Assembly: GCF_030538285.1 (NCBI RefSeq)
Contig: NZ_JAUNUG010000027.1
Coordinates: forward strand, 1-39,918
Source of the DNA: Corynebacterium sp.
GTDB lineage: Bacteria; Actinomycetota; Actinomycetes; Mycobacteriales; Mycobacteriaceae
Direction of reading: 5' to 3'
DNA length: 39,918 nt
The stretch's first letter is position 1. Each line of letters starts with the position of its first letter. Shown piece after piece: positions 1 through 39,918 of the stretch. Below the pieces are notes generated by a model that worked only from the letters and a program-made list of their open reading frames with translations, had not been told where the DNA came from and ran no database searches. A program made the translations under genes and the position numbers.

Positions 1-340
1 GGATCGGGTGGGAGTAACCGAGGGCGAACTCGAGGTTCTTGCCCTTGGCCTGGACACGGTAACCGACGCCGAAGATCTCCATCTTGATGGTGTAGCCCTC
101 GGTGACGCCGACAACGAGGTTGTTGACGAGCGAGCGGGACAGACCGTGGAGTGCGCGGTTCTGGCGGTGATCGTCCGGGCGGGAGACAACGATCTCGTTG
201 TCCTCCACGGCGACGGTGATCGGGGCCGGGACGTCGAGGGTCAGAGTGCCCTTGGGGCCCTTGACCTCGATGTTCTGGCCGTTCACCGTGGTGGTGACGC
301 CGGACGGGATGGTGATCGGGTTCTTACCGATACGCGACAT
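1..340 (-). CDS. rplF: 50S ribosomal protein L6, 5' part (runs off the window)
   Basis: L6 is a large-subunit protein near the GTPase-associated region. Only the first 113 codons are present, because the gene continues past base 1. The protein starts MSRIGKNPI, typical of bacterial L6. The ATG is at 338-340 and is preceded by a strong ribosome binding site (AGGGAGG). The gene lies 17 bp after rpsH on the same strand, so the two are co-transcribed as the second part of the split spc cluster. Identity is certain from family sequence. Confidence 0.97.
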
Positions 341-357
341 GTTTCAAATCCTCCCTG

Positions 358-756
358 TTACCAGACGTAGGCGAGAACTTCTCCGCCCACGCCCTTCTCG
401 GTAGCCTGGCGGTCGGTCAGCAGACCCTGGGACGTGGAGATAATGGCCACGCCCAGGCCGCCGAGGACCTGCGGCAGGTTGGTGGACTTCGCGTACACGC
501 GCAGACCCGGCTTGGAGACGCGGCGGACACCAGCGATGGAGCGCTCGCGGGACGGGCCGTACTTCAGCTCGAGGTTCAGGGTCTTGCCGACCTTGGCGTC
601 CTCGACGGTGTAGTTGGCGATGTAGCCCTCCTGCTTGAGGATCTCGGCGATGTTCGCCTTGATCTTCGAGGACGGCATCGACACGGTGTCGTGGTGCGCG
701 TGGTTTGCGTTGCGCACGCGCGACAGCATGTCGGCAATGGGGTCAGTCATGGTCAT
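358..756 (-). CDS. rpsH: 30S ribosomal protein S8
   Basis: S8 is a primary 16S rRNA binding protein of the small subunit and often the translational repressor of the spc operon. The 132-residue product begins [17 protein letters not shown] and ends [12 protein letters not shown], the full family length. The open frame extends well upstream, but the MTMTDP start at 754-756 is where the S8 family begins. A second ATG two codons later is also possible. Upstream lies a 279-bp gap with no other ribosomal gene, so this spc segment must have its own promoter. No S14 gene (rpsN) precedes it, unlike the classical rplE-rpsN-rpsH order. Confidence 0.97.
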
Positions 757-845
757 GTGTTGTGACCGTTTACCTTTCTCGCTGCGGTTCCACACCCACC
801 GTGGGACGTGTACCGGGTGTTCCGTCGGGCCACTTGACGCTCCCG

Positions 846-861
846 CAGGCTCAATAGCCTG
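846..861. other. Short hairpin in the rpsH leader
   Basis: A 6-bp perfect inverted repeat (CAGGCT, loop CAAT, AGCCTG) lies about 90 bp upstream of rpsH. It has no U tract, so it is not a convincing terminator. It may be a leader structure, or the remnant of a site where S8 acts on its own mRNA. I see only the dyad; any role is a guess. Confidence 0.25.
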
Positions 862-1023
862 GGGCGCTCGCTGCCGCTTTTCACCCGGTCGCCATGAGGT
901 GGCGGGGGGCCTGCAACAAAGTTGGATGTTCAATTCTTGGGTGGTCCTGCGTCTTCCCTGGCGGGGAGCACAAGTCCAGCGGCCTAGATTACCTTCCCCA
1001 GGCCGGGAAACCAAATCCCTCTT

Positions 1024-1029
1024 TAGACT
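1024..1029 (+). promoter_or_regulatory. Putative -10 box for a leaderless amidohydrolase mRNA
   Basis: TAGACT fits the corynebacterial/actinobacterial TAnnnT -10 consensus. It ends 7 nt before the ATG at 1036, the spacing expected if transcription starts at or next to the A of the start codon. No ribosome binding site precedes that ATG, which agrees with a leaderless transcript. No clear -35 box is visible. Confidence 0.45.
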
Positions 1030-1035
1030 GGTGTC

Positions 1036-2232
1036 ATGTATGAATTCCTGGCTGCAGACTTAAACGCCACCCGCCGTGCCCGGGAGGATCTCTACCGGTG
1101 GTTGCACCAGAATCCGGAGTTGTCGGGCGCGGAACATGTGACGTCGCAACGCATCGTGGAGGTGCTTATCGACGCCGGCCTCCACCCCGTCCGTATCGGT
1201 CGCACCGGGGTACTGGTGGTGGTGGATAACGGGGAGGGGCCGGTCGTGGCGGCCCGCGCGGACATAGATGCCCTCCCCGTGGAGGAGGCCTCCGGGAAGG
1301 AGTATGCGGCGACCGGGCCGGTGTCCCATGCCTGCGGGCACGATGTCCATATTGCTTCCCTGCTCGGCGCTGTTGACTTTATGCACCGGCATCGTGAGGC
1401 GTGGTCCGGCACGTTCGTGGGTGTGTTCCAGCCGGCGGAAGAAACCGCTTCCGGGGCGCGGCAGATGCTCGACGATGGCCTCGCCGAGCAGATGCCCCGG
1501 CCGGACGTCTACCTCGGCCAGCACGTGCTGGCGACGGTGCCGGGCGGGCACGTCGGCACCGTGGCGGGCCCGGTGCTCTCCGCCGGCGGCTCGGTGAAGG
1601 TCACGGTCCACGGGCGTGGTTCCCACGGTTCCATGCCGGAGAAGTCCGTGGACCCGGTGGTGTTGGCGGCGGCGATCGTCATGCGCCTGCAGACCATCGT
1701 CGCCCGGGAGGTCGGCCCACGGGAGACTGCGGTGGTGACCGTGGGGGCGGTGCATGCCGGCGTGAAGTCGAACGTCATCGCCGACCGCGCGGAACTCCTG
1801 CTCAACATTCGGGCGTACGACGGGGGCGTCGAGAAGCAGCTGCGCGCGGCGATCGAGCGGATAGTGCGGGCGGAGTGCGCGGCGTCGGCGAGCCCACAGG
1901 AACCCGAGTTCGAGTGGTACGACTCCTACCCGCTGACCTCCAACGACCCGGACGCGACGGCGCGGGTGCGCGGCGCCTTCGACGAATTCTTCGGCGAGCG
2001 CGCCGTGGACATGGAGCCGGTGTCCGCCTCAGAGGACTTCTCCGTCATCCCGGACTCCCTCGGCGTCCCCTACTGCTACTGGGGGCTGGGTGGATTCATC
2101 GACCCGGACTCCGCCCCCGGCAACCACCACCCGGCGTTCGCCCCGGATCTGCAGCCGACGCTGGACAGCGGGGTCGCGGCGATCGTGGTGGCGGCCTCCG
2201 CCTGGCTGAATCACATCAACCCCCCGGAGTGA
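1036..2232 (+). CDS. M20D family amidohydrolase (N-acyl-amino-acid hydrolase type)
   Basis: The 398-residue protein is a cytosolic, binuclear-metal amidohydrolase of peptidase family M20D, which includes hippurate, N-acetyl-amino-acid and indole-3-acetyl-amino-acid hydrolases. Family motifs are clear: RADIDALP (residues 74-81), metal-binding C100-G-H102-D, the catalytic pair E135-E136 in QPAEE, H163, and the C-terminal NHHPAF. The cysteine ligand in CGHD is characteristic of M20D. The length is normal and there is no signal peptide. It converges on the MFS gene at 2268-3557 and is a divergent paralogue of the enzyme at 3606-4760. The start has no ribosome binding site and seems leaderless. 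The substrate is unknown. Acylglutamine aminoacylases of skin corynebacteria belong to the same family and are one possibility. Confidence 0.88.
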
Positions 2233-2267
2233 TTCCGGAGGGTCGACGTGTCAGGAGGTCACGGGGT

Positions 2268-3557
2268 TTAGCCGGCGGCCAGCTCCTCGGGGGTCTTGTT
2301 CTGCAGGAGGAAGGGCACGAGTCCGGAGACCAGCAGCAGGGCACCGAGAACGATGAACGGGACCGTGTAGCCACCGGTGGCCTCAGCCAGTGCGCCGATA
2401 CCGGAGCCCTGGACGATGCCGCCGACGAAGGCGCCGATGTTGATCACGGCGAAGGCGGAGCCGATGATGCGGATCGGGATGGTCTGGTACGGCAGGAGGA
2501 GGATGACACCGAAGGCCCACATGATGGCCATGTTGGCCAGCCACAGGCAGATGGCGGATCCCCAGAAGCCTGCGGCTCCGTCGAGGAAGTTCGGGACCAT
2601 GACCGTGCCGACCAGGAAGATGGCGCCGAGGACAGCCATGAGGAGCATGAACTGCTTCTCCTTGCCGGCGAAGAACTTCTTGATGACGTCCGCGGCGGTC
2701 CAGGTGGCGATGAGCAGGGTGATGCCGTAGCCGACCATGACGATCGTCAGCTCAGTGGCGGACGGGGCGAAGGTCTCGACGTACATGATGTTGGCCCAGG
2801 TGAGCAGGCCGACACCGACGAGGTTGTTGAGCAGCAGGGTCAGGGCGAGGACCAGGACGTTGCGGTTCTTCCAACCGTCGGTGATCTTGACGTCCTTCTT
2901 CGGTGCGGCGGCAGCGGCAGCCTCAGCGGACCCAGCCTCGGCGGCCTGCTTCGGCGAACCCGGGACCAGCGTGATGAACATGACCACGCAGACCGCGAAG
3001 AGTGCCGCGAGGATCCAGTAGGCGATGCGGAAGTCCTGGGAGATGATGAAGGGCTGGAAGATCAGGTAGACGAGGATGGTGCCGATACCGGCGGTCGCGA
3101 CGACCTTGCCCTGCACACCACCGCGCTGTTCCTGGGAGAAGTTCTTGGCGATGATCGGCGGAGTGCCGTTGGTGTATCCGGCCTGACCGAAGCCGACGAT
3201 CATGCGGGCGATGAGGATCATCACCGCGTAGGCAGCGCCGCCGATGACGCCGGCGACACCGAAGAGAAGGTCACCGATGACCAGCAGCGACAGGGCGATC
3301 GGGACGAAGAGCTTGTAGCCGAACTTGTCGACGAACCAACCCGCCACAAAGGTCATGACGATGAATGTGACGTAGTAGAAGGACGTCAGGTTACCGATCT
3401 GGACGCGGTCCAGGGCGGGGAGGCCGAGGTTGGCCATGTACTCCGCGTCCGCGAGGTAGGGGCTGATCGCGCCGATCATGCCCTTATCGAGGTTGGCGAT
3501 GAGGCCGATACTGAAGAGGGTGAGGAACACCTTCTTCTGAGTGGCGTCGAGTTTCAT
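2268..3557 (-). CDS. MFS transporter, anion:cation symporter-like
   Basis: This 429-residue protein has about 12 predicted membrane segments. A central hydrophilic loop (about residues 205-225) is rich in Ala and Lys. The first segment contains NLDKGMIGAISPYL, resembling the D-R-x-x-(I/L)-s signature of the anion:cation symporter branch of the major facilitator superfamily, which imports organic anions. A good ribosome binding site (AGGAGA) sits 7 nt before the ATG. The gene lies 48 bp downstream of the M20D gene at 3606-4760, and the two are probably one transcript. The natural inference is that it imports the substrate of that enzyme. The exact substrate cannot be read from the sequence. 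Confidence 0.82.
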   Translation of the reverse strand: MKLDATQKKVFLTLFSIGLIANLDKGMIGAISPYLADAEYMANLGLPALDRVQIGNLTSFYYVTFIVMTFVAGWFVDKFGYKLFVPIALSLLVIGDLLFGVAGVIGGAAYAVMILIARMIVGFGQAGYTNGTPPIIAKNFSQEQRGGVQGKVVATAGIGTILVYLIFQPFIISQDFRIAYWILAALFAVCVVMFITLVPGSPKQAAEAGSAEAAAAAAPKKDVKITDGWKNRNVLVLALTLLLNNLVGVGLLTWANIMYVETFAPSATELTIVMVGYGITLLIATWTAADVIKKFFAGKEKQFMLLMAVLGAIFLVGTVMVPNFLDGAAGFWGSAICLWLANMAIMWAFGVILLLPYQTIPIRIIGSAFAVINIGAFVGGIVQGSGIGALAEATGGYTVPFIVLGALLLVSGLVPFLLQNKTPEELAAG

Positions 3558-3605
3558 TGCAGTGTCTCCTGAATTGAGTATCTGAAGGGGGTTGGTCGGA
3601 GGTGG

Positions 3606-4760
3606 TTACTTCGCGAGGAAGTCAAGGGCGACCTGGACCTCGACCTGTGCGCCGATCTCAAGGCAGTCCTCGTTGATGTTGAACTTCGGGTGGTGGTTCA
3701 TGTACGGCAGGCCGTTTTCCTCGGTGCCTGCTCCCAGAAAGAGGAAGCAGCCCGGGACCTTCTTGGCGAACCAGGAGAAGTCCTCGGAGGCGGAGGTGCC
3801 GGGGCCCCAGAAGGTGTCGTCGCCGATGACCTTCTGCCCTGCCTCGAAGGCGATGTCGCAGAGCTCGTCGTTGTTGATGACCACGGGGTAGGCGTCAGCC
3901 CACTGGTACTCGGCGGTGGCTCCGTGAGCGGAGCAGACACCGTTGATGATCTCCTCGGCGCGGCGGGACATGACGGCGTAGTCGTCGTCGTTGTCGGAGC
4001 GGATGGACACACCCAGGGAGGCGGTGTCCGGGATGACGTTCGGGGCGTCGCCGGAGACGAAGCGTCCGACGTTGACGATGTTCATGTTCTTCGGGGCGAC
4101 GGAGCGGGAGGTGATGGTGTTCAGCGCCACGACAGCCTGGGCGCCGGTGAGCACCGGGTCGATGCCGTTCTGCGGCATGGAGCCGTGGGAACCCTGGCCC
4201 TGGATGGTGGCGAAGAAGCCGCCGGCGATGGTGGAGGCGGCACCCTTGTGCACGGACAGGGTGCCCAGCTTCTGGTTCATCACGTGGATGCCGAAGATGC
4301 CGTCGACGTCATCGACCACACCGGCCTCGACCATTTCGATGGCGCCGCCGGGGTTTTTCTCCTCGGCGTGCTGGAAGACGAACTTCACGGTGCCGGCGAA
4401 CTCCTCGCGCATGTCGGCGAGGGTCTTGGCGGCGCCGAGCAGCATGGCGGTGTGGGCGTCGTGGCCACAGGAGTGGGAGACGCCGTTGATGACGGAGGCG
4501 AACTCCTCACCGGTCTCGTCGTTGAGGGGAAGGGCGTCCATGTCGGCGCGGAGGGCGACGACCTTGCCCTCCCCCTTGCCACCCTTGAGGATGCCGAGGA
4601 CGGAGGTTTCGGTGGGGCGCTGGACCTCGATACCGAACTCCTGGAGCTTCTCAGCCACGAAGGCGGAGGTGTTGTACTCCTGGAAGGAGAGCTCGGGGTT
4701 CTGGTGGAAATGACGGCGCCAGGCGATGATGTCGTTGGTGGGGACAACCGGTGCAGACAT
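3606..4760 (-). CDS. M20D family amidohydrolase, first gene of a regulated pair
   Basis: This 384-residue zinc/manganese-type amidohydrolase has RADMDALP (71-78), the ligand triad C98-G-H100-D, the catalytic pair E133-E134 in QHAEE, H159, and NHHPKF near the C-terminus. The frame opens 19 codons earlier. The ATG at 4758-4760 is preferred because GAAAGGA lies just before it and the family begins here (the HxxPELSFQEY motif falls at about residues 19-29). It is the first gene of a minus-strand unit with the MFS gene downstream. It is transcribed from a control region shared with the divergent lacI-type gene. The likely role is intracellular hydrolysis of an imported N-acyl amino acid or similar amide. 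It is not a recent duplicate of the enzyme at 1036-2232, because many positions outside the motifs differ. Confidence 0.88.
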   Translation of the reverse strand: MSAPVVPTNDIIAWRRHFHQNPELSFQEYNTSAFVAEKLQEFGIEVQRPTETSVLGILKGGKGEGKVVALRADMDALPLNDETGEEFASVINGVSHSCGHDAHTAMLLGAAKTLADMREEFAGTVKFVFQHAEEKNPGGAIEMVEAGVVDDVDGIFGIHVMNQKLGTLSVHKGAASTIAGGFFATIQGQGSHGSMPQNGIDPVLTGAQAVVALNTITSRSVAPKNMNIVNVGRFVSGDAPNVIPDTASLGVSIRSDNDDDYAVMSRRAEEIINGVCSAHGATAEYQWADAYPVVINNDELCDIAFEAGQKVIGDDTFWGPGTSASEDFSWFAKKVPGCFLFLGAGTEENGLPYMNHHPKFNINEDCLEIGAQVEVQVALDFLAK

Positions 4761-4815
4761 GGGGGAGGGTCCTTTCGGGGGGGGGGAGATATGCACGTCT
4801 TGAGGATCTGACATC

Positions 4816-4821
4816 ACTATA
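4816..4821 (-). promoter_or_regulatory. Putative -10 box for the M20D-MFS operon
   Basis: On the minus strand this reads TATAGT, a good TAnAnT -10 box. A start about 7 nt downstream would give a leader of roughly 50 nt to the ATG at 4760. The first LacI-type operator (4831-4842) would fall in the spacer and -35 area, where a repressor would block polymerase. Confidence 0.45.
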
Positions 4822-4830
4822 ACGTTTTAT

Positions 4831-4842
4831 TAGAAGGTTCTA
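4831..4842. promoter_or_regulatory. LacI-family operator 1 (proximal to the amidohydrolase)
   Basis: TAGAAGGTTCTA is a 5-bp inverted repeat (TAGAA/TTCTA) around a 2-bp centre. It is part of a 24-bp stretch (4823-4846) repeated in the same orientation 79 bp away. Position next to a lacI-type gene and the shared sequence make it a probable binding site of the regulator at 4969-5997. Binding is inferred. Confidence 0.6.
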
Positions 4843-4859
4843 GTAGCCCGGGCCGGGAA

Positions 4860-4875
4860 TGTGATAAGATTCACA
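4860..4875. promoter_or_regulatory. GlxR (CRP/FNR-type) binding site
   Basis: TGTGA, TAAGAT, TCACA is a perfect TGTGA-N6-TCACA palindrome. This is the core recognised by CRP-family proteins; corynebacterial GlxR prefers TGTGANNTANNTCACA, so only the central bases deviate. It lies between the two LacI-type operators. Its centre is about 58 bp upstream of the inferred start of the amidohydrolase transcript, a position from which CRP-type activators often work. This suggests cAMP/carbon-status control. Confidence 0.65.
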
Positions 4876-4909
4876 TAAAGCGTCAATTCCGCTGGAAGTA
4901 TCGTTTTAG

Positions 4910-4921
4910 TAGAACCTTCCA
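4910..4921. promoter_or_regulatory. LacI-family operator 2 (proximal to the lacI-type gene)
   Basis: TAGAACCTTCCA has the same half-sites as operator 1 with one mismatch. It extends to a longer dyad (AGTAGAA, CC, TTCCACT). Centre-to-centre distance from operator 1 is 79 bp. It ends 47 bp before the lacI-type start codon, so it could serve autoregulation or DNA looping with operator 1. Confidence 0.58.
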
Positions 4922-4968
4922 CTAGGCTTGAACCCACACCGGCCATCCCTGACCGCGAAAGCACTCTC

Positions 4969-5997
4969 ATGAAACGCACCCGCCCCACCATGAAGGACGT
5001 CGCGCAGCACGCCGGCGTGTCCACCGCCACCGTGTCCCTCGTGGTCCGCGGGAGTTCCCAGATCCCCGACGACACCGCCGCCCGGGTCCGCGCGTCCATG
5101 TCCGAGCTCGGCTACGTCTACAACCGCCTGGCCGGCAACCTGCGCGGCGGCACCACCCCCACCTTCGGCCTATTGGTGACCAACCCCAGAAACCCCTACT
5201 TCGCCGAGGTCATCATGTCGATCGAACGCAGCCTGGCGGACTCCGAGGACATGGTGGTCACCGCGTTCAGCCTCGGCGGTGCACGCCGTGAGCACACCAT
5301 GGCCACCAAACTCGCCGGCCAAGGCATCTCCGGCCTACTGTTCATGTCCTCGAGCGAGTACAGCGACGAGCAGCTCGATGCGCTCACCCGCTCCCTCGGC
5401 ATCCCGGTGACCATGCTCATTCATGCTTCCGCTCCGCAGCACGACTCCGTGCTTATCGACGATCGCGTGGCCGGCCAGCAGCTCGGCTCCCATCTCGCGG
5501 GCATCGGCGTGCGCCGGGTGGCCTTCCTCGGCGGCTTCGCCGAGCGACTCAACGTCACCGCCCGTCTGGAGGGGCTGCGGGAATCTCTGGCAGCCGTAGC
5601 GGACAGCGAGCTCATCCACATTCCCGAAGAAAAGCTGAGCTACGAGTTCACCACCGGATCGACCCTGACCGACCAGGCCCTGGCGATGGACGGGGGCCCG
5701 CCGGATGCGATCGTGTGCTTCAACGACGCCTACGCCGTCGGGGTCTATGCCTCCCTGCGCCGGGCCGGGGTGGCACCGGGTGAGGATATCGCCGTCGCCG
5801 GTTTCGATGACATTCCTCTCGCCCGCGAGCTCGGTGTTCCGTTGACCACCGTGAACACCCGCGCCGACCAGATCGGACTCACCGCGCTTGACGTCCTGCG
5901 CCACCGTATCGTCGAACCGCAGTCCCCGCCGCGCACCGAGATCATGCACCCCGAACTGGTGGTGCGCGATTCCACGCTGACGTGGAGACCCCGATGA
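4969..5997 (+). CDS. LacI family transcriptional regulator
   Basis: The 342-residue protein has an N-terminal LacI helix-turn-helix (about residues 5-60: TMKDVAQHAGVSTATVSLVV, with the hinge near NRLAGNLRGG). A periplasmic-binding-protein-like effector domain follows (about 65-340: FGLLVTNPRNPYFAEV, VAGFDDIPLARELGVPLTTV). The length is standard. It is divergent from the M20D-MFS unit, and two related operator-like dyads lie between them, so repression of that unit and of itself is likely. Its stop overlaps the next start as ATGA, so it is also the first gene of the fdhD-containing run downstream. The effector is unknown; a product of amide hydrolysis would be logical. Confidence 0.92.
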   Translation: MKRTRPTMKDVAQHAGVSTATVSLVVRGSSQIPDDTAARVRASMSELGYVYNRLAGNLRGGTTPTFGLLVTNPRNPYFAEVIMSIERSLADSEDMVVTAFSLGGARREHTMATKLAGQGISGLLFMSSSEYSDEQLDALTRSLGIPVTMLIHASAPQHDSVLIDDRVAGQQLGSHLAGIGVRRVAFLGGFAERLNVTARLEGLRESLAAVADSELIHIPEEKLSYEFTTGSTLTDQALAMDGGPPDAIVCFNDAYAVGVYASLRRAGVAPGEDIAVAGFDDIPLARELGVPLTTVNTRADQIGLTALDVLRHRIVEPQSPPRTEIMHPELVVRDSTLTWRPR

Positions 5998-7334
5998 CCC
6001 ACGCCACCGAGAACCTCGGTAAGTCACTGCACTTCGCGGCGACGATGGGTCGGCTCATGCTGGCCAACACCGCCGCCGCCTCCGAGGTCGTCCGCGCCAT
6101 CCTGGCCATCACTGAGCGGGAGGGCCTGCAGGGCGTGACGGCGGATGTCACCTACAACCAGATCGTCATCACCTACCGTGACGTCTACGGCAAACCACAC
6201 GTGTGGATCGAGGCGATCCCGGGCCGCGACTTCAACTTCGGTTCCTACACGGAACTCGCCCGGCTTCTCGACGACTACCTGGGCACCCGCGCCCTTCCCC
6301 TCGACGAGGCGCTGACCCGGATCCATGCACTGGACAACGCCGCACCCCGCTATGGCACCTGGATCATCCGCCTCATCTGTGGTGTGGCCGGTGCCCTGGT
6401 GGCGATCATCTTCGGCGCCGGCTGGTTCGCCGCCGCGGTGGCGTTCGCGGCGAATATGATCGTGCACTGGGTGTTCACCATTCTCGGTTCCCGCCGGTGG
6501 CCGGCATTTTTCCTGCAGATCATTGCGGGCTTCACTGCTGCGCTCTCCGCCGCGGCCGTCGTCACGATTCATCCCACCGCCGACGGCTCCCAGGTGGTGG
6601 TCGCGGTCATCATGATCATGCTGGCCGGGATGACATCCACCGGCGCGGTCCAGGACCTGCTCACCGGCTGGTACCTCACCGGCGCGGGCAGGCTCATCGA
6701 GGCGTTCGTCAACACCGTCGGCCTTATCGTGGGCATCCAGTTGGGCATGCGGATTCTCGCTCTTTTCGACGTCGACCTCACCGTCAGCAGCGACGTCACC
6801 ATCGCTCCCCATCCGCTCTGGGTCATGCTCATCGCGGCAGCACTGACAGCCTGTGCCTTCTGCATCGTCGCCGGATTGCGGGTCACCGCCATGCCCGCCG
6901 CCGCTGCGCTGACCTGTGGCACGTGGCTGACCTTCTACTTCTTCTCCGCCCTGGGTTTTGACGCCGTGTGGGCCTCCGGCATCGCCGCCCTGTTCGCCGG
7001 CGTCGTCTCCCCCATTTTCGGCGGGCTCATGCGTATTCCCGCCGCCAACCTGGCGAGCATCGCCATCATCCTCATGTTCCCGGGTCTGCTCATCTACCGC
7101 GGCCTGTTGTCGGGGGGTGTTGATGTCAACGACGGTTTCCAGCTGCTGCTGGAGGCGCTGTCCACTGCCATGTCCCTGGCCATCGGCGTGATGTTCGGTC
7201 AGTACATCACCTCCGAGATGGCGGAGGTGCTCTCCCGATTCCGCCGCCTGCGCTCCACCTTCATCCCCCATTTTCTGCGCCCCTTCCGTGGGAGGAACGA
7301 CACGCAGACGATGATTCATCTGAGAAAGAACTGA
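5994..7334 (+). CDS. Threonine/serine exporter (ThrE) family membrane protein
   Basis: The 446-residue protein has a soluble N-terminal region (about 1-120, containing GVTADVTYNQIVITYR), which is the ThrE/DUF1212 signature. About ten membrane helices follow, in the ThrE two-part arrangement fused into one chain. ThrE of C. glutamicum exports threonine and serine, and this is a family member; the substrate is not proven. An in-frame GTG at 5982 exists. The ATG at 5994 is preferred because GGAG sits 6 nt upstream and it overlaps the preceding stop as ATGA. It is cotranscribed between the LacI-type regulator and an MFS gene. Confidence 0.82.
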   Translation: MTHATENLGKSLHFAATMGRLMLANTAAASEVVRAILAITEREGLQGVTADVTYNQIVITYRDVYGKPHVWIEAIPGRDFNFGSYTELARLLDDYLGTRALPLDEALTRIHALDNAAPRYGTWIIRLICGVAGALVAIIFGAGWFAAAVAFAANMIVHWVFTILGSRRWPAFFLQIIAGFTAALSAAAVVTIHPTADGSQVVVAVIMIMLAGMTSTGAVQDLLTGWYLTGAGRLIEAFVNTVGLIVGIQLGMRILALFDVDLTVSSDVTIAPHPLWVMLIAAALTACAFCIVAGLRVTAMPAAAALTCGTWLTFYFFSALGFDAVWASGIAALFAGVVSPIFGGLMRIPAANLASIAIILMFPGLLIYRGLLSGGVDVNDGFQLLLEALSTAMSLAIGVMFGQYITSEMAEVLSRFRRLRSTFIPHFLRPFRGRNDTQTMIHLRKN

Positions 7335-7340
7335 TGTCCC

Positions 7341-8582
7341 ATGTCCACCCCTGACAGTGGATCCGCCAGAACCCACATTTTCGTCGCCGTGGGTGCGTTC
7401 CTGGTGATGGTCGCCAATGCCATCCCCCTCTCCGTCCTCAGTATCTTCACCCCGTTTGTCACCCGCGACCTGGGTTTCGACACCGGCTCCTTCCAGGTCT
7501 ACTACAGCCTCCTCGCGGCCGCGACGGCGCTAGCCATGCCTCTGTCCGGCCGTCTCATCGCGCCGTGGGGTGCCCGCCGACTACTGCTCCTCGGCGGTGT
7601 GATCTCCGCTCTCGGCTTGGTGGGCCTCGCGTTCTCCGGGGCCCTGTGGCACTTCTACGTCTCTGGCACGGTCCTGGGCTTCGGCGTGGGCCTGGGCTGC
7701 ATGTTCGTGCCGGTCGTCCTGGTCAACACGTGGTTCGTCGCCCGCCGCGGCATGGTGATGGGCATTGTCCTGGCCGGCACCGGCGTCGGTGGCGCGATCA
7801 TGAGCCTGTTCATTCCGCTCATCATCGGTGAGGGCGAAGGCTGGCGCACCGGTTTTGTCACCCTGGCGGCCGTCATGGCTTCCTTCACCATCCTGCCGAC
7901 CCTTCTGCTCATCAGGAACCGGCCCTCCGATATCGGGCTTCTGCCCCACGGCGGCCTTCCCCCGCAGCAAGACACCCCCACCTCCGAACCGGGCATGACC
8001 TTCGCCCAGGCGTTGCGTAGCCCGTGGTTCTACCTCTTCTATCTCACGATCGTGCTGCTGGGCATCGTCATCGCGGTGGTTCAGTCCCTGTCCGTCCACC
8101 TGGATCTCATCGGCCTGGCCGCGTGGATCGGTCCGCTCATGATGATCATCACCCTGGGGCTGGTGTTCTGGAAGGTGGTCCTCGGGGTGCTCATCGACGC
8201 CCTCGGCCTCCGCTGGGCCATGATCATCACCCTCGGCCTGTGCGCCGGCGCCTTCTTCATCCTGCCGGGCACCACCACGGTGTGGGTCCTTGTGCTGTGC
8301 ATGATCGCCATCGCCGCCGGCACCGCCAACGGCACGGTCGTCCCGCCGCTGGCTGGCTCGGTCGCCTTCGGCGCCCGCGATTACCCCGCGATCTGGGGTG
8401 TGGGAGCCACCGCCTTTTCAGTCGGCACCGCCGTCGGTACGCCTCTGTGGGGCTGGGTGAAAGACCTGACAGGCGACTACAACCTGGTATTCCGGATGCT
8501 GCCTTTCCTCATCGCCGTCACTGTGGTCGGCCTGCTGCTGGCGATGCACCGCGGCCATGCCTCCTACACTGGTCAGGTATGA
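7341..8582 (+). CDS. MFS transporter
   Basis: The 413-residue integral membrane protein has about 12 helices. The loop PLSGRLIAPWGARRLLLLGG (about residues 66-85) matches the conserved cytoplasmic loop between helices 2 and 3 of the major facilitator superfamily. Overall it resembles the monocarboxylate/oxalate-formate branch of MFS carriers. The gene starts 6 bp after the ThrE-like stop, and its stop overlaps the DUF6457 start as ATGA. Its place directly before DUF6457 and fdhD suggests a link to formate or another small anion, but that is an inference from context. Confidence 0.8.
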   Translation: MSTPDSGSARTHIFVAVGAFLVMVANAIPLSVLSIFTPFVTRDLGFDTGSFQVYYSLLAAATALAMPLSGRLIAPWGARRLLLLGGVISALGLVGLAFSGALWHFYVSGTVLGFGVGLGCMFVPVVLVNTWFVARRGMVMGIVLAGTGVGGAIMSLFIPLIIGEGEGWRTGFVTLAAVMASFTILPTLLLIRNRPSDIGLLPHGGLPPQQDTPTSEPGMTFAQALRSPWFYLFYLTIVLLGIVIAVVQSLSVHLDLIGLAAWIGPLMMIITLGLVFWKVVLGVLIDALGLRWAMIITLGLCAGAFFILPGTTTVWVLVLCMIAIAAGTANGTVVPPLAGSVAFGARDYPAIWGVGATAFSVGTAVGTPLWGWVKDLTGDYNLVFRMLPFLIAVTVVGLLLAMHRGHASYTGQV

Positions 8583-8851
8583 CAGCGCCCGAACATGATC
8601 CTCTCTCCTCCGCCCACGCGTGGCTGCACGCCGCCGCCAGCGAACTGGGCATCGACCCGGAGATCACCCGCGAGCTCATCGGTGACATCCTAGACCTCAC
8701 CCGCGATGTCGCACACGGGCCCTCCCGCCCGGCGGCCCCGGTGACGGCCTTCCTCGTCGGACTGTCCGCCGGACGGGCCAGCGGTGACACACCCACCGAG
8801 GTCCGGGACCGGATCGCACAGCTGACCACGCTGCTCAGGGAGGATCAGTAA
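8579..8851 (+). CDS. DUF6457 domain protein
   Basis: This small cytosolic protein of 90 residues is acidic and mostly helical. Its pattern (AWLHAAASELGIDPE, ILDLTRDVAHGPSRPAAPVTAFLVGLSAGRA) matches an actinobacterial family of unknown function that I recall next to molybdenum-cofactor and fdhD genes. The ATG at 8579 overlaps the MFS stop, and its stop TAA shares an A with the fdhD ATG (TAATG). A longer frame reads through upstream, but it lies inside the MFS gene and is a shadow. A helper role in molybdoenzyme maturation is plausible, not shown. Confidence 0.78.
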   Translation: MTAPEHDPLSSAHAWLHAAASELGIDPEITRELIGDILDLTRDVAHGPSRPAAPVTAFLVGLSAGRASGDTPTEVRDRIAQLTTLLREDQ

Positions 8852-9684
8852 TGGGCCGGCTGAGTCGCGATTTCGCTGTCACCCGCGTCAGCGTGGAGGA
8901 CACCGGTGTGCACACTGACACTCGCGCCGACACCGTCACCGTCGAGGAACCCCTGGAGATCCGCGTCGGCGGGCCGACGCTGACCACCACGATGCGCACC
9001 CCCGGACACGACATCGAGCTGCTCCACGGTTTCCTCTACGGCGAGGGCGTCATCTCCGCGGCCGCCGATGTGTCCACCGCCCGCTACTGCGCGGGCGCCA
9101 CCGGACCGGACGGGATGAACACCTACAACGTCCTCGACGTTGACCTCACCTCCGGCGTCGCCGCCCCGGGCCCCGAGCTGCTGCGCCTCACCCCGACCTC
9201 ATCTGCGTGCGGGGTGTGCGGGACCAGCTCGATCTACCAGATCCTACGCCGCGGCGAGCACCCCCTGCGCACCTTCCCCCTCGATCCAGCGCTCATCCTG
9301 TCCCTGCCGGATCGCATGCGCGCCGAGCAGAAGCAGTTCCGCCGCACCGGCGGCATCCACGCTGCGGGTGCTTTCACCCGGGACGGGGAGTTGATCGTCG
9401 TGCGGGAGGATATCGGCCGCCACAACGCCGCCGACAAGGTCATCGGGCATCTGTTGCTCGCAGAACGCCTGCCCGCGGACGATCTCATCCTCGTCATGAG
9501 CTCGCGCGCCTCTTTTGAACTGGTGCAGAAGGCCGTCACCGCCGGCTTCGGGGCGCTGGTGGCGGTCTCCGCCGCCAGCTCGCTGGCCGTGGAACTCGCC
9601 CGCGAATCCGGCATGGCGCTCACCGGCTTCACCCGTGGGCAGCGCTTCAATCTCTACTCCGGGGAGCTACTCTCGGAATCATGA
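8851..9684 (+). CDS. fdhD: Formate dehydrogenase accessory sulfurtransferase FdhD
   Basis: FdhD passes sulfur from a cysteine desulfurase to the molybdenum cofactor before insertion into formate dehydrogenase. The 277-residue product has the family's conserved Cys pair in SACGVCGTSS (C120 and C123), EEPLEIRVGG near the N-terminus, GGIHAAGAF, and the REDIGRHNAADKVIGHLL motif. The length is normal. It overlaps both neighbours (TAATG upstream, ATGA downstream), so it is translated as part of the run. No formate dehydrogenase structural gene is in the window, so its client lies elsewhere. Confidence 0.96.
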   Translation: MGRLSRDFAVTRVSVEDTGVHTDTRADTVTVEEPLEIRVGGPTLTTTMRTPGHDIELLHGFLYGEGVISAAADVSTARYCAGATGPDGMNTYNVLDVDLTSGVAAPGPELLRLTPTSSACGVCGTSSIYQILRRGEHPLRTFPLDPALILSLPDRMRAEQKQFRRTGGIHAAGAFTRDGELIVVREDIGRHNAADKVIGHLLLAERLPADDLILVMSSRASFELVQKAVTAGFGALVAVSAASSLAVELARESGMALTGFTRGQRFNLYSGELLSES

Positions 9685-9965
9685 GCCACGACATCCACAA
9701 CGACACCTCCCGTAACCGCTACGTCCTCAGCGTCGACGGCGCGGAGGTCGGCTACCTCAGCTACATCCCCTTCACCGGGGCCATCGACCTCGAGCACACC
9801 TCGATCGCCGAGTCCCATGCCGGACAGGGCCTGGTCGGTGTACTCGCCCGTCACGCCCTCGACGACATCCGCGCGCGGGGCTTCAAGGCGATGGTGACGT
9901 GCCCGGCGGTGGCGTCCTTCGTCGCAAAGAATCCGGACTACGCGGACCTCGTCGTCGAGCCCTGA
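9681..9965 (+). CDS. Small GNAT-family N-acetyltransferase (YjdJ-like)
   Basis: This 94-residue protein belongs to the minimal GNAT group. It has a beta strand LSVDGAEVGYLSYIP, then IDLEHTSIAESHAGQGLVGVLARHALDDIRARG (residues about 35-66), holding the shortened acetyl-CoA binding loop H-x-G-Q-G-L, and CPAVASFVAKNPDYADLV at the C-terminus. It probably acts on a small amine or a protein; the substrate is unknown. The start overlaps the fdhD stop (ATGA), and it is the last gene before a hairpin. Confidence 0.85.
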   Translation: MSHDIHNDTSRNRYVLSVDGAEVGYLSYIPFTGAIDLEHTSIAESHAGQGLVGVLARHALDDIRARGFKAMVTCPAVASFVAKNPDYADLVVEP

Positions 9966-9994
9966 CCTCCTGACATCAGGCTGGGACGCCGAAT

Positions 9995-10023
9995 GCCCCC
10001 TTCTCCCGGAGGAGAAAGGGGGC
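9995..10023. terminator. Hairpin between convergent fdhD run and rplE
   Basis: GCCCCCTTCTCC, loop CGGA, then GGAGAAAGGGGGC forms a 12-bp GC-rich stem with a single bulged A. It lies between the end of the plus-strand run (9965) and the end of rplE (10043), so it can serve both directions. No strong U tract follows on either side. Confidence 0.65.
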
Positions 10024-10042
10024 GTCGATAAGCAGCTAAAGG

Positions 10043-10597
10043 CTACTTCTTGAACGGGAAGCCGAGCTCGCGGAGCAGAGCACGACCCTCGTCGTTGTTG
10101 GTGGCGGAGGTCACGACAGTGATGTCCATACCACGCGGGCGGTCGACCTTGTCGACGTCGATCTCGTAGAACATGGTCTGCTCAGTGAGGCCGAAGGTGT
10201 AGTTGCCGTGGCCGTCGAACTGCTGGTCAGACAGGCCGCGGAAGTCGCGGATACGCGGGAGAGCGACGGTCAGCAGACGGTCGAGGAACTCCCACATGCG
10301 GTCGCCACGCAGGGTGACGCGGGCACCGATCGGCATGCCCTCACGCAGCTTGAAGTTCGCGATGGAGGTCTTCGCGCGACGCAGCTGCGGCTTCTGGCCG
10401 GTGATCAGGGTGAGATCCTCGAGGGCTCCGTTGATCAGCTTGGAGTCACGGGCAGCCTCGCCGACGCCCATGTTGACGACGACCTTCTCGACGCCCGGGA
10501 TCTGCATGACGTTGTCGTAGGAGAACTCCTCACCAAGCTTGGTGCGGATCTCCTCACGGTAGCGGGTCTTCAGACGGGGGGTGTAGTTCTCGCTCAT
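10043..10597 (-). CDS. rplE: 50S ribosomal protein L5
   Basis: L5 binds 5S rRNA in the central protuberance of the large subunit. The 184-residue product has the family hallmarks [53 protein letters not shown], and the C-terminal [30 protein letters not shown]. It is the last gene of the rplN-rplX-rplE segment. Downstream the spc operon is interrupted; rpsH and rplF resume only at 756. Confidence 0.98.
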
Positions 10598-10599
10598 GC

Positions 10600-10914
10600 C
10601 TAGATGTCCTTCCCGTTACGACGCGAGACACGGACCTTCTTGCCGTTCTCGTCGAAGCGGTAGCCGACGCGGGTCGGGTTGCCGTCGGAATCGAGGACCA
10701 TCACGTTGGAGACGTGGATCGGTGCCTCCTGGGTCACGATGCCGCCGGACTGTGCGCCGCGCTCCTGAGAGGAGTCAGCGACGTGCTTCTTGATGCGGTT
10801 GACGCCCTCGACGAGGACCTTATCGGTCTTCGGGAAAGCCTGGATGACCTTGCCCTTGGCACCCTTATCGGGGCCAGAGATGACGAGGACCATATCGCCC
10901 TTGTGAATCTTCAA
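10600..10914 (-). CDS. rplX: 50S ribosomal protein L24 (TTG start)
   Basis: L24 is an assembly initiator of the large subunit. The 104-residue product has the N-terminal KOW motif ([20 protein letters not shown], residues about 6-25) and ends RRNGKDI. The start codon is TTG (10912-10914), immediately after the rplN stop TAG with no base between. A near-perfect GGAGGTGA at 10921-10928 lies inside the end of rplN and compensates for the weak start. rplE follows 2 bp later. Confidence 0.96.
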
Positions 10915-11283
10915 CTAGATCACCTCCGGTGCCAGGGACACGATCTTCATGAACTTCTTGTCGCGCAGCTCGCGGGCGACAGGGCCGAAGATACGGGTAC
11001 CACGGGGCTCGTTGTCGGGCTTGATGAGGACGGCAGCGTTCTCATCGAAGCGGATGTAGGAGCCGTCGGTGCGACGGGTCTCCTTCTTGGCGCGAACGAT
11101 GACGGCCTTGACGACTTCGCCGGCCTTCACGTTGCCACCCGGGGTGGCCTCCTTGACAGTGGCGACGATGACGTCGCCAATGCCAGCAAAGCGTCGACCG
11201 GAACCGCCGAGCACGCGGATGCACAGAATTTCACGTGCACCGGTGTTGTCGGCGACCTTGAGACGCGATTCCTGCTGGATCAC
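10915..11283 (-). CDS. rplN: 50S ribosomal protein L14 (GTG start)
   Basis: L14 contacts 16S rRNA at bridge B8. The 122-residue product begins [26 protein letters not shown] and ends IVSLAPEVI. The reading frame extends 18 codons upstream, but the family starts at (M/V)IQQESRL. The GTG at 11281-11283 has AAGGAG 6 nt upstream. As first gene of this segment, detached from rpsQ by about 24 kb, it must have its own promoter in the upstream gap. Confidence 0.97.
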
Positions 11284-11761
11284 GATGGGTCTCCTTGACC
11301 TGGATTGATGTGCGTCAGATTTCCGGCCTGTACGCACCTGGTCTCATGTACTTGCTGTTGTCTTTGCTTATCGACGAACACCTGCGAGGTGTCGAAGGGT
11401 CTCGGCGTCGCGCCCGGAAAATGCACGCGTCACCGACCAGCGCAGTCAACCCGGACATTCAACCATATCGGCTGGTGGGAATCCAAATCCTTAAGTTTCG
11501 GAGGTGCCGTGGATGGCGCCTAGCCGGAAGGAGGGCTGGGGGCTGTCCTCGACCACGGTGTCGCGCACTGCTCGGTGGCGACCTGCAGGGCGGTGATCGT
11601 CTCCCCCATCTGCCGGGGCACGGACGAGCATGTCCGCGAGGCCGTCGGGATCGCCGCCACCCCGGCTGCGAAACCACGCAGGCGCCGGAACATGGTTCCA
11701 GCCAAGCAGATCCGCCCCTGGCCCACACCTTTTCTGAACGCAGTCTGACAGAATAGGGGCT
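11284..11761. other. Intergenic region between rplN and the GTPase pair
   Basis: This divergent 478-bp gap should hold the rplN promoter. On the minus strand a TTGACT followed 18 bp later by TGCATT (within 11409-11450) is a candidate. For the plus gene, CAGAAT at 11749-11754 is placed so that transcription could begin at or near the GTG at 11762. The part at about 11491-11700 shows high GC3 on the minus strand but in two different frames, so it may be a decayed gene. I see no intact one. Confidence 0.35.
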
Positions 11762-13453
11762 GTGACTGAGACAACTCTTGACTCCGTGGTGGCGCTGCGC
11801 GATGCCGTCGCCGCCACCGAGTTCACCACGGATCCGGCGGCGGCCGCGGAGGCGCGGGCGATCGTCGATCAGATCGATGACTACATCCTGCCCCGGCTGG
11901 CCAATATCGACGCTCCCCTGTTGGCCGTCGTCGGCGGTTCCACCGGTTCGGGCAAGTCGACGTTGGTCAACGCGATCGTCGGCAAGCAGGTGTCCACGTC
12001 CGGTGTCATCCGCCCGACCACCCGGCAGCCGGTGCTGGTCAGCCACCCGGATGATGCTGCGTGGTTCCACTCCACGCAGGTGCTCCCGGGGTTGGCGCGC
12101 GAGCAGGGTGAGCCCGGCGCGAACCCGTCGGCGACCTCGCTGCGTCTGGTGAGCACCGAAGCGATCAGCCCTGGCATGGCGCTTCTCGACGCCCCCGATT
12201 TCGACTCCATCGACGACCGCAACCGGGCCCTGGCGTCCCAGCTGCTCGCCGCGGCTGATCTGTGGGTGTTTGTGACCACGCCCTCGCGCTACGCCGATCA
12301 GCTGGTGTGGAACTTCCTCCACGATGCCGCCGGGCGCGACATCGAGGTGATCGTGGTGCTCAACCGCGTGGATGAGGATGCCCTGGCCACGGTGCCCGAT
12401 GACCTGCGCCGCATGATGGGGGAAGCCGGGCTGGGGCACGCCACCATGTTCACCGTGCCGGACGCCGGGCAGGTGGAGACGCTGTTGCCGAGCGCGCTCG
12501 TCGATACGCTGCGCTCCCACCTCGACCGCCTCGCTGAGGATGCCGCGGCGCGCCGCACGATGGCCGCGAAGACGGTGCTCGGCGCGCTGGGCAGCGTCAA
12601 CGACCGCGTTGATGCGCTGGCCGGGACGAAGCAACGCCAGGAGGAGTTCGCCGGGTTGCTCGGCGACGCCCTCGATGAGACCTATGCCTCGGCGCGTCGA
12701 CACGTCATCGACGCCACCTCCGACGGCAACCTCCTGCGCCAGGAGGTGCTGCAGCGCTGGCAGGATTTCGTCGGCACCTCCGATGCCTTCCGGACGATCG
12801 AGCGTTGGTACTCCGCCGCACTCGATGCGATCGGTTCCTTTTTCACCGGTCGCCCGGCGCCGGTGCGGGAGGTGGAGACGGAGATCGAGGCTGGTCTGCA
12901 CGCCGTCATCGTCGACGCCGCCGAAACCGCCGCCACCCGCAGCTGGTCGCATTTGGGGTCGGTGGCCCCGGAGCTGCGCGCCGCCGCGCACCCGGCCCTG
13001 GCCCACGCCAGCCCGGGTATCGATGACAAGGCCGCCCAGCTGGTCCGCGACTGGCAGGCCGCTCTGGTCGAGACCATCCAGTCCACCGCGGGTGATAAGC
13101 GCATGAAGGCGCGCATCATGTCGCTCGGTCTCAACGTGGCCACCGTCGCGCTCATGCTCGTGGTCTTCGCCTCCACGGCAGGTCTGACGGGTGGTGAGAT
13201 CGCCATCGCGGGTGGCTCCGCCGTCGTCGGCCAGAAGCTTCTGGAGACCGTATTCGGCGAGGAGGCCGTGCGCCGCATGGCCGCCCGCGCCCGCGAGGAC
13301 CTCGACGAGCGCACCACCGCGCTGCTGGATTCCGAGCGCGCCCGCTACTGGGACATCACCGATGAGCTCACCGCCGGCACCAGTTCGACCGCGCTTCTCG
13401 ACGCCGCCACCACCGCCGAGGCCGATGTCCGCAACGCCACCGGAGGTGCCTGA
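11762..13453 (+). CDS. Dynamin-like GTPase, first of a pair
   Basis: This 563-residue protein has a complete GTPase core: G1 P-loop GGSTGSGKST (58-67), G2-like RPTT (84-87), G3 DAPDFDS (143-149) and G4 NRVD (201-204). A long helical middle follows, then a hydrophobic hairpin near the C-terminus (about residues 452-485: LNVATVALMLVVFASTAGL, IAIAGGSAVVG). This is the layout of bacterial dynamin-like proteins, which bind and remodel membranes. The GTG start seems leaderless. The stop overlaps the next start (TGATG), so the two GTPases are made together and may form a hetero-oligomer. Older annotations call such proteins ABC transporters; no ABC signature is present. Cellular role unknown. Confidence 0.8.
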   Translation: MTETTLDSVVALRDAVAATEFTTDPAAAAEARAIVDQIDDYILPRLANIDAPLLAVVGGSTGSGKSTLVNAIVGKQVSTSGVIRPTTRQPVLVSHPDDAAWFHSTQVLPGLAREQGEPGANPSATSLRLVSTEAISPGMALLDAPDFDSIDDRNRALASQLLAAADLWVFVTTPSRYADQLVWNFLHDAAGRDIEVIVVLNRVDEDALATVPDDLRRMMGEAGLGHATMFTVPDAGQVETLLPSALVDTLRSHLDRLAEDAAARRTMAAKTVLGALGSVNDRVDALAGTKQRQEEFAGLLGDALDETYASARRHVIDATSDGNLLRQEVLQRWQDFVGTSDAFRTIERWYSAALDAIGSFFTGRPAPVREVETEIEAGLHAVIVDAAETAATRSWSHLGSVAPELRAAAHPALAHASPGIDDKAAQLVRDWQAALVETIQSTAGDKRMKARIMSLGLNVATVALMLVVFASTAGLTGGEIAIAGGSAVVGQKLLETVFGEEAVRRMAARAREDLDERTTALLDSERARYWDITDELTAGTSSTALLDAATTAEADVRNATGGA

Positions 13454-15035
13454 TGTTTCGCCGCAAGCGCTCACTGACCGAACGCCTGGAGGCACTGCGC
13501 GAAGCCGCTGACCTGGGCGAAGGCCTCATCTCCCCCGCGGAGCACGCTGATCTGGTGCGCGTGGCTGAAGCCGCCGCCGAGCGCCGTGCCCTGTCCGGCG
13601 AGCACACCGTGGTCGGCTTCTTCGGGGCCACCGGTTCCGGCAAGACCTCCCTGTTCAACGCTGTGGTGGGTGAGGATCTGGGTACGACGGCCGCACGCCG
13701 TCCCACCACATCCTCTCCCCTGGCGGCCGTGTGGGATCCGCTGGGTTCGGAGGAACTACTCGACTGGCTCCAGGTGGAGGACCGCCGCAACCGTGCGGGT
13801 GAGTTCGCCCCCGGCTCCGGTCCGGTCATCCTGCTCGATCTCCCCGACTTCGACTCGGTGGAGCCGGTCCACCGCGCCATCGCCACCCGCCTCGCGGGCC
13901 AGGTCGATGTGCTCGTGTGGGTGACGGACCCGGAGAAATACGCCGACTCGATCATCCACGACCATTTCATCCGCCCGCACGCCTCCCACAGCGCGGTGAC
14001 CCTCGCCGTACTCAACAAATCCGACCGGCTGGCAGGCGACGACGCCCGGCGCGTCACCACCTCCCTCGAACAATTGCTTATCGACGACGGCCTCAAGAAA
14101 GTCAAGGTCATCCGCACCTCCGCCCGCACCGGGGACGGGGTGGAGGATCTGCGCTCCGCCATCGCGAAGGTCGCCTCTGCACACTCCGCACAACAATCCC
14201 GCATTGAAGCGGACCTGAACACGGTGACGGCCCCGTTCGTCGAAAAGCAGAAGTTCAAGGACGTCACGGCGATGGACAAGCGCCGCCTTGACGATCATCT
14301 CGCCGAAGCCGCCGGCGCCGATCGGCTGGCCGCCGCCACCGCCGCGGCCTACCGCAAGCGACTGGGGCAGAAAACCGGGTGGCTGCTCACCTCGTGGCTG
14401 CTGCGTCTGCGCGCCGATCCCCTGAAAAGACTCGGCCTGCGTGAGGACGCCGATGAGGTCGGTGTCCACCGTTCCTCCATCCCCCAGCTGGATGCCTCCG
14501 GCAAGGCGGTGGCCAACCGGGGTGTGCGCAGCTACGCCCAGGCGGTGGCCACCGGGTTGCCCGACCGCTGGGCCTCGGCGGTGGTGGATGAGACGGAAGC
14601 CATCGTCGAGACGCTGCCGGAGGAACTTGACCGCGCCGCCGCCCGTACGAAATTGCCCGCCCAGCCGTCGAAGGTGTGGGGGCTGTTCACCGTCATCCAG
14701 TGGCTGGCGCTCGTCGCCGCCCTGGTGGGTATCGGCTGGTACCTGCTGGCCGCTTTCCTGCCCGGCGCGCTGTACCCGTTCATGGACAACATCATCCCGG
14801 AGATCGAGGGCTGGCCCATCCCGACGCTGCTCATCGTCGGCGGACTGCTACTCGGCATCGTGCTGGGTATGTTCACCGGCGTGTTCGGCCTGGCCATCGG
14901 CTCGAGTGTGAAACACCGCACGCGGCGTGCTTTGCGACGCGAAGTGGGCTCCATCTCCCAAGAGAAGGTCGTCGCACCACTTCTCGCCGTGCGCGCCCGT
15001 TATCTGGAGTTCCTCGACGCCATCCGGCGGGCGGC

Positions 15036-15045
<10 letters not shown>
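13453..15045 (+). CDS. YfjP-like membrane GTPase, second of a pair
   Basis: The 530-residue GTPase has G1 GATGSGKTS (58-66), RPTT (83-86), G3 DLPDFDS (129-135), G4 NKSD (188-191) and a likely G5 SARTGDG. A helical region and two membrane segments follow (about residues 412-435, WGLFTVIQWLALVAALVGIGWYL, and 455-480, TLLIVGGLLLGIVLGMFTGVFGLAIG), then a basic tail. It differs from translation GTPases by the missing rRNA-binding domain and by its membrane anchor. Overlap with the preceding gene suggests a two-subunit membrane machine, comparable in layout to paired bacterial dynamins such as Streptomyces DynA/DynB. It overlaps the convergent permease gene by 10 bp. Confidence 0.8.
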
Positions 15046-16294
<1,249 letters not shown>

Positions 16295-16298
<4 letters not shown>

Positions 16299-16969
16299 GC
16301 GATCAACCCGTCCTTCATGGTGATGATGCGCCCAGTTTCTTCCGCCAGCTCCGGGTTGTGGGTGATAAACAAGATGGTCATTCCGTGGTCGCGGTGCAGA
16401 TCGTGGAAGAGGTCCATGACGAGGCGTCCGGTGGCGGAGTCGAGGGCGCCGGTCGGTTCGTCTGCGAGCAACAGGTCAGGGCTGTTCGCCAGGGAACGCG
16501 CGATGGCGACGCGCTGTTTCTGACCGCCCGACAGCTCATTGGGCAAGTGCCCCGTCCGGTCCCCCATGCCAACCATGTCCAGGAGTTCGCGGGCTCTTGC
16601 GGCCCTTTCCCGGGGCGGGACGCCGGCGTACATCATGGGCATCTCGACGTTCTTCTGGGCATCGATACGCCCGATAAGGTTGAAGTTCTGGAACACGAAA
16701 CCGATCTTCCGGCTGCGGAGCTGGGCCAGCTCATCGTCGTTTACGGCAAGCACGTCCGTGCCGCCGAGCAGATACGTCCCGGCGGTGGGGCGGTCGAGCA
16801 GCCCGATGATGTTCATCAGCGTCGATTTGCCGGAGCCGGAGGCGCCGATGATGGAGACGAACTCCCCCTCCGCTACAACGACATCGCAGCCGTGGAGGAT
16901 GGTGATTTCTGCCGGGGAGCCCTCGTTGAATCGCTTGACGACGCCGCGCATCTCAATCAGTGCGCTCAC
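16295..16969 (-). CDS. ABC transporter ATPase, MacB/LolD type
   Basis: This 224-residue ATPase has Walker A GASGSGKST (42-50), a Q-loop in FVFQNFNL, the signature LSGGQKQRVAIARSL, Walker B LLLADEPTGALD, and the switch His in ITHNPE. The pattern RSRKIGFVFQNFNLI with DEPTGALD is typical of the LolD/MacB group. The GTG start overlaps the stop of the adaptor gene, and the stop overlaps the permease start. The three products therefore form one exporter with ATPase and permease on separate chains. Confidence 0.94.
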
Positions 16970-18549
16970 CCGACACGCACCTGCTGGCCGATGGCATCGC
17001 GGTAGTTGGCGGCCTGGTTGAGCACCAGCTCCCCCGCCTTCACTCCAGTGACGGTGGCCTCAAAATCGGTGAGGATGCCCACCTTCACCGGCGCTTTCAC
17101 CACCTCATGGCGCTTGCCCTCCGGGCGCAGGACGAGGACGGAGTAGTCCCCGTTGTCGTCGATCAGCGCCTCCCGGGGCACCGTCAGCGACTTCGGGGCC
17201 TTCTCCGTGATGATCTGCGCCTTGGCGCTGCCCCCGATGCGCAGATCCTTGAGATCCCCGGTGACCTCGATCTCGACGGGGAACTCCGGGCGGGGTGCCT
17301 GGCCGGCGTTATCGGCGGGGGCGGCGTCAGCCACGGGGGAGACGTGGAGGACGCGGCCGCGATACTCACGGCTGCCGGTACTGGGGGTGGTGAAGGTGAC
17401 CTCGTTACCGACGCCCACCTTCCCGGCCTCCAGTTCCTTGAGCTTCGTCTTGAGTACCAGCCGATCCGGATCCGCAATGGTCGCCAGCGGGCCGGTGGCG
17501 GCACTGCCTTCCTTCGCCTCCACGGCGGTGACCAGCCCGGACATCGGGGCGCGGGCCTCCCGGGCGGCGACGTCCACCTGCAGGCGGCTGACCGACTGTC
17601 CGGCCGCGGACTGCGCGGCGGCCGCGCTGCGTTGGGCCTGTTCCACGGCGGTGGCGTTGGTGGCCATCTGCTGCGCCACGCCGAGGCGGGCAACCTCCAG
17701 CGCCACCGCGGCCTCCGTCTTCGCGGCGAAAGCCTGCGCTACTGCCCGCTGCTGGGTGGCCAGTTCCTGATCGACCCGCCGTAAGGAGATCTCCAGATTC
17801 TCCTGGGCGGTGGTGAGGTTCTGGTTGGCGCCAGCGTAACGCTGATCGGCCTCCAGCTCACCGAGGACCGGGGTGATGGTGTCAGCCTCAAGATTCTGCC
17901 CGGCGTTGACGGTGACCATGCCCGCCCGGGCGGCCTCCACGGCGGCGGTGAACACGTCGCGGCGCGCGGTATCGACGGCCGCGGCCTGCGCCACCAGGTC
18001 AGCGTCCGCCCCCTGCTCGAGGTTGCCGCGCCGATCTGCGAAAGCCTGCTCCGCGTCCGTGTACTGTCCCTCCGCCTGCCGCAGGGCAGCCTCCGCGGCG
18101 GTGACCTGCGGGTTAAGCCCCCGACCGACAGATTCCTGGAGCTGCTGGCTCTGCTGTTGTGCGCTTTCAATGGCGCTGAGGTTGGCGGCGTCGGTGGTGA
18201 TCTGCTGGGCGAGCTGAGCGTCGATCTCCTTCTGGATACCCGATACGTCGATCTCCGCCAGCACCTGCCCCTCCTGCACCCGGTCCCCGACACGGACATG
18301 CACGGTGTCCACCGGTCCACTGAGGTGGGTGGCCAGCGCGACGGAATGCCGAGACTCGATCGTCGCGGTGACCGGCACCTTCGATACGACGTCCTTGGGC
18401 TGCAGTTGCGTGTAGTCGGTGTCCGGTACGGTGCGTTCCGGCCCGGAGCGCAAAAGCCCCCAGGCACCGCCGAGGAGAATAAGGGAGGCGAGCACCGTCA
18501 GGGCGATGATCACCCGGCGATCAGAAAACAACGCAGAAATACTCTTCAC
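16966..18549 (-). CDS. HlyD/MacA-type membrane fusion (adaptor) protein
   Basis: The 527-residue protein starts with a membrane anchor (about 13-32, VIIALTVLASLILLGGAWGLL). A barrel/lipoyl half follows (VPVTATIESRHSVALATHLSGPVDTVHVRVGDRVQEGQVLAEID, about 54-97), then a long Ala/Gln-rich coiled coil (about 100-320). The second lipoyl half is ARAPMSGLVTAVEAKEGS, and C-terminal barrel domains follow. It would bridge the MacB-like permease to the cell-wall or mycomembrane side. The start is GTG at 18547-18549; TACGGT 7 nt upstream could be a -10 box for a leaderless mRNA. A decayed relative of its N-terminal half lies at about 32900-33310, at the other end of the polysaccharide island. Confidence 0.88.
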   Translation of the reverse strand: MKSISALFSDRRVIIALTVLASLILLGGAWGLLRSGPERTVPDTDYTQLQPKDVVSKVPVTATIESRHSVALATHLSGPVDTVHVRVGDRVQEGQVLAEIDVSGIQKEIDAQLAQQITTDAANLSAIESAQQQSQQLQESVGRGLNPQVTAAEAALRQAEGQYTDAEQAFADRRGNLEQGADADLVAQAAAVDTARRDVFTAAVEAARAGMVTVNAGQNLEADTITPVLGELEADQRYAGANQNLTTAQENLEISLRRVDQELATQQRAVAQAFAAKTEAAVALEVARLGVAQQMATNATAVEQAQRSAAAAQSAAGQSVSRLQVDVAAREARAPMSGLVTAVEAKEGSAATGPLATIADPDRLVLKTKLKELEAGKVGVGNEVTFTTPSTGSREYRGRVLHVSPVADAAPADNAGQAPRPEFPVEIEVTGDLKDLRIGGSAKAQIITEKAPKSLTVPREALIDDNGDYSVLVLRPEGKRHEVVKAPVKVGILTDFEATVTGVKAGELVLNQAANYRDAIGQQVRVG

Positions 18550-18962
18550 GGCATTGACCGTAGTGCCCTATCGCAGTGAAAGCGTCAGGGCGAACCCTGA
18601 TATTGGCCCCTATTTTCAACTGTGGGAAGGTGCCGTTCGCCGACACCGAGCGCGAATCACCCTTCGCACAGCCGACGTTACGGCGACACGGGCCCCTTCT
18701 CAGCCTATTCACAACCCCCTCACTACCAGAAGTCTGACATCACCCCCGAACATCCAGTGAAACAACCCCCTGAACAGGCCGTTCAGCCCCTTGGCCAGAC
18801 TAAGATCCGGGCAACTAGGCAACCCCCTCCCCCTTTATGATAGCCATACTATCTACTACCCCCTTTCACATACCCCCACTTAACAACCGGGCAACTCTCA
18901 GTAAAGTCTAAGTAAGTACTGCCGCACGACAGTAGACGCACATACTCACAGGGGAGCTATTC
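18550..18962. other. Control region between adaptor and sugar transferase genes
   Basis: This 413-bp divergent gap is AT- and C-rich compared with its surroundings. It carries six AC5 motifs (listed separately), two GGGCAACT repeats (18809-18816 and 18889-18896), and TAAAGT at 18902-18907 as a possible -10 box. GGGGAG at 18951-18956 serves the start at 18963. No reading frame looks coding. Confidence 0.6.
18714..18878. promoter_or_regulatory. Array of six AC5(T/G/A) motifs, RamA-type sites
   Basis: ACCCCCT occurs at 18714-18720, 18765-18771, 18822-18828 and 18858-18864, ACCCCCG at 18742-18748 and ACCCCCA at 18872-18878, all on the plus strand. This matches the loose motif reported for the corynebacterial LuxR-type regulator RamA (AC4-5 followed by A, G or T). 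Density in 165 bp directly upstream of the sugar transferase promoter region is what makes it notable. RamA binding is inferred; another regulator or simple C-rich bias are alternatives. Confidence 0.45.
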
Positions 18963-20429
18963 ATGACGAGCTCAAGCACTGCACCCGTTGCACCGAGAGA
19001 GGCACTCGCCGCTCGCCGCAATGGCCGTCGCCGCCGTCGGATGTCCCCCTGCAATGCACTGCACCTGGGTGACGCCCTCGCCATCGGACTGGCCTTGAGC
19101 ACCACGTTCCTTTCCGTGTACCCCCACCACATCCCGGCAGAGAATCCGCTTCGCCTCGACGGTCTCTACGCGTTGGGCTTCACTCTGTTCATCGGATGGC
19201 AACTGATGTTGGCCAACGCGGGCGCCTACTCCAGCCACACGCTGCAGGGCCTGAGGATTCCCGTCAAGAAGATCCTCGTCTCCACCCTCCTGCTGTTCGG
19301 CACCATCGCCATCATCGACCAGACCCTCCTCAACGTCGTGCCTACCCAGATGTTCTCCCGGGCGCTTCCTCTGGGACTGATCCTGATTTTCCTCGCGCGA
19401 CTTATCATCCGTGCGCAGTCCGCCAAGCATGTTCAGGATGGCAACCATACCCAGACGCACATTGTGCTTTGTGCTGGCGATTCATCCGACGACACTCTCG
19501 AGGACCTCCATCGCTGGCAACGCACCGGGGTCACCGTCATCGGCCACATTTCCGCGCGAGATGCGCTCGAGTCGGACACCCCCCTGATGTACATCCTCAA
19601 AGAGGTCGTCGACAGCGGTGCAGACACTCTGCTGTTGTCCCCGTTCTCGGGGCTCAGCGCAGAGCAGTCCCGTTCGCTCGGTTGGATCTTGGAGGGTGTT
19701 GGCATCGGGATGTCGTTCCTGTTGCCCATCAAGGGTGTCTCGGCCGAGAGGATGACGCTGCGGGCAGGTATCAAACCCTCGATCATTGACCTTGCCCCTG
19801 CGCGCTACAACGGCTGGTATTTCCACGTGAAGCGCCTGGTTGACATCGTCGCGGCGAGCTGCGGCATCATCCTGCTGCTACCGGCGTGGCTGATTGTGGC
19901 CGCGAGCATCAAATTGTCCGACGGTGGCCCTGTCTTCTTCTCCCAGGTCCGGGTCGGCCACAACGGGCGTCACTTCCGGATGCACAAGTTCCGCACGATG
20001 CGGACGGATGCCGAGGAGGCTCTCCAGGAGATGCGGGAACGGATGGGTATGTCCGCGGACAGCGGCAATGAGATCTTGTTCAAGCTCAAGTGCGATCCGC
20101 GGATCACCCGCGTGGGTGGTTTCCTACGCCGGTACAGCATCGACGAGCTCCCGCAGCTGTTCAATGTCTTGGCCGGTTCCATGACACTGATCGGACCGCG
20201 CCCGCCGCTGCCCCGCGAAGTGGCCAACTATGAGCCGGAGGTGTTGCGCAAGTTCCTCATCAAACCCGGCCTTACCGGCCTGTGGCAGACGATGGGTCGC
20301 TCGAACCTCTCGTGGAAGGATTCGGTCCATCTCGATCTGTACTACGCGGAGAACTGCTCACCACTGATCGATGTGCGGATCCTGCTGCGGACGGTCAAGG
20401 CCGTGCTGTCCAAGGAGGGCGCCTACTGA
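18963..20429 (+). CDS. Initiating polyprenyl-phosphate sugar-1-phosphate transferase
   Basis: The 488-residue protein has a basic N-terminus, four to five membrane helices (about 37-150) and a nucleotide-binding-like middle domain. A fifth long helix (about 285-315) leads into the bacterial sugar transferase catalytic domain. This contains KLSDGGPVFFSQVRVG, HKFRTMR, DELPQLFNVLAGSMTLIGPRPPLPREV and KPGLTGLWQTMGRS. Such enzymes attach the first sugar phosphate to undecaprenyl phosphate and start capsule, exopolysaccharide or O-antigen units. GGGGAG lies 6 nt before the ATG. It is the island's only enzyme gene on the plus strand and has its own complex upstream region. It overlaps the convergent WecG-type gene by 7 bp. 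The first sugar is unknown. Confidence 0.92.
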   Translation: MTSSSTAPVAPREALAARRNGRRRRRMSPCNALHLGDALAIGLALSTTFLSVYPHHIPAENPLRLDGLYALGFTLFIGWQLMLANAGAYSSHTLQGLRIPVKKILVSTLLLFGTIAIIDQTLLNVVPTQMFSRALPLGLILIFLARLIIRAQSAKHVQDGNHTQTHIVLCAGDSSDDTLEDLHRWQRTGVTVIGHISARDALESDTPLMYILKEVVDSGADTLLLSPFSGLSAEQSRSLGWILEGVGIGMSFLLPIKGVSAERMTLRAGIKPSIIDLAPARYNGWYFHVKRLVDIVAASCGIILLLPAWLIVAASIKLSDGGPVFFSQVRVGHNGRHFRMHKFRTMRTDAEEALQEMRERMGMSADSGNEILFKLKCDPRITRVGGFLRRYSIDELPQLFNVLAGSMTLIGPRPPLPREVANYEPEVLRKFLIKPGLTGLWQTMGRSNLSWKDSVHLDLYYAENCSPLIDVRILLRTVKAVLSKEGAY

Positions 20430-21145
20430 TCCTGCCTGGTGATATCCAGGCAGGATGGTGTCGGCTGGGCACCGATTCCCCGCAGCTTCTCGACGAATCG
20501 TCGCCGCCGCAGCACCGCCGTCACCGCATCCAGCGTGTAACGACGGATGAGTCGACGGGGTTCGTGGATGATCCTCCACAACCATCCCAGCCGCAGTCGG
20601 TGCACCCAGGCCGGGAAATACTGTTCCTTCCGGGAGTACTGGTCGATCCATCCCCCGGCGGTGCAGATCACCGCGTCCGGGGCCACTTTGTGCAACTCGA
20701 CGGCGACTTCGTCCTGCAGTCCGGCACCCAACCCTAGGACGATGACGTCGGGGGCGAAAGCCAGCAACTCCGCCGGATCGGCCCGCAGCCCCGCGAGTTC
20801 CCCGTAGCCGTCCCAGGCCCGGGTGTGGTGCCGTTCGATGCGGGCAGCGGCGGTGGTAGCCACGCCGGGAGCAGCACCGATGAGCGCCACCGCGCTGCCC
20901 GCCGGAAGTTCCTTGCGAAACAGGACCGGCAGAACAAGGTCCGCGGACGTCCGTCCCAGCTCCATGCCCGCGCGGCGCAGCAGCAGCTGCAGGAGAGTTC
21001 CGTCGATCCCGATACAGTCCACCCGCGAGAGCGCTGACCAGTCCGCGTGCTGGATGGACCAGTGATTCAGCCAGGTGACCACCGTGCCAGGTCGGGTGAT
21101 CCGGCGGGCGAGCTCCGCCACCGGGTCAGAGGTGCGCTGTGTCAT
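20423..21145 (-). CDS. WecG/TagA/CpsF family glycosyltransferase
   Basis: The 240-residue protein has the family core CIGIDGTLLQLLLRRAG with SADLVLP (about residues 45-70). It also has the nucleotide-sugar region VALIGAAPGVATTAAARI, APDVIVLGLGAGLQDEVAVEL, and the late motif TAGGWIDQYSRKEQYFPAWVHRLRLGWLWRIIHEPRRL. Characterised members add N-acetylmannosaminuronate (WecG) or N-acetylmannosamine (TagA) to a polyprenyl-diphosphate sugar. Here it probably adds the second sugar after the initiating transferase. The start overlaps the stop of the large secreted protein gene (ATGA), an unusual coupling. Confidence 0.88.
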   Translation of the reverse strand: MTQRTSDPVAELARRITRPGTVVTWLNHWSIQHADWSALSRVDCIGIDGTLLQLLLRRAGMELGRTSADLVLPVLFRKELPAGSAVALIGAAPGVATTAAARIERHHTRAWDGYGELAGLRADPAELLAFAPDVIVLGLGAGLQDEVAVELHKVAPDAVICTAGGWIDQYSRKEQYFPAWVHRLRLGWLWRIIHEPRRLIRRYTLDAVTAVLRRRRFVEKLRGIGAQPTPSCLDITRQDQ

Positions 21146-24100
21146 GGTGTGGTGACCTCCGCTGACAGTTCGAAAGTGATGGACGGGCTCGACCGGTAAT
21201 TAAGGTGTGTTTCCACCGCGATGCGGTTGCTGCCGGCGACGAGCGCTGCCACCGGGATCTCGATGATGAGCGGGTCCGCGATCGCGGTGGCCGTGTTCAC
21301 GGCTGCTTCTGCATTGGTGTGATGGGTGATCACGCCGTCCGGCATCCGGTGCCGCCCGATCTCCTCACCGTTGAGCCGGACGAGGACGCCGTCGTCGGCG
21401 CGGACTGTCAGGCGCAGCACCGCGGCGTCGTCAAGCTGTGCAGGATCGATGTCCAGGTCCTTGACGAAGTACATGGTGCGGGCGCGCTCAGCGTTCGGGA
21501 TATCTAGCACCGTGGCCACACCGTGGTGGCCCCAACCGATCGGAGCGATGCCCTGCTCCCACAGGGAGACATCGGCGATGGTGTCCCATCCGAGCTCGGG
21601 TTCCTCCAGCTCATACCAGTAACTCCAGACCTCCCCCTCGGTGATCCCCGGGGCATACACCGGTTCCTCCACCACCGGCTCCGGGGCCGGGGCCGCATCC
21701 GTCACCATGAGGTTCGCATCGAAGCTCATGTTCGGGCTGGAGAGGTAGTTGACGTGGGTCTCCACCGCCACGACGTTGGTCCCCTCCACCAGCCAGGCAG
21801 ATGGCACCTCGATGCGCGCACGCTCCGCCCGCGCGGCGGGCGTCGAGATCGCCTCGTGGGCACGGGTGCCCGGGTAGATCGGCCCCTCCGGCATGCGGGT
21901 GCGATGAATCTCCCGCCCGTTAAGGTAGACGACCGCCCCGTCATCCGCGACATAATCCAAGGTCGCCGTGGTGAAGGAGGTGGGGTCAGCCACCGTGAAC
22001 TCGTGGGCGAACCAGGTGGTCACCGGGCGCGGGGTACCGATAGGCGGTGTCACCTGCGTCGCCAGACCGCCCGCCCCGTAGCCCACCGGCACCGGCCCCT
22101 CCGACCAGGTGGAGCGGTCCGCCCCGACGGTGTTCCACTCCGGCGCGGGCACACCCTGATCGTAGGAGTAGTGCCACACTGCTCCCTCGTCGATGAGCAC
22201 CGGGGAGTTCGGGTCCACCTCACCCGGCGTGGGTGCCAGCCAGGCGCTTGTCGACGCCGAGCGGTTCCCCGCCGCATCGACGGCCCGGACGAAGAAGCGA
22301 TCATGGCCGCCGCGCGGGACACTCGCAGCCGTTCCTTCCACCTGGGCGATAACGCGGTCGTCGCGAAGCACTTCATAGGCCACCGCATCGTTGACCGCAG
22401 CCCAGCGCAGATCGATATTCTCTTCACCCGAGCCGTCCGCCCACACCTGGGACGGGGTCTCCGGCGCCTCGATGTCCATCGCCGGGTAGCGCACCCAGCC
22501 GCCGTTCCACTGCGAGGTAGTCAGCGACGTGTTCGAGCGGAGGAAATCACCACCCACCCACAGAGCACCGTCAGAGGCGATGTACAGGCTCCAGGCACCG
22601 CCGTTGGCGGATTTCAGGTGGTACGGGGAGAACTCACCCAGCTGGCGGCCGGTGCGGGCATCCCACGCGCCCACCCACTGGATGCTGTCGACCCGCGTCC
22701 AGTCCCGGTTCATGGTGGGCCACTGATAGGCGCTTTCATACATGTTCTCGGTGCAGTGGCACCCCGCATAGGTGATGTCACCGTTGGAGGCGATCGCCTG
22801 GAAATCACCGCCGATGCTCTTGGTGATGGAACCGGACAACCGGTCGAAGGTCTGCGCGTCGTGGCCGAAAAGGGAGTGCTCAGAACCGCCGATGAACAGC
22901 AACTCACCGGCATCCTCGATCGCCTGCTGGTAGTTCGTGCGCTCACTCGCACTGCCCTGGAAGACCCAATCCGACACGGGGAGTGCCCCGGGCTCGGTCG
23001 ACAACGCGGTGGCCTTCATCGCCATGTTGGTCGCCGAACGGGTGAAATAGCCGGCCGCGTAGAAACGATCCCCCGCGGCGGAGGTGTCGATGTCAACGAC
23101 TGTGCCGTTGAACTCCGGGTTCCAATAGCGATCGGGAGTTCCGTTGAGACGCACACGGCCCGCCCCGCGGGAGTAGGAGTCTCTCACCGAATCATCCGAC
23201 AGGTGGGTGAAGTTACCGCCGAGGTAGACGAAATCACCGGACAAGGACAACGACGTGACACTCACCAGGCCAGACGACAGGCGGTTGGTGCCCTGCAACG
23301 TCCAACTGGGATCGATCTCCCCGCTGTAAGCGTCAACGACCACAGTTCCGACGTGCGGCTCACCGTTGACATGGCGGAAGTCGCCGCCGACCAGGAGTCG
23401 GCCGTCGGGAAGCTCCAGGAGGGCCTTGACCTGGTTGTCAAGCTCCAGGCGGAAACCCTCGCGCAGATCTCCTGATACAGAATCGAAGGCGGCCAGCGCC
23501 GTCCGGGGCTCCACCCGACCGGTCGACTTCTGCTCAGCGTGCGTGAAGTTGCCGCCCACGAACATCGTGTCACCGATCTCCGCGAAGGCCTGCACCGGGG
23601 CATTCCCCTCCGCCACCCGCCCGTTCAGATTGCCGGTAACACCCCATGTCGTCGGAGCCGCGAAGTTGTCCACCAGCCCACGGGCCTGGGATGCCGGGGT
23701 GCCTTCCTCCGGGAGCGGAGCAAAATTCTGTTCCGAAGAGATACGGGGACGCAGATATATCTCGCTGTACGGCAGCGGTGCCGAACCCCGGGGCGACCAG
23801 AAGTAATTGTTCGGGGAAGTACTGCCTCCCAGGACCCACGAGCCGTAGCCGTAGCCGCGGTGCCAATCACGGGTCGAGGAGATGGACATATCCACGCGGT
23901 TATAGGAAGAATCCGTGCCGAAACTCGCCTCGAACTGCCCTCCCGAGCGCCACCACCCATTGTCGAAGCGGTAGCGGGCGGCGCTGTCCTCCGTGGCGTG
24001 AGCCCACGTCCACGTGGACATCTTCGCCGGGATGATGTCGACTGACTGCCACCTCGTGCCGGAGCTGTTTCGGGCCCGCACCACGCGCATGCCCTCGTCC

Positions 24101-24537
24101 AGCTCGTTGACCTTGGTCCCCGACAGCAGCCCGTTGACGGTATCGGTGGGCAGTTGCACGGGCTCGAAATTCTCCGGACCCCGACCACGGCCCAGCAGAC
24201 GCGCCGGGTCACCCGCGCCGTCGGCGTAGGGCTGCCAGCCCTCCCGGCCCTGACCGATGAGGACCCACCCGCCACCATCCATGGTCTGATCGCAGTAGAA
24301 CTGCTGCGGCGCCTCCATCTGCGGGGTGAGCAACCAGTAGGCGCCGCTCGGGAGGCGGGGAAAATCCTGCTTGAGGGCCCAGCACGAGCCCGCCGCCGTG
24401 GCGGGTGTGCTGCCGTCGCGTACGACCGGCACCGGATCCTGTGCGCGGGCAACCGGGGGAACAGCTACCGCCATCGACAGGCTGAGGATTCCCACCATGA
24501 ACAGAGAAAACAGGCGTGCAATCGAGACAGAGAACAC
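21142..24537 (-). CDS. Large secreted protein: fibrinogen-like domain, propeller, FN3, two C-terminal repeats
   Basis: This exported protein has 1131 residues. A signal peptide (1-33, hydrophobic core about 10-28, likely cut after ARA) is followed by a fibrinogen-like domain (about 51-266) with the diagnostic FYCDQTMDGGGWVLIG (80-95). A repeat region (about 285-690) has blade-like elements VGGNFTH, VGGDFRH, LGGNFTH, AAGYFTR, IGGSEHS and VGGDFLR. An FN3-like segment spans about 690-772, and two related repeats of about 165 residues (775-945 and 965-1130) each carry DDGxxVxLNGxEI-R-RMP and VETHxNYxSSP. There is no LPXTG motif or C-terminal membrane segment. The GTG at 24535-24537 is chosen because GGTGGA precedes it and it starts a normal signal peptide; an ATG lies 22 codons upstream. 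Carbohydrate binding is likely, not shown. Confidence 0.85.
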   Translation of the reverse strand: MFSVSIARLFSLFMVGILSLSMAVAVPPVARAQDPVPVVRDGSTPATAAGSCWALKQDFPRLPSGAYWLLTPQMEAPQQFYCDQTMDGGGWVLIGQGREGWQPYADGAGDPARLLGRGRGPENFEPVQLPTDTVNGLLSGTKVNELDEGMRVVRARNSSGTRWQSVDIIPAKMSTWTWAHATEDSAARYRFDNGWWRSGGQFEASFGTDSSYNRVDMSISSTRDWHRGYGYGSWVLGGSTSPNNYFWSPRGSAPLPYSEIYLRPRISSEQNFAPLPEEGTPASQARGLVDNFAAPTTWGVTGNLNGRVAEGNAPVQAFAEIGDTMFVGGNFTHAEQKSTGRVEPRTALAAFDSVSGDLREGFRLELDNQVKALLELPDGRLLVGGDFRHVNGEPHVGTVVVDAYSGEIDPSWTLQGTNRLSSGLVSVTSLSLSGDFVYLGGNFTHLSDDSVRDSYSRGAGRVRLNGTPDRYWNPEFNGTVVDIDTSAAGDRFYAAGYFTRSATNMAMKATALSTEPGALPVSDWVFQGSASERTNYQQAIEDAGELLFIGGSEHSLFGHDAQTFDRLSGSITKSIGGDFQAIASNGDITYAGCHCTENMYESAYQWPTMNRDWTRVDSIQWVGAWDARTGRQLGEFSPYHLKSANGGAWSLYIASDGALWVGGDFLRSNTSLTTSQWNGGWVRYPAMDIEAPETPSQVWADGSGEENIDLRWAAVNDAVAYEVLRDDRVIAQVEGTAASVPRGGHDRFFVRAVDAAGNRSASTSAWLAPTPGEVDPNSPVLIDEGAVWHYSYDQGVPAPEWNTVGADRSTWSEGPVPVGYGAGGLATQVTPPIGTPRPVTTWFAHEFTVADPTSFTTATLDYVADDGAVVYLNGREIHRTRMPEGPIYPGTRAHEAISTPAARAERARIEVPSAWLVEGTNVVAVETHVNYLSSPNMSFDANLMVTDAAPAPEPVVEEPVYAPGITEGEVWSYWYELEEPELGWDTIADVSLWEQGIAPIGWGHHGVATVLDIPNAERARTMYFVKDLDIDPAQLDDAAVLRLTVRADDGVLVRLNGEEIGRHRMPDGVITHHTNAEAAVNTATAIADPLIIEIPVAALVAGSNRIAVETHLNYRSSPSITFELSAEVTTP

Positions 24538-24620
24538 CGCGAACAATCCACCTTCAAGACATTTACCAGGGGCCTCCCAGGTCACGGCAGGCAGAGAAAC
24601 CATACCTTTTTCTCAGGATT

Positions 24621-24659
24621 ATCCACCATCTCCACTATCCACTATCTACCCCCGGGGGT
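24621..24659. repeat. Short imperfect tandem repeat and 12-bp palindrome in the leader of the secreted-protein gene
   Basis: Bases 24621-24647 are an imperfect run of ATCYACY units (ATCCACC, ATCTCCACT, ATCCACT, ATCTACC). They merge into the perfect palindrome ACCCCCGGGGGT (24648-24659), which is followed on plus by TTTTTCTC. The palindrome has no loop, so it is a better protein-binding dyad than a terminator. Its halves equal the AC5 motif found in front of the sugar transferase. Confidence 0.5.
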
Positions 24660-24664
24660 TTTTC

Positions 24665-26179
24665 TCAGCGCCGGGAACGCAGAAGCGCCACCAACCCGTC
24701 CAGCCGGAGCGCGCGCCGCAACCACCAGCACGCCATGACGTATAGGGCACCGCAGACCACCAGCGCCAGGAGCATCGCACCGACCGTCTGCCCCCACACC
24801 ATGCTGATGACCAGCGCGGGGATCGCGCCGGTGACCACCACCAACGCCAGGGGACGTGTCACCTCCCACCACGGGGCGGAAATTCCCAGAAAAACCTTGA
24901 CCTCTAGGGCGGCGAGGGCTGCGTCGATAAGCATGCTGGCGGCCCACACGAAAGCCGCACCTTCAATCCCCCACACCGGGATCAACAACACATTGCCGAC
25001 GACGTTGATCACCAGCACCACCACCTTGTTGATCGCCGCCCACCCACTACGCCCGCTCATGATCAGCAACGAGTGGATATTGCCCGCCAGAAATGTCACC
25101 GTGATGCCCACCGCCAGAATTGCCAGCACCGTAACCCCCTCCCGGAACCCCGGACCCAGCAGATCCAGGAACACCGGGGCGAAAACCGCCAACAGGACAT
25201 AGATCGGCGATGCAATGAGCACCAGCCAGATCGTCGCGGTGACATAGAGATCACGCACCTCCTCGTCCTTCCGCTGATGGAGCAACGCTGAGAATCGCGG
25301 CGAGACCACCACTCGGAGGGCAGCGTCCACCACCAGGCCCGCCTGGATGAAGCGAGCGGCACCCCCGTAGACACCGGCTGCCTGATCACTGAGCAACCAG
25401 CCGACCAGCAACACATCAACCCAGATGATCGCCTGCTCCAGCCCGGCCGACGCCGTCCGCGGAGCCGCGAAACCGATGATCTCCCGCACCTGCGTACGCG
25501 TCGGCCACAGCCTGCCCGCCTGTCCTGCCTCCAGGCGCCCCACATGGCCGGAGACCATCACCGCCGCCACCATCATCAGCAACACCAGCGGCAGTGCCCA
25601 CGCCACCGCGACCACGACCACAGAACCCGTGGCCACCGCAGCCACCGCCACCAGCGGCGGACGCAACGCCGGGATGGCGATGTTGTTGACCACGACATAC
25701 TCACGCACCGAGCCGAGCGCGCGCAGAATCGCCGCCGCGATGAGCATCACCGCGCCGGCAGGAATGAACACTCCCAGTGCCCGCACGGAACCGGACACGG
25801 GGTTTCCCTCCCCCGGCCACAACAGCGGCGCCACGAACTGTAGGAGCACGGCCAACGCCACGCTGGCCACCAACGCGATGAGCACGAAGGCCATGATGGT
25901 GGACCGGATCCGGCGGGGATCATCCAACCGGACGCGGGGAAGCAGGTAGATGGCAGTCGAGTCGAGCCCTACCTTGGCAAACGCCAGGACCACCGCAAAG
26001 ACACCCGTGGCCTGGAAGACGACACCGGCACCGTCCGCGCCGAGCAGACGGGTGATCACCACGGTGAGCACGAAGCCCAGAAGGGCGCTGGCGGCAGAGC
26101 CGAAAAAGCTCAGACCACCACCCCGGGCCAGCTCACGCCTGCCCTCCCGCACCGTCGATGCCGTCTCATCCCGGCTCAC
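24665..26179 (-). CDS. Wzx-type polysaccharide flippase (MOP superfamily)
   Basis: The 504-residue membrane protein has about 14 predicted helices. The start (GGGLSFFGSAASALLGFVLTVVITRLLGADGAGVVFQA, about residues 19-57) is typical of polysaccharide flippases of the MATE/MOP superfamily. It would move polyprenyl-linked repeat units across the cytoplasmic membrane before polymerisation by the Wzy-type protein. The start is GTG at 26177-26179. It is divergent from the lipoprotein gene, with an AT-rich 75-bp gap. It stands apart from the upstream glycosyltransferase block and may have its own promoter. Confidence 0.87.
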   Translation of the reverse strand: MSRDETASTVREGRRELARGGGLSFFGSAASALLGFVLTVVITRLLGADGAGVVFQATGVFAVVLAFAKVGLDSTAIYLLPRVRLDDPRRIRSTIMAFVLIALVASVALAVLLQFVAPLLWPGEGNPVSGSVRALGVFIPAGAVMLIAAAILRALGSVREYVVVNNIAIPALRPPLVAVAAVATGSVVVVAVAWALPLVLLMMVAAVMVSGHVGRLEAGQAGRLWPTRTQVREIIGFAAPRTASAGLEQAIIWVDVLLVGWLLSDQAAGVYGGAARFIQAGLVVDAALRVVVSPRFSALLHQRKDEEVRDLYVTATIWLVLIASPIYVLLAVFAPVFLDLLGPGFREGVTVLAILAVGITVTFLAGNIHSLLIMSGRSGWAAINKVVVLVINVVGNVLLIPVWGIEGAAFVWAASMLIDAALAALEVKVFLGISAPWWEVTRPLALVVVTGAIPALVISMVWGQTVGAMLLALVVCGALYVMACWWLRRALRLDGLVALLRSRR

Positions 26180-26204
26180 AGGACCGCCCTTTCCGCACCG
26201 GGCA

Positions 26205-26235
26205 CAGTGCTAATATCTAAACTATCCATACTTAC
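26205..26235. promoter_or_regulatory. AT-rich divergent promoter region, flippase / lipoprotein
   Basis: The 75-bp gap between the GTG at 26179 and the ATG at 26255 includes TAATAT (26211-26216) and TAAACT (26218-26223) on plus, and TATTAG on minus. These are good candidate -10 boxes. No convincing -35 boxes are seen. Confidence 0.35.
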
Positions 26236-26254
26236 ATGCCCCTGGGAGTATCCT

Positions 26255-26812
26255 ATGATGCGGTTTCTCATCGCCGCCGTAATCACGGCGCCCCTCACCC
26301 TCCATGGGTGCTCGAATAGCTCCTCCGAGAACCCACCCAGCCCGGAATCCTCAGCGGAGGTGACTACCCCCACCACCACATCAACGGTGGCGGCCCCGGC
26401 CGCCCCCTCCCCGGAAGGCATCGACACCGGGCTGATGGAGGAGATCGTCGACGTGAGCTTGTCCACCCTGGAAGACCCGACGGCCTCCCTCGACCTCAGC
26501 GAGGTCCTCACCGCCGCTGCCCTGGAGGACATCGAGAACCAACGCCAGGAATGGGCGGTCGAAGGATGGCACCAGGAGGGTGAGGCCTCCGTCACCGTCT
26601 CGGACATTGAGCCGAGCGATAATCCATCGGTGGTCCGCGCCCAGGTGTGCGTCGATTCCTCGGAGGTACGCGTCGTGGATGGCAACGGGGTTGTCATCAA
26701 TGCGGATGTCCCGGCGGAGGAACGACGTTCACTCATGGTGGTCACCTTCGTCCAGGAGGGCGAACTGTGGCGGATGGCCGAGCGCACATTCCCCGACGAT
26801 CCCCGCTGCTGA
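26255..26812 (+). CDS. Putative lipoprotein
   Basis: The 185-residue product has a type II signal peptide: MMRFLIAAVITAPLTLHGC, with the lipid-modified Cys at 19 (His at -2 is unusual). A Ser/Thr/Pro/Ala-rich linker (about 20-60) and a soluble domain (about 65-185) of alternating helix and strands follow. It resembles small NTF2/DUF4878-like lipoproteins only in general shape; I do not recognise the family. The open frame begins 16 codons earlier, but GGGAG lies 6 nt before the ATG pair at 26255. Its last 71 bp are antisense to the end of the Wzy-type gene. It is one of two plus-strand genes in the island. It could anchor or guide the glycan machinery, but no function is shown. Confidence 0.75.
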   Translation: MMRFLIAAVITAPLTLHGCSNSSSENPPSPESSAEVTTPTTTSTVAAPAAPSPEGIDTGLMEEIVDVSLSTLEDPTASLDLSEVLTAAALEDIENQRQEWAVEGWHQEGEASVTVSDIEPSDNPSVVRAQVCVDSSEVRVVDGNGVVINADVPAEERRSLMVVTFVQEGELWRMAERTFPDDPRC

Positions 26813-28061
26813 TGACGGTGTCCGGCCGGAGCGCCAGGGCCACTACGACCATCGACACCATGATGCCAGTCATCATGCCGTAGAAGACTGTCTCCACGAG
26901 GGTGGCCAGAATAAGTCCACCGAGCACCGACCCCACCACATCCCGGCGGCGTATCACCAGCAAAAACGCCCCGAGCAGGAACCCGGTGAACAGAGCGGCG
27001 CCAATAAAACCGTGGGAGTACAGCACGGTCCAGAACTGACCCTGCGTGCCCAGGGAAGGCAACCAGGGTTCCTCCGCCGGGCGCGGAGAGCCGTAGCCGA
27101 ACAGCGGTGACTGCAACACCGCCTCAAAGGTGGAGCGGTACAACTGCGCACGGTCCACGGTGGAATCGGTGGTCTCCACACGGTTTTCCAGCGCCTGCCC
27201 CAACGGGGACACCGCCCACAAAGCGGCCCCCGCGAGACCGGCGACAGCCCCGCCCACCACCAGGAAAATACGTCCCCGGAGCAGCGCCTGGAACAGCACC
27301 CACGCGAGAACCACCCCGAGCCCGATGAACATGCCCCTGTTGAGGGTGCTCAGGGCGGGGACAGTGCTGGCCAGGATCACCAGTAGGGTGGGCCAGCGGT
27401 AGCGGGTACCCCAGCACAACCACAGGTGGAGTAACGCCAGAGGAAGCACCAGGGAGTAGATGTTCCCCCAGGTGTTCGCATAAAGGAAAGGCGCGACCGG
27501 CCGGAGGGCCTGCTCGATCCACGCCTCCGGGTTCCAATGCGCCATCCGACGCACGATCATCTCGTCGATGAGCTGATTGGAGGCCAGACCGCGCGGCATG
27601 ATCCACGACATGGGCGTGCGGATCACCGCCAGCGGGAACGCCATCGCCAGGTACCCGGCCAGCGTCATCCCCGCCAGAAACCACACCATCGCCCCCGTCA
27701 CCCGGTGCAGCGGAAGAGCGCGTCGGGCATTGAAGGTGTGCACCAGGAGAATCCCGGCGGAGGTGTACAGAAGGAGCCGGTACACCGAACCTACGATGCG
27801 GCCGGGGCTGTCATTCATCGCCAACGACACCCCGGCCCAGGCCAAGAACAGCACCCACAGAATGACCACCGGGGGAATGCGCAGACCTCGAGTGCCCAGC
27901 CAACTCGCGACGATCAGCAGGCCGGCGATGATCCAGATGAAGTCGCCGACACCCAGCACCCACCACAGCACGTAGGCCGAAAACGGCAACAGGACCAGGG
28001 CGCCACCCAGGTTCTCCGCCCGGCGCGGGGTCCGGGGGCGGGACGTCGGGTACGTGATCAT
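26742..28061 (-). CDS. Wzy-type O-antigen polymerase/ligase family membrane protein
   Basis: The 439-residue protein has 10-12 membrane helices and an extracytoplasmic loop. The region LSTLNRGMFIGLGVVLAWVLFQALLRGRIFLVVGG (about residues 237-275) is the hallmark of the Wzy_C/O-antigen ligase fold, with the conserved R in the S-x-x-R-G element. The loop around YRSTFEAVLQSPLFGYGS carries the G-x-G-x-(P) motif. It would polymerise flipped repeat units or ligate the glycan. The ATG overlaps the stop of the GT2 gene upstream. The C-terminus has a basic tail and ends inside the opposite-strand lipoprotein gene, so the last 23 codons are shared antisense sequence. Confidence 0.85.
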   Translation of the reverse strand: MITYPTSRPRTPRRAENLGGALVLLPFSAYVLWWVLGVGDFIWIIAGLLIVASWLGTRGLRIPPVVILWVLFLAWAGVSLAMNDSPGRIVGSVYRLLLYTSAGILLVHTFNARRALPLHRVTGAMVWFLAGMTLAGYLAMAFPLAVIRTPMSWIMPRGLASNQLIDEMIVRRMAHWNPEAWIEQALRPVAPFLYANTWGNIYSLVLPLALLHLWLCWGTRYRWPTLLVILASTVPALSTLNRGMFIGLGVVLAWVLFQALLRGRIFLVVGGAVAGLAGAALWAVSPLGQALENRVETTDSTVDRAQLYRSTFEAVLQSPLFGYGSPRPAEEPWLPSLGTQGQFWTVLYSHGFIGAALFTGFLLGAFLLVIRRRDVVGSVLGGLILATLVETVFYGMMTGIMVSMVVVALALRPDTVISSGDRRGMCARPSATVRPPGRR

Positions 28062-29329
28062 GTCGGCCTCTCGGGTGCGCGCCGCTGGCGGAGGATTTCC
28101 CGGATAAGCAGCATCGGTCCGCGGAGGAAACCCCTGATTTCCTGGTGGCTGAGCGTCCCCGGGACATCATCTTCGTTGCCCTGCATCCGCTCGGTGCCCG
28201 GTGCGACGCGCGAGAGGATCGACGGCACCCGACGAAGGAGAACCACCAGGTCTTTCGGGCGGCGGAGCAGGGAGACGGTCAGCAGCGCAGCCATGCCGGT
28301 GCCGTTGCCGTGAATCTGTTTCTCCAGTCCGGCCATGTCCCGGCGATGGACGTGGTGGACCACGGCATCCGGGTTGTAGATGATGGCTAAGCCGGCGCGG
28401 AGGACGCGGGCGAAGGCGTCGAGATCCTCTCCGCCGTTGGTGAGGGTCCCCGCCCCCAGGCGGACGTCAAAGTCGCCGAGGGCCGCCAGCGCCGGGCGAC
28501 TGAAGGCCATGGACACCCCGGCACCGACGCGGGCGGTGGCCACTGGAAACAGGGGGCCGCCCTCCCCGCGGGCCCCGAAGCGGGCGCACTGCGGGGAGGG
28601 GTCGTCGAGTGACCACACGACGGGCTCGAGTTGTTTGGGGAATCCACCGCGGGCCTCGAAGAAACGCTGCGAACGGCTCTGCAGCTCAGCAGCGAAAGCG
28701 GGGCCGGTGACCGCGCCAACCTCACCGGGCGGGGCGGAGGCGAAGACATCGAGCAGAGACGCCAGCCAACTGGGGTGTGGGAGAGCATCGTCATCAGTGA
28801 AGGCGATGATCTCCCCCGTCGCAGCCGCCACCCCTGCATTCCGCGCGCGGGACAGCCCGGGGTGGGGTTCGTCCACGATGCGTAGGCGCGGATCACGGTG
28901 ATCGTCGAGAAGCTGGCGGGTGGCGCCAGAGGCGGGGTCGTTGTCGACGATGATGATTTCCACGCGACGGTGGGTCTGGGCCAGCAGCGCAGCAACGGTC
29001 ACGCGGAGAAGTGGGTTTCTGCCTAGGGTGCAGACAACCACCGTGGCGGCGAGGTCGCGGCCCGCCCCGTCCTGCCATCCACGCAGCGGCGCCGGGTCAG
29101 GGTGGGCGGCGCTGCCACGTTCGGCTGCCTCCCCCGCCCCGTCGAGGGTGACCAGGGCGCAGGTGCGACGCCCGTCCCGGACCAGGACCTGTGCCCGCGG
29201 ATCGGTGTCCGCGCCGGAGATGACGGTGACCTCGGCGGTGGCCCGGTCCACGACGGCGACCAGGCTGCGCCGGGGGTCCGGGTCAGTCACCGCTGGTTGC
29301 TCGTGCAGAATGGCCCGCGCGCTGCCCAT
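28058..29329 (-). CDS. GT2 family glycosyltransferase with N-terminal extension
   Basis: This 423-residue cytosolic protein has a GT-A fold from about residue 95: TVVVCTLGRNPLLRVTVAALLAQTHRRVEIIIVDND, DEPHPGLSRARNAGVAAATGEIIAFTDDDALP with the metal-binding DDD at 179-181, and a later GGEDLDAFARVLRAG element. The first 90 residues (SLVAVVDRATAEVTVISGADTDPRAQVLVRDGRRTCALVTLD) form an extra domain not usual for GT2 enzymes. It transfers an unknown sugar to the polyprenyl-linked unit. It starts 7 bp after the Wzz-type gene and overlaps the Wzy-type gene by 4 bp. Confidence 0.87.
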   Translation of the reverse strand: MGSARAILHEQPAVTDPDPRRSLVAVVDRATAEVTVISGADTDPRAQVLVRDGRRTCALVTLDGAGEAAERGSAAHPDPAPLRGWQDGAGRDLAATVVVCTLGRNPLLRVTVAALLAQTHRRVEIIIVDNDPASGATRQLLDDHRDPRLRIVDEPHPGLSRARNAGVAAATGEIIAFTDDDALPHPSWLASLLDVFASAPPGEVGAVTGPAFAAELQSRSQRFFEARGGFPKQLEPVVWSLDDPSPQCARFGARGEGGPLFPVATARVGAGVSMAFSRPALAALGDFDVRLGAGTLTNGGEDLDAFARVLRAGLAIIYNPDAVVHHVHRRDMAGLEKQIHGNGTGMAALLTVSLLRRPKDLVVLLRRVPSILSRVAPGTERMQGNEDDVPGTLSHQEIRGFLRGPMLLIREILRQRRAPERPT

Positions 29330-29336
29330 GGTGGTG

Positions 29337-30524
29337 CTACCTCCCTGCCGTTGTCATGGCCGCGCGTTCCTCGGCGACAAGCGCGCCGATGAGTTGCGTT
29401 CCCATGGAAGCGATATCCTCGCGCAGGTCATCCAGGTCCGCTTTCGTCCACGTCGGCGGGATGATGACCACGGCGTGGCGGCCGACAACCAGGTCCGCCA
29501 GCACCTCCGCGCGGTCTCTGCCCAAGTTCACCCGGACGGTGCGCCCGGTAGCGGCGATCGCGCCAGCAGCCGCCAGAGCGTCGGCATTGCCTTCGTCGGT
29601 GAGCACCATGAGCGGCTGCTCCGAGCCGCGCTGATGGTGGGCCAGGGTGGCGGCGACGGCCCAGCGTTCCGGTTCGCCATAAGGAGCCTGGGGACGCAGC
29701 AACCGGACACCGAGGATGTCCCGGATGTCCTCGGGATTCCGCGCCACCCGATCAAAGGTGTGGCGCAGTACGGCCAGGACCAGTCCCAGGACGAGTCCGG
29801 CGAGGATGCCAAGGGCGATGACCCTCCACACCACCGGGGATTGTTCCTGAGGGGTGCTGGCGGCGGGCGAGATAACCTGCCCTGCCTCGGTAGCAGGGTC
29901 TTCGAGCGCAGCCAGCCGCTGCTGCAGCGCCATGATGCCGGATTCTATCGATTCGGTGCGCACCTGAGTGGCGGGGCCGAACAAGCCGCTGGTGCGGAGT
30001 TCCTCGAGCTCTTCCTCGTAGTCCGTGAGTCGGTCGGCGATGTTCTCCCGCATGCCACGGACCCGTTCCGCCACCATCGTGGAGCGGACAGTGAGGTAGG
30101 AGCTGGCAAGTGCGTCGGCTCCCTCAATGGCGCGTGCCCGGTCAGTGTCGGTGTAAGACAATGCGAGAACGGTGCTGGTGGGATCGCCCGCGACGCTCAA
30201 CCCGGAGCTCAGTTCACCGGCGGTCCAGCCGTCGCCGAGGGTGGTGGCCGCGTCCGCGGTGGTGAGGGCGGAGGCCGCGAGCTGACGCTCGGTGGGGATG
30301 TCCAGCACGCTGGACAGGGAACGACCCTCGGGGATGGGCTCGGCGCCCAGCGCGGTGATGCTCACCCGGGCAGTGGCGGTATAGGTCGTAGGCGCAAGCA
30401 ACAGGTAGGCGAGGCTGCAGACGATACCGATCACCGTGCCGAGGACAATCCATTTCTTGCGCTGCCGGACAATCCTGGACACGACGGCGACGTCGAGCGA
30501 GCTCTCGGGGTTGTCCGCATTCAT
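29337..30524 (-). CDS. Wzz/CapA-type chain-length protein with degenerate kinase-like tail
   Basis: The 395-residue protein has two membrane helices (about 25-43 and 233-254) flanking an extracytoplasmic Wzz domain with a coiled coil (about 150-180, ERVRGMRENIADRLTDYEEELEELR). These set polysaccharide chain length and export. The cytoplasmic tail (about 260-395) resembles a BY-kinase fold (MVLTDEGNADALAAAGAIAATGRTVRVNLGRDR ... HAVVIIPP). However, residues 309-318 lack the Walker A GK(S/T), and there is no Tyr cluster, so it should not phosphorylate. The frame opens 15 codons earlier. The ATG at 30524 is chosen for AAGGA upstream and the ATGA overlap with the preceding GT2 gene. Confidence 0.85.
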   Translation of the reverse strand: MNADNPESSLDVAVVSRIVRQRKKWIVLGTVIGIVCSLAYLLLAPTTYTATARVSITALGAEPIPEGRSLSSVLDIPTERQLAASALTTADAATTLGDGWTAGELSSGLSVAGDPTSTVLALSYTDTDRARAIEGADALASSYLTVRSTMVAERVRGMRENIADRLTDYEEELEELRTSGLFGPATQVRTESIESGIMALQQRLAALEDPATEAGQVISPAASTPQEQSPVVWRVIALGILAGLVLGLVLAVLRHTFDRVARNPEDIRDILGVRLLRPQAPYGEPERWAVAATLAHHQRGSEQPLMVLTDEGNADALAAAGAIAATGRTVRVNLGRDRAEVLADLVVGRHAVVIIPPTWTKADLDDLREDIASMGTQLIGALVAEERAAMTTAGR

Positions 30525-31438
30525 GAATTGGGATCCTTCCGTTGTGTCGTTCGGGTGGTGCGCGCCCACCGCAGCCTCTCGCGGAGTCGGCGGCGCAGGA
30601 GTAGCTGTTGCCTGCGGGGAAGCGCCTCAATGACCGGCGTGACGGTGTCCGCGAAGTGGCGCAGCGCGGTCTCCTTCTCTGCCAGTCCCAGCTGGGCGAT
30701 GGCCACGATTCTGCGCAGCCTTTGGCCGGTGAGCTTCTCGCTGAGGTCGGCGAACGCCTCCGCCTGCCGGGGGTTGGTCCATGACCGCTGGTGCCAGCCC
30801 GCGGTGGCGGTGACCTGCTGGGGATGCGCGCGGCAGACGAGGCTGTTGTAAGGCAGACGGCGGAGACGGGCGTCGTGTGTGGCCATGCGGATCCACAGGT
30901 CGTAGTCCTCGGCCGGGACGTCGCGGAACCCGCCGGCTACCTCGATGGCGTCCCGCCGCGCAATCATGGAGGGATGCGTCACCGGGTTTGTCAACAGCAG
31001 GTGCACCGGGAAAGCCTCCGGCCCGATCCCCAGGGGGAGTTCCGGCCGGAGTTTCGGTCCGTTCATGCGGGTGACCTGGGTGAAGACGGCATCGATTCCG
31101 CGATCGAGGGCCGGCAGGCTGACCCGGAACCTCCAGGGCAGGCTGATGTCGTCGGCGTCCATCCGGGCGATGAGCTCGGAATCCACCTCGGGCAGCATCG
31201 AAGTGAGCGCATTCGCCAGGCTGCCGGACGGCGGTCGGGACACCACCGTCAATCGCTTATCGACGACGCCGCGCCGGGTCCCCGCCTCCCGGGCCTTGTC
31301 AGCGGTGGCATCGGTGGATCCGTCGTCGAGGACGTAGAGCTGCGCGTCCTGCGGCATCCCGCGCAGGGTGGAGGCGACCGCGGTAGCGATGGTCCCCTCG
31401 GCGTTGAGCGCCGGAAGCAGCACTGTCATGTGTGGCAT
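30521..31438 (-). CDS. GT2 family glycosyltransferase
   Basis: The 305-residue protein has a compact GT-A domain: MTVLLPALNAEGTIATAVAST (4-24), DDGSTD (38-43), the metal-binding RMDADD (92-97) and the acceptor-side EDYDLWIRMATHD. The C-terminus is strongly basic and Arg/Gln-rich (about 270-305), suitable for membrane surface binding. It adds a sugar to the growing repeat unit. It lies 5 bp after the CDP-alcohol phosphatidyltransferase gene and overlaps the Wzz-type start (ATGA), so the whole block is translated as one unit. Confidence 0.9.
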   Translation of the reverse strand: MPHMTVLLPALNAEGTIATAVASTLRGMPQDAQLYVLDDGSTDATADKAREAGTRRGVVDKRLTVVSRPPSGSLANALTSMLPEVDSELIARMDADDISLPWRFRVSLPALDRGIDAVFTQVTRMNGPKLRPELPLGIGPEAFPVHLLLTNPVTHPSMIARRDAIEVAGGFRDVPAEDYDLWIRMATHDARLRRLPYNSLVCRAHPQQVTATAGWHQRSWTNPRQAEAFADLSEKLTGQRLRRIVAIAQLGLAEKETALRHFADTVTPVIEALPRRQQLLLRRRLRERLRWARTTRTTQRKDPNS

Positions 31439-31443
31439 GGTGT

Positions 31444-32175
31444 TTATCCCTGTGCCTTATCGAGGGCGGTGAGATCACGGTAGCGACGTCGCAGGGACAC
31501 CGCCGAGTGGGCGAGCGCCACGGCCGCCAGAACCGTGTAGACCACTGCGAATACGGGCGCGATCCCCCACAGGATGTAGGACCAGCACAGGGTGCCGGGG
31601 TCGGTGGGCAGGAGGATCCACGAACGCCGATCCCCTCCCCGGCTCTGCTTGCGCCCGGCGGTGCGGACGAAGGACTCCGCCAGGATCTGGCTCAGGAACT
31701 GCCCACTCGTGATCAGCGAGTAGGCCACGGCGACCACCGCCAGCCACCACAGCTCCGGACGGTGGATCATCACCGCCACCGCGGTGGCGACGTGGATCGC
31801 CGGAGAGCGGAAAGCGTCCACGACATGGTCGATCCACTCCCCCGTCTTCGAGGACCTCCCCGACAGCCGCGCCAGCTGGCCGTCGGCGGAATCGAAGAGG
31901 TAGCCCGCCGCCAGGAGGAAAGCCACCGGCACCCCCAACCACACCGACGGCGGGACAACGAGAAGCAGGATCATGCCAGCGACGGATAGAGCAGCGGACA
32001 TGGCGGTGACCATGTTCGGGGTCCACCCAAAGGCATAGCCGACGGCCGCGACCACCCGGGCGCCCCGCCGGTTCACCCAGCGGGTGTACGCCGGCACTCC
32101 CTGTCCGGTTTTTTGTGCGGAGTCGAGTGAAGCGCGTGCCCACCGGTAGCGCGCACCCCACGTATCCCCGCTCAT
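31444..32175 (-). CDS. CDP-alcohol phosphatidyltransferase family protein
   Basis: The 243-residue membrane enzyme has about six helices and the intact family motif D95-S-A-D98-G99-x2-A102-R103-x8-G112-x3-D116-x3-D120. The aspartates bind metals and catalyse displacement of CMP from a CDP-alcohol by an acceptor hydroxyl. The TagD-like gene directly upstream overlaps its start (ATGA), so it probably uses the CDP-alcohol made by that enzyme. In a glycan locus the acceptor may be a lipid, a polyol phosphate or a sugar of the repeat unit. This is distinct from the housekeeping phosphatidylglycerol or cardiolipin synthases by context only. Confidence 0.9.
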   Translation of the reverse strand: MSGDTWGARYRWARASLDSAQKTGQGVPAYTRWVNRRGARVVAAVGYAFGWTPNMVTAMSAALSVAGMILLLVVPPSVWLGVPVAFLLAAGYLFDSADGQLARLSGRSSKTGEWIDHVVDAFRSPAIHVATAVAVMIHRPELWWLAVVAVAYSLITSGQFLSQILAESFVRTAGRKQSRGGDRRSWILLPTDPGTLCWSYILWGIAPVFAVVYTVLAAVALAHSAVSLRRRYRDLTALDKAQG

Positions 32176-32645
32176 GCCGGGGTGTCCTGGGGCGCATCCT
32201 CCGACAGGCCCTTGAGCAGGAATGTGCGCAGGATGCTCGAGGAGGTCGTCGGCGTATAAGGCAGGTACGTCACCCGGGCGCCGACCTCAGCCAGCTCCTT
32301 TTCCAGCCGCTCGCCCTTGGGGGTGTCTTTCCAGTCATCTCCCTTAAAGAGCACGTCGAAGTGTCGCCGCTGCCATGCCAACCGTTTATCCTGGTCCACA
32401 TCGGGGACCACCTCATCGACGAAACGCAGCGCCTCCACCAACATCATCCGCTCGGGGTGGGGAATGACCGGTAGACGTCCCTTCATACGTTCCAGGGATT
32501 CATCCGTTGCCACTCCGACCACGAGCAGGTCGCAACGCTCTCGCGCGGCAGTAAGAAGGTTAATGTGTCCCACGTGCAGCATGTCAAAGCCCCCGGGAAC
32601 GTATCCGACAATAGGGCGATTCTCAGGATCTGACGTGTTCGACAA
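32172..32645 (-). CDS. TagD-like cytidylyltransferase (TTG start)
   Basis: The 157-residue nucleotidyltransferase has the HxGH motif in GGFDMLHVGH (H24 and H27) and a region FKGDDWKDTPKG. It also has TSSSILR near the C-terminus in place of the RTxGISTT motif. The family uses CTP with glycerol-3-phosphate, phosphoethanolamine or related phospho-alcohols to make CDP-alcohols. The N-terminal open frame has no ATG or GTG before the core. TTG at 32643-32645 is preceded by AAGGA with 6-nt spacing and is the likely start. It is the first gene of the minus-strand glycan operon and overlaps the CDP-alcohol transferase. The substrate may be glycerol-3-phosphate or another polyol phosphate. Confidence 0.86.
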   Translation of the reverse strand: MSNTSDPENRPIVGYVPGGFDMLHVGHINLLTAARERCDLLVVGVATDESLERMKGRLPVIPHPERMMLVEALRFVDEVVPDVDQDKRLAWQRRHFDVLFKGDDWKDTPKGERLEKELAEVGARVTYLPYTPTTSSSILRTFLLKGLSEDAPQDTPA

Positions 32646-33385
32646 AACTCATCCTTATATTCATCGGCAGACCAACTACCGCCCTTGACGCGCATACACA
32701 ATGGTCAACGGGCACTTGGCGACGCACCACGACGAGCGAGCGGTCGGCTTTCCTGAAAATAGTACTGGATGCTATCCCCAAAACGGAAACCGGCACAATC
32801 CACGTGAGCTCAAGAGATCGTTGCAACACCTTCTCGATTGAGAGGTTGCTCGATGACTACACTTTGACGGCTGATGCCCAATCCCGTTTGCGTGAGCTAC
32901 TTGGCACAGGCTGCACCGTGGCTGCGACGGGCGCGGGCGTTGTCGACAACCGCCGCCTGTGCATGTAGGTCGACATCCTTGCCGTGCCCCACGGCGCTGC
33001 GCGCCCATCGACGAACGCCTGCTCCGCCTCCCCTCACGGCGATTCGGCGTGCCGCAGGACGGCCTGGGCGGAGGTAATCTGCTCGGAGAGCTGGGTGTCG
33101 ATCTCCGCGAGCACCTACCCCTCATGTACCCGCTCCCGCACGCGGACGTGCACGGTCTCGCGTCGACAGGGCCACCGTGTGGCGCGCATCGACAGTGGCC
33201 GTCACCGGGATCCGGGACTCCACGTCCTTGGGTCGCGGCGTCGTGTAGCCGACAGCAGTTCCCACGCTGCGCCACCGGCGATGGTGAAAACGGTGGCGAC
33301 CGGGGAAAGAAGGAACTTCTAACAGCAACGACCTCAGCGACTTATCGCCATGAAAGGCACAGGGCATGTCCCCCTGATTTTCGAC
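32646..33385. other. 740-bp region of decayed DNA upstream of the glycan operon
   Basis: No intact gene is seen. The right part contains the adaptor pseudogene described separately. The left part (32646-32890) is lower in GC and should contain the promoter of the TagD-like gene; no clear boxes stand out. A plus-strand frame open from about 32612 to 32969 has no start codon and atypical codons. Confidence 0.6.
32900..33310 (-). pseudogene. Remnant of a HlyD/MacA-type adaptor gene
   Basis: Translated pieces in different minus-strand frames match the intact adaptor at 16966-18549 in order. YTTPRPKDVESRIPVTATVDARHTVALST corresponds to YTQLQPKDVVSKVPVTATIESRHSVALAT. VHVRVRERVHEG-stop-VLAEID corresponds to VHVRVGDRVQEGQVLAEID. 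QLSEQIT, then AVLRHAES-(stop)-GEAEQAFVDGR, matches LAQQIT and AALRQAEGQYTDAEQAFADRR. DVDLHAQAAVVDNAR matches DADLVAQAAAVDTAR. Several frameshifts, two in-frame stops and internal deletions show it is dead. The level of difference argues against a recent copy of the intact gene. Confidence 0.82.
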
Positions 33386-34912
33386 TTACATGAACAGTCC
33401 GGCAGCCTTCACGGCCGTCTGGAAGAGACCGAAGGCGAGGCTGGCGCCGATGAACAACGCGAGGACCATGGAGACCGTGGAGTGGACGGCACCGGCGTTG
33501 CCACCGGTGCGGCCGGCCTCCTTCGCTTCCTTCTCTGCCTCGAGTACGGCCTGTCGATCCGCCTCAAGTTTCGCCTCGACGACCTTCGGGTCCACGAAGT
33601 GCTTCTCCGCGACAGGTCGGATGAGGAAGTTGGCGATAAAGCCGACCGCGAGAACACCGGCCATGATGTAGAGGCTGAGTTGGTAGAGGTCCTGACCCGC
33701 CAGGCCGCGGGCGGCCTGGTTCTCGACGACCATGTTGACGATCAGCGGGCCCGCGATGCCGGCGGCCGACCAGGCGGTGAGCAGGCGTCCGTGGATGGCA
33801 CCGACCTGGTACACGCCGAACATGTCGCGCAGGTAGGCCGGGATCGTCGCGAAGCCGCCACCGTAGAAGGACAGGATGATCAGTGCCGCGATGACAAAGA
33901 TAGCCATGGAGGAGGCACCCAGAGTGGCGATGAGCAGGTACATGAGCAGACCAACACCGAGGTAGACCATGTAGATGTTGCGGCGGCCGATGAAGTCGGA
34001 CACCGAGGACCACACGAAGCGGCCACCCATGTTCGTCAGGGACAGCAGTCCGACGAAGCCGGCTGCAGCACCGGCGGCGATGTGTGGGAAGTAGTCACCG
34101 ATCATCGGGGCGGCGTTCTCCAGGATGCCGATTCCGGCGGTGACGTTGGTAAACAGCACGACCCATAGGAGCCAGAACTGCGGGGTACGGATAGCCGTGT
34201 TGGCGGCGACGCTGCCCTTCGTCTGCATCGGCTTGTCTTGGGCCGTGGACTTGTCGTACCCCTTCGGGCGCCAGTCCGGGTGCGGGAGGCGGATGGCGTA
34301 CGCGCCCAGCGCGATGACGATGAGGTAGAGGACTGCCAGGGTGAGGAAGGTCTGCGGCAGACCGGCCGCCAGCTGAGAGGTCTCGGATCCTCCGCCGAAG
34401 AAGGACATGAGCGAGTTTGAGGCGGGGCTGGCGATGAGCGCGCCACCACCGAAGCCCATGATGGCCAGACCGGTGGCCAGACCCGGGCGATCCGGGAACC
34501 ACTTCATCAGCGTGGACACCGGTGAAATGTAACCGATGCCTAGGCCGATGCCGCCGATGAAGCCGTAACCGACATAGACCAACCACAACTGGCCGGTGTA
34601 AATGCCCAGCGTGGCGACGAAGAAGCCCACCACCCAGAAGGCACCGGAGACCGCCATGGACACGCGCGGGCCGACGCGCTCGACCCAGGTACCGGCGATG
34701 GCGGAGGACAGTCCGAGCATGCCGATCGCCAGCGAGAAGATCCAGCCGACGGCGACTTCACGGACCTGGAAGAAGTCCATGAGGGGAAGTTTGAAGACAC
34801 TGAATGCGTAAACCTGGCCGATCGACAGGTGGATCGCCAGGGCCGCCGGCGGGATGAGCCAGCGGTTGAATTCCTGGGGAGCGATGATCGCGCTCCGGGA
34901 CATGATTGACAT
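33386..34912 (-). CDS. OFA-family MFS transporter (oxalate/formate antiporter-like)
   Basis: This 508-residue carrier has 12 main helices. LSIGQVYAFSVFKLPLM in the first helix and loop, GIGLGIGYISPVSTLMKWFPDRPGLATGLAIMGFGGGALI (helices 4-5), and FWLLWVVLFTNVTAGIGIL (helix 7) are characteristic of the oxalate:formate antiporter family. After a charged segment (about residues 437-475, KLEADRQAVLEAEKEAKEAG) comes one extra hydrophobic segment at the C-terminus. The ATG at 34912 has GAGG 6 nt upstream; the longer frame is probably untranslated. TAATAT on minus (34990-34995) may be its -10 box. The substrate is a small carboxylate by family, not determined here. Confidence 0.85.
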   Translation of the reverse strand: MSIMSRSAIIAPQEFNRWLIPPAALAIHLSIGQVYAFSVFKLPLMDFFQVREVAVGWIFSLAIGMLGLSSAIAGTWVERVGPRVSMAVSGAFWVVGFFVATLGIYTGQLWLVYVGYGFIGGIGLGIGYISPVSTLMKWFPDRPGLATGLAIMGFGGGALIASPASNSLMSFFGGGSETSQLAAGLPQTFLTLAVLYLIVIALGAYAIRLPHPDWRPKGYDKSTAQDKPMQTKGSVAANTAIRTPQFWLLWVVLFTNVTAGIGILENAAPMIGDYFPHIAAGAAAGFVGLLSLTNMGGRFVWSSVSDFIGRRNIYMVYLGVGLLMYLLIATLGASSMAIFVIAALIILSFYGGGFATIPAYLRDMFGVYQVGAIHGRLLTAWSAAGIAGPLIVNMVVENQAARGLAGQDLYQLSLYIMAGVLAVGFIANFLIRPVAEKHFVDPKVVEAKLEADRQAVLEAEKEAKEAGRTGGNAGAVHSTVSMVLALFIGASLAFGLFQTAVKAAGLFM

Positions 34913-35052
34913 GGAAAACCTCATAGCATTGCGGGACGTGATGGTCAGAAGACGGAGGTGGAGAACCCCGACCTCATGCGGTTCACGCAATATTACAAGC
35001 AGTTACTCAGTGTGGGAGGAGGAATGACCTCACATTCGCCCGGAACGCCAAA

Positions 35053-35076
35053 AGCCCCGCACGAAAGTGCGGGGCT
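35053..35076 (-). terminator. Rho-independent terminator of the S10 operon after rpsQ
   Basis: AGCCCCGCAC, loop, GTGCGGGGCT is a perfect 10-bp stem with a 4-nt loop. On the minus strand it is followed by TTTT. It lies 28 bp after the rpsQ stop, so the S10 transcript ends here and does not run into rplN, which is 24 kb away. Confidence 0.9.
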
Positions 35077-35103
35077 GTGGCCGTCACGGCGTCGAAAAGC
35101 GAC

Positions 35104-35388
35104 TTACTTGGCCTTCTCGACGATCTCGATGAGACGGAAGTGCTTGTCCTTGGACAGCGGGCGGGTCTCCTGGATGCGGACGCGGTCGCCGATACCGGCG
35201 ATCTCGTCCTCATCGTGCGCCTTCACCTTGGAGTTGGTGCGCAGGATCTTGCCGTAGAGGGCGTGCTGCTTGCGATCCTCGAGCTCGACGACGATGGTCT
35301 TCTGCATCTTGTCAGAAACCACGTAGCCGGTGCGGATCTTGCGAGCGCCCTTCTCCTTCTGGTTCTCGTTCACGTTTGCCTCACTCAT
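35104..35388 (-). CDS. rpsQ: 30S ribosomal protein S17
   Basis: S17 is a primary 16S rRNA binding protein. The 94-residue product has a short charged N-terminal extension (about 1-15) and then [45 protein letters not shown], the family core. In most bacteria rplN follows directly. Here the operon ends with a terminator, and the spc part is displaced by 24 kb of other genes. Confidence 0.97.
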
Positions 35389-35391
35389 GTT

Positions 35392-35622
35392 TTAAGCCTC
35401 AGCTCCCGGAACGACGGACAGGCCCAGCTCACGCTCGCGGATAACGGTGTAGATGCGGGCGATGTCTCGCTTGACCGTGCGAAGGCGGCGGTTGTTGGTC
35501 AGCTGACCGGTGGCCAGCTGGAAGCGCAGGTTGAACAGCTCTTCCTTGGCCTCGTTGAGGCGGGTCTGAAGCTCAGCGGCGTCAAGCTCGCGGAACTCGA
35601 AAGCAGGGGTACCGGAGCTCAT
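35392..35622 (-). CDS. rpmC: 50S ribosomal protein L29
   Basis: L29 lies near the nascent-chain exit and helps dock trigger factor and SRP. The 76-residue product has the conserved [54 protein letters not shown]. Its start overlaps the rplP stop by one base (TAATG), and rpsQ follows 3 bp after its end. Confidence 0.97.
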
Positions 35623-36038
35623 TAGAACTGGTCCTCCTTCTTGATGATACGGACCTTGCAGGGCAGCTTCTGGCCGGCGCGGCGCAGAGCCTCGAGGGCG
35701 GTTGCCTCATCCGGGTAGGACATCTCGAAGAGGATGCGGCCCGGCTTGACGTTGGCGACCCACTTCTCGACGGCGCCCTTACCGGAACCCATACGCACAC
35801 CAAGTGCCTTCTGGGTCAGCGGACGATCCGGGAAGATGTTGATCCACACCTTGCCACCACGCTTGACGTGGCGGTTGATGGCGATACGTGCGGACTCGAT
35901 CTGACGGTTGGTGACGTAAGCCGGCTCGAGAGCCTGGATGCCGTAGTCACCGAAGGTAATCTTGTTGCCGCCCTTGGACACGCCCGAACGGTGCGGACGG
36001 TGCTGGCGACGGTACTTCACGCGCTTGGGGATAAGCAT
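35622..36038 (-). CDS. rplP: 50S ribosomal protein L16
   Basis: L16 is needed for A-site tRNA positioning. The 138-residue product starts [39 protein letters not shown] and includes [36 protein letters not shown], the full family length. It lies 2 bp after rpsC. Confidence 0.98.
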
Positions 36039-36040
36039 TC

Positions 36041-36787
36041 TTAGCCCTCCTGCTTCTGCTCGGCGCGCTGACGACGCTGGCCGCCACGACGCGGGCGTGC
36101 GTTGCGGTCACCGCGGCCACGGCGCTCGGCCGGGGCGTTGATCTCGGACTCGCGACGACCGCCGACGACGTCACCCTTGTAGATCCACACCTTGACGCCG
36201 ATGCGTCCGAAGGTGGTGTGGGCCTCTGCGGTGCCGTAGTCGATCTCGGCGCGCAGGGTGTGCAGCGGAACGCGACCCTCGTGGTAGCGCTCGGCGCGGC
36301 CCATCTCGGCACCGCCGAGACGACCGGAGCACACGACCTTGATGCCCTTGACCTGCGGCTGGCGCATGGCGGACTGGATGGCCTTACGCATGGCGCGACG
36401 GAACGCGACACGGTTGACCAGCTGCTCAGCGACGGACTGGGCGACCAGTGCGGCGTTGGCGTCGATGTTCTTGACCTCGAGGATGTTGAGGGCGACCATC
36501 TTGCCGGTGAGCTTCTCCAGCTCACGGCGGATGCGGTCGGCCTCAGCACCGCGACGACCGATCACGATGCCCGGGCGGGCGGTGTGAATGTCGACGCGGA
36601 CGCGGTCACGGGTGCGCTCGATGACGACATCAGCGATACCGGCGCGCTCCAGTCCCTTGGACAGGAACTCGCGGATCTTAATGTCCTCGGCGACGTAATC
36701 AGCGTAGTTCTGCTCGGCGAACCAGTGGGACTTCCAGTCGGAAGTAATGCCCAGCCGGAGGCCGTGAGGATGAATCTTCTGGCCCAC
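36041..36787 (-). CDS. rpsC: 30S ribosomal protein S3 (GTG start)
   Basis: S3 helps form the mRNA entry channel. The 248-residue product begins [23 protein letters not shown]. It has a KH domain around [27 protein letters not shown] (about 72-99). The C-terminal tail is Arg/Gly-rich (about 215-248), longer than in E. coli as common in Actinobacteria. The GTG start shares its first G with the rplV stop TAG. Confidence 0.98.
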
Positions 36788-37149
36788 TACTTGGCCCCTT
36801 CCTTCTGGCTCTCAACCACAACGGTGATGTGGCTGGTGCGCTTGCGGATCTGGAAAGCACGGCCCTGAGCGCGCGGCTGGAAACGACGCATGGTCGGACC
36901 CTCGTTGGCGTAAGCCTCGGAGATGACCAGGGTGCGCGGGTCCAGGCCGAAGTTGTTCTCGGCGTTGGCAGCTGCGGAGGCGACAACCTTGGCGATGGCC
37001 TTGGCTGCATCCTGCGGAGCGTACTTCAGGATCGCGAGTGCCTCGGAGACGGACTTGCCGCGGACCAGGTCCAGAATGCGGCCAGCCTTCATCGAGGAGG
37101 TGCGGACGTACTTGGCCGTCGCGCGTGCGGAGGTGATCGTGTCACTCAT
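36787..37149 (-). CDS. rplV: 50S ribosomal protein L22
   Basis: L22 lines the peptide exit tunnel; changes in its loop can give macrolide resistance. The 120-residue product has [36 protein letters not shown] and the tunnel loop near [26 protein letters not shown]. Sequence of the loop looks ordinary. It lies 2 bp after rpsS. Confidence 0.98.
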
Positions 37150-37151
37150 CG

Positions 37152-37430
37152 CTATCGACGTCCCTTCTTGTCGTCCTTGACGTGACCCTTGAAGGTCTTG
37201 GTGGGTGCGAACTCGCCCAGCTTGTGACCGACCATGGAGTCGTCCACGAACACCGGCACGTGCTTACGACCGTCGTGGACGGCGAAAGTGTGGCCGATGA
37301 AGTCCGGGAGAATGGTGGAGCGGCGGGACCAGGTCTTGATGACCTGCTTGGTGCCGGCCTCGTTCTGAGCATCCACCTTGTTGAGGAGGTGCTCATCGAC
37401 GAACGGGCCCTTCTTAAGGCTGCGTGGCAT
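37152..37430 (-). CDS. rpsS: 30S ribosomal protein S19
   Basis: S19 sits in the head of the small subunit with S13. The 92-residue product is [23 protein letters not shown] with [38 protein letters not shown], the normal family sequence and length. It starts 15 bp after rplB. Confidence 0.98.
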
Positions 37431-37445
37431 ATCGTTTACCTCCTC

Positions 37446-38282
37446 TTAGCGCTTCTTGTTGGACCGGCGACGACGCACGATCATGTTGTTGGAGTAGCGG
37501 TTCGGGTTGCGGGTGCGGCCTTCCTTCTGGCCCCACGGCGACACCGGGTGGCGACCACCCGAGGTCTTGCCCTCGCCACCACCGTGCGGGTGGTCGACCG
37601 GGTTCATGACGACACCACGGACGGTCGGGCGAACGCCCTTCCAGCGCATACGGCCGGCCTTACCCCAGCGGATGTTGATCTGCTCAGCGTTGCCGACCTC
37701 GCCGATGGTGGCGCGGCAGCGGATGTCAACGCGGCGGATCTCGGAGGACGGCATACGCAGAACCGCGTAGGTGCCCTCCTTACCCAGCAGCTGGATGGAC
37801 GCACCAGCGGAACGTGCGAGCTTGGCGCCGGCGCCCGGCTTCAGCTCAACGTTGTGGATGGTGGTACCGGTCGGGATGTTGCGCAGCGGCAGGTTGTTGC
37901 CCACCTTGATGTCGGCGTTGGCGCCGGACTCAACGATGGTGCCCTGCTTCAGGCCCTTCGGGGCGAGGATGTAGCGCTTCTCGCCGTCGAAGTAGTGGAG
38001 CAGCGCGATGTTGGCGGTGCGGTTCGGGTCGTACTCGATGTGAGCGACCTTGGCCAGCACGCCGTCCTTGTCATTGCGACGGAAGTCGATGACGCGGTAG
38101 CGACGCTTGTGTCCGCCACCCTTGTGACGGGTGGTGATGTGGCCGTGCACGTTGCGGCCACCGGTCTTGTGGATCGGGCGCAGCAGAGACTTCTCCGGGG
38201 TCGAACGAGTGATCTCGTCGAACATGGAGACGGAGCTCTGGCGGCGACCCGGGGTTGTCGGCTTGTACTTACGAATAGCCAT
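37446..38282 (-). CDS. rplB: 50S ribosomal protein L2
   Basis: L2 is needed for subunit association and peptidyl transfer. The 278-residue product starts [34 protein letters not shown]. It holds the conserved [28 protein letters not shown] near the C-terminus, including the functional His in the HPHGGGEG loop. Normal length; 23 bp after rplW. Confidence 0.98.
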
Positions 38283-38305
38283 AATGTGTCCTTTTCTCTC
38301 GACCC

Positions 38306-38611
38306 TTAGGAGGCGGAGCCGCCGAAGATGTCGATGGAGTCGCTGCCCTCACGGAGCGTGACGTAGGCGCGCTTGGTGGCCTTGCGCTGACCGTAACCGG
38401 TGCGGGTGCGCTTGCGCTTGCCCTCACGGTTGGCGGTGTTCACGGAATCGACCTTGACGCCGAAGATCTCCTCGACGGCGATCTTGATCTGGGTCTTGTT
38501 GGAGGCCGGGTCGACGAGGAACGTGTAGACGTTCTGCTCCATCAGACCGTAGGACTTCTCAGAGACGACCGGGGCGATGATGATGTCGCGCGGGTTGGCG
38601 ATCTTGGCCAT
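38306..38611 (-). CDS. rplW: 50S ribosomal protein L23
   Basis: L23 forms the docking site for trigger factor and SRP at the exit tunnel. The 101-residue product has [54 protein letters not shown] and a basic [19 protein letters not shown] loop. Its start overlaps the rplD stop (TAATG). Confidence 0.98.
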
Positions 38612-39264
38612 TAGTTCTCCTCCTGGTCCGCAACGTTGTTGCGGTTGATGAAGGCGTGCAGGGCCTCAACGGAGAACACGACATCGTCCGACTTGAGGAC
38701 GTCGTAGGTGTTCAGCTGGCTGGAGTCCAGGATGTGGACGCCGGGCAGGTTGTTGGCGCTGCGGCGGGCGTTGAGGTCCTCGCGGCCGACGACCAGCAGA
38801 ACCGACTTGCGGTCGGTCAGGCGCTCGATGAAGGTGCGTGCCGACTTGGTCGACGGGGTCTGACCCGGAACGAGCTCGGTGATCACGTGGATACGTGCGT
38901 TACGTGCGCGGTCGGTCAGGGCGCCTGCGAGTGCGGCGGCCTTCATCTTCTTGGGGGTGCGCTGGCTGTAGTCGCGCGGCTTCGGGCCGTGCGCGATGCC
39001 ACCACCGGAGTAGTGCGGCGCGCGGATGGAGCCCTGGCGTGCGCGGCCGGTGCCCTTCTGGCGGTACGGCTTGCGGCCACCACCACGGACCTCGGAACGG
39101 GTCTTGGTGGAGTGGGTGCCCTGGCGGGCGGCGGCGAGCTGGGCGTTGACGACCTGGTGCATCAGAGCGATGGACACCTCACGGTCGAAGATGTCGGCCG
39201 GCAGCTCAACCTGGCCGTCGGTCTTACCTTCAGCGGTGTGGACGTCGAGCTTCAGATTGGTCAT
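38611..39264 (-). CDS. rplD: 50S ribosomal protein L4
   Basis: L4 reaches the exit tunnel; in some bacteria it represses the S10 operon. The 217-residue product has the tunnel loop region [39 protein letters not shown] with standard residues. The start overlaps the rplC stop (ATGA). Confidence 0.98.
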
Positions 39265-39917
39265 GCGTGAGCACCGCCCTTCACTGCGGTCTTAACGGTC
39301 ACGATGCCGCCACGGTTGCCCGGGATTGCGCCCTTGATGAGCAGCAGGTTGGCATCGGCGTCAATCTTCTGAACCTTGAGGTTCTGGGTGGTGACGCGGT
39401 CAGTACCCATGCGGCCGGCCATGCGCTTGCCCTTGAAGATGCGGCCCGGGGTAGCGGCAGCGCCGATACCACCGGGGCGGCGGTGAGCAGCCTGGTTACC
39501 GTGGCCGGCGCCCTGGCCTGCGAAGCCGTGGCGCTTCATGCCACCGGCGAAGCCCTTACCCTTGGAGGTGCCGGTGACGTCGACGAACTTCACGCCGTCG
39601 AAGATCTCGACGGTGATGTCCTGGCCCAGCTCGTAGCCGGAGACGTCATCCATGCGGATCTCGGTCACGTGGCGACGCGGGGTAACGCCGGCCTTCTTGA
39701 AGTGACCTGCGGCAGGCTTGTTGGCCTTGCGCGGGTCGATGTCGCCGTAGGCGATCTGGATGGCGTTGTAGCCATCGGTTTCCTTGGTGCGAATCTGGGT
39801 CACAACGCACGGCCCAGCCTCGACGACGGTGACCGGAATAACTCGGTTCTCCTCGTCGAAGATCTGGGTCATGCCGAGCTTGGTGCCCAGAATGCCCTTG
39901 ATCTCGTTTTCACTCAT
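39261..39917 (-). CDS. rplC: 50S ribosomal protein L3
   Basis: L3 initiates large-subunit assembly and reaches the peptidyl-transferase centre. The 218-residue product begins [58 protein letters not shown]. It contains [53 protein letters not shown], the tip extension with its conserved Gln. It is complete; rpsJ is expected just beyond the window. Confidence 0.98.
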
Positions 39918-39918
39918 T

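Follow-up and report, generated by a model that had tools for sequence, protein, structure and literature searches.

Polysaccharide genes between two ribosomal protein genes

Why does a Corynebacterium sp. carry a set of glycan genes inside its broken S10-spc ribosomal cluster, and what would these genes make? In the window, which is the whole 39,918-nucleotide stretch analyzed here, rplN is located at 10915 to 11283 and rpsQ at 35104 to 35388, both on the minus strand, and we confirm that 18963 to 32645 between them is a complete Wzx/Wzy-type glycan cluster. These coordinates agree with a preliminary description of the same DNA, whose calls for an initiating sugar transferase (PGT), WecG, Wzx, Wzy, Wzz and two GT2 enzymes all pass curated cut-offs. 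The families it named were right, but it overlooked the largest gene, here called FibSurf, and the small gene Lipo.

PGT, an initiating polyprenyl-phosphate sugar-1-phosphate transferase of the long form, is encoded at 18963 to 20429 on the plus strand (PF02397, 216 bits; TIGR03025, 333 bits, cut-off 295.6) and is convergent with the gene for a WecG/TagA/CpsF-type glycosyltransferase (20423 to 21145, minus; PF03808, 86 bits). FibSurf, a large secreted protein of 1153 amino acids (21142 to 24603, minus; NF040941, 70 bits, cut-off 30), is followed by the flippase Wzx (24665 to 26179, minus; PF01943, 46.7 bits, and PF13440, both above cut-off). Lipo, a small probable lipoprotein of 185 amino acids with a C-terminal Cys (26255 to 26812, plus), is divergent from wzx and convergent with wzy, and its frame is conserved in 10/10 Corynebacterium clusters. 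A 203-amino-acid frame at 26176 to 26787 (minus) was rejected as a gene; the conserved frame is on the opposite strand, and this one is best read as an antisense echo of Lipo. Further along, all on the minus strand, lie the polymerase Wzy of the O-antigen ligase/polymerase family (26742 to 28061; PF04932, 41.3 bits, cut-off 31.7), the glycosyltransferase GT2a (28058 to 29329; PF00535, 90 bits), the chain-length protein Wzz, which lacks a Walker A kinase motif (29337 to 30569; PF02706, 33.6 bits), and the glycosyltransferase GT2b (30521 to 31438; PF00535, 54 bits). The genes for CDP-alcohol chemistry noted earlier are also confirmed at the family level: the CDP-alcohol phosphotransferase CdpAlc (31444 to 32175, minus; PF01066, 45.8 bits, cut-off 22) is overlapped at its start by a TagD-like nucleotidyltransferase (32172 to 32645, minus; PF01467, 63 bits, cut-off 21).

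The joint presence of PGT, Wzx, Wzy, Wzz and glycosyltransferases, all above Pfam cut-offs, places the cluster in the Wzx/Wzy-dependent polysaccharide pathway. The same 11 genes are found in 10 Corynebacterium genomes, with PGT relocated or shorter in some. The order of 10 genes is kept in the 9 genomes other than that of the window, with the sugar transferase at either end, which excludes a chance assembly. The genome has an estimated contamination of 6.73%; a chimera or contaminant was rejected, as the contig order, including the ribosomal genes, is repeated in the relatives G170 and G029, whose assemblies consist of one and three contigs, respectively. Carriage on a plasmid found no support, the sole match being a weak one to an Actinomyces oris plasmid record at 36% identity.

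Distribution and history in Corynebacterium

A broken S10-spc cluster is nothing unusual in Corynebacterium and lies outside our finding, because every rpsQ-rplN interval measured in 100 genomes shows it. These intervals are 1.0 to 47.5 kb long, and 7 of the 10 carriers have the cluster there, in line with the earlier suggestion of a permissive spot for extra genes; one carrier has it directly downstream of rplN and two elsewhere. As had been supposed, the cluster also does not belong to the usual gene content of the genus: CdpAlc and FibSurf occur in an identical 10 of 242 genomes. One close relative retains a TagD stump alone, adjoining apparent transposases. Directly after rpsQ lies a GC-rich hairpin with a run of four T behind it, which fits the earlier idea that the site is insulated. 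A terminator scan that required five T and did not cover the region upstream of rplN found 8 candidates against a shuffle mean of 7.9, which is no excess.

In a tree with 14 named outside loci of our choosing, the Corynebacterium clusters form a single branch (SH-aLRT, 100). An rpoB tree was built from 29 genomes, namely, the 10 carriers and 19 chosen others (G075 yielded no rpoB); on it the carriers require 6 changes, 5 of them forced by the starred branches. Vertical descent within the genus was rejected, since a single clade of carriers is incompatible with the rpoB data (p-AU, 1.7e-6). Tested against the rpoB order, the cluster data gave a p-AU of 0.044, too weak to tell transfer from repeated loss. 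We propose that the Corynebacterium copies had one origin, nearest the Actinomyces-type clusters, and then underwent repeated loss or relocation, residing mostly in the rpsQ-rplN gap.

One branch of an actinobacterial family

The view of an isolated corynebacterial island has to be given up: the cluster is one branch of a family across many actinobacterial genera, and the gene set recurs in Schaalia, Actinomyces, Rothia, Propionibacterium, Microbacterium and others. One of the carriers is Microbacterium sp. TPD7012. Among 80 named actinobacterial loci found via CdpAlc, with flanks limited to 10 kb, CdpAlc has as neighbors FibSurf (75 loci), Wzx (72), Wzy (71), Lipo (67), TagD (62) and Wzz (50), while GT2b (27) and WecG (16) are variable members. 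FibSurf, Wzx, Wzy and Lipo are all present within about 20 kb in 64 of these loci. FibSurf is absent from five, including two that are short contigs; in another two loci, the alignment covers just a quarter of it.

How tightly are FibSurf and CdpAlc linked? In another actinobacterial family, 12 of 199 genomes contain FibSurf at an E-value of ≤1e-60, each with CdpAlc within about 0.7 kb. At the same threshold, 51 of the 63 genomes of that family with CdpAlc are without FibSurf, so FibSurf is dispensable for the job of CdpAlc. A phylum-wide draw gave FibSurf matches at an E-value of ≤1e-10 in 60 of 396 genomes, mostly to the repeat or C-terminal regions only. Eight match regions from 7 of these 60 genomes were examined, and CdpAlc is present in two; the region of G510 ends at a contig end, and G354 has a long FibSurf-like match and no CdpAlc within the 20 kb examined.

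A putative phospho-alcohol-bearing polysaccharide and its lectin-like protein

What would such a cluster produce? We lean slightly toward a Wzy-dependent surface polysaccharide that carries a phospho-alcohol supplied by the TagD-like/CdpAlc pair and is bound by its own lectin-like protein, FibSurf. Protein families, conserved gene order and co-occurrence support the Wzx/Wzy pathway class well; from the same sequence data we infer the phospho-alcohol substituent and the lectin role, including the enzymatic steps, the identity and acceptor of the alcohol (X) and the binding of the polymer by FibSurf. PGT, WecG and the two GT2 enzymes would assemble sugars on undecaprenyl phosphate, the TagD-like enzyme would form CDP-X, and the membrane-located CdpAlc would move phospho-X onto the lipid-linked glycan. 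Wzx would then flip the unit, and Wzy, together with the kinase-less Wzz, would polymerize it. At the cell surface, secreted FibSurf, with lectin-like domains at both ends, may bind or cross-link the finished polymer, assisted by Lipo.

By sequence, the nearest relatives of the TagD-like enzyme and CdpAlc are enzymes for the two halves of CDP-alcohol chemistry. CDP-alcohol phosphotransferases (PF01066) share the motif D..DG..AR........G...D...D, and its 4 Asp are invariant in 25/25 aligned relatives of CdpAlc. The closest solved relatives of the TagD-like enzyme are ethanolamine-phosphate and glycerol-3-phosphate cytidylyltransferases, and both the PF01467 match and an HxGH motif in 69/71 homologous frames place it in the TagD/ethanolamine cytidylyltransferase superfamily. 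The pair thus resembles these cytidylyltransferases and their CDP-alcohol phosphotransferases in protein families and reaction order. It differs from them in its polysaccharide-cluster setting, in falling far below equivalog cut-offs (73.6 bits against 165.4 for the TagD equivalog TIGR01518) and in its signature motif, TxxTSS[TS]xLR in 70/71 homologous frames, in place of the RTxGISTT expected for TagD-type enzymes.

The solved relatives of CdpAlc include AF2299 and also choline/ethanolamine phosphotransferase and phosphatidylinositol-phosphate synthase, which act on lipids. The pair might then make a lipid anchor or a special phospholipid rather than decorate a glycan, the product being a membrane-bound, lipoglycan-like polymer. 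We consider this unlikely. CDP-diacylglycerol-using enzymes of this kind require no soluble cytidylyltransferase, and for this reason the overlap of TagD with CdpAlc, and its presence near CdpAlc in most named loci (62/80), count against a lipid anchor. The corynebacterial lipomannan/lipoarabinomannan pathway has PI-mannoside and membrane mannosyltransferases as its hallmarks, and these known enzymes are absent from the families matched by the cluster proteins.

FibSurf consists of a fibrinogen-like/intelectin-like N terminus, a repeat (propeller-like) region, a probable FN3 domain and two jelly-roll-like repeats; its signal peptide, FN3 and jelly-roll assignments were judged by eye. A profile match to the fibrinogen-like N-terminal segment (SCxxIK...GGGW) relates it to the intelectin/fibrinogen-like lectins. 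The match to intelectins (X-type lectins) has an E-value of 1.8e-8 at profile residues 12 to 58, and similarity to intelectins is confined to profile residues 11 to 75, with the ligand-binding half, including the calcium- and sugar-binding residues, outside the alignment. Unlike intelectins, FibSurf is bacterial and about four times longer. Its C-terminal repeat resembles a rhamnosidase region (profile match; E-value, 6.7e-8). The GGGWT/FibSurf family had no match in 14 control genomes, including C. glutamicum.

Lipo is probably membrane anchored, judging by eye from its lipobox, and its C-terminal Cys is present in 69/69 homologous frames. It scores 18.1 bits against DUF6318 (PF19843), under the gathering cut-off of 23.8; among 24 relatives, three match PF19843 (E-values up to 0.01), four ARC6-like_IMS and one PorA.

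A tyrosine autokinase attached to Wzz is common but not required in Wzx/Wzy pathways. Its Walker A pattern is absent at the kinase position from the Wzz of the window and 48 homologous frames, two of which come from the same genome; the homologue in L063 has a single pattern site, at residue 109, outside that position. The presence of Wzz in 10/10 Corynebacterium clusters and 50/80 named loci points to polymerization, and it also argues against a role of the cluster in protein glycosylation. PF04932 spans ligases, protein transferases and polymerases, and a secreted protein is linked to the cluster, so that the PF04932 protein could be an O-linked oligosaccharyltransferase acting on FibSurf (or Lipo); we regard this as quite improbable. 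Equally improbable is an ordinary exopolysaccharide cluster in which FibSurf, Lipo and the CDP-alcohol pair happen to be neighbors and share no role: Wzx/Wzy clusters are widespread and often mosaic, PGT and the glycosyltransferases vary here and CdpAlc also occurs without FibSurf, but the FibSurf-CdpAlc linkage persists through rearranged orders in many genera, and any Corynebacterium genome has either both or neither.

Comparison with known systems

The decorated, FibSurf-bound polysaccharide that we favor would be made by a pathway class already present in the genus, contrary to the earlier impression that the genus lacks Wzx/Wzy pathways altogether. According to the available parts of PMC7305114, the wzx, wzy and wzz genes of C. 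glutamicum lie near cg0420 (region cg0419-cg0438), and deletion of cg0424, and then additionally of cg0420, lowers surface mannose and arabinose. This region likewise combines Wzx, Wzy and Wzz with glycosyltransferases for a surface polysaccharide. It differs from the window cluster in sitting elsewhere, by its gene numbers, and in belonging to a genome without the FibSurf family; those parts of the paper do not mention a CDP-alcohol pair. The wps and imp clusters of Actinoplanes missouriensis are likewise Wzx/Wzy clusters of an actinobacterium and encode PGT, Wzz and glycosyltransferases; besides imp, two of the four clusters under study are important in forming sporangia, as far as the accessible text of PMC13390465 describes; its main text does not mention fibrinogen, CDP-alcohol, phosphatidyltransferase or lipoprotein. 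Terms for the cluster components are absent, apart from one reference, from the text of PMC12369343. The gene set is not described in the literature searched, which includes the available parts of these three papers, PMC13414283 and PMC12800186, and covers the field partially, with few subscription journals.

Significance

What appeared to be an odd corynebacterial island becomes a defined, recurrent actinobacterial gene set. Several of the genera carrying it include human oral residents, and the glycans on their surface are relevant to phage attachment. On Schaalia odontolytica, phage LC001 attaches to cell wall polysaccharides and teichoic acids, according to the accessible part of a 2026 review (PMC13414283); a link between LC001 attachment and the putative polymer of the cluster is hypothetical. 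More speculatively, and with considerable doubt, many actinobacteria might possess a self-reading coat, in which an intelectin-like protein recognizes the phospho-alcohol mark of the polymer made by its own cluster and knits the layer together. If true, this would be a bacterial counterpart of the animal lectins that read microbial glycans. The gene set offers a single-gene entry to the role of a glycan-linked CDP-alcohol transferase and a route to asking whether intelectin-like proteins act on the coat of the very bacteria that make them.

Results

The cluster of Wzx/Wzy-type glycan genes at 18963-32645 of the window is a variant of the Wzx/Wzy kind of locus; this variant is rare in Corynebacterium and widespread in actinobacteria. 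Among 242 Corynebacterium genomes, the CDP-alcohol phosphotransferase of the cluster (CdpAlc) was found at ≥67% identity in 10, the next-best match being a 34% partial one, and the large secreted protein FibSurf (21142-24603, minus strand) was found at an E-value of ≤0.001 in the identical 10 genomes and in none besides. The preliminary description was thus right that the island is not standard in the genus. All 10 carriers have one gene order, namely, the TagD-like nucleotidyltransferase (TagD), CdpAlc, the glycosyltransferase GT2b, Wzz, the glycosyltransferase GT2a, Wzy, the small probable lipoprotein Lipo, Wzx, FibSurf, and the WecG-type glycosyltransferase (WecG). The protein families of the window cluster score above curated cutoffs. 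In the window, a contig of 39,918 bases from a genome of 2.95 Mb, the first six genes are all encoded on the minus strand, closely spaced or slightly overlapping; Lipo (26255-26812) is on the plus strand, its 3' end overlapping that of wzy and its start lying back to back with that of wzx (about 75 bases between them); and wzx, FibSurf, and wecG are again on the minus strand. The gene for the initiating polyprenyl-phosphate sugar-1-phosphate transferase (PGT) is transcribed from the plus strand toward wecG, so that the two genes are convergent. PGT is alignable over nearly its full length in five of the carriers and in its C-terminal part only in the other five, which aligns as two pieces in G085. 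In G142 and G027 (loci L117 and L119), PGT is found on the TagD side instead and its alignment is limited to the catalytic part; FibSurf of G027 contains one in-frame stop.

The flanking genes encode a lactate/oxalate-type MFS transporter, a MacAB-like exporter, and two dynamin-like GTPases. We place them outside the cluster because they are absent from the stretches fetched around it in two carriers (G136 and G026), while two genomes without the cluster (G075 and G103) have the MacAB and GTPase genes. The exporter and GTPase genes (11762-18549) adjoin rplN, and relatives with and without the cluster have them.

In the window, rplN (10915-11283) and rpsQ (35104-35388), both on the minus strand, are 23.8 kb apart. 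The cluster is between these genes in 7 of the 10 carriers; it is about 4 kb downstream of rplN in G214, more than 1 Mb from the interval in G142, and on a different contig in G027. In 100 genomes with rpsQ and rplN on one contig, among the matches listed, the two genes were separated in all 100, by 1,042 to 47,496 bases (median, 8,619), and 20 of the 27 intervals longer than 15 kb lacked the cluster. Across the genomes measured, the interval varies in content and is not a product of the cluster. The proposal of a permissive site within a broken ribosomal cluster stands with respect to variable content and the preferred location, whereas the break, present in every genome of this sample among the matches listed, is not specific to the cluster. 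Intervals of 31.9 to 47.5 kb without the cluster occur in G156, G165, G192, G196, and G197. In G106, rplN (C1:405602) and rpsQ (C1:1857107) have coordinates that differ by more than 1.4 Mb and are oppositely oriented. Directly 3' of rpsQ in the window, a GC-rich hairpin is followed by four T residues (about 35045-35080, minus strand); it is likely the S10 terminator and was not listed by our terminator scan, which requires five T residues.

Scanning named genomes with the CdpAlc alignment yielded 95 relatives, of which the best 80 loci were kept. They come from Schaalia, Actinomyces, Propionibacterium, Microbacterium, Cryobacterium, Leucobacter, Rothia, Kocuria, Arthrobacter, Brachybacterium, and other genera and include C. 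pilosum DSM 20521 and one Corynebacterium MAG. The fetched flanks of these best 80 of 95 loci contained FibSurf in 75, Wzx in 72, Wzy in 71, Lipo in 67, TagD in 62, GT2a in 60, Wzz in 50, GT2b in 27, PGT in 19, and WecG in 16; with flanks of ≤10 kb and some short contigs, the lower counts are in part truncated. CdpAlc, FibSurf, Wzx, Wzy, and Lipo were all present in 64 of the 80, and in 2 of the 75 FibSurf loci (L106 and L109) only a quarter of FibSurf was alignable. Gene order varies among loci; FibSurf and Lipo share a strand and are within 1.5 kb of each other in 47 of 67, and FibSurf is within 1.5 kb of CdpAlc in 46 of 75. In combining a constant core with variable glycosyltransferases, the family would resemble a serotype-like polysaccharide locus.

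Does the pairing of FibSurf with CdpAlc hold in searches that did not start from CdpAlc? Among 199 genomes from a different actinobacterial family, FibSurf (E ≤ 1e-60) occurred in 12, and by coordinates CdpAlc was within about 0.7 kb in all 12; one genome (G680) has a second FibSurf copy on a separate contig, with no CdpAlc there among the matches listed. CdpAlc (E ≤ 1e-30) occurred in 63 genomes, 51 of them without FibSurf at E ≤ 1e-60. In Cryobacterium sp. 1639 (L107, 6998-20601), CdpAlc lies among PGT, GT4, and Wzz-kinase genes without FibSurf; a nearby 1,034-residue protein with laminin-G and PKD domains may be a second lectin-like partner. A draw of 396 genomes from the phylum gave few long FibSurf matches. 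CdpAlc, Wzy, and Wzx adjoin such a match in G498 and G455; G354 breaks the pairing, since its match spans two-thirds of the model and the fetched 20 kb contain no CdpAlc.

The N-terminal profile of FibSurf (235 residues, 25 rows) best matched intelectins (E = 1.8e-8), followed by angiopoietins and tenascins, with matches confined to the first 75 residues. The middle contains repeats with weak propeller matches, and its best match to a solved structure is no better than E = 0.098. The C-terminal repeat matches a region of the rhamnosidase 3w5m (E = 6.7e-8), an enzyme that carries a rhamnose-binding module. The last residue of Lipo is cysteine in all 69 frames, a few pairs of which are from one genome, often as FPDDPxC-stop, and a second cysteine is invariant in a 24-row alignment, which together suggest a disulfide. 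Membrane anchoring of Lipo is inferred, since a lipobox-like site (general pattern, script-set starts) was seen in 14 of 69 frames.

The closest solved relatives of TagD are ethanolamine-phosphate and glycerol-3-phosphate cytidylyltransferases and 5x3d, which we take to be the Fom1 cytidylyltransferase domain and which is listed as phosphoenolpyruvate phosphomutase. HxGH is present in 69 of 71 TagD frames, and TxxTSS[TS]xLR is present in 70 of 71 in place of the expected RTxGISTT. The nearest relatives of CdpAlc are AF2299 and choline/ethanolamine phosphotransferase, and the four family aspartates are conserved in all 25 rows.

On an rpoB tree of 29 genomes (G075 not included), the ten carriers fall into six lineages, and a single carrier clade is rejected (p-AU = 1.7e-6). 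In a tree of concatenated cluster proteins with 14 outside loci hand-chosen from the 80, all Corynebacterium clusters form one branch (SH-aLRT, 100), nearest to which, among the chosen loci, are two Actinomyces clusters (SH-aLRT, 99). In G019, the closest relative of the window on the rpoB tree (support, 91), the interval contains a relic (L120, 8457-11506) in which residues 1 to 50 of TagD (72% identity; 114 bases at 79%) are all that represents the cluster and lie beside a pair of long frames recognized by eye as transposases. In G075, close to the window by L14 (98%) and GTPase proteins (92 to 93%), rpsQ and macA are separated by about 165 bases. The relic and the G075 interval indicate that the cluster was probably at the rpsQ-rplN site before the window and G019 diverged and was lost afterwards. 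Transfer within the genus is possible, and a p-AU of 0.044 does not separate it from loss.

Discussion

The preliminary description did not regard a full Wzx/Wzy pathway at this site as standard for corynebacteria. As a class the pathway is known in the genus, because C. glutamicum has a published wzx/wzy region (PMC7305114), and glycans initiated by PGT are not in themselves rare there, since some form of PGT was matched in 62 of 201 genomes. The FibSurf family had no match in 14 control genomes, C. glutamicum included. The Actinoplanes clusters belong to the same Wzx/Wzy class, but the text of their description (PMC13390465) has no words for the additions in the window cluster, and our literature search found, among the papers listed, no description of the set of Wzx/Wzy, FibSurf, Lipo, and TagD/CdpAlc.

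The protein families, their gene order, their co-occurrence, and the loss at the site are seen in the sequences. From the functions usual for these families, we infer that the glycan is assembled on undecaprenyl phosphate, then flipped, and then polymerized. CdpAlc may place a phospho-alcohol on the glycan, and FibSurf, possibly assisted by Lipo, might read or cross-link the polymer. Exocyclic vicinal diols are bound by intelectin-1 (PMC12800186), and on a bold reading glycerol, if it is the alcohol X of CDP-X, would for this reason suit an intelectin-type site.
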